DNA of 48,784 nucleotides from Alphaproteobacteria bacterium (GCA_022826185.1 JAJDVH010000207.1:1-48784), one strand, 5' to 3'. Positions 1 to 48,784 are shown, numbered from the stretch's first letter. A program made the numbers and translations. The notes: a model not told the origin generated them from the letters alone.

Positions 1-116
1 GTGCAAATCGCATCGGGGTCAGGTTACACTCTGTACGCATCGGGGCGCTCCTCTGCAACAGGACAAGTCTTTGAAGCAGAAGTACTTTCTCACATGCAGA
101 GCCCCGATGCACCTAC

Positions 117-136
117 ACCCGGTGAGAAATCCGGGT
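117..136. repeat. Short stem-loop at the left end of the window
   Basis: ACCCGG and CCGGGT form a perfect 6-bp stem around an 8-nt loop. There is no U-tract, so it is at most a weak terminator for the leftward regulator gene. The 9-mer GCATCGGGG also occurs at 10-18, 37-45 and inverted at 102-110. No gene is supported in 1-201. Confidence 0.3.
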
Positions 137-201
137 TAGGAGCGGCCGACTTGAGGGATGCAGGGGATGCTGTCCGCGGGGTGCGTGCGCCGGCAGAGCG
201 G

Positions 202-1356
202 TCAGTACCGGCTACTCCCCAATACGGAGAGCGAGCGGACGAGCTGCACGAGCTCGACCTGGCGCGAGATGCCGTTCTTCTCGAAGATCTGCTGGAGGTG
301 CCATCGCACCGTCCCCGTGGTCCGTCCGGTCGCCGCGGCGATGTCCCGAAGCGTGCATCCTTCGGCCAGCATGATGGCCACGCGGCTTTCCGCCGCTGTG
401 AGACCGAGCGCGGACCCGATCAGTTCCGGATCGGATGTCGTGCGCGTTTCCGGCTCCACCACGAGCACGACCGCCGCCACCTCGCTTGCCCCCCGATCAG
501 GGAGGTGCTCGCCGACCGGGCTGACGTGCAGCACGAGCCGGGGAGGCAGGTCGACCGGGCGGGTGACGGTCATCGTGGCGCTCGCGCCCCGGGCGCCCGA
601 GCGCGGCAGGGCGCCCGCGAGGATGCGCTGGAGCCTGGCGTCTTCTTCCGGGATGCGGGCACGGAGCTGCCCCCTCGAGTCGCTCAGCCCCCGGCCCTTT
701 CGCAGCAGCTCCCGGGCTCGTCCGTTGGCCTCGACGATCCGGCCCCGGCGGTCGAGCTGGATGATCCCGCAGCGGGTGTTCTCGAGCAGCCCCGCCATCG
801 TCGCGCCGAGCGCCTGTGCGCTGACCAGCGCGAGGCGGACCCGCACATACTGCCGGATGTGGGGGAGGATCCGCGCCACGGTCTCCACCCGCTCCGAGGA
901 CCAGCCGTCATGGTCGACCGGATCCGCCGCCGTCCAGATGATCCGCGAGCCGCTCGGACCGTCCATCCGTGCGTGCAGGCAGTTCGCGGTGTCCGAACGC
1001 GCGAGCATCTCGTTGTAAGCGATCGAGGTTATTTTCTCGTCGTCGGTGTACAGATCGTCGATGCTGACGATGCGGCTGTCCAGAAGCCGCCTCAGCCGGG
1101 GGCCGCGCTCGTCAATGTGGTGGTAGATGCGGAAATACTCGTCCTCGAACTCCTCGCGGCGCTCGCCGCGATAGCAGCAGCGGGCGAAATAGACCGCGAG
1201 GTCGGTCCCGAGCCCTCCTTCGCCCGAGACGAGGATGTTTCCCCGGCTTTCGCAGAGTTCGTCCACGAGAGCTGACGCCGCGGGCCACTTCGCGTCGTCG
1301 AGCATCGCGTCGTGAAGCGATGCGAGGAGCCCGTCGAAAAGGTCCTGCCGGCTCAC
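202..1356 (-). CDS. LuxR-type helix-turn-helix transcriptional regulator with a central PAS-like region
   Basis: This is a predicted cytoplasmic DNA-binding regulator. The last 66 residues (about 319-384) form a GerE/LuxR helix-turn-helix: LTAAESRVAIMLAEG, then DIAAATGRTTGTVRWHLQQI. The middle has a PAS-like stretch (CGIIQLDRRGRIVEANGRA), and there is no receiver domain. I prefer the GTG at 1356, with a GGAG about 10 bases upstream, because conserved-looking sequence (SRQDLFDGLLASLHDAMLDD) starts there; the ATG at 1461 adds 35 basic, low-complexity residues. It lies at the left edge of the exporter cluster, divergent from it. A copy of the island-wide GGTAT motif sits upstream at 1471-1481. 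The inference that it controls the exporter and secreted-protein genes rests on position only. Its ligand is unknown. Confidence 0.85.
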   Translation of the reverse strand: MSRQDLFDGLLASLHDAMLDDAKWPAASALVDELCESRGNILVSGEGGLGTDLAVYFARCCYRGERREEFEDEYFRIYHHIDERGPRLRRLLDSRIVSIDDLYTDDEKITSIAYNEMLARSDTANCLHARMDGPSGSRIIWTAADPVDHDGWSSERVETVARILPHIRQYVRVRLALVSAQALGATMAGLLENTRCGIIQLDRRGRIVEANGRARELLRKGRGLSDSRGQLRARIPEEDARLQRILAGALPRSGARGASATMTVTRPVDLPPRLVLHVSPVGEHLPDRGASEVAAVVLVVEPETRTTSDPELIGSALGLTAAESRVAIMLAEGCTLRDIAAATGRTTGTVRWHLQQIFEKNGISRQVELVQLVRSLSVLGSSRY

Positions 1357-1470
1357 CGCGCGTGCGCTCCGGCAAGTCCCCGCGGCCCGATGCCGTCCAT
1401 GCGGAACGGCCTTCTTCGGACGTTTCCCATGGTCAGATATCGGTCCTCTCCGGTCGGGCATGGCCGTCGG

Positions 1471-1481
1471 GCGTTTATACC
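1471..1481 (-). promoter_or_regulatory. GGTAT-family motif upstream of the LuxR-type gene
   Basis: On the minus strand this reads GGTATAAACGC, preceded by GTAAA. It is one base shorter than the copy at 2177-2189 (GGTATAAAACGCC) and lies about 115 bp upstream of the preferred start of the regulator gene, which would allow autoregulation. Confidence 0.4.
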
Positions 1482-1918
1482 TTTACCCGGGCGGGCCGGC
1501 GACGGCGCACATGCCGGGAGGCCGGGACCGGGGATGGATGACGGCTGTCGGGCGGACGCCGAAGCGCCGTCTGGCCGGCGTCCCGGCGGCGACCCGGGCG
1601 AATTCCGCCCCGACGATGCCGGCGCCGGCGAATCGGAACCACAAGCGGGCGTGGACCGGCCGAGGCGCGCAGGGCAATCCGTAGTCTGACGCGAGCAGGC
1701 CGCAGTCTCTTCCTGCCGGTGACGGGTTCTCCACGTCCTTCCGGTACGGAAAACGCCTCCCTGCCGTGCACGACGGCTCTTGGCAAAGATAACCGCGTCC
1801 CCGCGCAACTGGGGAATTCCCCGCTCGCCGGGGCTTTGCCTCGGCAACCGGATCGCTCGTTCCCCGCGCGGTGTGTGCATTCAGGCAGCATGGCCAAGCG
1901 TCTGCAGCCCAGTCAAGA

Positions 1919-1931
1919 GGTATAAAATGCC
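1919..1931 (+). promoter_or_regulatory. GGTAT-family motif
   Basis: The sequence is GGTATAAAATGCC, preceded by AAGA. It also forms GAGG-6 nt-ATG, followed by a 9-codon frame (MPSLLRGLA, then TGA). It could therefore be a tiny leader ORF start instead of, or as well as, an operator. Confidence 0.45.
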
Positions 1932-2176
1932 TTCTTTACTTCGAGGACTGGCGTGACGGCAGGGCTGCGGGGTTCGAACGACGGGAAGCAGATCGTCGGG
2001 ATATCGGGGTGTTCGAGAGGATTCGGATGGGCGCCGGGAAGGCAACGCGCCGGTGAACCCGGCGGGGGCCGCACGCCCCTCCGGGTTTCATGACGAAGCG
2101 GAGCGGGAAGCTCCGGTGGTATTGCGGAAGGGCTCGGTTCCCATCTGCGGGGCAAGCGATTTAAACCTTGCATAAA

Positions 2177-2189
2177 GGTATAAAACGCC
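2177..2189 (+). promoter_or_regulatory. GGTAT-family motif upstream of the large secreted-protein gene
   Basis: The sequence is GGTATAAAACGCC, preceded by CATAAA, resembling the CATAAG context before the two perfect palindromes at 12109 and 15614. It lies about 490 bp before the ATG at 2676. Confidence 0.45.
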
Positions 2190-2204
2190 GTTTCATGTCC
2201 TTGA

Positions 2205-2240
2205 ATGGCTGTGCCGGAAGGGGTGCGGAGCTTGAGGGAC
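2205..2240 (+). repeat. Dispersed 36-bp repeat, copy 1 (inverted copy at 14981-15016)
   Basis: The core GGCTGTGCCGGAAGG continues to CGGAGCTTGAGGGAC. The complement of this whole stretch recurs at 14981-15016 with about four mismatches. The two copies are inverted with respect to each other and enclose the exporter cluster, and each is next to a GGTAT-family motif. Confidence 0.75.
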
Positions 2241-2675
2241 AAGGAACGACTTGGCGGTATTCCGTTCGATGGTGGCGGGGCGATGGGCGGTCAGGGCAAT
2301 GTCCGGGCGGCGCAGCGGACCTCTTCCGTCGGAACGGTATCCTCCGGCCAGGGAGCCCCTTCGGCGCCGGTGACCGGGCAGAGGCGGCATGAGCGACGAA
2401 GCCCGCCTGAGTGGTGGAGGGCGCCCTTGGGGGGCGTCCTGCATTGGGGCGGGGTCATTTTGGGGGCGCCGGGCCCTTCGAGGCGGACGACGGCATCGAG
2501 TGGAGGAAACGGGAACGCAAGCGTCCGGAAGGCGCGGGGCGCTGTCTCTGAAGACGGGACATCGCCCCGGGTTTGCGGACGGCTGCGGCCCCCGGGCGCG
2601 CGGCCGGCGAGACCGCCGGACCGGGGGTTCGGGAACACATGGGCGGACGCCGCCCGTTTCAGAGGAGAGACTCCG

Positions 2676-3959
2676 ATGACATCGATCCGAACGACGTCCA
2701 ACACAACCCAAGATGGCAGCGCGCAGGTGCTCGCCGAGACAGGAACCAGTGCCATGAAGACAGGATTGATCGCCGCAGTTCTGGCGGTGTTTCTCGCGGT
2801 CGGGATCGGTTCGGATCGCGCAAATGCGCACGAGAACGAAGGACTCTTCCAGCAGCTCACTGGTGATGGTGGTGGATGCGACTCCAACTTCCGGGTAACC
2901 ACTGCGAGCGCGACCTGCATGACTTCAGGCTGGAGTCATATGGGTATCCCGCCCTATTGGTCGATTTGGGCAAAGAATGGATGCTCTGACTACGGGGATA
3001 TAGAAGCCCATGTAGACGTTCCCAATGAGGCAGACGAGCATATTCACGCGGACGAAAGCGAGAAAGCATACGCTTACTCGACGAACGAGCCGCGCAGCGT
3101 AAAGTGCTGCGTGAACAAGTCGGACCTCTGCTACAGGGACCAGGTGGAGAAAGTCACGTCCGGCGACAACGAAGGCAAGATCCGGTTCCTTAGGATCTCA
3201 GAAAGCAATACCAGGCTTGTAAGTTATGAAGATGTAAGCACGCATCAGGCGCGCTACGACTTTTGCCAGACGAACCCGAATTACGTCTATTGCAAGGTGA
3301 ACCCGGACGGCGACGCGCTCTATCCGCCCGCTACACCGCCGTCGGAAATGACACTGTCAGAGCTTCGGTCGCGGCCCTGTGGCGGGGAAGGCCAACCGGC
3401 TTGCAGCTGCGGCGACCATATCTGCGACAGGTTCGATTGCGAATGGAACTTCAATCAGAGTTCTGCCTCGGACACGTGCTATAGCACCACAAGCAATTCC
3501 GATGGCCTTGGCGCCCCGGGCTTTGAGCGCGGAGTCAACACGCACTGGTGCAGAGTGAGGGACGTCTCGTGCAGGATTGGCTATAAGCCGTCGACCACGG
3601 GCCCCGGTGGTTCGATCATTTGGAAAAGCAACTCTTCTGTTACCTCTGGCTACACCTGGGAGTTCAGGCGGCTGAAGAATTGCGCGGGCACACTTCCGAA
3701 CCCGCATACGGACGCCTGCAATGAGACTACTCTTATTGGCTGCGGGACTGCCAAGACAAACTTTCCAACAGATGTCACCACGTCGTGTACCGTCACCAAC
3801 ACCCAAATCTCCTGGGTTAACGGCCAATGGTGCAAGTATACGGCGAACTGCAACGACGGCACCACAGGGCCTCTCAATACTACCACCATCCATATCCACC
3901 CGTTGCGTGTGGGTGACCTCAAGAATTGCAGCGGCGTCCTGAAACATAAAACCTGCTGA
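2676..3959 (+). CDS. Large cysteine-rich secreted protein with a duplicated C-terminal module
   Basis: This is a 427-aa predicted exported protein of unknown function. The start is set by a strong ribosome-binding site (AGGAGAG at 2663-2669, 6 bases before ATG 2676). A hydrophobic signal segment (MKTGLIAAVLAVFLAVGIGS, residues 27-46) ends near DRANA; an ATG at 2754 would give a classical signal peptide directly. Cysteines are abundant, including CC at 144-145 followed by C at 152. The motif WC-x5-C followed by LKNC-x-G occurs twice (291-336 and 386-418), an internal duplication. Cysteine spacing (C81, C103, C144, C145, C152 and a C-terminal C-x8-C) matches the N-terminal region of the autotransporter at 20863-23406. 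It lies directly upstream of the TolC gene and four genes before a DsbA-like gene, so it may be an export substrate that needs disulfides. That role is inferred. Confidence 0.8.
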   Translation: MTSIRTTSNTTQDGSAQVLAETGTSAMKTGLIAAVLAVFLAVGIGSDRANAHENEGLFQQLTGDGGGCDSNFRVTTASATCMTSGWSHMGIPPYWSIWAKNGCSDYGDIEAHVDVPNEADEHIHADESEKAYAYSTNEPRSVKCCVNKSDLCYRDQVEKVTSGDNEGKIRFLRISESNTRLVSYEDVSTHQARYDFCQTNPNYVYCKVNPDGDALYPPATPPSEMTLSELRSRPCGGEGQPACSCGDHICDRFDCEWNFNQSSASDTCYSTTSNSDGLGAPGFERGVNTHWCRVRDVSCRIGYKPSTTGPGGSIIWKSNSSVTSGYTWEFRRLKNCAGTLPNPHTDACNETTLIGCGTAKTNFPTDVTTSCTVTNTQISWVNGQWCKYTANCNDGTTGPLNTTTIHIHPLRVGDLKNCSGVLKHKTC

Positions 3960-4027
3960 TCGAAAGTCCGTTGTGATTGAGGCAAACATCCTTGCAGGGC
4001 GAGAACAGCACGTGGCGAAGAACGGGC

Positions 4028-5434
4028 ATGCGGCATACGGGAAAAAGCGCGTCGAGCTGTCTCGTCGCCGCATGCTTCGCGCTGGCCTGTCTTGCAGGGC
4101 CGTCTCAGGCGCAAACCGAAAGGCAGGCCCTTCTCGACCTCTCGCTTGAGGAGGCGGTCCGGCTGGCGCTGACGGGGAGCCGATCGGCGATCCAGGCGCG
4201 GCTCGGGCGCGAGGAGCAGCTTCTCTCCCTCGACGCGGCGGAGGAGCGCTACGATCCGAAGGCCGGCGTGACCCTCGGGACGAATGCTGCCAGTCGGGGA
4301 GACGAGACGGCGGACCTGTCGATCGGGCCGAGCCTGCGGGTGCCGACCGGCGGCTCGTTCCGTCTCTCCTTCCGCAAGCCGCTGGCGGGCGAGCGCGACC
4401 GGGAGGCGAGCACGACGCTCTCCTTCTCGCAGCCGCTGCTGAAGGGCTTCGGGCCGGAGCTTGACACGCAACCGCTCCGCCGGGCGCGGCTGCAGGAGCA
4501 GATCAACCGCCGCGCCTTCCGGGACAGCGCGGCCGGTATCGTGGACGGGGCCGTCTCCGCCTATCGCGGCGTGCTGCGTGCGGGGCAGCGGGTGGTCATC
4601 GCGCGCGAGGCACTGGAGCGGGCTCGGGAGCAGCTCCGGATCAACCGCACGCTGGTCGAGGCCGGACGGATGGCGCCGCAGGACCTTGTGCAGACCGAAG
4701 CCGACGTCGCGAACAAGGAATATGCGCTGACCGACGCCGAGAACGCCCTGGATACGGCCAATTCCGGCCTCGTCAACACGCTCGACCTTGAAGAGGGGGT
4801 CAGCATCCGGCCGCAGGCGGAGCCGCCCATCGAGCCCGAGCAGCCGGACCTTGGGGAGAGCATGGAGACGGCGTTTGCGCAGCGGACGGACTGGCTGAGG
4901 GCCGAGACCGGCATGGAACTGGCGCTCATGGGCCTTCGGAGGGCGGAGAACGCGCTCCTGCCGGACCTCTCGCTGAGCGTGCAGGCGGCGCATCGCAGCG
5001 GACGCGACCGCACGGACTGGTCGGGCGGGCTCAACCTGACGGTGCAGCTGCAGGACGACGAGCCCCGCCGGGCGCTGACGCGCGCACGGAACAGCCTTCG
5101 CCGGGCGGAAATGAACCTCGCCGAGCGGCGCCAGTCGATCCGTATCCAGGTGCGCCGGGCGGTCCACAATGTGGCGGTGGCGCTGCGTCAGATCGAGCTC
5201 TCCCGCCAGGCGCGGGAGCTGGCGGAGCGGAAGCTCGACGTGGAGCGGCGCAAGCTGCAGCAGGGCCTCTCCTCCGCCTTCCAGCTCGGCCGTTTCGAGG
5301 ACGACCTCGTGGCGGCGCAGAGGCGTGAACTGGACGCGGTGGCGCACTACCGGGATTCGCTTGCCGGGCTCGACCGGACGCTCGGCACGACGCTCGACCG
5401 TTGGGGGATCGGCGTGGAGCAGGTGGGGCGGTGA
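4028..5434 (+). CDS. TolC-like outer-membrane efflux protein
   Basis: This 468-aa outer-membrane channel of a tripartite exporter would form a trimeric duct joined to a membrane fusion protein. From ATG 4028 there is a signal peptide (SSCLVAACFALACLAGPSQA). Two long helical halves follow, rich in Arg, Glu, Ala and Leu, as in the two OEP repeats (for example LDLSLEEAVRLALTGS and AERKLDVERRKLQQG). The phrase LSFSQPLLKGFG is typical of the family. A TTG at 3977 would add 17 unlikely residues. The stop codon overlaps the GTG of the next gene (GTGA), so the two are probably translationally coupled. Length and domain order are normal for the family. Confidence 0.88.
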   Translation: MRHTGKSASSCLVAACFALACLAGPSQAQTERQALLDLSLEEAVRLALTGSRSAIQARLGREEQLLSLDAAEERYDPKAGVTLGTNAASRGDETADLSIGPSLRVPTGGSFRLSFRKPLAGERDREASTTLSFSQPLLKGFGPELDTQPLRRARLQEQINRRAFRDSAAGIVDGAVSAYRGVLRAGQRVVIAREALERAREQLRINRTLVEAGRMAPQDLVQTEADVANKEYALTDAENALDTANSGLVNTLDLEEGVSIRPQAEPPIEPEQPDLGESMETAFAQRTDWLRAETGMELALMGLRRAENALLPDLSLSVQAAHRSGRDRTDWSGGLNLTVQLQDDEPRRALTRARNSLRRAEMNLAERRQSIRIQVRRAVHNVAVALRQIELSRQARELAERKLDVERRKLQQGLSSAFQLGRFEDDLVAAQRRELDAVAHYRDSLAGLDRTLGTTLDRWGIGVEQVGR

Positions 5435-7185
5435 CCGGGCCCGACATCCACCGCGAGGTGCTGGAGAACCTCGAGGACGGGGTGCTCGTGGTCGGCCTTG
5501 GCGGGCGGATCGAGACGCTCAACCCGGCGGCGGAGCGCATTCTTGGCCTGGAGGCGGGTGAGGCGGCGGGCCGGGGCTTTGCCGAGCTGTTCATCCTGCG
5601 CGAGGGCTTCGACGACTTCACCCAGCTCGTGATCGATGCGACGACCGGCGAAGCCGGCGCGCAGCGCCACGTGGTCGAGGTACAGAGCATCGGCGGGGCA
5701 CGCGCGCTTTCGGTCGCCACCTCCTATCTCAGAAGGCCGGGCGCTGACGGCTCGTCGGAGGCGGTGGCGGCGATCGCGGTGTTCAGCGACATCACCGAGC
5801 TGCGCGAGCTCCGGGAGACGGAGCTCCGGCTGGCGAAGGAGGCGGAGGCGCAGCATCACCGCCTGCAGGACGCCTACCGGGAGATCGAGGATCGCAATGC
5901 GGCGCTGGCCTCCGCGCTGCGCAAGGTGCGGGTGGTGCAGGGTCTCGGCATGGCGCTGGCGGTGGGGCTGTTCGTCGCCGCCGGTTTCTGGACCACGCAC
6001 TCGCTCGACCTGTTCGAAGGGACGACGGCGGAAGCGGCTGCCGTGCCGGCCGGGGACGGGACCCGGGTGACCGTCCGGCCGCGGCGGGTCAGGGACGGCA
6101 TAACGCTCCGGGGAACGCTTGCGCCCTGGCGGGTCGTGACCGTACGCAGCCCGATCGATGCAGACATTGTGGCGATGCATTTCCGGACGGGGCAGGAAGT
6201 CGCGAAGGGGGACGTGCTGCTGGAGCTGGATCTTGTCCGGGCCAAGCAGAAATACGCAGTGGCGCGCGCGCGGCAGGCGGAGGCGCTGAAACGCGTCCGG
6301 TCCCTTGAGGACTGGGAGAACAGCCCGGAGATGGTGGCGGCCCGGCGGAGCTTCACCAAGACGCGGCTGGCAATGGAAGGCGAACGCAGGAAGATCAACA
6401 AGAGCCGCTTTCTTTTCGAGGAAGGGCTGATCTCGACCTCCGATCACGAGGACGCAGAACGGCAATTCAGGGGCCAAGAACTCGACTTCGCCGCGGCGGA
6501 GGAGGAGTTCGCCGCCATCCGCGCCCAGGCCAGCGAAGAGGCGCTGGAAGATGCTCGGCTGGCCCTGGAAGCCGCGCGCACCGAATTCCGCGCGGCGGCG
6601 GAGGCGCTCCGGCAGGACGCGGTACGCGCACCGATCGCGGGTGTCGTGCTGCCTGCAACCCGGGCCGGCAGGGAGATGACGGCCATCAATTCGGTGCAGA
6701 GGGGACAGGAGTTGCTCGGGATCGGCGATTTCTCCCGCATGGCGGCTTCGGTCAAGGTGGACGAATCGGATGTGGTAAGTCTCCGGGCCGGTCAGGATGT
6801 CACGGTCACGGGCAACGCCTTCCAGGGGCTCAGGCTCAAGGGCGAGGTGACCTATGTCTCCTCGCAGGCGAACGCCGGATCGGGCGGCATTCCGAAATTC
6901 GACATGAGGGTCACGCTCGACCCGGTCGGGCCGACGGTGGCGGCGCGGCTGCGCTCCGGCATGTCGGCCCGTCTCCGGATCGTGACCTACGACAACCCCG
7001 CGGCCTTGTCCGTGCCGCTGGCCGCGGTGATCAGCAACAACCATGTGCATGTCCTTCGCGTGATCGACCCGGAAACCGGCGACATCGAGAAGCGCCGGGT
7101 CGAGATCGGACCGACCGCAAGAGAGTCGGTCGAAATCCGCGCGGGCCTCAAGCCGGGCGAAACCGTTCTGGTGCCGGGCGGCTGA
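5431..7185 (+). CDS. PAS sensor fused to a HlyD/MacA-type membrane fusion protein (copy 1)
   Basis: This 584-aa inner-membrane protein has an unusual domain order. A cytoplasmic PAS domain covers residues about 8-125 (GVLVVGLGGRIETLNPAAER to AIAVFSDITELREL). A charged coiled coil spans 126-165 and one transmembrane helix lies at about 170-187 (GLGMALAVGLFVAAGFW). A periplasmic MacA/HlyD adaptor follows: lipoyl half near 205-240, a long helical hairpin, second half near DAVRAPIAGVVLPATRAG, then beta-barrel and membrane-proximal domains ending KPGETVLVPGG. The GTG at 5431 overlaps the TolC stop. The family links inner-membrane ABC permeases to TolC. The PAS part suggests that a cytoplasmic signal gates or assembles the pump, which is my inference. 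A paralogue with the same architecture lies at 13013-14785. Confidence 0.87.
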   Translation: MTGPDIHREVLENLEDGVLVVGLGGRIETLNPAAERILGLEAGEAAGRGFAELFILREGFDDFTQLVIDATTGEAGAQRHVVEVQSIGGARALSVATSYLRRPGADGSSEAVAAIAVFSDITELRELRETELRLAKEAEAQHHRLQDAYREIEDRNAALASALRKVRVVQGLGMALAVGLFVAAGFWTTHSLDLFEGTTAEAAAVPAGDGTRVTVRPRRVRDGITLRGTLAPWRVVTVRSPIDADIVAMHFRTGQEVAKGDVLLELDLVRAKQKYAVARARQAEALKRVRSLEDWENSPEMVAARRSFTKTRLAMEGERRKINKSRFLFEEGLISTSDHEDAERQFRGQELDFAAAEEEFAAIRAQASEEALEDARLALEAARTEFRAAAEALRQDAVRAPIAGVVLPATRAGREMTAINSVQRGQELLGIGDFSRMAASVKVDESDVVSLRAGQDVTVTGNAFQGLRLKGEVTYVSSQANAGSGGIPKFDMRVTLDPVGPTVAARLRSGMSARLRIVTYDNPAALSVPLAAVISNNHVHVLRVIDPETGDIEKRRVEIGPTARESVEIRAGLKPGETVLVPGG

Positions 7186-7194
7186 GCGCGCGCG

Positions 7195-7893
7195 ATGCTG
7201 GAACTCGCCGACATCCGCAAGAGCTACCGGTTGGGGCCGGTGGAGGTCGAGGTGCTGAAGGGCATCGACCTCCGTGTGGATGCGGGCGACCTCATGTCGA
7301 TCATGGGGCCGTCGGGCAGCGGCAAGTCCACCCTGATGAACATACTGGGCCTGCTGGGCCGACCGACCTCCGGCTCCTACCGCCTCGGCGGGCGCGACGT
7401 CTCGACCATGAGCGACCGGGAGCTTTCCGCCTTCCGCAACGAGCATATCGGCTTCGTGTTCCAGTCCTTCAACCTGCTGGGGCACCTGACGGCGCTGGAG
7501 AATGTCGCCCTGCCGCTGACCTATCGCGGCATGGGCCGGCGGCAGGCGGGCCGCAGGGCGGAGGAGATACTGGAGAAGGTCGCCATGGGCGACCGTCTGG
7601 ACCACAGGCCGGACCAGCTCTCGGGCGGACAGAAGCAGCGCGTGGCGATCGCGCGCGCCCTGGCGGGGACGCCGTCGGTCGTGCTGGCGGATGAACCGAC
7701 CGGCGCGCTCGACTCCAACACGGCCGATGAGGTGATGCAATTGCTGATCCGCCTCAACCGGGATGAGGGGGTCGCCGTGGTCATCATCACCCACGATCCC
7801 GTCGTCTCCCTGCTGTGCCGGCGCCAGTCGCTGATCCGCGACGGCATGCTTCTCGACGGGAGCGCAGAAATGGCGGAAAGCGGCGCGCCGTGA
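7195..7893 (+). CDS. MacB/LolD-type ABC transporter ATP-binding protein
   Basis: This 232-aa cytoplasmic ATPase should power the neighbouring MacB-like permeases. All motifs are present: Walker A GPSGSGKST, Q-loop FVFQSFNLLGHLTALENV, signature LSGGQKQRVAIARALAG, Walker B VVLADEPTGALD, and H-loop VVIITHDP. It belongs to the MacB/LolD/FtsE clade by its SFNLLGHLTALENVALPL segment and by its position. It is the only ATPase gene in the cluster although there are two permease genes. Its TGA overlaps the GTG of the permease gene by GTGA. In canonical MacB the ATPase and permease are one polypeptide; here they are split. Confidence 0.93.
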   Translation: MLELADIRKSYRLGPVEVEVLKGIDLRVDAGDLMSIMGPSGSGKSTLMNILGLLGRPTSGSYRLGGRDVSTMSDRELSAFRNEHIGFVFQSFNLLGHLTALENVALPLTYRGMGRRQAGRRAEEILEKVAMGDRLDHRPDQLSGGQKQRVAIARALAGTPSVVLADEPTGALDSNTADEVMQLLIRLNRDEGVAVVIITHDPVVSLLCRRQSLIRDGMLLDGSAEMAESGAP

Positions 7894-9083
7894 AGCATAC
7901 GAGCGCCGTGTTCGTCGACAGCCTGCGCGAGGCATTGCGCTGCCTCCTGCGCGCCCGGCTGCGGAGCATGCTCGGCATTGTCGGCATCGGCATCGCCTCG
8001 GTGATCGCCATGGTCTCGGCCGGAGAGATCGCGAAAGCCGAGGCGCGCAGGCAGTTCGAGGCGCTGGGTACGGACATCGTCACGGTGCGGGTAGCGGGCG
8101 GCAATCGCAGCGCGAAGATGCAGCTCGACGACGCGCTCGCGCTCGCCGGATCACTGCCGGAAATCTCCGCGGCGTCTCCCGTCGTTACCGGCGCCGCGGG
8201 CTTTCTCCATGCCGGCCGGTCCGTCGGCAGCGGATCCATGACGGGGGTCACGGAGGCGTATGCCGACCTCGCCAAGCTCGAGGTGGCCCGTGGGAGATTC
8301 CTGTCGGACCTCGATGCCGGCCGGTTCTGGTGCGTCGTCGGCGCCAAGGTCGCCGACGCGATCCGCAAGGCCGGAACGCTCGACCCGCTGGCGGCCGAGC
8401 TGGAGATCGGAGGGCATTTCTACCGCGTGGTCGGCGTGCTTGAAAGGCGGGAGGAGGCCTACGGTTCTCCCCTGAACGTCAGAGCCGACGAGGCTGTGTT
8501 TGTGCCCGTCGCAACCGCCTGGCGGGTGACCCGTAATGCCAGAATCGAGACCATCATCGCCCGCGCCGCACCCGGCGTTCACCACGAGGATGCGGCGACG
8601 GCAGTTGCGGCCTGGTTCAAGAAGCGCACACCGCGGGTTGGACTCAAGGCCGTCAGCGCCAAGCAGCTTATCGCCCAGATGGAGGCGCAGCTCGGCGTGA
8701 TGACCCTACTGCTGGGCGCCATCGGCTCCATCAGCCTCATCGTCGGCGGCATCGGGGTCATGAACGTCATGCTGATCTCGGTGAGCGAGCGCCGACGGGA
8801 GATCGGCGTGCGCCGGGCGCTGGGGGCGAGCCGTGGCGACATAAGGCGCCAGTTCCTGATCGAGTCCGTTATCCTCACGCTCACCGGCGGCCTGGTCGGG
8901 CTTGCGGTCGGCAGCGCCGCCACGTGGGGCATCTGCGACTATTCGGGCTGGGAGTTCTTCGTCTCGACGCTCTCCGTGGTCATCGGGCTCGGCGTCTCCT
9001 CGGCGGTCGGCGTGTTTTTCGGCCTCCAGCCCGCCCACCAGGCCTCCCGCCTCGATCCCATCGTCGCCCTCCAGGGGGAATGA
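7890..9083 (+). CDS. MacB-type (FtsX-fold) ABC permease, copy 1
   Basis: This 397-aa inner-membrane permease has an N-terminal helix at about 28-46 (LGIVGIGIASVIAMVSAG), a large periplasmic MacB-PCD-like domain, and three C-terminal helices. The family signature GGIGVMNVMLISVSERRREI and GVRRALGAS is present. The start is the GTG at 7890 overlapping the ATPase stop; an ORF from 7815 is open but reads inside the ATPase gene. MacB permeases work by mechanotransmission, coupling ATP hydrolysis to periplasmic movements that drive TolC export. A cysteine in the phrase ATWGICDYSGW before the last helix is shared with the second permease (ATWGICHFSGW). There is no fused ATPase domain. Confidence 0.9.
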   Translation: MKHTSAVFVDSLREALRCLLRARLRSMLGIVGIGIASVIAMVSAGEIAKAEARRQFEALGTDIVTVRVAGGNRSAKMQLDDALALAGSLPEISAASPVVTGAAGFLHAGRSVGSGSMTGVTEAYADLAKLEVARGRFLSDLDAGRFWCVVGAKVADAIRKAGTLDPLAAELEIGGHFYRVVGVLERREEAYGSPLNVRADEAVFVPVATAWRVTRNARIETIIARAAPGVHHEDAATAVAAWFKKRTPRVGLKAVSAKQLIAQMEAQLGVMTLLLGAIGSISLIVGGIGVMNVMLISVSERRREIGVRRALGASRGDIRRQFLIESVILTLTGGLVGLAVGSAATWGICDYSGWEFFVSTLSVVIGLGVSSAVGVFFGLQPAHQASRLDPIVALQGE

Positions 9084-9142
9084 GACATCCGCAACCGGAC
9101 GACCGGCCCGACATCCGTCTGCCGGTATGAATAAAGGACATC

Positions 9143-9898
9143 ATGCATATGCGAACTCCTATCCTGGCGGCGCTTGCCGCGCTGGTCCTCCTGATGCCCC
9201 TTGCGGCGGCAGCCCACCCCGGTCACGGCGCGAAGCCGGACAGGGGCGCAGTCGAAGGCATCGTCCGCGACTACCTGCTCAAGAACCCCGAGGTGATCGA
9301 GGAAGCTATCGGGGTGCTCCGGGCTCGGCAGGAGGAAGAGAGGCGCAAACGCGCCGAGGCCGCCATAGCCGAGAACGGCGAGGCGCTCCACGCGCACCCG
9401 ATGTCGCCGGTGTCGGGCAATGCCGGGGGCGATGTCACCGTGGTCGAGTTCTTCGACTATCGCTGCGGCTTCTGCAAGCGTGCGCTGCCGGCGATGGAGG
9501 CGCTGCTGGAAGAGGACGCAAATGTGCGGGTCGTGTGGAAGGAGTTCCCGATCCTTGGCCCCGTCTCGGTGTCCGCCGCCCACGCGGCCATGGCGGCCGA
9601 TCGGCAGGGCAAGTACTACCCCTTCCACCTCGCGCTGATGAAGGAACCGGAGCTCACCGAGGCCAAGGTGTTGGTGATTGCCGCCGAGGCCGGGCTCGAC
9701 CTTGAGCGGCTGCAGCAGGACATGGAGGACCCGGCGATCCAGGCCTATCTCGACGAGACGCAGGCGCTGGCCCGCGAGATCGGCATCAACGGCACGCCCG
9801 CCTTCGTGGTCGGCGGCAAGCTGGTTCCGGGCGCCGTCGATGCAGCCCGCATGAAGGAACTCGTCGCCGCCGCACGCGCGGATGGCAACCGGGAATGA
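9143..9898 (+). CDS. Periplasmic DsbA-family thiol:disulfide oxidoreductase
   Basis: This 251-aa exported thioredoxin-fold protein has a signal peptide (PILAALAALVLLMPLAAAAH), a short helical N-terminal region (GIVRDYLLKNPEVIEEAIGV), then the thioredoxin fold. The active site is FFDYRCGFCKRALP (CGFC) and the cis-proline loop is GINGTPAFVV. The N-terminal helix resembles ScsC/Com1-like DsbA proteins. The start at 9143 has an AAAGGA ribosome-binding site. It lies 60 bp downstream of the permease gene and in the same orientation. It is probably dedicated to forming or repairing disulfides in the cysteine-rich secreted proteins of the cluster. Whether it acts as oxidase or isomerase cannot be told from sequence. 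Confidence 0.9.
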   Translation: MHMRTPILAALAALVLLMPLAAAAHPGHGAKPDRGAVEGIVRDYLLKNPEVIEEAIGVLRARQEEERRKRAEAAIAENGEALHAHPMSPVSGNAGGDVTVVEFFDYRCGFCKRALPAMEALLEEDANVRVVWKEFPILGPVSVSAAHAAMAADRQGKYYPFHLALMKEPELTEAKVLVIAAEAGLDLERLQQDMEDPAIQAYLDETQALAREIGINGTPAFVVGGKLVPGAVDAARMKELVAAARADGNRE

Positions 9899-9911
9899 GG
9901 AGGACGGCGGC

Positions 9912-10598
9912 ATGAAGACCGAAACGCGCCGGGACGCCTCAGCGGTCGTCATCTCGCCCTCCGGACGGCTGGACGCCGCCGGCGGCTCGGCGCTCGAAGC
10001 CGAATTCGCTACCTTTTCAATACATGGTAGCCGCGTGGTGCTAGACTGCCGCAGGATCGACTATATCAGCAGCGCCGGGCTGCGCACCGTCCTCCTCCTT
10101 GCAAAGGCCTGCCTGCACGCAGACGCCGAACTCATCATCGCCACGCTTCAGCCTCAGTGCCGGGCCGTCATGGAAGCAAGCGGCCTCTTGCCGGCGCTCA
10201 AATACCGCGAGACCGTCGAGGCCGCGCTCAATGCAGGCAGCCGCAGCCGGCCGCACCAGGAAGACGCCGGAATGGAAATCGGCGAACGGCATGAGCGAGA
10301 TGCGACCATCGTCTCTCTGGACGGGCGCCTGACCGGGGAGAGCGTGTCGGTCCTGACGTCCAGGGTCTCTGCCATCATCGAGCGCGGGGCAGCCCGTGCG
10401 GTGCTGGACTGCGGGAAGCTGAACTATGTCAACAGCGCCGGCCTGAGGGCCCTGCTGATCTGTGCGAAGGCATGCCAACAGGCCGGTGGCCAGTTCACCC
10501 TCGCCGCGCTGACGCCGGAATGCCGTTCCATCATCGCCATGAGCGGCTTTCTCTCGATCATCGATTGCCGGGACACCATCGAGGCCGCGCTGGCCTGA
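9912..10598 (+). CDS. Tandem STAS-domain protein (anti-sigma factor antagonist-like)
   Basis: This 228-aa cytoplasmic protein consists of two STAS domains joined by a short linker (about residues 110-125). Each domain has the SpoIIAA-type motif carrying the potential phosphoacceptor serine: IDYISSAGLRTVLLLAKAC and LNYVNSAGLRALLICAKAC. The halves are clearly homologous to each other (LKYRETVEAAL against IDCRDTIEAAL). A GAGGAGG ribosome-binding site precedes ATG 9912. STAS proteins of this type act in partner-switching cascades with serine kinases and phosphatases, but no kinase, phosphatase or sigma factor gene is visible nearby. It closes the forward operon. The role in exporter control is unknown. 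Confidence 0.88.
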   Translation: MKTETRRDASAVVISPSGRLDAAGGSALEAEFATFSIHGSRVVLDCRRIDYISSAGLRTVLLLAKACLHADAELIIATLQPQCRAVMEASGLLPALKYRETVEAALNAGSRSRPHQEDAGMEIGERHERDATIVSLDGRLTGESVSVLTSRVSAIIERGAARAVLDCGKLNYVNSAGLRALLICAKACQQAGGQFTLAALTPECRSIIAMSGFLSIIDCRDTIEAALA

Positions 10599-10832
10599 GG
10601 ATGAAGGGAGCCGGGAGAAGCGAACCGGGCGCGCAGGCCGCAGTTCGACAACCCGGAGACCCGGCCTTGCCCATTCCGGCAGGGAGCAGAATGGTGGTGC
10701 TCCAGGCGAACCGGGAGGCGCCGGCGGTGCCGCTTGCCGCGGTCCAGGGCGGCGGCGGTGCCCACTGCCTGCAAGAGACCACCATCAATAGGGACGGCAA
10801 GCGCATCACCACCCGGAACCATCGTTGGACCG

Positions 10833-10861
10833 GGCCGGCAATGTCACGCGCGCTGCCGGCC
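10833..10861. terminator. Hairpin between convergent STAS and permease genes
   Basis: GGCCGGCA at 10833-10840 pairs perfectly with TGCCGGCC at 10854-10861, with a 13-nt loop. It abuts the permease stop codon. There is no U-tract, so it is a candidate bidirectional terminator only. The 10599-10832 stretch shows no supported gene. Confidence 0.3.
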
Positions 10862-12051
10862 TATGCGCCCTGCAGCGCGGTGACAGGGTCGAGCCCGGCT
10901 GCCCGGCGGGCGGGATAGAAGCCGAAGAAGATGCCAGCACTGCTGGCCACGACGGCGCCCAGCACCGTACCGCCTGAGGACAGTTCGAACGTCCAGCCGC
11001 TGAAATGGCAGATCCCCCAAGTTGCGCAGCCCCCGAGAACCACCCCGACAAGCCCGCCCAGCAATGAAAGGATCGTCGCTTCTGTCAGGAACTGCGCCTG
11101 GATGTCCCAGCGGGTCGCCCCCAGCGCCCGCCGGACCCCGATTTCCTGCCGGCGCTCCATCACCGCCATCATCATCACGTTCATCACGCCAATGCCGCCG
11201 ACAAGGAGCGAGATGCCGCCGATCGCGCCGAGCAGCAAGGTGTACAGGCGCGACTGGCGGTGCATTTGCTCAATCAGCTCCTCCGGACTCCGCACCCTTA
11301 CCCGGGCTCCCGGCTCCCGTTCCCGGAAATATGCGACGACCTCGCGGGTCGACGTGCGATAGTCCGTGCCCGCGGCAGTCTGCGCCAGGATGTCGCGAAG
11401 GGTTTCCTCCGGCGCAATGCGGCCGGCCGTGGCGATGGGTAGGTAAACGGCCCCGTTCGGATCGAATGGCCGCTGGCCCACGTCCGACCGCCGCAGCGAC
11501 CCGATGACGGTAAAGACGGCTTCCCTGAGGCGGATCTTCGCGCCGACGATATTGCCGCCGATGGCCTCCCGAAGCCTGTTCGCGACCTCGAACCCGACGG
11601 CGCAGAAATAGCGGCCACCGTCGAGCCTGGAGACGAAGCGGCCCTCCGCCACCTCTAGCCTGGCAAGCGACGCGAAGTCCTCCGTAACCCCGACGATACG
11701 CACGGTCTCCGTCTCCGTGCCCCCGTACACGGCAGCGGCGCCGGCCTCCGTGTATGGCGCGGCACGGCGGATTCCGGGCAGCGCTGTGATCCCTTCGGCG
11801 TCGCCCTGTTTGAGCGCGATGCGCCCCCGGCCCTTGTTTCGCGCCCGCACCCGGATATTCACGATGTCGGTCCCGAGTTCCTGGAACTGCCGGGCCGCTT
11901 CCGATTTCGCGATCGATCCGATCGAAATCATGCTGCTTACCGAGGCCACGCCGATCGCGATCCCGATCAGCGCCGGGGCGGTGCGATGCCTTGCGCTCAG
12001 CAGGCTCGACCAGGCCTCCGCCAGATGCGTCCGGTTGAAGATTCGCAACAT
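10861..12051 (-). CDS. MacB-type (FtsX-fold) ABC permease, copy 2
   Basis: This 396-aa inner-membrane permease is paralogous to the one at 7890-9083. It shares the N-terminal helix (TAPALIGIAIGVASVSSMIS), the periplasmic core phrase ARQFQELGTDIVNIRV against ARRQFEALGTDIVTVRV, and the C-terminal block LLVGGIGVMNVMMMAVMERR with GVRRALGATRWDI. The start is ATG 12051 behind GGGAGCGGG; an ATG at 12201 would run through the promoter palindrome. It has no ATPase of its own, so it may share the ATPase at 7195 and could form a heterodimer with copy 1. It is transcribed divergently from the small secreted-protein gene at 12219 across the palindrome 12109-12123, suggesting shared control. Confidence 0.88.
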   Translation of the reverse strand: MLRIFNRTHLAEAWSSLLSARHRTAPALIGIAIGVASVSSMISIGSIAKSEAARQFQELGTDIVNIRVRARNKGRGRIALKQGDAEGITALPGIRRAAPYTEAGAAAVYGGTETETVRIVGVTEDFASLARLEVAEGRFVSRLDGGRYFCAVGFEVANRLREAIGGNIVGAKIRLREAVFTVIGSLRRSDVGQRPFDPNGAVYLPIATAGRIAPEETLRDILAQTAAGTDYRTSTREVVAYFREREPGARVRVRSPEELIEQMHRQSRLYTLLLGAIGGISLLVGGIGVMNVMMMAVMERRQEIGVRRALGATRWDIQAQFLTEATILSLLGGLVGVVLGGCATWGICHFSGWTFELSSGGTVLGAVVASSAGIFFGFYPARRAAGLDPVTALQGA

Positions 12052-12108
12052 CCCGCTCCCGATGATCCGCCCGACCGATAGGGAAACCTTTGGTACCTCA
12101 TAAGAATA

Positions 12109-12123
12109 CGGTATTTTATACCG
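12109..12123. promoter_or_regulatory. Perfect palindromic operator-like site 1
   Basis: CGGTATTTTATACCG has 6-bp perfect arms and a 3-bp centre. It lies between divergent genes, 57 bp from the permease start and 95 bp from the secreted-protein start. An identical 15-mer occurs at 15614-15628 at the same distance (about 97 bp) from the paralogous secreted-protein gene, preceded by the same CATAAG. Confidence 0.75.
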
Positions 12124-12218
12124 TGATAAGGGGTGGTAACAATTGTGGCCAAGCCGGGTTCGCGGAAACCGACCCTGGTGGAATGCGCAGTATCGACACA
12201 ACGCGAAAGGAACGCTTC

Positions 12219-12788
12219 ATGCGTACCACACCGAAATATCTTCCCCGGCGGCAGCCAAAAGCGGAGGGGACCGTTCAGCACGCCTTGAGAAAAGGACAGA
12301 CCGGCTTTCGGGCGGCGCTGCTGGCGGCGGCGCTTCTCGGCGCCGGCGTGGCGTCGGCGGACGAGTGCAGCGACGAATGGGACGAATCGACGGCGGCGAC
12401 ATATTGCGGCGACTCGATCGACTCGGTAACCGTTGCGAACGTGTCGGGCACAACCAAATGCAGCGTCGATATCGCCTGCTACAACAGCGTCAACCTCCTG
12501 AACGGGCCGAACTACGACAGCCTCGAGGTGAGATTCTACGTGACCAATCCCATCACGTGGCAGGTCTGGACAGATGACGACGGCAACAGCAACAGCAGCA
12601 CCAACGGCCTCGCCCGGACCGATGTCGATGACATCACCATCTGCTACTACGCGAACGAGCTTACCGGCGACACTTGGGTAAGCTGGGCGGACAAGCTCGT
12701 GGTCGGCAGCTGCGCCAGCGGCGAAGTCGATGTCACCGATGCGGTGGCGAACGGGCTGGACATGCGGGTGTCCGAGTTGAACAATTAG
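12219..12788 (+). CDS. Small secreted six-cysteine protein, paralogue 1
   Basis: This 189-aa exported protein of unknown function has an extended signal peptide (start MRTTPKYL; hydrophobic FRAALLAAALLGAGVASA, residues about 32-49). The mature part has six cysteines: DECSDEW, YCGD, KCSVDIAC, ICYY and SCASG. It shares cysteine order and several phrases with the protein at 15726-16214: C-x-DEW near the mature start, then YC, then CASGE near the end followed by an alanine-rich -TDA- or -TAITDGL- tail. The ATG at 12219 follows GAAAGG. About 120 bp of 5' DNA is also conserved between the two genes. Its position opposite the permease and near a DsbA suggests an exported, disulfide-bonded substrate. 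No known family was recognised. Confidence 0.78.
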   Translation: MRTTPKYLPRRQPKAEGTVQHALRKGQTGFRAALLAAALLGAGVASADECSDEWDESTAATYCGDSIDSVTVANVSGTTKCSVDIACYNSVNLLNGPNYDSLEVRFYVTNPITWQVWTDDDGNSNSSTNGLARTDVDDITICYYANELTGDTWVSWADKLVVGSCASGEVDVTDAVANGLDMRVSELNN

Positions 12789-12836
12789 AGGGCGCTCCCG
12801 CCGTCGTCGAACCGGCGTCGCCGGAGAAACTCGAAT

Positions 12837-12872
12837 GCCCCCGGGACGGCGCGGCAGTTCCGGCCCGGGGGC
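12837..12872. terminator. Hairpin between convergent secreted-protein and PAS-MFP genes
   Basis: GCCCCCGGG at 12837-12845 pairs perfectly with CCCGGGGGC at 12864-12872 (18-nt loop). It lies about 50 bp after the stop of the rightward gene and 140 bp after the stop of the leftward gene. No U-run follows, so the terminator call is tentative. Confidence 0.35.
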
Positions 12873-13012
12873 AGGCGGGATTGCCGAGCCGGGATGGCGG
12901 CGCCGGCGGCCGGGGCGGCATCGAGAGGCGGCGAAACGGAGTTTCCGGCAAGCTGCCTGCCGCCGCCCCGATCACCGCCGCGGGCCTTTCCACGCTCTAC
13001 AGGCCGCCGGGC

Positions 13013-14785
13013 CTACGGCACGACCACCCTGTCTCCCGGCGCAAGGCCGCTCAGGATTTCCACCGAATCGAGCGTCGTGATTCCCGTCGCCACCTCGACG
13101 ACGCGCTCTTCCCCGGTTTCCTCGTCGCGCAGGCGCACGCGCGGGCCGCCATGGGAGAGGTCCACCGCGCCGACCGGCACGACGAGCGCCTGCTCGTTTT
13201 CGTAAACCACGATCTCCATTTCGGCGGTCATACCGAGACGCACCGCCCGGCGCTGCTCCTCGTCCAGCCTGTCCACTGCGGCCGCGATTTCGAAGACCGG
13301 CAGATTGCGCTGCCCAATGCCCCGGAACGCCCGCGACGACACATGCACGATCCGGCCTTCGAGCACGTGCCCCGGAAAGGCGGGGCCGGAAATCCGCACC
13401 GCATGGCCGGGCCGGATGCGGCGGACCTCCACTTCATCGACGGAGCCCGACGCGGTAATGCCGCTCATGTCCCCGATGGTGACGAGATGCGACCCGGCTT
13501 CGACCTTGGTCCCCGTCGTCAGCCCGCTCCCGCGGCGCGGGTCCGTATCTCCAAGGCGCAGCACGACGCCGGCGACGGGCGCGGCCACGGTCGCGTTCCG
13601 GAGGACGGCTTCGATCCGTTCGAGTTCGCTTCTGGCGTTTTCGAGTTCGAGGCGGGCCACCTCGCGGCTGTCCGTGCCCTTGGCGAGCACGGCGTTCAGG
13701 TTCTGCTCGGCCGCCTCCATGTCGAGGAGACGCGTGCGGTGCTCGCGTTCCGCCGCGACCCTCCTGGCCGCGGGCGCCAACCCCTGCTCCACAAGGAACA
13801 CGGTCTCCGCGAGCTTGGTATTCGACGCCTCGAGCGTGATCCGGGCCTTGGTCACGGCACGCTTCGCCCTCGACGCCTCCGGACCGTTGGACCAGTCGTT
13901 CAGCCCCTCCATCTCCGCCTCTGCTCTCAACCAGGCCGCCCGCGCCTTGCGGTGCTCGATCCGCACCTCGCCCACATCGAGCGTCAGCAGCGGCTGCCCT
14001 TCGGCGACGGTCTCTCCAAGCTTCGCATGCACCGTCCCGACCTTGCCCTCGAACGGGCTGGCGACCGCAACCTTGCGAAGCGGCTCGACTGCGCTGGTCA
14101 CGTCGATCGTCGAAGCGATTCGCCGGGGCTCGACGGCAAGCAGGCGCGTTTCGCCGGGCGCTTTGGCGGCCTGCGTCGGCGGCGCGCCGAACAGCGAGGG
14201 GGTCGAGCCGTCCCACAGCCAGGCCCCGAGGCCGACGACGATCGCCGCTCCGCAAATGGAGACCGCCAGCCGCACCGCCCGGACCTTTCGCAGCAGCCCG
14301 CCCAGCTCGACATTCCGGTCCTCCAGGCTGCGATAAGCGCCCTGCAACTCCCGGTGCCTGGCCTCGACTTCCTTTGCGAGCGCGATTTCCTTCGCTCGCA
14401 GGCTTTCGATTTCCGTGATGTCGCTGAACACCGCGACGACGCCCCGGCGGTCGTCCTCGCTGCCGAGCAGCTCGCGCAGATAGGACGTATCGACGGCAAG
14501 CGGCACAGGCCCGCCCCCTACCTGGACGGTCGCCACCCGCTGCTGGCCGACGGCCCCGTCGTGGATCGCCGCCAGAATCGCCTCGTTGAGTTCGTCGAAC
14601 GCATCGTCGGCGAAGAAGACCTCGGCAAAGCTCCGGTGCAGCACCGCATCGCGGTCCAGCCCGAGCAGCCGGGACGCGGCCGGGTTGAAGGTCTCGATCC
14701 GCCCCTGCCCGTCTATGAGCACGACACCGCATGTCATGCTGTCGCAGACCGCGCGATAGATGGAAGCCGAATCGTCAGACCGCAT
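13013..14785 (-). CDS. PAS sensor fused to a HlyD/MacA-type membrane fusion protein (copy 2)
   Basis: This 590-aa protein has the same architecture as the gene at 5431. It has an N-terminal PAS domain (residues about 10-125, CGVVLIDGQGRIETFNPAAS to VVAVFSDITEIESL), a coiled coil (AKEVEARHRELQGAYRSLED), one transmembrane helix at about 173-191 (LAVSICGAAIVVGLGAWLW), and a periplasmic adaptor with lipoyl halves around VASPFEGKVGTVHAKLGE and ATVAAPVAGVVLRLGD. It ends LAPGDRVVVP. The segment joining PAS to the helix is the most similar part between the copies (LEDRN-x-x-L and LRKVRA). It stands apart from the main operon in the opposite orientation. A second MFP and a second permease but one ATPase and one TolC suggest either a mixed pump or two alternative pumps. 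Confidence 0.87.
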   Translation of the reverse strand: MRSDDSASIYRAVCDSMTCGVVLIDGQGRIETFNPAASRLLGLDRDAVLHRSFAEVFFADDAFDELNEAILAAIHDGAVGQQRVATVQVGGGPVPLAVDTSYLRELLGSEDDRRGVVAVFSDITEIESLRAKEIALAKEVEARHRELQGAYRSLEDRNVELGGLLRKVRAVRLAVSICGAAIVVGLGAWLWDGSTPSLFGAPPTQAAKAPGETRLLAVEPRRIASTIDVTSAVEPLRKVAVASPFEGKVGTVHAKLGETVAEGQPLLTLDVGEVRIEHRKARAAWLRAEAEMEGLNDWSNGPEASRAKRAVTKARITLEASNTKLAETVFLVEQGLAPAARRVAAEREHRTRLLDMEAAEQNLNAVLAKGTDSREVARLELENARSELERIEAVLRNATVAAPVAGVVLRLGDTDPRRGSGLTTGTKVEAGSHLVTIGDMSGITASGSVDEVEVRRIRPGHAVRISGPAFPGHVLEGRIVHVSSRAFRGIGQRNLPVFEIAAAVDRLDEEQRRAVRLGMTAEMEIVVYENEQALVVPVGAVDLSHGGPRVRLRDEETGEERVVEVATGITTLDSVEILSGLAPGDRVVVP

Positions 14786-14980
14786 CGGTTCCGCTCCCGG
14801 GCATCACCCGCATTGCCGCCGCGGCCTCCGCCGAAAAGGTTCGAGAGGCCTGGGATTTCCGGGTCAGCCGGCCGTCAATCGCCCATCTCCCCATTTGTCC
14901 CGGCGAAACCGTCGTCGACATCCGGGAGGTCGCTGCCGGGCCGTTCCCTCCGTGGCGGCGACGGTTGCCGCAGGTTCATC

Positions 14981-15016
14981 GTCCCTCAAGCTCCGTACTC
15001 CTTCCGGCACAGCCGT
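14981..15016 (-). repeat. Dispersed 36-bp repeat, copy 2 (inverted relative to 2205-2240)
   Basis: The plus strand reads GTCCCTCAAGCTCCG, ending CCGGCACAGCCGT, the complement of copy 1 with a few mismatches. A GGTAT motif follows 14 bp later, as in copy 1, where the motif lies 15 bp on the same side. Confidence 0.75.
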
Positions 15017-15030
15017 TCCCGAAGAATAGA

Positions 15031-15043
15031 GGTATTTATTGCC
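15031..15043 (+). promoter_or_regulatory. GGTAT-family motif
   Basis: The sequence is GGTATTTATTGCC in the context ATAGA-motif-GAT. This matches the copies in the 196-bp repeats on the other strand (ATAGA-GGTATTAAATGCC-GAT) with three mismatches over 21 bp. Confidence 0.45.
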
Positions 15044-15046
15044 GAT

Positions 15047-15350
15047 TTAAAGGGCGGCATCGGGCAAGTCGGGAGTTCCCTGCACGCCCTTCGCTATCGA
15101 TCCTGAGAGGCTCTCGCTTCGCCCTGTACCCCCGGGCACGATGTCGAGGGCGTCGTAGAAGTTTTCGTCCGGACGTGCCGCGACCATCGCTTCGACCGTG
15201 CGAACCCGGCCTTCGCAGCCGGCGTCCTCGATTCAGGCGATGCGGTCGCCTGCGACCGGTTCGGGACAGTCGGGTTGGCGAATCCCCGAGGGGATGGGCT
15301 GCAGCGGGGCCAGCTCCGGCTCTCGGAGCCCCTTGCCGGGCCCGGGGCCT
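15047..15350 (-). pseudogene. Decayed minus-strand reading frame with an internal TGA
   Basis: Read in one frame, this stretch gives protein-like text (LAPLQPIPSGIRQPDCPEPV, then after a TGA at 15233-15235, EAMVAARPDENFYDALDIVP) down to a TAA at 15047. No start is visible, and upstream the frame breaks up. I do not recognise the family. It could also be chance. Confidence 0.25.
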
Positions 15351-15613
15351 CTTCCAGTTCGATCTCGGCAGATCGCCGTACAGGTCGATCCCGGGGCCGG
15401 GTCGGCATCTCAACACCCTCGGATTCGCCCGTCCTGGCGGGTTAAGGCACCGGCCGAGTTTTGCGGGCGGGCTCCACCATCGGAGTCGGTCCGAACGCGG
15501 GGTCGGGGCGGCCTGGAGCCCTCTGCCCCGGTTCGCGAAATGCCCTTGCCGCAAGAGTTCGCCCCCGGCCGGAAGCGATCCCATAGGCATAACTTTGACG
15601 CCGCATAAGGAAA

Positions 15614-15628
15614 CGGTATTTTATACCG
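15614..15628. promoter_or_regulatory. Perfect palindromic operator-like site 2
   Basis: CGGTATTTTATACCG is identical to site 1 at 12109-12123. The preceding CATAAGGAAA and the following GGTAAC-x-ATT-x-TGGCCAAGCCGGG are also conserved, so the whole leader was duplicated with the gene or is under selection. Confidence 0.75.
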
Positions 15629-15725
15629 CAATGATGGGCTGGTAACGATTATGGCCAAGCCGGGATCCACAGGAACCGACCTTGGTGGAGTGGACAGAAT
15701 CCACACAACACGAGAAGGACCATTC

Positions 15726-16214
15726 ATGCATACCACCTCGAAATATCTCGCCTCGCTCTTGGCGCCTCTCGGCATCGCCGTCACGCTCGTGCTCGGGAGT
15801 CTCGGCCTGCCCGTCCCGGCTCACGCAGAGACATGGCAGGACTGCAGAGACGAGTGGAACAGTGCGCCCGCGGCATCGTACTGCACCGGCGTCGTGTTCG
15901 CCCGGGTCAACACCGCAGCCGAGGCCGAATCCCTGGGCGCCGATGTCGGGGATTGCCTCGTCGGCAGCGGCACCTGTTCGATTACCGCTACGGTCCATTC
16001 CTCCAATGGGTCCGTGTCGGAAACCTGGACGCCGACTACCGGCGACATCTACACTGAGGAGAGCAATGTTTCGACCATCGACATCTGCTTCAGCAGCTCG
16101 GGCTCGACCTGGACGGCGACGGTCAAGGTGGGCTGCGCCTCAGGCGAGTCGACGTCCGCCACCGCGATCACGGACGGCCTCCGCGTGACTTCCGAAGCGT
16201 CTTCCAGCGACTAG
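15726..16214 (+). CDS. Small secreted six-cysteine protein, paralogue 2
   Basis: This 162-aa exported protein is related to the one at 12219. It has a signal peptide (start MHTTSKYL; LGIAVTLVLGSLGLPVPAHA) and a mature chain with six cysteines: DCRDEW, YCTG, DCLVGSGTC, ICFSS and GCASGES. The paralogues share the cysteine order and the motifs DEW, AA-x-YC, a W followed by T or D/E-rich turns, and V-x-x-IDIC or V-x-x-ITIC. The ATG at 15726 follows GAGAAGG. Low charge, many Ser/Thr and an even spread of cysteines suggest a small beta-rich secreted protein. Its function is unknown. It may be a further substrate of the exporter, by neighbourhood only. Confidence 0.75.
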   Translation: MHTTSKYLASLLAPLGIAVTLVLGSLGLPVPAHAETWQDCRDEWNSAPAASYCTGVVFARVNTAAEAESLGADVGDCLVGSGTCSITATVHSSNGSVSETWTPTTGDIYTEESNVSTIDICFSSSGSTWTATVKVGCASGESTSATAITDGLRVTSEASSSD

Positions 16215-16480
16215 CGCCCTGTACCTCTTGGGCGTGCTGTCTGGTGCGGTCCCGGGTGATTCTGTCCCGGGGCCGCGCCCTCTCTTGAGGCGTCGGGCAT
16301 TTCCCTGCCGGGTCCGGTAACGAATCATCCGGTTTTTCCCAAGTGCGGTCACAAAAAGGGTCCGGCGCTCAGGTGATTCCCGGGGGATTTCCACTGCGGA
16401 CGAGTCCCGGATGTCAGCTTGTCCTTGAGCCAACAGTTTGGATTCGCCCCTCCGGCATGAAGACCGGCTATGGGGCAGCG
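16215..16480. other. Gap after the small secreted-protein gene
   Basis: No gene is supported. A small CGCCC/GGGCG hairpin lies directly after the stop codon (about 16208-16232) and could be a weak terminator. Confidence 0.3.
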
Positions 16481-16774
16481 GTTCGTGCATTGCTATAATG
16501 CACTGACGCGGATGGTCTTTTCACGCCTCGGCGAAAAGCGCCGAAAATTTGACCAATGAACATCAAACACGGATTTGCCAGCCGGACCGGACCGGTCCCG
16601 GCGGCGGATGAGGATTTGGTCGCCCGCCGTGGCCTTGCCGCCGGCCCCGACGTCATGCGGCAAGACCTCACTGAAAGGCCGGGCGCGGACTGGAGTTTGA
16701 GCGCAACCGCTTCCGGCAACGTGACGGCCGGCCGGTCCGTTTCGGTGGTCGGAGTGAAGAATCCGGGAATTCCA
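16481..16774 (+). repeat. 294-bp direct repeat A, copy 1
   Basis: This stretch recurs at 20446-20739 with a constant offset of 3965 bp and no visible indels, about 90% or more identical. The similarity starts abruptly at GTTCGTGCATTGC and ends abruptly at GGGAATTCCA. Both copies have open frames on both strands (MNIKHG on plus, MPEAVALK on minus), but neither looks like a known protein. This copy also has a 7-bp hairpin (GTGCATT/AATGCAC) at 16485-16503 that is damaged in copy 2. Confidence 0.9.
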
Positions 16775-16879
16775 TAGTGCTTCGGACTATGTCGTTACCC
16801 CGATGCGAAGCGCTGGATGGTCTCGAGGTCGCGGAGGCCCGTCGCCGGCCGCGCGCGTTCGGCCGGGGACAGATCCCCT

Positions 16880-17075
16880 GGCACATGCACCGGACACATC
16901 TCGTGCTGCCAGCACCCCGGGCGAAGTCCACCTTGACGATCGGCATTTAATACCTCTATCGTCCGAACCGCGCTATGGCGACGGGGTGGACGATGTCCAA
17001 TGTCACTCCGAGGGGGCGGTAACGTGGAGCATTCGGCCTGTCAGGAGCCCTGCGTTCGTGCGATCGGCCAGGATA
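16880..17075 (+). repeat. 196-bp direct repeat B, copy 1
   Basis: This segment recurs at 24615-24810, the same length and nearly identical, running from GGCACATGCACCGGACAC to GATCGGCCAGGATA. On the minus strand it contains a GGTAT motif followed directly by an ATG and about 22 shared codons (MPIVKV, then CVRCMC), after which the two copies diverge. It therefore looks like a duplicated promoter plus gene start. Confidence 0.9.
16942..16954 (-). promoter_or_regulatory. GGTAT-family motif in repeat B, copy 1
   Basis: On the minus strand this is GGTATTAAATGCC within ATAGAGGTATTAAATGCCGA. GAGG and ATG are spaced as ribosome-binding site and start codon (GAGG-6 nt-ATG). Confidence 0.45.
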
Positions 17076-17137
17076 ATGCGGACGTGGCGAAAACAGCGCG
17101 GGCTGATGCCGATATCGAGGAAGGGGAGAAGCTAACG

Positions 17138-17794
17138 GTGGTTAACGCATGCTGGTCACAGCGCATCGTTGACGCGATGGGATGTCTGGGAGATGAATTC
17201 AGGGAAAATGAACTGGCGTATCTTGCCCTGACATCGAAAGTTGAAAATCCGATACGAGATCGATTGGCATATTCTCTTCATCGAGCATTTGGAGAAGGAA
17301 GGGATTTGTGTTTTGCAAGAGAATGGACGATGCCAGGAAATATGAAGAAGGCCAAGGGGAAGAGAGGTGGTCGCTTGGACCTTACGATATTTCAGAATGA
17401 AGTGCCGCGTCTCTTTCTTGAATTGAAATCCATGTATAGTTTCGACATGTATACGAGATATGCCGATAGGCAATATCCTGAACAGGTGGGTAATGATATG
17501 ACGAAAATGAACAATTACAATTCAAGCCATGAGATTCAAAAGATAGCAATTATATTGATAACCGATCCCGTTCAAAAGCCAGAAAAATGCCTTGATCATA
17601 TCATAAAATATAGCAGATGGATAAGACAATTTCACGAAGAAACTAAGGAAGGCCTGGAAAAGGCCGTCGAGTGCAATTTTTCCGATTTTGAATCTCTTGC
17701 ATCAGGATTCATTGATGGCGGCCGCGCATTTGGAATAGATGTTACCGTTCGCTATTGGTGCTTCGACTCCTGCAAACGGGTTGCTGCTTGTTGA
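17138..17794 (+). CDS. AT-rich, PD-(D/E)XK-like nuclease domain protein
   Basis: This 218-aa protein has no recognised close family. It has the layout of a PD-(D/E)XK nuclease: a helix with acidic residue (KVENPIRDRLAYSLHRAFG), a strand ending in D81 (GGRLDLTIF) and the E-x-K strand RLFLELKS (E95, K97). Restriction enzymes and other phage-defence nucleases share this fold. The GTG at 17138 has a GGGGAG ribosome-binding site; an ATG at 17000 would begin inside repeat B. Base composition is far more AT-rich than anything else in the window, which indicates recent acquisition. No methyltransferase gene is adjacent. It lies between the two copies of repeat A. The function is inferred from motif spacing only. 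Confidence 0.65.
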   Translation: MVNACWSQRIVDAMGCLGDEFRENELAYLALTSKVENPIRDRLAYSLHRAFGEGRDLCFAREWTMPGNMKKAKGKRGGRLDLTIFQNEVPRLFLELKSMYSFDMYTRYADRQYPEQVGNDMTKMNNYNSSHEIQKIAIILITDPVQKPEKCLDHIIKYSRWIRQFHEETKEGLEKAVECNFSDFESLASGFIDGGRAFGIDVTVRYWCFDSCKRVAAC

Positions 17795-17988
17795 GGAAGA
17801 ATTTCGGATTATACGCGAGAGTTGGGCACCGCTTGCGTCGCTCGCCCGCTCCGGGACAAATATCGACGGCGAAGGGAAGGAGAGGGGCCCGATCCCCAAT
17901 CATCGGCGCGGCGATCAGGTGGCTGTCTCAGGCGTCTCCCTTACCCTGGGAGGCCCCTCCGTCTCCATTTGGTTGCTCTCGATCCTCG

Positions 17989-18183
17989 CTATCCTGGATC
18001 TATCAGCGCCAGGGAAAGCACGGCGAGCAGGAATACCAAGACGCCTCCCGTAAGCAGGTACAGGCAGGCTCCGGGTCGCCCTTTGCGGATTCCGACGTAC
18101 TTGACCGTCGCGTAGTAGCCATCCTGCTCGAAATAGTGGGCCGTCGAACTCGCCGACGAAAGGCTCGTCACCGTCGCTACCAT
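17989..18183 (-). pseudogene. N-terminal fragment of a MobF/TrwC-type relaxase
   Basis: This 64-codon frame starts MVATVTSLSSASSTAHYFEQ and continues DGYYA. It resembles the N-terminus of MobF relaxases, where the catalytic tyrosines sit near the Y-x-E-x-DDYYA motif. After this point the frame becomes a hydrophobic tail (LYLLTGGVLVFLLAVLSLAL), unlike a relaxase. It is either a truncated relaxase joined to other DNA or a small membrane protein with a chance resemblance. The first reading fits a conjugative past for the island. Around it, 17795-18431 holds no other supported gene. Confidence 0.4.
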
Positions 18184-18431
18184 GACGGCAGTCTAGACGG
18201 AACGCACCATGCGCTCATAGTTGTCGGCAACGGCAGGTCATGTCCCGGCAGGGCGCGAGGCGGCCGTTCTGCGCCGCGCGTGGGCGGGTCTTGCGGAGCG
18301 ATGGCTGCCTCGATGGAACCCGGAGAAGAAGCGGTCATGCAGATCGGGAGAATCGGATATATTCTTCGCTTGTGAGGTCTTGAACTGCCCGTTCGATATG
18401 ACCGGATGGCCGCACAAGTGGAGGCGACTTC

Positions 18432-18695
18432 ATGATCGACGAAGCAGCCCTGTCGAAGGGCAATCTCCGAAAGCTCAGCACCCTCCGCAAATCCATCGGC
18501 CCTGCCATTGCCGACGAGGCGTTCTCCAAGTGGCTTGAGCGGTCTGTGGAAGCGCCGGAGACGGACGAAAATGCGGAGGTTATCGCCGATGCGCTATGGA
18601 GCCTGATCCAGCAAGGCAAGCTCTCCATCCGGCGCGGTGGCTATGTCGTCCGCCGGGGTCGGAGGCGCGTGGTCGTCGAGCCCCGGGACGATTGA
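18432..18695 (+). CDS. Hypothetical protein, 87 aa
   Basis: This small, charged, probably cytoplasmic protein starts at ATG 18432 behind GGAGG, at good spacing. It is helical at the N-terminus and middle (ADEAFSKWLERSVEAPE, VIADALWSLIQQGKLSI), and the end is very basic (RRGGYVVRRGRRRVVVEP), which could contact nucleic acid. I do not recognise a family. It lies upstream of an HU pseudogene and an intact HU gene in the same orientation. Confidence 0.6.
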   Translation: MIDEAALSKGNLRKLSTLRKSIGPAIADEAFSKWLERSVEAPETDENAEVIADALWSLIQQGKLSIRRGGYVVRRGRRRVVVEPRDD

Positions 18696-18750
18696 TTGCC
18701 CGGCGAAAGGCGACGGATCGGATACGCAACAGCAACCGGGGAACGCTGGA

Positions 18751-18870
18751 ATGAACCAGTCCGAACTTGTCCGGCATGTGGCCGGTTGGAAACAGTTCTG
18801 CAAGGGAAGCCGCCGGGTCATGCAACCCGCGGCCGGGGCTTCCGGTCTTGACCGGCCCGGTCCTTGAACG
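18751..18870 (+). pseudogene. Degenerate HU gene fragment
   Basis: The frame starts MNQSELVRHVAGW, matching the MNKSALVRYVADE start of the intact HU gene 150 bp downstream. After a frameshift the neighbouring frame gives NSSAREAAGSCN, matching NRSAAEAAVNAM of HU. It is therefore a broken tandem copy of the HU gene. Confidence 0.7.
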
Positions 18871-18904
18871 CGGAAACCGTTCGGTAGAGAAGAAGGGGAA
18901 TGGC

Positions 18905-19192
18905 ATGAACAAATCTGCTCTTGTGCGATACGTGGCGGACGAAACCGGACTGAACAGGTCCGCCGCCGAAGCAGCGGTCAATGCGATGCTGTCCGGCATT
19001 GCAGATTCCCTGGCGCGGGAGGAACCGGTCAGCCTCCTTGGCTTCGGGACGTTTGCTGCCAGGCAAAGGCCCGCCCGCACGGCCCGCAATCCGCGCACCG
19101 GCGAGACCATTCCCGTCGCCGCCTCCACCACAGCCGTGTTCAAGCCAGGAAAGTCGCTCCGGCATGCAATGAACGCAGGCGCCGCATCCTGA
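18905..19192 (+). CDS. HU-family DNA-binding protein
   Basis: This 95-aa nucleoid-associated protein has the classical HU/IHF fold. The N-terminal helices (MNKSALVRYVADETGLNRSA, then EAAVNAMLSGIADSLAREE) are followed by the beta strand VSLLGFGTFAARQRPARTAR. The DNA-binding arm RNPRTGETIPVAASTTAVFK and the closing helix PGKSLRHAMN complete the fold. Length is normal. AAGGGGA precedes ATG 18905. HU-like proteins are often carried by mobile elements and assist recombination. A broken copy lies just upstream. Confidence 0.93.
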   Translation: MNKSALVRYVADETGLNRSAAEAAVNAMLSGIADSLAREEPVSLLGFGTFAARQRPARTARNPRTGETIPVAASTTAVFKPGKSLRHAMNAGAAS

Positions 19193-19574
19193 AGGAATCT
19201 GGCGCGGCGACAGCAAAAGCCGGGACCGACCCGGGGCGGCTGTGCTGGAGAACGCCTCTCAAGGAGGCAGAAACCGCCGACGGCTTGCCGGTCCGCGCCG
19301 CTTCGTTGTTCGGCATGTCTCTTCGACGCAGACAAGCGCGGCAAATGATTGAATGCGTCGGATCGTGAAGGGGCAGCACCCGGAGTTTAACCGCATCCAC
19401 TGCCTCTATTCGACTTGCCCAATCCTCCAGCGTGAGGAGGAGCAGGCGTGGGGTGCTGCCGTTCCTGCGAACTTTGCCTCGCCTGGATGAACGCCCTCGC
19501 CAGCGGCGAGCCCGATGCGGAGATCGGCCTGTAAGGGCCATACGTCGCCTATCACGTTACCGAGAAGCCACCCA
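19193..19574. other. Gap without a supported gene
   Basis: About 380 bp. Both strands have open frames, but none has coding-like composition or a recognisable product. A GGCGAGG/CCTCGCC-type GC hairpin set lies around 19470-19510. Confidence 0.4.
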
Positions 19575-20444
19575 ATGACGTCTCTCACGATCAGTTCCCA
19601 CCGCTTTGCTGAAGCGGAAGTGCAGGCGATAAGTTTACATCCTCTGGTTGGGGCGTACGAGCTCTGGTTCGGGTTGAATATCGTGGCCATGCCCCGAAAC
19701 GCCAGCATGCTCTTCCATGCCGTATTCGACGGCGCGCGCGTCCGCGTAAAGGCCAGCGGCGGCAGATACCGCAATCTCGGATTTGCGCGCGCCGACACAA
19801 GAATTGAAATCGAAACCAAGGCATTCCTATCTAGAATCACATCGATACTACCATTACCACTTCAGGTTGGACAAATTGTTGGAATCGAAAGATTACGAAA
19901 TGCCAGCGATTTGCATTTTGAGCTTCTAATTCGGGGAACGGGTTCCATTCGAGAATGCGGAGAGTCAGTTCAAGAGATTTTTCAGGAAGTTTTGTACGTC
20001 GATGTTCCTCGTTCCGACTGGATAGAAAAGCTGAGAGCGGCCGGTGCTCGAAACACTCTGCTTTTCGAAGTGCCGCTACCTCTCCTCGATCAATCCGAAG
20101 AGAGGGATCGCATATCGGAAGAGGTGCTGCGCGCGGAAAGTCAATTCCGAAATGGCGACTACCGCGCCTGCGTCGCCTCATGCCGAACGATTGCCCATGA
20201 GTTGGGATACCGGAAGTCCGGGAACGGCAATTGGGCTAACGAGTCGCTCGACCGGTTTCGAACTGGACGCGCCGAAATGTCGAAAGACGAGCGCGACCTG
20301 GCAAGTCTGGCCGCACTGCGTCACTGTGCGCACCCGGCGCATCATGGGACAAGCGAGGGGGGAGAGATCAATTACAGCCGGGCCGACGCCGAGCATATGT
20401 TGTCGCTGGCGGCTGCTTTCGTTTCCCGTTGGCTATCAGAGTAA
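19575..20444 (+). CDS. Hypothetical protein with a HEPN-like C-terminal helical domain
   Basis: This 289-aa protein belongs to no family I can name with certainty. The N-terminal two thirds look like an alpha/beta or beta-sandwich ligand domain (MLFHAVFDGARVRVKASGGR, IEIETKAFLSRITSILPLPL). The C-terminal third is helical (QFRNGDYRACVASCRTIAHE, then DLASLAALRHCAHPAHHG and YSRADAEHMLSLAAAFVSRW), a layout seen in HEPN-like effector domains of defence and toxin systems. The R-x4-6-H ribonuclease motif of true HEPN toxins is only approximated (RHCAHPAHH). It lies directly before repeat A copy 2, in the segment enclosed by repeats A. Base use is less GC-rich than its neighbours. Confidence 0.55.
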   Translation: MTSLTISSHRFAEAEVQAISLHPLVGAYELWFGLNIVAMPRNASMLFHAVFDGARVRVKASGGRYRNLGFARADTRIEIETKAFLSRITSILPLPLQVGQIVGIERLRNASDLHFELLIRGTGSIRECGESVQEIFQEVLYVDVPRSDWIEKLRAAGARNTLLFEVPLPLLDQSEERDRISEEVLRAESQFRNGDYRACVASCRTIAHELGYRKSGNGNWANESLDRFRTGRAEMSKDERDLASLAALRHCAHPAHHGTSEGGEINYSRADAEHMLSLAAAFVSRWLSE

Positions 20445-20445
20445 T

Positions 20446-20739
20446 GTTCGTGCATTGCCATGACGCACTGACGCGGATGGTCTTTTCACGCCTCGGCGAA
20501 AAGCGCCGCAATCCTGACGAATGAACATCAAGCATGGACTTGCCAGCCGGACCGGGCCGGTCCCGGCGGCGGATGAGGATTTGGTCGCCCGCCGTGGCCT
20601 TGCCGCCAGCCCCGACGTCATGCGGCAAGACCTCACTGAAAGGCCGGGCGCGGACTGGAGTTTGAGCGCAACCGCTTCCGGCAACGTGACGGCCGGCCGG
20701 TCCGTTTCGACGGTTGGGGTGAAGAATCCGGGAATTCCA
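20446..20739 (+). repeat. 294-bp direct repeat A, copy 2
   Basis: Same length and orientation as 16481-16774. It starts one base after the stop codon of the preceding gene. The sequence between the copies (nuclease-like gene, relaxase scrap, HU genes, HEPN-like gene) could be a composite mobile segment or could be lost by recombination between the repeats. Confidence 0.9.
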
Positions 20740-20862
20740 CCGGGTTGCGCGTCCCGTCGCTGGATCGGACCGCGATCCGGACGGAAGCGGCATTTTCATG
20801 AATCCCCGGGCGACCCGCCTGAATCGCCACTGCGCGGCGCGCCGCGGGCGCGGGCTGGCGAC

Positions 20863-23406
20863 CTAGAAATGCGATGTCACGCGCAAACCAACAAGGTGCT
20901 CTTGCGGAACGTCCCGGTCGCCGTTGGTCTCGCGCCGCCGCACGTCGACGGCGACTTCAAGGAAGCTTCCGTCCGGCGCGGCGCCGGCCCGCACCAGTCG
21001 CCAGCCCAGGCTGTAGTCACGCCCGGCGCTTGACAGGCCGACGCCGATCCCCGGCGTCGAGGAGAAGCGGTCGCCGAAGGCCGGGAAACCATAGCCGTAC
21101 CGCATCGTGAGCCGCTGCCGATGCGCCATGTAGCCACTCGGCCAGGACGGCAATCCGGCGTCGTTCGCAGCGAGCGGCTCCGGCATCGTGCGCCCGGGCG
21201 CACTGTCGGTGCGGGCCTGCGCCGGGACACTCAGCGTCTGTATCACGCTGAACCGCGGTCCCCGGCCGCCCCCCGCGGGATCCCAGGAGAACGAGCCGGA
21301 GACGGCGCGCCGGCGGAAGGCGGCCCGGTGGGTCAACAACATGCGCCCATGCAGCTCGGCTCCCAGGCCGCGCTTGGGATCGGCCCAAGCGATTCCGGCG
21401 TCGATATCAGCGCCGAAGCCGGTTTCGACGTCGCCGCCGTCGCGGCGCACCGCGACCCCGGCGCGCGGCGTGAGTACCGAACCGTCGGCAAGCCGGAACG
21501 GCCGGGAGCCCTCGAAGCCGAGCCGCAGACGTGTCACGTCCGCCGTGGCGGCCGCCAGATTGCCGCCGCGGCCGGAAACCGCCTCGGATGAGGTCTGCAC
21601 GATCGTCGCATCCGTCGTCGCCAGCAGCGTGAGGCCGTCCTCGCCGCCGTCTGCAACGAGACCGCGCAGCCCGGCCGCGGCCATCCGGAGGTCCATGCCG
21701 GTGCGGATCGCCGGGGCCCTCTCCGGCTCAATCGTCAGGCTGCCTGCACCGTAGCCGGCGACGCCCCACACCGATAGCCGCTCGCTCAGCGTCTGCCGGA
21801 CCCAGGGCCAGGCCGCGGTCAGTGTCGAGGCGGTCTTGCCGGCGCCGGCGCCCCGGTATCCGCCATTGCCCCGGCTGTGCGAAACCACCAGCCCCATCGT
21901 CCAGATGCCCGCCCCGGAACTTGGATCGTGTCCGGGGCGGGCTCCCGATCGGGTATCCTGCGTCCAGTCCACGCCCAGCATGACGCTTGTCACTTCGCCG
22001 TCCGTGGAGAGGTCGCCGTCCCGCCCCGAGAAGCGCGTCGCCGCGCCTCCGCCCCAGACGGAGACGAAGCCCATGCCGTCCGTCCGGGCGGTCATCGAGA
22101 AGGACGCGCGCGGCAGCAGCTCGCGGGCCGTCATCGGACGAGACGCCCGGAGCCCCGCCTGCCAGGGAGCGTCGTCGTCCGTCAGCCAGGCGGTCGAACG
22201 GCCGGGTTCGCGCCGCACAACGGCGCCATGGGTCGATGCGCTGCCTGCCTCTGCTTCTACCTCTTCGGTGGCGCCGTGTCCGGGGTCCGCGCCCGATCCG
22301 GACAAGGGCCCGAGCGCGATCCGTTCGCCGGCGAGCGAGACCTCGGTGCCGGGTGCAAGGTCCATTCGAATCCGGGCAGCCATCGCATCCAGCGCGTGGT
22401 CCGCGACGGTGCGCCCGAAGCGGCCGAGCCAAGCGCCCGGAATTCCGTCGGTGTTGGCGATGGCGCCTGTCGCTTCGGCATCGGCGAGCCGCACATGCGA
22501 CGGCGCCGGGGCGGACAGCACGAACGTCAGCGTCTCCGGGCCTTCGTCGTGGTCGTCGTCAAGCACCGGCACCCGGATCGTCTTCGACGTCTCGTTGGCA
22601 GCGAAGGTCAGGATTCCCGAGGTCCGGATATAGTCCGAACCTGCCGTCGCCGTGCCGTCCGACGTCGCATAGCGGACCATCACCGGTTCCGGGTGCGGCC
22701 GGCTCAGTGTCACCGTGAAGTCGAGGGAAGCGTCTCGGCCCTCCCCTGCGTGCGCATCGCCGACCGACAGGGCAGGCGCAGCGGACCGGGAACGGCTGCA
22801 GGATCCGACTTTCAACACGCCGCCGCAATTGTGGACATCGTCGAGGTCGGGCCAGGGAACGGTGATGGAGGCGTTCGCATAGACGGGACGCCCGAAGCGG
22901 AAAGTGCCGGTCTTGCATCTTGCCCTGACGGTGCAGTTGTAGTCGTTGCCGGAGATGGCCGCGGCGGCGGTCTCGTTCATGCAGCTCCAGGCCGCCGAGC
23001 TCGTGCGCCGGAATCGCGCCAGGCAGCCGGTGTCGGTGACGAGGTCGGACCGGTTGCAGAGCGCGCCCGTGTCCGAGCAGCAGGAGATGCCCCGGATCCT
23101 GTGCCGGGTGTCGCCTTCCCTCGGGAGGCCGTCGGCGAGGTGGAGCGTGCGGTCCCCGGCCGATTTCAGGTCCACCTTGGCCACGACCTTGCCGTATTCG
23201 GGGCACATGTTGCGGACATAGTACGGGCTCTTCCTGAACAGGCCCCGGTTCTTCCACCAGGCGCTCAGGCATTCGGCGTTCCTGTAATCTACGCGGTTCC
23301 TGGCGCTGCATGAGGCGTCCGCGGTGCCCGCGGAAAGAAGGATGAGCGCGGCGGCGAGAACCGCGAGCGCCGGGCGCCTGTTTCGGGCGGTGTTCGCTTG
23401 CACCAT
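20863..23406 (-). CDS. Autotransporter with a cysteine-rich passenger module, a Calx-beta domain and a C-terminal beta-barrel
   Basis: This is an 847-aa predicted type V secreted protein. From ATG 23406 there is a signal peptide (LAVLAAALILLSAGTADA); ATG 23460 would add 18 residues. Residues about 33-203 are a cysteine-rich module whose cysteine spacing matches the secreted protein at 2676 (C46, C68, CC109-110, C117, C-x5-C, C-x8-C). Next comes one Calx-beta domain (FTVTLSRPHPEPVMVRYATS, then GILTFAANETSKTIRVPVLD). The last roughly 400 residues alternate like an outer-membrane autotransporter barrel and end in VTSHF, with the terminal Phe expected for barrel assembly. It is a probable surface-displayed form of the same module. 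Its substrate or partner is unknown. Confidence 0.88.
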   Translation of the reverse strand: MVQANTARNRRPALAVLAAALILLSAGTADASCSARNRVDYRNAECLSAWWKNRGLFRKSPYYVRNMCPEYGKVVAKVDLKSAGDRTLHLADGLPREGDTRHRIRGISCCSDTGALCNRSDLVTDTGCLARFRRTSSAAWSCMNETAAAAISGNDYNCTVRARCKTGTFRFGRPVYANASITVPWPDLDDVHNCGGVLKVGSCSRSRSAAPALSVGDAHAGEGRDASLDFTVTLSRPHPEPVMVRYATSDGTATAGSDYIRTSGILTFAANETSKTIRVPVLDDDHDEGPETLTFVLSAPAPSHVRLADAEATGAIANTDGIPGAWLGRFGRTVADHALDAMAARIRMDLAPGTEVSLAGERIALGPLSGSGADPGHGATEEVEAEAGSASTHGAVVRREPGRSTAWLTDDDAPWQAGLRASRPMTARELLPRASFSMTARTDGMGFVSVWGGGAATRFSGRDGDLSTDGEVTSVMLGVDWTQDTRSGARPGHDPSSGAGIWTMGLVVSHSRGNGGYRGAGAGKTASTLTAAWPWVRQTLSERLSVWGVAGYGAGSLTIEPERAPAIRTGMDLRMAAAGLRGLVADGGEDGLTLLATTDATIVQTSSEAVSGRGGNLAAATADVTRLRLGFEGSRPFRLADGSVLTPRAGVAVRRDGGDVETGFGADIDAGIAWADPKRGLGAELHGRMLLTHRAAFRRRAVSGSFSWDPAGGGRGPRFSVIQTLSVPAQARTDSAPGRTMPEPLAANDAGLPSWPSGYMAHRQRLTMRYGYGFPAFGDRFSSTPGIGVGLSSAGRDYSLGWRLVRAGAAPDGSFLEVAVDVRRRETNGDRDVPQEHLVGLRVTSHF

Positions 23407-23966
23407 TTCCGTGCTCGCTTGCGACCCGGGGCGCGCGTCCGGGGGGGATGCGCTGCCCATTCAGGTGGGAAGTAACTTCGGCGCGGCCAGTTGGATTTTC
23501 CGATGGCGGTGATAGGAAAATGCAATCGGAGGCCGCGGCCGGGCCCAAGGAACGGTCCTCGGCCAGCACGGCGCGGCGCGCGTTGTTGGCGGTCCGTCCG
23601 CAGGCATGGCGGCGCCTATTGCTAATCCGTATTCGATCCGGCGGCCGGGCCGTGCCAAGCGCGGCGCCATGTTCGCGAGCTGCAAGGATTCGGAGACCTT
23701 CCCGGCAACCGCCGCCGGGATGCACGCCGGGCATGCCTCTCCCGCAATCGGCATTTTCGCTCCGGGCGCCGGACGGCGAGGGTGAGGCGGACGGGCGGGG
23801 ACGCAACGCGCAGGCGCGCTGCGGTCCGCAGCGCAGCCTCGGGGATTGCGGGGGGCGGGACGATGACGGAGCGACGGGCCGGGCGCCGCCGGCGCGGCCA
23901 GCAGCCCGACCGTGTTGGCCGACCGGGACGGTGTCGCGGCTGCGGGCCGCGGGGCGCTCCGGTCCG

Positions 23967-24014
23967 GGTTAGCGCCCGATAACTCCAATTATCAGCTGCT
24001 ATCGGGCGCTAACC
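23967..24014. repeat. Perfect 15-bp inverted repeat, candidate recombination site
   Basis: GGTTAGCGCCCGATA at 23967-23981 is the exact complement of TATCGGGCGCTAACC at 24000-24014, with an 18-bp AT-richer spacer. The core GCGCCCGATA recurs at 24150-24159. No U-tract follows, so a terminator is unlikely. Its arms-and-spacer layout resembles binding sites for tyrosine recombinases, and two such genes lie 1.5-4 kb downstream. Confidence 0.6.
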
Positions 24015-24301
24015 TGCCCGCCCCGGCGGCGTCCGGGCAGCTTGCCGGACACCGCGTTCGGGCACGGAAGCGGTTCCATTTGCCCGCTTTCAAGGCATTT
24101 ACAACCTTTCCTGTCCCGACCGCAGCGTCCCCGCAACCCTGGAGCGTTTGCGCCCGATAGTTGTTTTTGGGCCGCCTCCCGGCCCCCCGCCGGATGGCGC
24201 CGGCGCCGTTGCCTGACGCCCGCAGGTTCCCCGGCATCATAACCCGCAGGCCCGCCGCGGCGCCCAGAAGCGGCCCGCTCAGCATCGAGGTCGTCAAGGC
24301 C

Positions 24302-24365
24302 AACACGGCTGCGACGGGCAAGCCGACGATCACGGGCATGGCGCAGGTCGGTCAAACGACAATGC
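24302..24365 (+). pseudogene. Fragment of a repeat-type surface protein (Ig-like/cadherin-like repeat)
   Basis: The frame reads NTAATGKPTITGMAQVGQT. This closely resembles the NTPATG-x-PTITGTAQVGETL linker found between repeats in large secreted adhesins. The frame around it is not coding-like, so only a scrap remains. Confidence 0.45.
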
Positions 24366-24614
24366 CGGACCCGGACACGAAATCGGCATGCGACTCACCG
24401 CGCGGTGGTGAACGGCCGCAGCCGCGCCTCCGGGCGCCCCCGGGCCGGCACGGCCGTGGTGCAGGACCGGGACCCCGCTCTTGTGCCAGCCGCTCAGCAG
24501 CAGGCGGACCGCCATCGCCGCCATGCATGGCGGGGCCGCCCCTCTCCTCCGCCCCGTCCGGAGCCCGGCCCGGACGGCGGCACTCCCCGTCGGTGAAGGC
24601 CGGACAGGTCCTCC

Positions 24615-24810
24615 GGCACATGCACCGGACACATCTCGTGCTGCCAGCACCCCGGGCGAAGCCCACCTTGACGATCGGCATTTAATACCTCTACCGTCCG
24701 AACCGCGCTATGGCGACGGGGTGGACGATGTCCAATGTCACTCCGAGGGGGCGGTAACGTGGAGCATTCGGACTGTCAGGAGCCCTGCGTTCGTGCGATC
24801 GGCCAGGATA
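24615..24810 (+). repeat. 196-bp direct repeat B, copy 2
   Basis: Nearly identical to 16880-17075. At its right end the sequence changes abruptly into the IS1595-type transposase remnant, and at its left end it differs from copy 1 immediately. Confidence 0.9.
24677..24689 (-). promoter_or_regulatory. GGTAT-family motif in repeat B, copy 2
   Basis: Minus strand GGTATTAAATGCC, same context as the copy at 16942-16954, with GAGG-6 nt-ATG spacing. Confidence 0.45.
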
Positions 24811-24879
24811 TGTTGTTCAGCGTGCAGTTTGGGCGCTGATCGGCGCGATAAGGAGTTGATACACTTCGATTCAGAGGGG

Positions 24880-25110
24880 TCAAACGGCGGAGCCGAACAA
24901 CAGCTAAAGCGGGGCTATCAGGGAACCTTGCACAAATTCTCCAAAAAGCACCTCGACCGCTATGTTCGGGAGTTCGCCGGACGCCACAACATCCGGCCCC
25001 GCGACACGCTGGACATGATGCAGTCCGTCGCTATCGGCATGGAAGGCAAGCGGCTGCGCTACCGCGATCTCACCGCCGACAACGGCTTGCCTTCGGGAGC
25101 ACGATCATGA
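24880..25110 (+). pseudogene. C-terminal remnant of an IS1595 (ISXO2-like) transposase
   Basis: About 76 codons remain of a roughly 300-codon transposase. They carry the C-terminal family pattern LKRGYQGTLHKFSKKHLDRY, then VREFAGRHNIRPRDTLDMM and GMEGKRLRYRDLTADNG. The upstream catalytic part is missing and replaced by repeat B sequence. Its TGA overlaps the ATG of a 31-codon ORF (ATGA). Confidence 0.75.
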
Positions 25111-25202
25111 CGCCGTTCGATCGCCGCTTCTCCATCATCATGAAATGGTGCATCGCGATCCTCGTCATCCTGCTGGGCGCTGGCTTGCTGCTGATCGGTT
25201 GA
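25107..25202 (+). CDS. 31-aa hydrophobic small protein linked to the IS1595 remnant
   Basis: The ORF starts at the ATG that overlaps the transposase stop by four bases. It encodes MTPFDRRFSIIMKWC followed by one transmembrane stretch (IAILVILLGAGLLLIG). The overlap suggests that it belonged to the insertion sequence as an accessory ORF. No ribosome-binding site of its own is seen. Confidence 0.4.
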   Translation: MTPFDRRFSIIMKWCIAILVILLGAGLLLIG

Positions 25203-25320
25203 TTTGCAGCGCGCGGTCAGGCTGGAAAGGCGAACGTCCCACCGCTTTGGCGAGCCGCGCGGGGCGTTCAAGTTCAATCGACTGGGACAGCTCAGCCGGA
25301 GTGCCAGTTCATGGCAACCA

Positions 25321-25497
25321 TCAATGATCCTTCCGCCCTACGCGACGGAGAGCCTCGGGAATCGCGTCAAGAAGGCTCCGACCAAGGGCTTCAGCTTCTT
25401 CGGCGGGAACATATAGGCTCAATCGTCGGCGCTCGCCGGCTGGTTTGCGGTTTTGCCCACCCCACGCACCGGCACTGTTGTTCCGATCAGCAAGCAT
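25321..25497 (-). CDS. Small protein overlapping the end of the recombinase gene
   Basis: This 58-aa protein starts at ATG 25497, inside the last codons of the downstream recombinase gene (11-bp overlap), so its translation is probably coupled. The C-terminal half looks like a genuine protein: ERRRLSLYVPAEEAEALGRS, then LLDAIPEALRRVGRKDH, a strand followed by two helices. It would be the third gene of a recombinase operon. It might be a small DNA-binding or excision factor, but there is no clear family match. The remaining 25203-25320 stretch has no gene. Confidence 0.5.
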   Translation of the reverse strand: MLADRNNSAGAWGGQNRKPAGERRRLSLYVPAEEAEALGRSLLDAIPEALRRVGRKDH

Positions 25498-26698
25498 TGG
25501 CGGGCAAATTCGGGAAACCGTCGCCTTCGGAGCGACGGATGCGTCCCTGGCCCATGATTTTGTCGATGGCCTGCCCGACCCTCTCCGCGGCCGCCTCAAT
25601 CTCGCGGTCTCCGACGTGGGCATAGCGCATGGTCATCCTCACGTCGCTGTGTCCGAGCAGGCGGGCGACAACGGGCAAGGGAACGCCGTTCATCGCTGCC
25701 TGGCTGGCGACCGTGTGGCGAAGGTCGTGCAGGCGAACGTCCCCGATCCCGGCCTCGTCCCGAACCCGGTACCAGAGGGAGACCCCGCGGCACCGGGGTC
25801 GTGAAAGGTTAAGGACAGACGGGAACACCCAGGGACTGTTTCCCTGCGCCATGCGGCGCTTGACGATCTGTCTGGCCGGCGCATTCAGCAGGACGATTCT
25901 CGGACCGGTCTTGGCGTCGCGGAGTTCGAGCCGGTCGTCCCTCACCTCTTTCCGGCGCAGATGCACGATTTCGTTCATGCGGCATCCGGTCAGCAGCAGC
26001 AGGCGTATGATATCAACCTGCTGCGCCTGCGAGGCTGTCCCTTGCGCATACCGGTCGAGGGTCTGGTGAAGGCGGGCGATCTCCTCGCGGGAGAGGAAGC
26101 GCGTGAGTTTCCTGACGGGATTGCGGCGGATGCCCCGCGCTGGATTGGTCCCGACGTGCTCGCAGGTGACGGCATGGCCGAATATCTGTCCAAGCAGGTT
26201 CAATGCCTTGTTGGCGTATGCAGGCGTGGACTTGCTGTATTTTTCGAACCAGCGCAGCACCGCGATGCGGGTAATCTGGTCCAGGCGCCGGGGGCCGAAC
26301 GCCGGAAGCAACTGGTGTTTCAGCAAGCTGCGATAGGTCCTCTGCGTGGAAGGCTTGCAACGTTCGTAACAGGCTGCCTTCCAAGGGCCGGCGACGAAAT
26401 CACGGAACAGCGGCATCTTCCCGCGGGCACGCCGCGTATCCCCGTCCGCATTGTCCATCATGGCTGCCGCCGTCAAGCATTCGCGGCGCACTTCGTCGAC
26501 CCCTCGCAGCGCCGCCGGACCGAAGGACAGCTTCCGCACGCCACCATCCGTCTTGCAGTGACAGACCCAGGTTTTGCTGCCAGAGCAGCGGACCCTGACC
26601 CCGAGACCGGCGACCCGCGTGTCCCAAACCGTATATTCGCGCGCTTGCGCCCGGAGTTTCGCAATGCCGGCGTCGGTCAGTCTTGTTCGCTTCGGCAT
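25487..26698 (-). CDS. Tyrosine recombinase/integrase, second gene of the pair
   Basis: This 403-aa site-specific recombinase has an N-terminal arm-binding/DUF4102-like part (LTDAGIAKLRAQAREYTVWD, then VAGLGVRV) and a SAM-like core-binding domain. The catalytic domain has the family residues: Arg in TGCRMNEIVHL, Lys in AKTGPRIV, His-x-x-Arg in LHDLRHTVAS, His in LLGHSD and the nucleophile Tyr in MTMRYAHV. GGGAG lies 7 bases before ATG 26698, three bases after the stop of the upstream recombinase. It is probably responsible, with its partner, for integrating or excising the island. The C-terminus extends about 40 residues beyond the Tyr. Confidence 0.93.
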   Translation of the reverse strand: MPKRTRLTDAGIAKLRAQAREYTVWDTRVAGLGVRVRCSGSKTWVCHCKTDGGVRKLSFGPAALRGVDEVRRECLTAAAMMDNADGDTRRARGKMPLFRDFVAGPWKAACYERCKPSTQRTYRSLLKHQLLPAFGPRRLDQITRIAVLRWFEKYSKSTPAYANKALNLLGQIFGHAVTCEHVGTNPARGIRRNPVRKLTRFLSREEIARLHQTLDRYAQGTASQAQQVDIIRLLLLTGCRMNEIVHLRRKEVRDDRLELRDAKTGPRIVLLNAPARQIVKRRMAQGNSPWVFPSVLNLSRPRCRGVSLWYRVRDEAGIGDVRLHDLRHTVASQAAMNGVPLPVVARLLGHSDVRMTMRYAHVGDREIEAAAERVGQAIDKIMGQGRIRRSEGDGFPNLPANAC

Positions 26699-26701
26699 CC
26701 G

Positions 26702-27820
26702 TCAGCTCCCGAGAATGTCGGCGAGGGCATCCGCGGCCTCCCGGACGGAACGGTCGCAGAGATGGGCGTATTTCAGCGTCGTCTGCGTATCGTTGTGCCC
26801 GAGCAGCCGCGCCGTGGTCGTGACGCTCTCGCCCGCCATGATGGCGATGCTGGCGTATGTATGTCGGCAGTCGTGAAGCCGGACATCGGTAATGCCCGCC
26901 CGTTGCCGCACCCGGTGCCAGAAATCTTCAAGAAACGTCGAAGACACCGGACCGGCTATCCGAGGCGAGGGAAAGACCCATTTGCCCTGCCGGGGAAGGC
27001 CGTCCAGGACATGGCGTACGGGCGAGGACAACCATACTGTCCGGGGACCGGTCTTGCTCTCGGGCAGGAATAGGCGTCCGTCCCTGTAGTCGGCCCATTG
27101 CAGGGTCCTTATCTCCTTATTGCGGCAGCCGGTCAGGAGTAGCAGGCGGATGAACGCCACCTCGCGCGGATATTGCGCTTCCTGGCTGTTCAGCACACGC
27201 GCAAGACGGCGAAGTTCCGGCTCCGACAGGAACCGCTCCCGCCCCTTGCGCCGGTAACGCCGGATGCCGGTGCAGGGATTGCTCCCTTCCGGGCGGTAGC
27301 CGTAGAGCTCGGCTTCGCGCAAGATGACGGAGAGGATCGGGGCGGACCGGTCGGCTGCCACCGGCGTTGCGTGCAGCGACGCGAACCAGCGCAGTACGTC
27401 CTGCCGATCGATATCGGCAATATTGCACCCGGCGAACCACGGAAGGATCGTGCTGCGCAGATAGTCCCGGTTGACCTTGCGCGTACTGGGCTTCCAGCGC
27501 CGCCCGTAGCGGTCGAACACTTCCCCGGCCACGGTTTCGAAGAGCCTCTCTTCCGGCAGGACGGGCGCTTCGTCGCGCCGGATGGCGGCAAGCAGTTCCG
27601 TAGCGCGCCGGCGGGCCTCGGAAAGCTCCATGTCGCCAGCGTTGCCCACCATCTTCCAGACCCGGCGGCCCTCGTGCTGGCTGTGAATGAAGAAACGCCT
27701 GGCCCCTGAGGGCAGGACGCGAACGCCGAAACCCTTCAGCTCCGTATCGCGGACATCGTATGGTAACCCGCTGGCCTCAAGGGCCTCGATCCGGCTCTTC
27801 GTGAGACGGACTTTAGGCAT
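26702..27820 (-). CDS. Tyrosine recombinase/integrase, first gene of the pair
   Basis: This 372-aa recombinase is homologous to its neighbour but clearly diverged. Its N-terminal arm domain is LTKSRIEALEASGLPYDVRD with ELKGFGVRV. The catalytic set is Arg in TGCRNKEIRTL, Lys in SKTGPRTV, HDCRHTYAS, LLGHNDT and Tyr in TLKYAHL. It lies nearest the island edge, with the start at 27820 about 100 bp from the truncated oxygenase gene, the usual place for an integrase next to its attachment site. All active-site residues are present, so it should be functional. Confidence 0.93.
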   Translation of the reverse strand: MPKVRLTKSRIEALEASGLPYDVRDTELKGFGVRVLPSGARRFFIHSQHEGRRVWKMVGNAGDMELSEARRRATELLAAIRRDEAPVLPEERLFETVAGEVFDRYGRRWKPSTRKVNRDYLRSTILPWFAGCNIADIDRQDVLRWFASLHATPVAADRSAPILSVILREAELYGYRPEGSNPCTGIRRYRRKGRERFLSEPELRRLARVLNSQEAQYPREVAFIRLLLLTGCRNKEIRTLQWADYRDGRLFLPESKTGPRTVWLSSPVRHVLDGLPRQGKWVFPSPRIAGPVSSTFLEDFWHRVRQRAGITDVRLHDCRHTYASIAIMAGESVTTTARLLGHNDTQTTLKYAHLCDRSVREAADALADILGS

Positions 27821-27921
27821 GCATTCTCCTCCTGCATCCGGTTGCAGGCGGGGGAAAATGCGGTTGCAGTTGCCCCCCGACCCGGCGTTGCACGAGGAAA
27901 AACAAACGCTATATCAATACC

Positions 27922-28491
27922 TTAGCATCTCAGATGCGCCAAGGTGGTGTGGCGGGTGTCCATCTCGCCTTCGAAGCCCTGGAAATAGTTGGCGCGCAAA
28001 TGCCATTTCTTCTGCCAGCGGTGCTCCGGCGCCAGCATCGCCCATTCGAATTCCGGCAGCGGCGGGCGCCTGTCCTCGGGCCCCATATAGACCCAGATCC
28101 AGCCGCCCCACTCGGCGGCCGGATAAGCCTTCATCCGCACCTTGCGCCTGTAGTCGGTCTCCGGCGGCTCGTTCGGCATCTCGACGCAATTGCCGTCCAC
28201 GTCGAATTTCCAGCCGTGATAGACGCAGCGCAGGCCGCATTCCTCGTTGCGGCCGAAATAGAGCGAGGCGCGCCGGTGCGGGCACCTCTCGTCGAGTATG
28301 CCGATCCGTCCGTCCGTGTCCCGAAACGCCACCAGGTCCTCGCCCAGCAGCCTGAGACGCACCGGGTCGCAGTCGGGCCCCGGCAGTTCCTCCGGCGCCA
28401 GCGCCGGAAGCCAGAACCGGCGGAACAGCGCGCCCATCGGCGTGCCGGGGCCGGTCCGGCACAGCAGTTCGTTGTCTTCCGGTCTCAGCAT
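27922..28491 (-). pseudogene. Truncated Rieske-type ring-hydroxylating oxygenase
   Basis: The 189 codons cover only the N-terminal Rieske domain of a family usually above 400 residues. The 2Fe-2S ligands are present (ERCPHRRASLYFGRN and CGLRCVYHGWKFDVDGNC). The frame ends at TTLAHLRC, just after the NYFQGFEGEMDTRHTTLAH segment that normally continues into the catalytic iron domain. The cut lies about 100 bp from the integrase gene, so island insertion or a later deletion removed the rest. The other half is not in this window. The product is unlikely to be an active oxygenase. Confidence 0.8.
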
Positions 28492-28637
28492 CGCAGGGCG
28501 CCTCGCTCCGGGCCAGCATCCGGCGAAGCATGCCGCCGCCCGGCCGCCCGATCAATCATGCGGGGCGGTCTTTCGTGCGCGCTGGAGCGTCGGGGTCGGC
28601 TCGCCCGCAAGGGGCCGGAGCCGGGAAGGGCAGTGCG

Positions 28638-28706
28638 ATGGATTGGCGGATCGGGATCGATATGGGCGGGACGTTCACAGGTGTCGCTGTGCTGGACGGG
28701 GGAACG
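28638..28706 (+). pseudogene. N-terminal scrap of a hydantoinase A/oxoprolinase-type gene
   Basis: The 23 codons give MDWRIGIDMGGTFTGVAVLD and GG, the N-terminal ATP-binding motif of hydantoinase A/oxoprolinase proteins (RIG-x-D-x-GGTFTD). The family aspartate after GGTFT is a glycine here. The frame then runs into the complement of the toxin gene, so the remainder has been replaced. Confidence 0.65.
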
Positions 28707-29000
28707 TCATCGGCGACGATAGATCGAACGACGATGGCCGACCTCGATCACAAGCAGGACCGACTCGTCGTCGCGGAGTTCGCACAGGATGCGGTAGTCG
28801 CCGACGCGATAGCGCCAGTAATTGCCCAGGTCGGAACCGCGCAGCGGCGAGCCGGTTTGTCGGGGATGGTCGAGCGGCGAAAGCCGATCCCGCAGGTAAG
28901 CGCGAATCCGTGCTGCGTCGCGAGGGTTGAGGTTCCTGATTTGCCTGGCCGCGCGTTCCGCGATTTCAATCTTCCAGGCCAAGATAGTTGTCCAGATCAT
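28707..29000 (-). CDS. RelE/ParE-type toxin of a toxin-antitoxin pair
   Basis: This 97-aa protein from ATG 29000 (91 aa from TTG 28982, which gives the typical LAWKIEI start) is a predicted RelE-fold toxin. RelE toxins are ribosome-dependent mRNA nucleases. Family phrases are KIEIAERAARQIRNLNPRDA, LRGSDLGNYWRYRVGDYRIL and LLVIEVGHRRSIYR. It overlaps the end of the antitoxin gene, which lies upstream in the same direction, the usual order. It sits exactly at the break of the hydantoinase scrap, so the pair probably arrived by insertion. Confidence 0.88.
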   Translation of the reverse strand: MIWTTILAWKIEIAERAARQIRNLNPRDAARIRAYLRDRLSPLDHPRQTGSPLRGSDLGNYWRYRVGDYRILCELRDDESVLLVIEVGHRRSIYRRR

Positions 29001-29196
29001 CCAGCGAAAAAGTGCGGCTGCCGGCGTTGCGGTGCTCGGCGGCGGCCTTCTCGGCTGTGCGGAGGTCTTCAATGTCCTCCAGATAGCGCTCGAGGGCTTC
29101 GACGATGCAGGATGCCGGAGTGCGGCCGGAACTGTCGGCGAAGGCGCGCAGGCGGTTGTAAGTGGCGTCGGGCAGGCGGACGGCGGTTTGCTTCAT
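28966..29196 (-). CDS. Ribbon-helix-helix antitoxin partner of the RelE-type toxin
   Basis: This 76-aa protein has an N-terminal ribbon-helix-helix DNA-binding region (TAVRLPDATYNRLRAFADSS, then SCIVEALERYLEDIEDL) and an acidic C-terminal tail (SLDDLDNYLGLED) that would wrap the toxin. It should neutralise the toxin and repress its own promoter in the 29197-29310 gap. The gene overlaps the toxin start. Confidence 0.87.
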   Translation of the reverse strand: MKQTAVRLPDATYNRLRAFADSSGRTPASCIVEALERYLEDIEDLRTAEKAAAEHRNAGSRTFSLDDLDNYLGLED

Positions 29197-29310
29197 GGCG
29201 TCAGACCGGCTTCTGTTGCGGCGAGGGGCAGCGGGGCCGCCAACGACGGTCAGCGGAAAGTCTAGGCGCGGCGTGTGTCCCTGTCCAGCCGGGGCGAGGC
29301 CGGCGCCCTC

Positions 29311-30141
29311 TCAGTCCCACGCGGCGAGGGGGGGCAGGGACATGAGGATGGCGTCGATATTGCCGCCGGTCATCAGGCCGAATCGGGTGCCCCGGTCGTG
29401 AAGCAGGTTGAACTCCACATAGCGCCCGCGCCGGCGGAGCTGGTGCCTGCGGTCGGCCTCGGTCCAGGGCTCGCCCATCCGCATGCCCACGATCCCGGGA
29501 TAGGCTTCCAGCACCGCGCGCCCGACATCCTGCACGAAGGCGAAATCCGCCTCCCAGTCGCCGCTCGCCAGATTGTCGAAGAAGATGCCGCCGAGCCCGC
29601 GCGGCTCGTCCCGGTGGGGCAGGTGGAAATACTCGTCGCACCAGGCCTTGAAGCGCGGATAGTAGCCTGCGTCGTGGCGGTTGCAGGCGTTTTCAAGCGC
29701 CGCGTGGAAGGCGTGCCCCTCCTCCTCCGCGCGCTCCGGGAACATGGGTGTGAGGTCCGCGCCGCCGCCGAACCAGGCCTTCGTCGTTTCGATATAGCGG
29801 GTGTTCATGTGCATCGCCGGCACGAAGGGCGAGGCCATGTGCGCGACGAGCGAAATGCCGGAGGCCCAGAAGCGCGGGTCCTCCGCCGCGCCGGGTATCC
29901 GGTCGCGGAAGTCTTCGGAAAAGCTCCCGTGCACGGTCGAGACATTGACGCCGACCTTCTCGAAGACTTCGCCCTTCATTACGGACATGACGCCGCCGCC
30001 GCCGCCCGGCCGCTGCCAGCTCCGCCGCTCGAACCGCGCGCCGCCCGGCTCCAGCGCCTCGAAGGCGGCGCAGAAGGCGTCGCGCAGCTCCTCGAACCAG
30101 AGTTGCGCCCTTGTCCGGCGCGTCCCGGCTGCATCCGTCAC
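29311..30141 (-). CDS. hemF: Oxygen-dependent coproporphyrinogen III oxidase
   Basis: This 276-aa enzyme carries out oxidative decarboxylation of coproporphyrinogen III to protoporphyrinogen IX in heme synthesis (EC 1.3.3.3), in the cytoplasm. Conserved blocks are [47 protein letters not shown] and [19 protein letters not shown] choose the GTG at 30141, behind a strong GGGAGG, instead of the ATG at 30225; it gives the normal family length. It is divergent from petA, so the 190-bp gap between them holds both promoters. Confidence 0.95.
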
Positions 30142-30330
30142 GGCAAGCCTCCCGACCGACAGGACCGTCTCCCAATGTGGGGCAAATCCGGTTGCAAATG
30201 AACGATTAGGGGCCGGGCGGGCCATTTAAGCGGCATCGGGTCGCATAGCGGCGCGGGGGGCGCAAGACATACTCGAATGGGCTATGCGGCGAGCGCCCGC
30301 TGTCCATAGGCGCGGGGAGTTTTTTTGGAC

Positions 30331-30876
30331 ATGGCGGCAACGGCGGACGGGGCGGGCGGCGACGGCGTCACGCGCCGCGACTTTCTGGAATATGCGGCGG
30401 GCGGCATGGGCGCGGTCGGGGCGGCGGCGACCGCCTGGGCGTTCATCGACAACATGAATCCGGCGGCCGACGTGCTCGCGCTCTCGACCACGGAAGTCGA
30501 TCTGGAGGCCATCGAGCCGGGCCAGGCGATCACCGTCGTCTGGCAGAAGAAACCCGTATTCGTGCGCCGGCGCACCGAGGCCGAAATCCGGGAGGCCGAA
30601 GACACCCCGCTCGACAGCCTGCCCGACCCGATGGCCGATACGGACAGGGTCCAGAAGGCGGAATGGCTGATCCTGGTGGGCGTGTGCACCCATCTCGGCT
30701 GCATCCCGCTCGGGCAGAAGGACACGGATGAGAAGGGCGAATATGGCGGCTGGTTCTGCCCCTGCCACGGGTCGCACTACGACACTTCGGGGCGCATCCG
30801 GAAGGGGCCGGCGCCGGAGAACCTGCCCGTGCCGCCTTACCAGTTCCTCGACGACACCCGCATCCTGATCGGTTGA
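30331..30876 (+). CDS. petA: Ubiquinol-cytochrome c reductase iron-sulfur subunit
   Basis: This 181-aa Rieske protein of the cytochrome bc1 complex transfers electrons from ubiquinol to cytochrome c1. It has a Tat-like N-terminus ([20 protein letters not shown]) that also serves as membrane anchor. The two cluster-binding loops are [10 protein letters not shown] and [12 protein letters not shown] 30331 follows GGGGAG; a TTG six bases upstream is also in frame. It is the first gene of petABC. Confidence 0.95.
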
Positions 30877-30881
30877 GTTCG

Positions 30882-32144
30882 ATGGCTGCGCCCAAGTTTG
30901 AAAACCCGATCGTCCGCTGGATCGATTACCGGCTGCCGGTCTTCACCTTCCTGCATCACGAGATGCATGAGTATCCGACTCCGAAAAACCTCAACTACTG
31001 GTGGAATTTCGGCTCGCTCGCCGGTTTCATGCTGATCGTGATGATCGTCACCGGCATCATGCTGGCGATGCACTACACGCCGCATGTCGACCATGCCTTC
31101 GACAGCGTGGAGCGCATCCGCCGGGACGTGCCGTTCGGATGGCTGATCCAGTTCATCCACATGAACGGCGCGTCGTTCTTCTTCATCCTCGTCTATATCC
31201 ACATCTTCCGCGGCCTCTATTACGGGTCCTACAAGTCGCCGCGGGAGATTCTCTGGATCCTCGGCGTCGTCATCCTGCTGCTGATGATGGCGACGGCTTT
31301 CATGGGCTATGTGCTGCCCTGGGGCCAGATGAGCTTCTGGGGCGCGACGGTCATCACCAACCTGTTCTCGGCGATCCCGCTCGTCGGCGAGCATATCGTG
31401 AGCTGGCTCTGGGGCGGCTTCGCGGTGGACAACCCGACGCTCAACCGCTTCTACTCGCTGCACTACCTGCTGCCCTTCGTCATCGTCGGCGTGGTGGTGC
31501 TGCATGTGGTGGCGCTGCACACGCACGGCTCCAACAATCCGCTCGGCATCGAGGCCCGCGGCAAGCAGGACAGCATCCCCTTCCACCCCTATTACACGAT
31601 CAAGGACATGTTCGGGCTGGGCGCGTTCCTGACGATCTTCTGCCTGTTCGTGTTCTTCGCGCCCGACTATCTGGGCCATCCCGACAATTACGTGCCGGCG
31701 AACCCGCTGGTGACGCCGCCGCATATCGTGCCGGAATGGTATTTCCTGCCCTTCTACGCGATCCTGCGCGCAATTCCGGACAAGCTGCTGGGCGTCGTCG
31801 CCATGTTCGCGGCCATCGCGGTGCTGTTCATCCTGCCCTGGCTGGACCGTTCGCCGGTGCGCAGCGCCCGCTTCCGCCCGATCTACAAACAGGTCTTCTG
31901 GCTGCTGGTGCTCGACTGCCTGGTGCTCGGCTATATCGGGTCGCAGCCGGCGGAAGGCTGGTACATCCATATCGGGCGCCTCGCGACGATCTACTATTTC
32001 GCCCACTTCTTCGTGATCCTGCCGCTGCTCTCCGTGTTCGAACGGCCGCGGCCCCTGCCGCTCAGTATCGGCGAGCCGGTGCTCGGCGGAGGCTCCCCGC
32101 CGCCCCGGGGGGCAGGCGGAACCGGCGCGATGGAGAGAGCGTGA
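30882..32144 (+). CDS. petB: Cytochrome b subunit of the bc1 complex
   Basis: This 420-aa multi-helix membrane protein binds two hemes b and both quinone sites. Typical phrases are [40 protein letters not shown], and the PEWY motif of the Qo site in [20 protein letters not shown]. It lies five bases after petA. Its stop overlaps the petC start (TGATG). Length is normal. Confidence 0.96.
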
Positions 32145-32914
32145 TGCGCAACCGGCTTCTCGGCGCCGCGCTCGCCGCCGTTCTCGGTCTCGCCGTCCTG
32201 CCCGGCGCCGCTTCGGCCGCCGGGGGCGGCCCGCAGCCGCCGGAGCGGGAGTGGAGCTTCCACGGCGTTTTCGGCACCTTCGACCGCGCCGCCCTCCAGC
32301 GCGGCTACCAGGTGTATCGCGAGGTCTGCTCCGCCTGCCACGGCATGCGGCTGATGTTCTACCGCAACCTCACGCAGATCGGGATGTCGGAAGCCGCCGC
32401 GAAGGCCGAGGCGGCCAATGCCTTCATCGAGGACGGGCCCGACGAGGAAGGCGAGATGTTCGAGCGGCCCGGCAAGCTCTCGGACCGGTTCGTGTCGCCC
32501 TTCCCGAACGACAATGCCGCCAAGGCCGCCAACGGCGGCGCGCTGCCGCCGGACCTCAGCCTGATCGCCAAGAACCAGGCCGCCGGGCCGGACTATATCG
32601 CCGCCGTGCTGACCGGCTATGCCGACCCGCCGGAAGGCATGGAGATGGCCGACAACCAGAACTACAACATGTATTTCTCCGGCCACCGGATCGCCATGGC
32701 GCCGCCGCTCAGCGACGATCTGGTGGAATATGCGGACGGCACGCCCGCCACGGTCGAGCAGATGGCCGTCGATGTCTCGCATTTCCTCATGTTCGCGGCC
32801 GAGCCGCAGCTTGAGGACCGCCACCGGCTGGGCGTCAAGGTCATCATCTTCCTGCTGGTGCTGACCGGCCTGCTCTATGCCCTGAAGCGGAAGGTCTGGA
32901 GCGCCGTGCATTGA
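32144..32914 (+). CDS. petC: Cytochrome c1 subunit of the bc1 complex
   Basis: This 256-aa heme c protein has a cleavable signal peptide (LLGAALAAVLGLAVLPGAAS), the heme-binding motif CSACHGM, a sixth-ligand Met region near GHRIAMAPPLSDDL, and a C-terminal anchor helix (KVIIFLLVLTGLLYALKRK). A long open frame upstream in the same register reads inside petB and is a shadow. The end overlaps the start of mtnP. Confidence 0.95.
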   Translation: MRNRLLGAALAAVLGLAVLPGAASAAGGGPQPPEREWSFHGVFGTFDRAALQRGYQVYREVCSACHGMRLMFYRNLTQIGMSEAAAKAEAANAFIEDGPDEEGEMFERPGKLSDRFVSPFPNDNAAKAANGGALPPDLSLIAKNQAAGPDYIAAVLTGYADPPEGMEMADNQNYNMYFSGHRIAMAPPLSDDLVEYADGTPATVEQMAVDVSHFLMFAAEPQLEDRHRLGVKVIIFLLVLTGLLYALKRKVWSAVH

Positions 32915-33795
32915 CCGCGCGGCCCGTGATCGGGATCGTCGGGGGCAGCGGCCTCTACGAGATCGACGGGCTGGACGACAGTCGCTGGATCGCGGTCGAC
33001 AGCCCCTGGGGCCGGCCCTCCGACGAGATTCTCCACGCCCGCCTCGGAGATGCCGAGCTTCGCTTCCTGCCGCGCCACGGGCGGGGGCACCGGCTCGGCC
33101 CGACCGACCTCGACAACCGCGCCAATATCGACGCGCTGAAGCGGTCCGGCGCGACGGAGATCGTATCGCTGTCCGCGGTCGGCTCCCTCAAGGAGGAGCA
33201 CGCGCCGGGCGATTTCGTGCTGGTGGACCAGTTCATCGACCGCACCTTCGCGCGCGCCAAGAGCTTCTTCGGCGAGGGCTGCGCGGCGCATGTGTCGATG
33301 GCGGACCCGGTTTGCCCGCGCCTCGGCGACGCTCTGATGGAGGCCGCCGCCCGCGCCGGCGTCTCGCTGCATCGCGGCGGCGCCTACCTGGCGATGGAAG
33401 GCCCGCAATTCTCCACCCGCGCCGAAAGCGCCCTCTACCGCCGCTGGGGCTGCGCCGTCATCGGCATGACCGCCATGCCGGAGGCCAAGCTCGCGCGCGA
33501 GGCCGAGCTTTGCTACGCCACCGTCGCCATGGTCACCGACTACGATTGCTGGCACGACGAGCATGAGGATGTCTCCGTCGAGGCGGTCATCCGCGTGCTG
33601 CTCGACAATGCCGAGCGCGGCCGGGGCCTCGTCCGCCATGTCGCGCCCATGCTCGCGGAGCGGCGCGAACTCTGCTTCGCCGGCTGCCACACGGCGCTGG
33701 ACCACGCGCTGATTACCGCCCCGGAGAAGCGCGATCCGGCGCTGCTGGCCAGGCTGGACGCCGTTGCGGGGCGGGTGCTACACGGCGGCGCATGA
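32911..33795 (+). CDS. mtnP: S-methyl-5'-thioadenosine phosphorylase
   Basis: This 294-aa enzyme cleaves methylthioadenosine with phosphate to adenine and methylthioribose-1-phosphate (EC 2.4.2.28), the first step of methionine salvage here. Family motifs are [48 protein letters not shown] and [20 protein letters not shown]. The start is a TTG overlapping the petC stop (TTGA). Its end overlaps mtnA by ATGA, so petABC and the salvage genes may form one transcript. Confidence 0.94.
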
Positions 33796-34886
33796 AGGTT
33801 GACGGGACCGCCTATCGCAGCATCTGGCCGGAAGCGGACGGCCGCGCCGTACGCATCATCGACCAGACCCGCCTGCCGCACCGCTTCGAGACCGTGCGGC
33901 TGGAGTCGCTGGAGGACGCCGCGCATGCGATCCGCGCGATGCTGGTGCGCGGCGCCCCGCTGATCGGCGCGACGGGAGCCTACGGCCTCGCCCTCGGGCT
34001 CGCACGCGACGCTTCCGACGCCGCCCTCGACGAAGCCTTCCGCACCCTGCTTGCCACCCGCCCGACCGGGGCCAATCTCGCCTGGGCGCTGGAGGATGTG
34101 GCCCGGACGGTGCGCCCGCTGCCGCCGGGGGAGCGCGCCGCCGCCGCCTTCGCGCGCGCGGGCGAAATCTGCGACGAAGATGTGGCGATCAACTACGCCA
34201 TCGGCGAGCACGGCCTCGGCCTCATCCGCGCCGCAGCCGCGCGCAGACAAGGCCGGCTGAATGTCCTGACCCACTGCAATGCCGGCTGGCTGGCCACGGT
34301 GGACTGGGGCACGGCGCTCGCGCCGATCTACCGCGCCCATGACGCCGGCATCGAGGTCCATGTCTGGGTGGACGAGACCCGGCCGCGCAACCAGGGCGCG
34401 CATCTGACGGCCTGGGAGCTCGGCAGGCACGGCGTGCCGCACACGGTGATCGTGGACAATGCCGCCGGCCACGCCATGCAGCGCGGACTGGTGGACCTCT
34501 GCATCGTCGGCACCGACCGGACGACCGCGACCGGCGATGTCTGCAACAAGATCGGCACCTACACCAAGGCGCTGGCCGCCCATGACAACGGCGTGCCCTT
34601 CCATGTCGCGCTGCCGGGCCCGACCATCGACTGGACGGTTTCGGACGGCCTCGCCTCGATCCCGATAGAGGAGCGCGACGCCTCCGAGGTGCAGCAGGTC
34701 TGGGGGCGGACGGAAGCGGGCGATGTCGCGGCCGTCGCCGTGACGGCGCCGGGCTCGCCCGCCGCGAATTACGCCTTCGACGTCACGCCCGCGCGGCTCG
34801 TCACCGGCTTCATCACCGAACGCGGCCTCGCCGCCCCCGACGGCCTCGGGCGGCTCTTCCCGGAACGTCTCGCCGCCGCCGAATAG
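33792..34886 (+). CDS. mtnA: S-methyl-5-thioribose-1-phosphate isomerase
   Basis: This 364-aa enzyme turns methylthioribose-1-phosphate into methylthioribulose-1-phosphate (EC 5.3.1.23). Conserved blocks are [40 protein letters not shown] with the catalytic Cys, [18 protein letters not shown] and [20 protein letters not shown] with the catalytic Asp. It is translationally coupled to mtnP. The later salvage genes are not in this window. Confidence 0.95.
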
Positions 34887-35259
34887 CCCGGGAACCGGCC
34901 TTTGCGCCCCTTCGTCGTTCCAGCCCCCCTTTCGTCACCCCGGCCCCCGAGCCGGGGTCCATCCATGGCTCCCGATGCCGTCTTGGCCGGTGGAGAACAA
35001 GCTCAGCCGCTGAAGTTGCCGCCAGAACTGAGGCTGGGCCCCGGCTCGGGGGCCGGGGCGACGGTTGGGGGCATGCGTTCCGAAGCCACCAAAGACAGAT
35101 GCGTGAATCCGGTAGCCCCGGATCTCCCCCGGATCTCCCCCGGATCAAGTCCGGGGGAGGCCGCTTCACTCCGTCCGGGGCGATGAACCGGGGCGCTGAT
35201 TGCCGAGAGCCCGTTGCTTCGCCAGAATCGAATCGCATTCGACAAACGGACCCGCTCCC
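34887..35259. repeat. Intergenic region filled with REP-like palindromic repeats
   Basis: CGTCACCCCGGCCCCCGAGC at 34933 and onwards pairs with the complement ending GGGGCCGGGGCGACG at 35063, with few mismatches. A run of CCCCCGGATCT units at about 35117-35162 follows. Such GC-rich palindromes are common between genes in this group of bacteria. No gene is seen. Confidence 0.65.
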
Positions 35260-36339
35260 ATGCCCACGATCCGCCATGAGAACCTGCGCGCCGTCGCGCG
35301 CGCCGTCTGCGCCGCTGCCGGAAGCGCCGGGGAGGAGCCGGCCGATGTCGCCGACAACCTCGTCTATGCCAACCTCACCGGCCATGACAGCCACGGCGTC
35401 GGCATGCTGCCGCGCTACATCAGGGCGGTGCAGGAGGGCGAGCTTCGGCCGAACATGAAGATCGACCTGCTGGTGGACATGGGCGCCATGCTGGTGGTGG
35501 ACGGCAAGGCGGGCTACGGCCAGTCGGTCGGCAGGCAGGCGATGGAATTGGCCATCGAGCGCGCGCACGAGCATGGCGTCTGCGTCATGGCCGTGCGCCG
35601 GTCGTTCCACCTCTGCCGCATCGGCGCCTGGGGCGAGCAGTGCGCGGCCGCCGGCCTCGTCTCGATCCACTATGTCAATGTCGTCGGCCATCCGGGCCTC
35701 GTGGCGCCCTGGCGCGGCTCGGACGCGCGCTTCGCCACCAACCCCTACTGCATCACCATGCCGGCGACCGGGGCGAACCCCGTGACCCAGCTCGACATGG
35801 CGACCAGCACCGTCGCCCACGGCAAGGTCCGCGTCGCGAAGAACAAGGGCGAGCGGATGGCGCCGGGCATCCTGATCGACAACCGGGGCCGGCCGACAAC
35901 CGACCCGAACGTCATGTTCGAGCGGCCGATGGGCGCGATCCTGCCCATCGGCGAGCACAAGGGCTACGGCATGGCGCTGATGAGCGAGATGATGGCGGGC
36001 GTGCTCTCCGGCGGCCAGACCTGCCGGCCGGAAACGGACCATGAGCAGGACACGATCCTGAACAACATGCTCTCCATCGTCTTCGACCCCGCGCGGCTGG
36101 TCGAGCCCGGCTTCTACAACAGCGAAATGGACGCCACCATCGCGCACGTAAAAGCCTCGCCCCCCGCCGACCCCGCGCTGCCGGTCCTCGTCCCCGGAGA
36201 CCCCGAACGCGCCACCCACGCCGAACGCAGCCGGGACGGCATCCCCGTGGACGACGAGACATGGCGGGAGCTGGAGGCGGCGGCGGTGTCGGTGGGCATC
36301 GAGGCTGTGGAATTTCGGCGGATGGCGGGGGTGAATTGA
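35260..36339 (+). CDS. Malate/L-lactate dehydrogenase family (Ldh2/YlbC-type) oxidoreductase
   Basis: This 359-aa NAD(P)-dependent 2-hydroxyacid dehydrogenase belongs to the family distinct from classical lactate dehydrogenases. Typical blocks are YANLTGHDSHGVGMLPRYIR, RRSFHLCRIGAWGEQ with the probable catalytic His, ATNPYCITMPATG, LDMATSTVAHGKVRVAKNKG and GEHKGYGMALMSEMMAGVLS. The ATG at 35260 has a weak ribosome-binding site. The TGA stop is also the first bases of a repeat element (TGATACCA). The substrate cannot be told from sequence. Confidence 0.88.
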   Translation: MPTIRHENLRAVARAVCAAAGSAGEEPADVADNLVYANLTGHDSHGVGMLPRYIRAVQEGELRPNMKIDLLVDMGAMLVVDGKAGYGQSVGRQAMELAIERAHEHGVCVMAVRRSFHLCRIGAWGEQCAAAGLVSIHYVNVVGHPGLVAPWRGSDARFATNPYCITMPATGANPVTQLDMATSTVAHGKVRVAKNKGERMAPGILIDNRGRPTTDPNVMFERPMGAILPIGEHKGYGMALMSEMMAGVLSGGQTCRPETDHEQDTILNNMLSIVFDPARLVEPGFYNSEMDATIAHVKASPPADPALPVLVPGDPERATHAERSRDGIPVDDETWRELEAAAVSVGIEAVEFRRMAGVN

Positions 36340-36569
36340 TACCAACCATCTCCATGTGGGACTCATGTCTTCTTTCCGCCATTCCCGAACGTCCCCCCGT
36401 CATGCCCGGACTTGTTCCGGGCATCCATGCGGCCGTCCGGGTTAAGCGGCGAAAGTGGATGCCCGGAACAAGTCCGGGCATGACGAGGAGAGGCGTGACA
36501 AGGAGAGGCGGCGACTGGGGCGGCGGGCGCCGATTCGCCATGAGTGTCGGTCAACGACCGCGGATATGA
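36338..36569 (+). repeat. MITE-like palindromic element, copy 1
   Basis: It begins GATACCAACC with GGACTCATG shortly after and ends GGTCAACGACCGCGGATATGA, like the element at 39883-40082. The centre is a perfect 29-bp inverted repeat (36399-36427 and 36456-36484; core CATGCCCGGACTTGTTCCGG) with a 28-nt loop. It follows directly on the Ldh stop codon. Confidence 0.7.
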
Positions 36570-36575
36570 GGGGGA

Positions 36576-36977
36576 CTACCTGCCCGGGGCGAACGGATTG
36601 ACGATAACGAGACCGTCGATCCGTCGTCCCTCCTGAAGGTCTTCCGTCAATAGGGTTTCGCACCCGGCCTGAAGCGCCGAGGCGACGATCAGCGAGTCGT
36701 AGAAGCTGAAGCCGTGCGCCTCGGCCAGTGCAACGGCGGCTTCATGCGTCTCGATATCGAGAGGTCGAATCGAGTCGAACAACTCGCGCGCATCTGCGAG
36801 TGCTGCCGCAACGATGTTCCACTCCAGCCGGAACTTCCGCCGCAAGACGTTGGCGAACTCGTTCAGCACCTGCACGCTGATGATGCCGCCATCTGCCAGT
36901 ACCTGGCGAGCCCGGTCGCCCTTCTCGCCGGATCCCTGTGCGTACACCAGAACATTGGTGTCGAAGAACGCCATCAT
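36576..36977 (-). CDS. PIN-domain toxin (VapC-type)
   Basis: This 133-aa predicted RNase toxin has the acidic PIN residues: D6 in FFDTNVLVYAQ, a mid acidic pair in LNEFANVLRRKF and a distal D in FYDSLIVASALQAGCETLLT followed by EDLQEG. The start overlaps the end of the antitoxin gene. Length and operon order are normal for VapBC. Confidence 0.9.
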   Translation of the reverse strand: MMAFFDTNVLVYAQGSGEKGDRARQVLADGGIISVQVLNEFANVLRRKFRLEWNIVAAALADARELFDSIRPLDIETHEAAVALAEAHGFSFYDSLIVASALQAGCETLLTEDLQEGRRIDGLVIVNPFAPGR

Positions 36978-37204
36978 CGGGCGTTGGCTTCATCCCGGTC
37001 GAAGGCGTAGTCGGAGGGAATGGGCAGGGCGCGGGCACGCATCCGTTCTATGGCACGCAATCTGCGTGCGTCTCTGGCGATAGCAAGGCGTCCGGGATCG
37101 GCGGACACGATCTCAAGACGGTCGCCCGCCTTCAGGCCGAGATCGTTCACAATTGCTTTGGGCAGCCGCACCGCCAGACTGTTGCCCCATTTCGAAACCC
37201 GCAT
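36974..37204 (-). CDS. AbrB/MazE-type antitoxin (VapB-like)
   Basis: This 76-aa protein has the swapped-hairpin AbrB DNA-binding fold: MRVSKWGNSLAVRLPKAIVN followed by LGLKAGDRLEIV. The C-terminal part (ARALPIPSDYAFDRDEANAR) would bind the PIN toxin. GGAGG precedes ATG 37204. Its stop overlaps the toxin start (ATGATG). Confidence 0.9.
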   Translation of the reverse strand: MRVSKWGNSLAVRLPKAIVNDLGLKAGDRLEIVSADPGRLAIARDARRLRAIERMRARALPIPSDYAFDRDEANAR

Positions 37205-37386
37205 GGATATCCTCCGTAGATATACATCTACTGCAAGTATATCCTAAGCATTTCCCGCCCGGCATCAAGTCGAATTCGTTTCCGGAGCGCGGACAAGTCG
37301 CGCGCTCTTCTACCGGTCCGGCCGGCCTGAACCGCTCGCGCATCGCATCTGGAGATTGCGCCCGGCGCGTGGCAGGCTGGGCGGCC

Positions 37387-38199
37387 ATGACGTTCGTTTC
37401 CAACGCCCGCATGTATGCCGTCAGCCCCGCGGCCGAGGCGGAGTGGAAGGCGTTGATCGCGCATGTGGCGGAAGACGCGGGCGCCTCGTTCGACTATCTG
37501 GCCTACAAGGCGCCGCAGCCGCTTGAGGAGTTGTGGCGCCGTCCCGATCTCGGCTGCGTGCAGATGTGCGGTTATCCGATTGCGCTGGGGATTGCCGAGG
37601 TCGCGCCGCTGGCCTCGCCCGTGCCGGCCGCGCCCTGGGCCGGGGGACGGGCGGTTTACCGGAGCGACCTGATCGTGCGGAGGGACGCGCCCTACGCCGC
37701 GCTCGCGGACACGTTCGGCGGCGCGGTCGGATGGACCGTCGAGCATTCGCATTCGGGCTTCAACGCGCTGCGCCACCATCTGCTGCCCTGGCTCGGCAAG
37801 GGCCGGGCGCGGCTTTACGGGCAGTCGGTCGGCCATCTCGTCACGGCGCGGCGCATCCTCGACAGCGTGCTGGACGGCAGCATCGACATCGGGCCGCTGG
37901 ACGCCTACTGGCACATGCTGATGCGGAAATACGAGCCCGCGATTACGGAGGGCGTCCGCATCCTCGACTCGACCGGGACCGCGCCGATGCCGGCCTTCGT
38001 CGCGGCGCCGGCCCTGCCGGAAGACACCGTCCGCCGCCTGCGGGACGCCTTTGCGGCGGCGCATAGGCGGCCCTGGTTCGGGCGGTTCCGGGAGGCGCTG
38101 CTGATCGAGGGATTCGAAGCGGTCACGCGGGAGACCTTCGCGCCGACCCTGGAATGGGACCGGGCCGCCCGGGACGCGGGCTATGCCGTGCCGGCGTGA
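37387..38199 (+). CDS. PhnD-like phosphonate/phosphite-type substrate-binding protein
   Basis: This 270-aa protein resembles the Phosphonate-bd (PhnD) family of binding-protein folds: MYAVSPAAEAEWKALIAHVA, LGCVQMCGYPIALG, VYRSDLIVRRDAPYAALADT, GQSVGHLVTARRILDSVLDG and IDIGPLDAYWHMLMRKYEP. No signal peptide is visible from ATG 37387, which is unusual for a periplasmic binding protein. It may act in the cytoplasm, or the real start may be missed. No ABC permease is adjacent. Its TGA overlaps the ATG of the TPR gene. Confidence 0.8.
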   Translation: MTFVSNARMYAVSPAAEAEWKALIAHVAEDAGASFDYLAYKAPQPLEELWRRPDLGCVQMCGYPIALGIAEVAPLASPVPAAPWAGGRAVYRSDLIVRRDAPYAALADTFGGAVGWTVEHSHSGFNALRHHLLPWLGKGRARLYGQSVGHLVTARRILDSVLDGSIDIGPLDAYWHMLMRKYEPAITEGVRILDSTGTAPMPAFVAAPALPEDTVRRLRDAFAAAHRRPWFGRFREALLIEGFEAVTRETFAPTLEWDRAARDAGYAVPA

Positions 38200-39875
38200 T
38201 GGCTGAAACCGGCGAGAGCTACGGTTTCGACCTCGGCCCCTGGACGCGGAAGGTCTCGACCACATCGGAGGCCGCGCAGCGCTGGTTCGACCGCGGACTG
38301 AACTGGAACTTCGCTTTCAACCACGACGAGGCCGCCGCCTGCTACCGGCGGGCGGCGGAGGCGGACCCCGCCTGCGCCATGGCCCGGTGGGGGATCGCCC
38401 ATGCGTCGGGCCCCTTCTACAACCGGGCGTGGATCCGCTACTCCGACGCCGAGATCGCCGAAGTGCTGCCGGTCTGCCATGAGGCGGTGGAAGCCGCGCT
38501 GGCGCTCGCCGGCAACGCGGCGCCGGCCGAACGGACGCTCATCCAGGCGCTCGCGAAGCGCTACCGGAACGGCCATGAGAGGGACCGCGCGGTGCTGGAC
38601 GCCTGGCACCGGGACTATGCCGACGCGATGCGCGACGCCTGCCGGGCGCATCCGGACGACCCCGACATCGCCGCGCTCTATGCCGAGGCGGCGATCACCT
38701 GCACGCCGCGCAAGCTCTGGAACCTGAAGACGGGCGAGCCCGACCCGGACGCGCGCACGATGGAGGCGATGCCGGTGCTGGAGCGCTGGATGGACCGGAT
38801 CGGGCAGGGCGGCCCCGTCCATCCGGGCATTCCGCACATGTATATCCACACGCTGGAAATGTCGCCCTTTCCCGAGCGCGCGCTGAAGGCCGCCGACATG
38901 CTGCGCGGCTACGCGCCCGATGCGGGCCACATGGAGCACATGCCGGCGCATATCTACGTGCTTTGCGGCGACTTTGCGCAGTCGGTCTCGCAGAGCGAGC
39001 GCGCGGTCCGCGCCGACGACAGATATCTCGCCTATGCCGGGGACGGGAACTTCTACACCACCGCCCGCTGCCACGACCTCCACCTGTTCATGTATGCGGC
39101 CATGTTCCTCGGCCAGCACGGCAGGGCCGCCCATGCCGCCGGGCGGATCCGCAAGGTGGCAAAGTCCGAACTGATCGCCCGGAGCGCGCCTTTCATGGCG
39201 TCGATCCTGGACGGCTATTCCGCCATGTGCACGCATGTCGCGGTGCGCTTCGGCCGCTGGCGCGAGCTTGCCGCAGCGCGCGGGCCGGACGAGCCGTCAC
39301 TGCGCCCGATCGGCGCCGCCATGCACGCCTACGGGCAGGGGGTGGCGCATGCCGCGCTCGGTGATATCGATGCGGCGGAGGCGGCAAGGGCGGCGTTCGA
39401 CGAGGCCGCGGCGGCGATTCCCGAAGACGCGATCTTCCTCAGCAACACGGTGCGCGACATGCTCCGCGTCGGCGAGGCCATGCTGGCGGGCGAGCTGGAA
39501 TACCGGAAGGGGAACAACGACTGCGCCTTCGCCAGCCTGCGCCTCGCGGTCTCCCGCGACGACTCGCTCAACTACACCGAGCCCTGGGCCTGGATGCACC
39601 CGCCGCGCCACGCGCTGGGCGCGCTGCTGGCCGAACAGGGCCTGTTCCGCGAGGCCGAGGCCGTGTTCCGCGAAGACCTCGGCTATAGCGGGGGCCTGCC
39701 GCGCTGCTGCCAGCATCCCGACAATGTCTGGGCGCTGCAGGGGCTCGTCGAATGCGTGGCGCAGGCCGGCGACGCCAACGAGCTCCGGCTGTTGCACCAG
39801 AGGCTGGAGTTCGCGAAAGCGCGCGCCGACATCCCCATCGACAGCGCCTGCTTCTGCCGCGCCGCCGCAGCGTAG
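38199..39875 (+). CDS. Tetratricopeptide-repeat protein
   Basis: This 558-aa predicted soluble protein is made of helical TPR-like repeats (WFDRGLNWNFAFNHDEAAAC, then YRRAAEADPACAMARWGIAH). A conserved core is HPGIPHMYIHTLEMSPFPER, ALKAADMLRGYAPDAGHMEH and MPAHIYVLCGDF. The HMEHMPAHIY segment is typical of a widespread uncharacterised TPR family. It is coupled to the PhnD-like gene by TGATG overlap. The function is unknown. Confidence 0.83.
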   Translation: MAETGESYGFDLGPWTRKVSTTSEAAQRWFDRGLNWNFAFNHDEAAACYRRAAEADPACAMARWGIAHASGPFYNRAWIRYSDAEIAEVLPVCHEAVEAALALAGNAAPAERTLIQALAKRYRNGHERDRAVLDAWHRDYADAMRDACRAHPDDPDIAALYAEAAITCTPRKLWNLKTGEPDPDARTMEAMPVLERWMDRIGQGGPVHPGIPHMYIHTLEMSPFPERALKAADMLRGYAPDAGHMEHMPAHIYVLCGDFAQSVSQSERAVRADDRYLAYAGDGNFYTTARCHDLHLFMYAAMFLGQHGRAAHAAGRIRKVAKSELIARSAPFMASILDGYSAMCTHVAVRFGRWRELAAARGPDEPSLRPIGAAMHAYGQGVAHAALGDIDAAEAARAAFDEAAAAIPEDAIFLSNTVRDMLRVGEAMLAGELEYRKGNNDCAFASLRLAVSRDDSLNYTEPWAWMHPPRHALGALLAEQGLFREAEAVFREDLGYSGGLPRCCQHPDNVWALQGLVECVAQAGDANELRLLHQRLEFAKARADIPIDSACFCRAAAA

Positions 39876-39882
39876 CGCGGAT

Positions 39883-40082
39883 CATACCAGCGGCGCCGAC
39901 TTCGGACTCATGAAGAGGTCCAAGCCCCATATCGTCGCCCCGGACTTGATCCGGGGCCCATCTCCGGACCGTCCCACATACCGCAAAGGCGGGAGATGGG
40001 CCCCGGCTCTCCGCTACGCTCCGGCCGGGGCGACGGTGGGGGTGGGCCCTGCCATCGGTTCCGGTCAACGACCGCTGGTATC
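39883..40082. repeat. MITE-like palindromic element, copy 2
   Basis: The ends are inverted: ATACCAGCGG at 39884-39893 and CCGCTGGTAT at 40072-40081. The interior has CGTCGCCCCGGACTTGATCC with its near complement ending CCGGCCGGGGCGACGG. The GGTCAACGACCGC segment near the right end is shared with copy 1. The right end supplies the TGA stop of the leftward creatininase gene. Confidence 0.75.
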
Positions 40083-40800
40083 AGGCCTCCTGGCCGAAGG
40101 TCTCGCGCACTTCCGCCGCCATCGCCTCCACCATCGCCGCGAGCGCGGCCTCGCCCTTTGCGGCCGTGGCGCGGGTGGGGCGGCCGACCGTGCCGGAGCG
40201 GCTGTAGGCGGCGAGGCCCCTGACGGCGAGGAGCGGCCGCTCGGCGAGTTCGTCGGCGGCGTCCTCCATGCGGACCAGTTGCGGCCAGCAGTGGAGCAGG
40301 ACCGAGGTTTCGTATTCGCCGGCATGCATGTCGTCATGCACGCTCGTCTCGATGCCGGCGGCGGCGAAGGCGGCCTCCTGGATATGCCGGCCGGGGCCGA
40401 GCCAGACGCGAGGGGCCTCCAGATTGGCTTCGCGCGCGAGATGCGCCAGCACCAGGTTGCCGCCATGCGCGTTGACGATGGCGAGCCGCTCGATGCCGGC
40501 ATGCGCGAGGCTCGCGCGGATATCGCCGACGACGGAAGCGAGCGTACCCGCCGCCAGCCAGACCGTGCCGGGAAAGCCCGCATGCTCCTGCGAGCAGGAG
40601 ACCGGCAGCACCGGCAGCAGCAGCGCGTCCGTCTTCTCCGCGAGCCCGGCCGCCAGCGCGCCCGCGATCAGGCTGTCGGTGGCGAGCGGCAGGTGGCTCC
40701 CATGCTGCTCGAACGCGCCCACCGGCAGCACGGCAAGCGCGGGCCGGCCGACATCCGCAGCGGTGCGGGCGAAGAAGGCTTCCGGTAGCATGCCCGCCAT
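40081..40800 (-). CDS. Creatininase-family amidohydrolase
   Basis: This 239-aa metal-dependent hydrolase of the creatininase/MftE/FAPy-deformylase family has metal-binding motifs LPVGAFEQHGSHLPLATDSL, IVNAHGGNLVLAHLARE and MHAGEYETS. Substrates in this family vary (creatinine, formamidopyrimidines, mycofactocin precursor), and none can be chosen here. It is divergent from the acyltransferase gene, with a 21-bp gap between the start codons. Confidence 0.88.
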   Translation of the reverse strand: MAGMLPEAFFARTAADVGRPALAVLPVGAFEQHGSHLPLATDSLIAGALAAGLAEKTDALLLPVLPVSCSQEHAGFPGTVWLAAGTLASVVGDIRASLAHAGIERLAIVNAHGGNLVLAHLAREANLEAPRVWLGPGRHIQEAAFAAAGIETSVHDDMHAGEYETSVLLHCWPQLVRMEDAADELAERPLLAVRGLAAYSRSGTVGRPTRATAAKGEAALAAMVEAMAAEVRETFGQEA

Positions 40801-40821
40801 CCTATCAGGAGGCGCCGCCCG

Positions 40822-41769
40822 ATGCTCCTGCCGACCTCGACGCTCTTCGAAAGCGGCCCGCTCGAACTCGAACGCGGCGGGAGACTGGAGCGGCTCGCCG
40901 TCGCCTATGAGAGCTGGGGCCGGCTGGACGCGGACGGCGGCAATGCGATCCTGGTCGCGCACGGCTACACCTCGAACCCGCACGCCGCCGGCCCCGGCGG
41001 CTGGTGGGAGCCGCTGATCGGGCCGGGCCGGGCCATCGATACGGACCGCTGGTGCGTCGTCTGCCCGAACATGATCGGCTCCGCCTACGGCAGCAGCGGG
41101 CCGGTCCGGGGCCGGCCCTTCCCCGACATCGAGGTGGCCGACATGGTGGCGGCGCAGGGCCGGCTGCTGGAGCATCTGGGTGTGCGCCGGCTGGCGGCGG
41201 TTATCGGCTTCTCCTATGGCGGCCACCTCGCCTTCGAATGGGGCAGCCGCCATCCCGACCGGGTGCGCGCGCTCGTGCCGGTCGCAACGGGCATTGCCGG
41301 CCGGATGGGAGAGGAGCGCGCGCTGGCGCTGGAGGCGCGCTTCGCCGGCCTCGACGACCCGACGGAGGAGCTGGAGCGGCTCAGGTTCGAGACGCTGGAG
41401 CGCTACGGGGACCTCGACTGGTTCTCCGACCGGCTCGGCTCCCGCGAGGCGGGGCGGCGGGAGGTGGAGGCGCTGGCGCGGAAATGGGCGCGGGAGTTCA
41501 CGCCGGAGTCGCTGGTCGTGCTGGCGCGCGCAGCCGCCCGCTTCGATGGGCGGCCGCGCACCGGCGACATTCGCGCGCCGCTGCTCTATGTGCTCTCCTG
41601 CAGCGACGCGCTGTTCCCGCCTGCGCTTGCCGAACCGACGCTCGCGCTGCTGGGCTCCAATGCTTCGTATTTCGAGATCGACAGCCTCTACGGCCACCGC
41701 GCCCCGAGCCGCGACTGGGCCAAATGGGCGCCGACGCTGGCGGCATTCCTTCGCGAACATGCGGGTTGA
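40822..41769 (+). CDS. Homoserine O-acetyltransferase (MetX)-like alpha/beta-hydrolase
   Basis: This 315-aa alpha/beta-hydrolase has the MetX layout: NAILVAHGYTSNPHAAG, CVVCPNMIGSAYGSSGP, the nucleophile elbow VIGFSYGGHLAFEW, the acid region LYVLSCSDALFPP and the His in IDSLYGHRAPSRDW. The elbow is GFSYGG instead of the usual GGSMGG, so it may be a MetX-like enzyme with another acceptor. AGGAGG precedes ATG 40822. It is followed by a methyltransferase gene 16 bp later. Confidence 0.85.
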   Translation: MLLPTSTLFESGPLELERGGRLERLAVAYESWGRLDADGGNAILVAHGYTSNPHAAGPGGWWEPLIGPGRAIDTDRWCVVCPNMIGSAYGSSGPVRGRPFPDIEVADMVAAQGRLLEHLGVRRLAAVIGFSYGGHLAFEWGSRHPDRVRALVPVATGIAGRMGEERALALEARFAGLDDPTEELERLRFETLERYGDLDWFSDRLGSREAGRREVEALARKWAREFTPESLVVLARAAARFDGRPRTGDIRAPLLYVLSCSDALFPPALAEPTLALLGSNASYFEIDSLYGHRAPSRDWAKWAPTLAAFLREHAG

Positions 41770-41784
41770 GGGCGCGCGGCGGGC

Positions 41785-42540
41785 ATGAAACCCGACTACG
41801 AACGCATTGCCGGGGACTATCGGGAGGCCCGGCCGCGCTATCCGGAGCGGCTGGTTGCGATGATCGCCCGCTGGCTGCCGGACGGGCCGGTCGAGGCGCT
41901 GGATGCGGGTGCGGGCACCGGGATCGGCACGCGCGCGCTTGCGGGCGTTCTGGGGCCGCGGGCCTCCATCCTGGCCGTGGAGCCGAGCTCCGCCATGCGC
42001 CGGGAAGCGGAAGCTGTGCCCGGAATACGCTGGCGCGACGGCAGGGCGGAGGCGCTGCCTGCGCGGGACCGAAGCATCGACCTCGTCTTCTCGGCGCAGG
42101 CGTTGCACTGGTTCGACCGTCCGGCCTTCTGGCGGGAGTGCGGGCGGGTGCTGAAGCCGGGCGGCGCCGTCGCCATCCTCTACAACAACCGGGACTACAG
42201 GCGGGACGCCTTCGCCAGCGGCTATGAAGACCTGCTCGAACGCCACAGCCCCGGCTACCGGCGCGATTACCGCGAATTCGATATCCGGGGCGAGCTGGAC
42301 GCGCTCGGCTGGACGGCGCGCACGCATGAGGAAAGCGAGGCCTGGACGAGGCCGATGCGCGGGCACGCCTTCATGGCGATGTCCCGCTCGTCCTCGCGGG
42401 CGCAGGCCGCGCGCGACGCCGCCGGGGCGGAGGTCTTCGACCGCGAGGTCGAGGCGCTGATGAACCGGCACGCGAAGGCCGACGGATCGGTCGAGGTCCT
42501 CTACCGCTGCGTGCTGACGCTGGCCCGGAAGGCGGGCTGA
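41785..42540 (+). CDS. Class I SAM-dependent methyltransferase
   Basis: This 251-aa cytoplasmic enzyme has the SAM-binding motif I EALDAGAGTGIGTRAL, acidic motif ILAVEPSSAMRREA, motif DLVFSAQALHWFDRPAFWRE and motif RVLKPGGAVAILYNN. It is similar to the UbiE/Tam-type Methyltransf_11 group. The acceptor is unknown. Confidence 0.88.
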   Translation: MKPDYERIAGDYREARPRYPERLVAMIARWLPDGPVEALDAGAGTGIGTRALAGVLGPRASILAVEPSSAMRREAEAVPGIRWRDGRAEALPARDRSIDLVFSAQALHWFDRPAFWRECGRVLKPGGAVAILYNNRDYRRDAFASGYEDLLERHSPGYRRDYREFDIRGELDALGWTARTHEESEAWTRPMRGHAFMAMSRSSSRAQAARDAAGAEVFDREVEALMNRHAKADGSVEVLYRCVLTLARKAG

Positions 42541-42547
42541 GGCCGGG

Positions 42548-43135
42548 CTACAGCACCGTCACCGCCCAGCCGGCGTCCGAACGGTCAAAGCGGAGCGGCA
42601 GGGCGTTGGGCGCGAACTCGTCCCGGAACGCGACGCCGAGCGCGGCTGCGATGACGCGCAGATTGCCGCCATGCGCGACGATGCAGGGAACATCGCCGCC
42701 CGAGAGCGCGTCCGCCGCCGCAGCCTTCGTGCGCGCGACGAACGCCTCCAGCGTCTCGCCGCCGGCCGGGCGGGCGCGCCAGTCGAGCTCCAGCGCCGTC
42801 TGGCCGACAAGCTCCCCGAACAGCCGTTCGCCCAGCCGGGGCGTGGCGTTCATCGGCACGGCCAGCCCGCGCGCGGCGGCCTGGGCGGTCTCGTAGGCGC
42901 GCGGATAGCTGCTGGCCTCGATGCGGGTAATGTCCCCGGCCTCCGCCAGTTTCCCTGCGGCGCGCTCCGCCTGCGCCCGCCCGGCTTCGTTCAGCGGGAT
43001 GACCGGGCTCTGCACGATGAAACTGGCATTGCCGGCGGTCTCGCCGTGCCTCAGAAAGTAGAACCGCCGCACCCCGGGCCGAAGCGCCGGCGGCGCGGCG
43101 GCGAGAGCCCTCAGCTCGTCTCCGCCCCGGATCAT
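42548..43135 (-). CDS. Histidine phosphatase (phosphoglycerate mutase-like) protein
   Basis: This 195-aa enzyme has the RHG motif FYFLRHGETAGNASFIVQSP, the second basic block YPRAYETAQAAARGL and the second catalytic His in VPCIVAHGGNLRVIA. I take ATG 43135; the longer frame from 43222 runs inside the CoA-transferase gene. The gene lies 10 bp after the CoA-transferase stop in the same direction. Substrate unknown. Confidence 0.87.
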   Translation of the reverse strand: MIRGGDELRALAAAPPALRPGVRRFYFLRHGETAGNASFIVQSPVIPLNEAGRAQAERAAGKLAEAGDITRIEASSYPRAYETAQAAARGLAVPMNATPRLGERLFGELVGQTALELDWRARPAGGETLEAFVARTKAAAADALSGGDVPCIVAHGGNLRVIAAALGVAFRDEFAPNALPLRFDRSDAGWAVTVL

Positions 43136-43145
43136 CGCGGCCGCG

Positions 43146-44354
43146 TCAAAGCGCGCCGGTCTGCTTGAGGTCCGCCACCTCCGCGGGCGGCATGTCCAGC
43201 AGTTCGCCCAGCACCGCCTCATTGTGCTCGCCGAGCAGCGGCGCCCGCACCACGTCCATCGCCTCGCCGCCGAAGCGCACCGGCCAGGCCGGCACCACCA
43301 CCGCGCCCCGGTCCGGATGCTCGACGGTCTGCATGATGCCCCTCCGGTGCATGTCCTCGTTGGAGATCAGGTCCTTGATGTCGAACACCGCGCCCGCCGG
43401 CACGCCCGCCCCGCCGATGGCCTCCATCACCTCCTGCTTGGTGCGCTCGCGGGTCCAGGCCGACACGTTCTCCTCGATCTCGGCCTTGTACTCGATGCGC
43501 TTGTGCCCGTCGCAGAAGCGCGGGTCGGCCAGCATGTCCTCGCGCCCGATGGCCTTGCAGACGCGCTCCCAGTGAGCCGTCAGGTCGCGGGCGACGAAGA
43601 TGAAGCAATAGTCGTTCGGCCCGCCGCCCTTGCAGGGGAACAGCCCGCCCGGCGCGCCCGAGGCGACCGAATTGCCGAGCCTCGGCGCCGCGTCCTGCAT
43701 CATCGGCTGGCGCGAGAAGGTGACGCGGCAATAGTTCGTCATCGCGTCCTGCATCGCGACCTGGAGATGCTGGCCGCGCCCGGTGCGCTCGCGCTGGAAC
43801 AGCGCGGAGAGGATCGAGACGCACATATGCAGGCCGGTGCCGGTGTCGCCGATGGTGGCGCCGGGGCGGATCGGCACCCCGTCCGGCATGCCGGTGATGC
43901 TCATCACGCCGCCCGTCGCCTGCGCGATCATGTCGAAGGAGAGGTATTTGGCGTAGGGGCCGTCGGTGGCGAAGCCCTTCACCTGCGCGAACACGAGGCG
44001 CGGGTTGAGCTTCTGCAGCTCGTCCCAGCCGAAGCCGAGGCGCTCGATGGCGCCCGGCGCGAAGTTCTCGATCAGCACGTCCGCCTTGGCGATCAGGCGG
44101 CGCAGCAGCTGCTTGCCGCTCTCCTCCTTGAGGTTGCAGGTGATCGAGCGCTTGTTGCAGTTGAGCAGGATGAAATAGAGCGAGTCCATGTCCGGGCGCT
44201 CGGAAATCGCGAGCCGGCCCTGGTCGCCGCGCCGGGGCTCCTCGACCTTGATGACATTGGCGCCGTGCCAGGCCAGCGCCTCCGTGCAGGACGGGCCCGC
44301 TTCGAATTGGGTCAGGTCGAGAACGGTAATGCCCGCCAGCGGCGCATCGCCCAT
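43146..44354 (-). CDS. Class III CoA-transferase (CaiB/BaiF/formyl-CoA transferase family)
   Basis: This 402-aa enzyme moves CoA between acids. Family blocks are LAGITVLDLTQFEAGPSCTE, NVIKVEEPRRGDQGR, CNKRSITCNLKEESGKQLLR, ADVLIENFAPGAIERLGFGW, and GATIGDTGTGLHMCVSILSA with the probable catalytic Asp. The ATG at 44354 has an excellent AAGGAGG. A frame extending far upstream to 45470 is a shadow of the next gene on the other strand. It is divergent from a second CoA-transferase, across a 27-bp gap. Confidence 0.93.
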   Translation of the reverse strand: MGDAPLAGITVLDLTQFEAGPSCTEALAWHGANVIKVEEPRRGDQGRLAISERPDMDSLYFILLNCNKRSITCNLKEESGKQLLRRLIAKADVLIENFAPGAIERLGFGWDELQKLNPRLVFAQVKGFATDGPYAKYLSFDMIAQATGGVMSITGMPDGVPIRPGATIGDTGTGLHMCVSILSALFQRERTGRGQHLQVAMQDAMTNYCRVTFSRQPMMQDAAPRLGNSVASGAPGGLFPCKGGGPNDYCFIFVARDLTAHWERVCKAIGREDMLADPRFCDGHKRIEYKAEIEENVSAWTRERTKQEVMEAIGGAGVPAGAVFDIKDLISNEDMHRRGIMQTVEHPDRGAVVVPAWPVRFGGEAMDVVRAPLLGEHNEAVLGELLDMPPAEVADLKQTGAL

Positions 44355-44381
44355 CGGTTTCCTCCTTGCTATGCTTGCCGG

Positions 44382-45722
44382 ATGATACAGCAAGCCATCC
44401 GCAATGTTCCACTGACCGGGGCCGACCCGGTCCTGCCCACGCCCTACCGCATCGGCGAGGCGGGCGCCGCCGCCATCGCCGCCTCCGCGCAGGCCGCCGC
44501 CGATTTCTGGGAGCTGCGCACGGGCGAGCGCCAGTCCGTGACGGTGGACCGCCGCCATGCGGCCGCCGCCATGCGGTCGGCCACCTATCTGAAGATAGAC
44601 GGCGCGGCGCCCTCCTCCCTGTGGGACCCGTTCTCGGGGATCTGGCCGACCGGCGACGGGCGCCATGTCTTCCTGCACTGCAACTTCCCCCATCACCGCG
44701 AGGGGATGCTGGCGCTGCTCGGCGCAAAGGCCGAAAAGGGCGCGTTTGCGGAAGCGGTTGCGGCGCGCGGCGGACAGGAATTCGAGGACGCGATCGCCGC
44801 CGCCGGCCTCTGCGGCGCGATGACGCGCACGCCGGAGGAATGGGCCGCCCACCCGCAGGGCCGGGCGCTGGCGGCGCTGCCGCCGGTCACGATCGAGCGC
44901 ATCGGCGACGGGCCGAAGACCGCGCTGCGCGGCGGCGACCGGCCGCTGGCGGGCATTCGCGTGCTGGACCTGACGCGCGTGCTCGCCGGGCCGACCTGCG
45001 GGCGCACGCTCGCCGAGCATGGCGCGGAGTGCATGCGCATCGCCGGGCCGCACCTGCCTTTCGCGCCGACGCTCGTCATGGACACCGGCCACGGCAAGCT
45101 CTCCGCCTTCGTCGATCTGCGCGAGGAGCGCGGCCGGGCGCAGCTTCGCGCGCTCGCTTCGGAAGCCGACGTGTTCGTCCAGAGCTACCGCCCGGGCACG
45201 CTCGCCGCGCGCGGCTTCGGCCCCCGCGATATCGGCCCCGGCAAGGTCTATGTCTCGCTTTCGGCCTATGGCCACGAGGGGCCGTTCGCCTCGCGCCGGG
45301 GCTTCGACAGCATCGTCCAGAACGCCTCCGGCATGTCCACCGTGCAGGGCAGCGCGCAAGCCCCGCGCAACCTGCCGGTGCAGCCGCTCGACTATTGCGC
45401 CGGCTACCTGGCCGCCTGGGGCGTCGCGACGGCCCTGCTGCGCCGGGCGGAGGAAGGCGGGACCTGGCATGTGCAGCTATCGCTCGCCGGCATGGCGGAA
45501 TGGATCAAGGGCATGGGCCTCGTCGAGGACTGGCGGGATGCGCCCGCGGAACTGCCGCCGGAGGAACTCGCGGCGATCACGATGGAGAGCGACACGCCGC
45601 ACGGCCGGCTGACGCATCTGGCCCCGATTGCGCAGATGTCCCGCACGCCGCCTTACTGGGCGCGGCCCTCCGTGCCGCTCGGCTCGCACGATCCCGTCTG
45701 GCCGGAGGCGCTCGCCGCATGA
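44382..45722 (+). CDS. Second class III CoA-transferase, N-terminally extended
   Basis: This 446-aa member of the same family has an extra N-terminal region of about 190 residues. The canonical start of the family appears only at LAGIRVLDLTRVLAGPTCGR, followed by ADVFVQSYRPGTLAARGFGP and KVYVSLSAYGHEGPFASRRG. The extension (FWELRTGERQSVTVDRRHAA) resembles the second half of a CoA-transferase, as in tandem two-domain members. Its TGA overlaps the next gene. Substrate unknown. Confidence 0.88.
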   Translation: MIQQAIRNVPLTGADPVLPTPYRIGEAGAAAIAASAQAAADFWELRTGERQSVTVDRRHAAAAMRSATYLKIDGAAPSSLWDPFSGIWPTGDGRHVFLHCNFPHHREGMLALLGAKAEKGAFAEAVAARGGQEFEDAIAAAGLCGAMTRTPEEWAAHPQGRALAALPPVTIERIGDGPKTALRGGDRPLAGIRVLDLTRVLAGPTCGRTLAEHGAECMRIAGPHLPFAPTLVMDTGHGKLSAFVDLREERGRAQLRALASEADVFVQSYRPGTLAARGFGPRDIGPGKVYVSLSAYGHEGPFASRRGFDSIVQNASGMSTVQGSAQAPRNLPVQPLDYCAGYLAAWGVATALLRRAEEGGTWHVQLSLAGMAEWIKGMGLVEDWRDAPAELPPEELAAITMESDTPHGRLTHLAPIAQMSRTPPYWARPSVPLGSHDPVWPEALAA

Positions 45723-46474
45723 GCCGCCTTGCCCGCGGCCCCGGCGCCGCGATCCACTACGAGACGCACGGCGAGGGGCCGGCGGTCCTGCTCACCCACG
45801 GCTTCGGGCTGACGGCGCGCATGTGGGCCGGCCAGGTGGAGGCGCTGGCGCCGTCCCACCGGCTCATCCTCTGGGACCTGCGCGGGCACGGCCGCAGCGA
45901 CTCGCCCGAAGACCCCGGCCTCTACGACCCCGAAGCCTGCGTGGCCGACATGGCGGCGTTGCTGGACGCGGAAGGGGTGGAGCGGGCCGTGATCGGCGGC
46001 CTCTCGCTCGGCGGCTACCTGTCGCTGGCCTTCCACCTCCGCCACCCGGAGCGGGTGCGCGCGCTGATGCTGTTCGACTGCGGCCCCGGCTTCCGCCGCG
46101 ACGAGCCGCGCAACGCATGGAACGAGCGGGCGAAGCAGCGGGGCGAGCGGATCGCCGCGCGCGAACCGCGCGTCCTGGAGAGCCTCGAGCCGGACGGCCA
46201 CCGCGACCTCGCCGGCGTCGCGCGCGCGGCCCGATACATGATGCGCCACCGGGACGGCAGCGTGCTGGAATCGCTGCCGTCGATCCGGGCGCCGGCGCTG
46301 GTGCTGGCCGGCGAGCGCGACACCCCCTTCCTGGCCGGCATCGACTACATGGCCCGGAAGATTCCGGACGCCCGGAAAATCGTGCTCCCCGACGCCGGCC
46401 ACACGGCCAATCTCGACAATCCCGCGGCCTTCAACGCCGCCGTTTCCGGATTCCTCGCCCGACTGCCTGCATGA
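45719..46474 (+). CDS. Alpha/beta-hydrolase
   Basis: This 251-aa hydrolase has the oxyanion region LLTHGFGLTARMWAGQVEAL, motif DLRGHGRSDSP, nucleophile elbow VIGGLSLGGYLSL (Ser), acid in LVLAGERDTPF and His in VLPDAGHTANLDNP. The start overlaps the CoA-transferase stop (ATGA) and the end overlaps the MFS gene, so it is translationally coupled. It may act on thioesters or esters handled by the operon, an inference from neighbours. Confidence 0.9.
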   Translation: MSRLARGPGAAIHYETHGEGPAVLLTHGFGLTARMWAGQVEALAPSHRLILWDLRGHGRSDSPEDPGLYDPEACVADMAALLDAEGVERAVIGGLSLGGYLSLAFHLRHPERVRALMLFDCGPGFRRDEPRNAWNERAKQRGERIAAREPRVLESLEPDGHRDLAGVARAARYMMRHRDGSVLESLPSIRAPALVLAGERDTPFLAGIDYMARKIPDARKIVLPDAGHTANLDNPAAFNAAVSGFLARLPA

Positions 46475-47685
46475 CGGTGCCTGTGGACAGCTTCTCCCGC
46501 GATGCGCGGGTCATCGGTCTCGTGGCCGCCGGGCACACGATGAGCCACATGTTCGTGTTCATGCTGCTGCCGCTCTCGGTGCGCATGCATGACGAGCTCG
46601 GGTTCAGCTATCTGGATATCGGCATCCTGGCGGGCGCCTTTTCGGTCGGCGCGGCGGTGTGCCAGACCGGCATCGGATTCGTCGTGGACCGCATCGGCGG
46701 GCGGGCGCCGCTCATCATGGGAGTCGCCGTGCTGTCCGGGGCCGTGATGGGCTTCGGGCTGGTCGACTCCTTCTGGGCCATGCTCCCGCTCGCGGTCATC
46801 GGCGGCATCGCCAACTCCGTCTTCCACCCCGCCGACTACGCCATCCTGTCGGCGTCCGTCGCCGAGCACCGCATGGGACGCGCCTTCTCCATCCACGCCG
46901 TCGCCGGCAATACCGGCTGGATCCTGGCATTGCTCGGTCCCGACCTCGCCGACATCGTCGGCCTGAAGAACGTCTTCCTGGTCGCAGGCGGCATCGGCAT
47001 CGCCGTCTCCTTCGCTCTCCTGCTCCAGTCCCGGCATCTGGAGAGCGCCGACGGCAGGGCGCGGCGGCGTGAACAGGGCGGCTCGACCTCGGACGGGATC
47101 GCGCTGCTGCTGACGGTGCCGGTCATCCTGCTGTTCCTGTTCCAGATGTTCCATTCCATGTCGCTCGGCGGCATCCGCACCTTCGGCATCCCGGCGCTGC
47201 ACGACCTGCGCGGCTTCGAGGACACGGTGCTGGCGAAGGCGCTGATCGCCTACATGGCGGCGGCTTCGGTCGGCAATCTCGCGGGCGGCTGGCTGGTGGA
47301 CCGCACCGGGCGCCCGCAGCTCGTGTTCTTCGGCGCCATCGGCACGGTCTTCCTCACGGTCAACATCATCGGCGCGGTCCCGCTGCCGCTCTACGCCATT
47401 GTGGCCCTGCTCCTGGTCGCCGGGGTCATGCACGGCGCGATCATGCCGACCCGCGACCTGCTGGTGCGCCGCATTTCGCCGCCGGGGCAGATGGGCAAGG
47501 TGTTCGGTTTCACCTCCACCGGGCTGTCCATCGGGGGCTTCATGACGCCGGTCCTGTTCGGCTGGGTGATGGACATGGGCGATCCGCGCTGGGTGTTCTT
47601 CGGCAGCGCGGCGGTCATGCTGCTCGCCGTGGCCACCTTCGTCGAAACCAGCCGCAATGCGGGCAGGGCAAGGGCAACGGCATGA
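46471..47685 (+). CDS. Major facilitator superfamily transporter
   Basis: This 404-aa inner-membrane protein has about 12 hydrophobic helices, for example VIGLVAAGHTMSHMFVFMLL, and the loop after helix 2 (GFVVDRIGGRAPLIMGVAVL) carries the DR-x-GGR-like MFS signature. The second half repeats it (GGWLVDRTGRPQLVFFGAIG). Substrate unknown, perhaps the acid used by the CoA-transferases. It overlaps both neighbours by four bases. Confidence 0.91.
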   Translation: MTVPVDSFSRDARVIGLVAAGHTMSHMFVFMLLPLSVRMHDELGFSYLDIGILAGAFSVGAAVCQTGIGFVVDRIGGRAPLIMGVAVLSGAVMGFGLVDSFWAMLPLAVIGGIANSVFHPADYAILSASVAEHRMGRAFSIHAVAGNTGWILALLGPDLADIVGLKNVFLVAGGIGIAVSFALLLQSRHLESADGRARRREQGGSTSDGIALLLTVPVILLFLFQMFHSMSLGGIRTFGIPALHDLRGFEDTVLAKALIAYMAAASVGNLAGGWLVDRTGRPQLVFFGAIGTVFLTVNIIGAVPLPLYAIVALLLVAGVMHGAIMPTRDLLVRRISPPGQMGKVFGFTSTGLSIGGFMTPVLFGWVMDMGDPRWVFFGSAAVMLLAVATFVETSRNAGRARATA

Positions 47686-48557
47686 GACAGCTTCCGGCAG
47701 GCGACGAACTCTTTCTCGACCATGTGGGCTATTTCCTCGCCGACCTCGAAGGGGCCGCCGCCCGGTTCGAACGGCTGGGCTTCACCGTGTCGCCGGTCAA
47801 CATCCACTACAACAGCGCCGACGGCGAACTGGTGCGCTCGGGCACCGCCAACCGGCTCATCACCTTCGAAGCGGGCTATATCGAGGCGCTCGGCCAGGTC
47901 GCCGACACGCCGCTCGGCGCGGAACTCGCGGCGGGCGTCGCGCGCTATGAAGGGCTGCACCTGCTGGCGCTCGCGCATGAGCGGGTCGGGGAGCACGATG
48001 CCGGCGGCACGGACATGCGGCCGACCGTCTTCCTGCGCCGCCCGCTGGAGGACGGCCGCATCGTTCGCGCGACCGTGCGCCGGGCGACGGCCGAAGCGAT
48101 GCCGGAAGGCCGGGTGCAGCTGCTCACCCACGAGACGCCGGAGCTGATCTGGCTGCCGGGCATGGACCGCCACGCCAATGCAGCCCGCGCGCTCACCGGC
48201 TACCTGCAGATCGTCGCCGACCCGGAGGAAGCCGCCGGGCGCTACGCCCGCTTCGCCAACCGGCCCGCGCGCCGGCTGGGCCCCGTCTTCGAGATTACGC
48301 TCGACCGCGGCCGCTTCGCGCTCGCCGGGCCGGACGCGCTCGATGAACTGCTGCCTGCCGGAGAGCGCCCGCCGCCGCCCTTCGCCGCCGCCGTCGGCAT
48401 CGAAAGCGCCGACCTGGACCGCACGCGCTTCCTTCTTGCGAACGCGGGCATTACCGTCCACGGGCGGCCGGACCGCCTGCTGGTCCCGCCGTCGGACGGG
48501 CTCGGCGCCTGGATCGACTTCCACCGCCCCGGCGCTGCGCCGCTGTGGGGCGCATGA
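47682..48557 (+). CDS. VOC-superfamily (glyoxalase-like) protein
   Basis: This 291-aa protein contains a Glyoxalase_3-like layout: LDHVGYFLADLEGAAARFER, NRLITFEAGYIEAL and a second VOC-like half (TGYLQIVADPEEAAGRYARF). VOC proteins use metal-coordinating His/Glu pairs; H14 and E83 are candidates. It is the last gene of the overlapping run that starts at 44382. Confidence 0.83.
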   Translation: MRQLPAGDELFLDHVGYFLADLEGAAARFERLGFTVSPVNIHYNSADGELVRSGTANRLITFEAGYIEALGQVADTPLGAELAAGVARYEGLHLLALAHERVGEHDAGGTDMRPTVFLRRPLEDGRIVRATVRRATAEAMPEGRVQLLTHETPELIWLPGMDRHANAARALTGYLQIVADPEEAAGRYARFANRPARRLGPVFEITLDRGRFALAGPDALDELLPAGERPPPPFAAAVGIESADLDRTRFLLANAGITVHGRPDRLLVPPSDGLGAWIDFHRPGAAPLWGA

Positions 48558-48628
48558 CAGGCCGGTCCTTCCAGCTTCACGGAGTATGAAAAAAATCGGT
48601 CATTTTTACCTTTTGTTCGATATTCGGG

Positions 48629-48656
48629 CTTGACTTTCGCCCATATGGTGTAGAAT
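48629..48656 (+). promoter_or_regulatory. Sigma-70-like promoter
   Basis: TTGACT at 48630-48635 and TAGAAT at 48651-48656 are separated by 15 bp, or 16 bp if CTTGAC is taken as the -35 box. The surrounding 60 bp is AT-rich, unlike its GC-rich neighbours. Confidence 0.6.
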
Positions 48657-48668
48657 GAAAGTAGAGAG

Positions 48669-48692
48669 AGGCGGCTTCCGGGGCCGCCTTTC
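48669..48692 (+). terminator. Intrinsic terminator or attenuator just after the promoter
   Basis: AGGCGGC at 48669-48675 pairs with GCCGCCT at 48683-48689, with a 7-nt loop and a TTTC follow-on. The hairpin begins only about 13 bp after the -10 box, so it would end a very short transcript or regulate an unseen gene to the right. Confidence 0.55.
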
Positions 48693-48784
48693 GGCGTTTC
48701 TGCAGAAAGCGACCGGCTGGGGGCCGCGAAAAAGACCCCGGCGGGAACGGACGGGCGAGGTGCGCCCTGCGTCTCGCGCGCGCA

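Follow-up and report, generated by a model that had tools for sequence, protein, structure and literature searches.

How MacB pumps that work from the periplasm select folded proteins and time their release is an open question, and the list of their known protein cargoes is very short. The locus considered here lies in a 48,784-nucleotide stretch of alphaproteobacterial DNA (hereafter the window) and raises both points: does it encode an exporter for the cysteine-rich secreted proteins whose genes accompany it, and could a sensor domain on the adaptor of that exporter control their release? Taking the results below together, we consider it probable that this is a split exporter of the MacAB-TolC type, which takes up disulfide-bonded Sec substrates in the periplasm, releases them outside the cell and is regulated through its adaptor. 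An adaptor-fused sensor family with its cognate cargo encoded next door makes both of the above questions directly testable.

Organization of the locus and its relation to known MacB systems

Seven co-directional genes (2676-10598) follow one another in the order CysL, TolC, PAS-MFP1, ATPase, MacB1, DsbA/ScsC-like and tandem STAS; by the annotation, neighboring genes overlap or are separated by no more than 79 bp. Beyond this run lie MacB2 and PAS-MFP2 on the opposite strand, with CysS1 between them and CysS2 just past PAS-MFP2. The genes are as follows:

202-1461, minus strand: LuxR-type regulator with a PAS domain (Pfam: PAS E 3.2e-5, GerE E 1.6e-4)
2676-3959, plus strand: CysL, large secreted protein of ~41.5 kDa, first gene of the run (HMM matches, size, cysteine count)
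3977-5434, plus strand: TolC-family outer membrane channel (TolC/OEP; PF02321 E 5.5e-37)
5401-7185, plus strand: PAS-MFP1, cytoplasmic PAS domain, helical linker, one transmembrane helix and HlyD/MacA-type periplasmic adaptor (PAS_4 E 5.4e-9, HlyD_3 E 8.7e-16, alignment)
7195-7893, plus strand: stand-alone ABC ATPase of the MacB/LolD/DarD type, 232 aa (PF00005 E 2.1e-33, NCBIfam)
7815-9083, plus strand: MacB1 permease without an ATPase domain (MacB_PCD E 8.2e-31, FtsX E 6.2e-21)
9143-9898, plus strand: exported DsbA/ScsC-like thiol oxidoreductase, CGFC (PF01323 E 4.3e-28, ScsC_N E 1.3e-13)
9882-10598, plus strand: tandem STAS protein with two STAS domains (PF01740 E 4.3e-30, two stretches)
10861-12201, minus strand: MacB2 permease, partner of PAS-MFP2, own ATPase absent here (MacB_PCD E 3e-30)
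12210-12788, plus strand: CysS1, small secreted six-cysteine protein, mature form ~15 kDa (A3/A2 HMM matches, 6 Cys)
13013-14785, minus strand: PAS-MFP2, second PAS-adaptor (PAS E 2.9e-14, HlyD_D23 E 4.1e-13)
15723-16214, plus strand: CysS2, small secreted six-cysteine protein, mature form ~13 kDa (6 Cys, AlphaFold model)
20863-23460, minus strand: cysteine-rich paralogue (A4+A2) fused to a Calx-beta domain and a barrel-like C-terminus (A4 E 1.1e-38, Calx-beta E 1.3e-17)

A first-pass annotation had named a TolC channel, two PAS adaptors, two MacB-type permeases, an ATPase, a DsbA-like protein, a tandem STAS protein and a LuxR-type regulator, and Pfam scans recovered every one of them. Its one large and two small six-cysteine secreted proteins are likewise present, except that the second small one, at 15723-16214, lies outside the cluster that it had closed at 14785. 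The transmembrane helix of PAS-MFP1 is centered near residue 178; the oxidoreductase gene overlaps the STAS gene by 17 bp; and the serine typical of anti-anti-sigma factors is kept in both STAS domains (YISSAGL and YVNSAGL). The genome as a whole has nine DsbA-family matches, and the co-encoded protein is thus not the sole oxidase candidate. Relatives of the LuxR-type regulator are found near exporter genes in two other genomes (loci L028 and L215). The genes keep this order both on a paralogous contig (L024) and in genomes other than this one, which excludes a chance arrangement.

Neither permease has an ATPase domain of its own, which makes this a split MacB system. Both score above the cut-off for PF12704 and PF02687, and the channel falls in the TolC family (PF02321), as do neighbors in other loci. 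Against the MacB equivalog (NF007826), in contrast, the scores are 262, 168 and 154 versus a cut-off of 966, the ATPase not being fused to the permease, and against the MacA equivalog (NF008606) the PAS-bearing adaptors score 48.7 and 56.1 versus 342, reaching only the broader RND_mfp subfamily (140.1 and 103.1 versus 94.9).

Several parallels are suggested by characterized systems. With the MacAB-TolC/STII/DsbA route of E. coli the locus shares a MacB-type permease, a MacA-type adaptor, TolC and a Sec- and Dsb-dependent disulfide-bonded periplasmic peptide (PMC5985334); it differs in having a separate ATPase, a PAS domain on the adaptor, a co-encoded oxidoreductase and STAS protein, and two adaptor/permease pairs. 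The MacA of known pumps is without a cytoplasmic domain (PMC13328181). The Aat/Cex systems, which handle dispersin and CexE, likewise encode a dedicated MacB-type exporter along with a small secreted protein cargo; the cargo here is a different one, a PAS domain is not reported in Aat/Cex, and an AatD-like acyltransferase was not found among the genes scanned from 2676 to 16214. DevABC-HgdD of Anabaena combines a split ATPase and permease with an adaptor and TolC, and the cytoplasmic N-terminus of its adaptor affects activity (PMC5985334), whereas its cargo is a glycolipid and no PAS domain is reported there. LolCDE also pairs two MacB-fold permeases with a single separate ATPase, unlike the present locus, which has TolC and adaptors, and scores stay below the LolD (237.9 versus 307.75) and LolCE (35 and 46 versus 362) equivalog cut-offs. 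From these comparisons we infer an exporter that would work in a MacAB-TolC-like or Aat-like manner, yet falls outside the MacA and MacB equivalogs and carries a predicted sensor on its adaptor.

The PAS-bearing adaptor family and the question of gating

The PAS-adaptor is a real family: 15 copies align over their full length, through the PAS domain, the helical linker, the single transmembrane helix and the HlyD-type periplasmic part. Six copies are present in the window's own genome, and a scan of public genomes yielded 34 full-length or near full-length loci, which by name belong to Alpha- and Gammaproteobacteria (metagenome-assembled genomes), Geobacter and Trichlorobacter of the Geobacterales, Desulfobotulus and a few other phyla. 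Within the class, 6 of 385 sampled genomes encode it, a figure from thin samples in which, where they were large, just a few candidates were scored per genome. Several of the metagenome-assembled genomes are presumably sponge-derived, as we take it from one record name (Spongia_Bin9) and from the usual habits of bin naming. The family also has a cultured member, Trichlorobacter thiogenes ATCC BAA-34. TolC, the ATPase and the split permease adjoin the PAS-adaptor in most of the scanned loci and form a recurrent set with it. The check proposed in the first-pass annotation, a search for PAS adaptors next to MacB and the secreted proteins, thus speaks for a system. One of these loci (L054) has MFP2 and MacB2 together with TolC, ATPase and STAS genes, while MFP1 and MacB1 were not found in it; this suggests that the MFP2/MacB2 pair of the window can share a single ATPase and TolC, and MacB2 probably works with an ATPase of the co-encoded type.

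The combination of disulfide-rich cargo, folding enzyme and PAS gating had been put forward as unrecognized. This holds for the adaptor, as titles and abstracts in the open-access subset of the literature on PAS together with MacB, TolC, HlyD and adaptors mention no PAS-bearing MacA-type adaptor; for the oxidized cargo, however, MacAB-TolC with DsbA and STII provides a precedent (PMC5985334). As for gating itself, the PAS domain in the adaptor stands, and a gating role is read from domain architecture by itself. Deletion of the DevB N-terminus blocks export while association with the transporter is kept (PMC5985334), and MacA truncated at its N-terminus cannot stimulate the MacB ATPase (PMC10094684); regulation through the adaptor is plausible because of these effects. 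One possibility, which we regard as real even if not the favored one, is that the PAS domain sets only the oligomerization or localization of the adaptor, with the pump being constitutive. This would alter the gating step and is compatible with the export of the cysteine-rich proteins. It is consistent with the aligned copies of the PAS region, which have no conserved histidine, cysteine or tryptophan that would hint at a cofactor. The region is nevertheless well conserved across those copies, and the Geobacterales loci have an additional sensor/STAS/kinase cassette, which in Trichlorobacter thiogenes comprises Tll0287-HAMP-PAS, HD, STAS and HATPase_c_2 genes preceding those of the exporter. 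We treat gating of the pump by the PAS domain as a predicted function.

Cysteine-rich proteins and their association with the exporter

CysL carries 24 cysteines within the 379 residues taken as mature. A Pfam scan found no family covering CysL, CysS1 or CysS2, and we built three related profiles, A2, A3 and A4, of which A2 and A3 match each other in hhalign with a probability of 95.6 (E 1.2e-8). By these HMMs CysL comprises one A4 and two A2 domains. The AlphaFold model of CysS2 is confident (pLDDT 92.8) and has no clear match in the PDB, with Foldseek and VIA-align returning OB-fold-like noise only, which is not proof of a new fold. In the model of the A4+A2 part of the 20863-23460 paralogue (pLDDT 81.5) the A4 domain weakly resembles Ig-like and tendamistat folds (Z up to 6.5). 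Searched by sequence against the PDB, A2, A3 and A4 gave nothing meaningful. The A2 part of the same model aligns with three CVNH chains (Z 4.9-5.2, rmsd 2.0-3.3 over 49-56 residues), values within the chance range, and a CVNH fold or lectin-like function of the A2 proteins is a weak lead from modeling. An assignment of A2 to CVNH by sequence was rejected, as 12 A2 members have no PF08881 match and the profile comparison (hhalign) is not significant.

Within the window's own genome all A2, A3 and A4 matches lie on four contigs (C34, C124, C140 and C179), each of which bears a PAS-adaptor; together with C70, the PAS-adaptor contigs amount to ~113 kb of the 4.48 Mb genome. The association of the cysteine-rich proteins with the exporter extends across the genus and beyond. 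Whether homologues of the secreted proteins occur mostly apart from the exporter had been raised in the first-pass annotation as a ground for refutation. The A3/CysS HMM matched the window's own genome alone among the 385 genomes of the class, whereas in related genomes, which are fragmented draft assemblies, some cysteine-rich genes stand on contigs with no exporter gene in the part that was read (G002 C122, C136, C223 and C252; G006 C214; G001 C462). In three genomes (G004, G297 and G367) A4 occurs without a PAS-adaptor hit, either on Calx-beta/barrel-like, autotransporter-like proteins or as a broken version, and one genome (G007) has the exporter and no A2-domain match.

A crude detector, which lets through some spurious frames, was set to pick proteins with a signal sequence, a mature length of 60-230 residues and 4 or more cysteines; it counted 35 in the 142 kb flanking exporters and 51 across the 787 kb of the control loci. 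Small secreted proteins with at least 4 cysteines are thus 3.8 times denser beside exporters (9.2 expected; Poisson p 7e-11). Unrelated families of candidate cargo recur at these exporters. In one locus (L048) three paralogous neighbors are found, two of the three above the CVNH cut-off (PF08881, best E 1.4e-7); in another (L208) a trio of six-cysteine proteins lies upstream of TolC; and two gammaproteobacterial loci (L052 and L060) encode A2-type proteins. In Geobacterales a four-cysteine family, present in 4 of 141 genomes of the order, follows MacB by 135-437 bp as a single copy per genome in three genomes; the fourth copy (G532) is distant, and the 19 kb read there contained no exporter.

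These data bear on the possibility that the exporter handles another substrate, such as an envelope lipid, a small toxic molecule or a siderophore, with the cysteine-rich genes being mere neighbors in a variable island. MacB pumps do also export lipids and drugs, two loci with full flanks (L041 and L043) have no cysteine-rich neighbor by profiles or detector, and the window contains two tandem tyrosine-recombinase-like genes. We nonetheless regard such an arrangement as unlikely, given that unrelated cargo families take the same position beside the exporter in different phyla, that CysL ends 17 bp ahead of the annotated TolC start in an order repeated in L024 and L039, and that the cargo subtype tracks the adaptor clade even among the paralogous loci of one genome. 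The cargo label requires 9 changes on the adaptor tree (shuffled mean 22.3, minimum 18), and the sponge-type cargo subtypes require 4 (mean 11.2, minimum 7). Loci of the MFP2 clade go with CysS-type proteins and those of the MFP1 clade with CysL-type proteins.

The agreement between tree and cargo is, in part, ordinary conservation of orthologous loci; the paralogous loci of the window's own genome follow it too.

Another interpretation is that the cysteine-rich proteins are periplasmic accessory or sensor proteins, for instance disulfide-switched ligand-binding proteins that feed the adaptor. Their position beside the pump and the co-encoded periplasmic oxidoreductase would suit such a role, which we nevertheless hold to be quite improbable. 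Homologous domains occur on the 20863-23460 protein, whose weak autotransporter barrel match (PF03797 E 0.0014, below cut-off and in the window copy only) points to the outside of the cell, and which is probably self-exported. Further, the neighbors of CVNH type in L048 are members of a lectin family, and several paralogues per exporter suit cargo better than a single accessory component. The small disulfide-rich secreted proteins encoded beside the pumps are probably their cargo.

A proposed export route and possible local co-regulation

A model for such transport is provided by STII, which is exported by Sec, oxidized by DsbA and expelled by MacAB-TolC, MacB pumps drawing on the periplasm, and small size and disulfide bonds are common among the peptide substrates of these pumps (PMC5985334). 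By analogy, we postulate that the cysteine-rich proteins would reach the periplasm via Sec, as the signal peptides seen in their sequences suggest, where the co-encoded ScsC/DsbA-like protein might form or check their disulfides. The stand-alone ATPase would drive the MacB permease, and cargo would be pushed through the adaptor and TolC, as in the mechanism of the family. A cytoplasmic signal acting at the PAS domain of the adaptor, possibly with the STAS protein, could set the activity or the assembly of the pump. The second adaptor/permease pair would use the common ATPase and TolC and might be specialized for the six-cysteine CysS proteins, leaving the first for CysL-type proteins.

Transport of the cysteine-rich proteins by the exporter is predicted with unequal strength for its candidates. 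The cargo assignment made earlier from neighborhood gains from the recurrent linkage and the enrichment beside exporters; it fares worst for CysL, the weakest cargo candidate because at 41.5 kDa it is above the ~10 kDa proposed as a limit for MacB substrates in the folded state. In animal symbionts the proposed route, if true, would amount to a dedicated secretion pathway for lectin-like, disulfide-rich proteins toward the host. A broader generalization, which we offer tentatively and about which we are close to evenly divided, is that PAS-adaptor MacB pumps form an undescribed, widespread branch of signal-gated secretion systems, in which the adaptor houses the sensor and every adaptor/permease pair has a matching family of small proteins, rich in disulfides and probably binding glycans or the host, and that animal-associated (sponge-type) bacteria are where this branch has expanded.

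Two short repeated elements lie upstream of the exporter and cargo genes:

2203-2247, plus strand: 45-nt element upstream of CysL
12108-12123, plus strand: 16-nt element ACGGTATTTTATACCG, inverted repeat CGGTAT-TTT-ATACCG, upstream of CysS1
14974-15018, minus strand: 45-nt element upstream of PAS-MFP2, 89% identical to 2203-2247
15613-15628, plus strand: second copy of the 16-nt inverted repeat, upstream of CysS2

The sole identical copy of the 16-nt element at 12108-12123 is the one at 15613-15628, against a chance expectation of 0, and the two 45-nt elements have the same orientation relative to their respective genes. Among the exporter loci examined, the 45-nt element occurs in the window only and the 16-nt inverted repeat only in loci overlapping the window. 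Both elements being thus confined, they suggest local co-regulation of these genes rather than a wide regulon.

Paired upstream elements

The window carries two pairs of near-identical upstream elements, neither of which was found in the paralogous exporter loci examined.

Near-identical upstream elements in the window
2203-2247 and 14974-15018: element common to the upstream regions of CysL, the large 24-cysteine secreted protein, and PAS-MFP2, the second PAS-containing adaptor
12108-12123 and 15613-15628: inverted repeat common to the upstream regions of the small six-cysteine secreted proteins CysS1 and CysS2

Gene neighborhoods at related loci

At L048, the PAS-adaptor exporter is surrounded by three paralogous secreted proteins (6722-7237, 7316-7879, and 14598-15119), two of which pass the CVNH lectin cut-off, whereas the third falls below it (score, 15.4 versus 24.5). 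Upstream of TolC and the PAS-adaptor at L208 lie three consecutive small secreted six-cysteine proteins (5180-6719), none with a Pfam family. In Trichlorobacter thiogenes (L056:5589-8484), genes for Tll0287-HAMP-PAS, HD, STAS, and HATPase_c_2 proteins immediately precede the exporter. L215:1-8081 consecutively encodes proteins with the cysteine-rich A4 and A2 domains, LuxR, TolC, the ATPase, DsbA, and STAS; neither a PAS-adaptor nor MacB was found within this interval.

A cysteine-rich fusion protein and other window genes

In one window protein (20863-23460, minus strand), the cysteine-rich A4 and A2 domains are fused to Calx-beta and to a region that weakly matches an autotransporter beta-domain; proteins of this domain family appear to have a second route of export. 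On the same strand, a tandem gene pair (25487-26698 and 26702-27820), which on the basis of translation alone resembles tyrosine recombinases/integrases, may mark a genomic island boundary. The product of 17000-17794 (plus strand) weakly matches HSDR_N (E value, 0.0021) and is possibly a restriction-type nuclease-fold protein.
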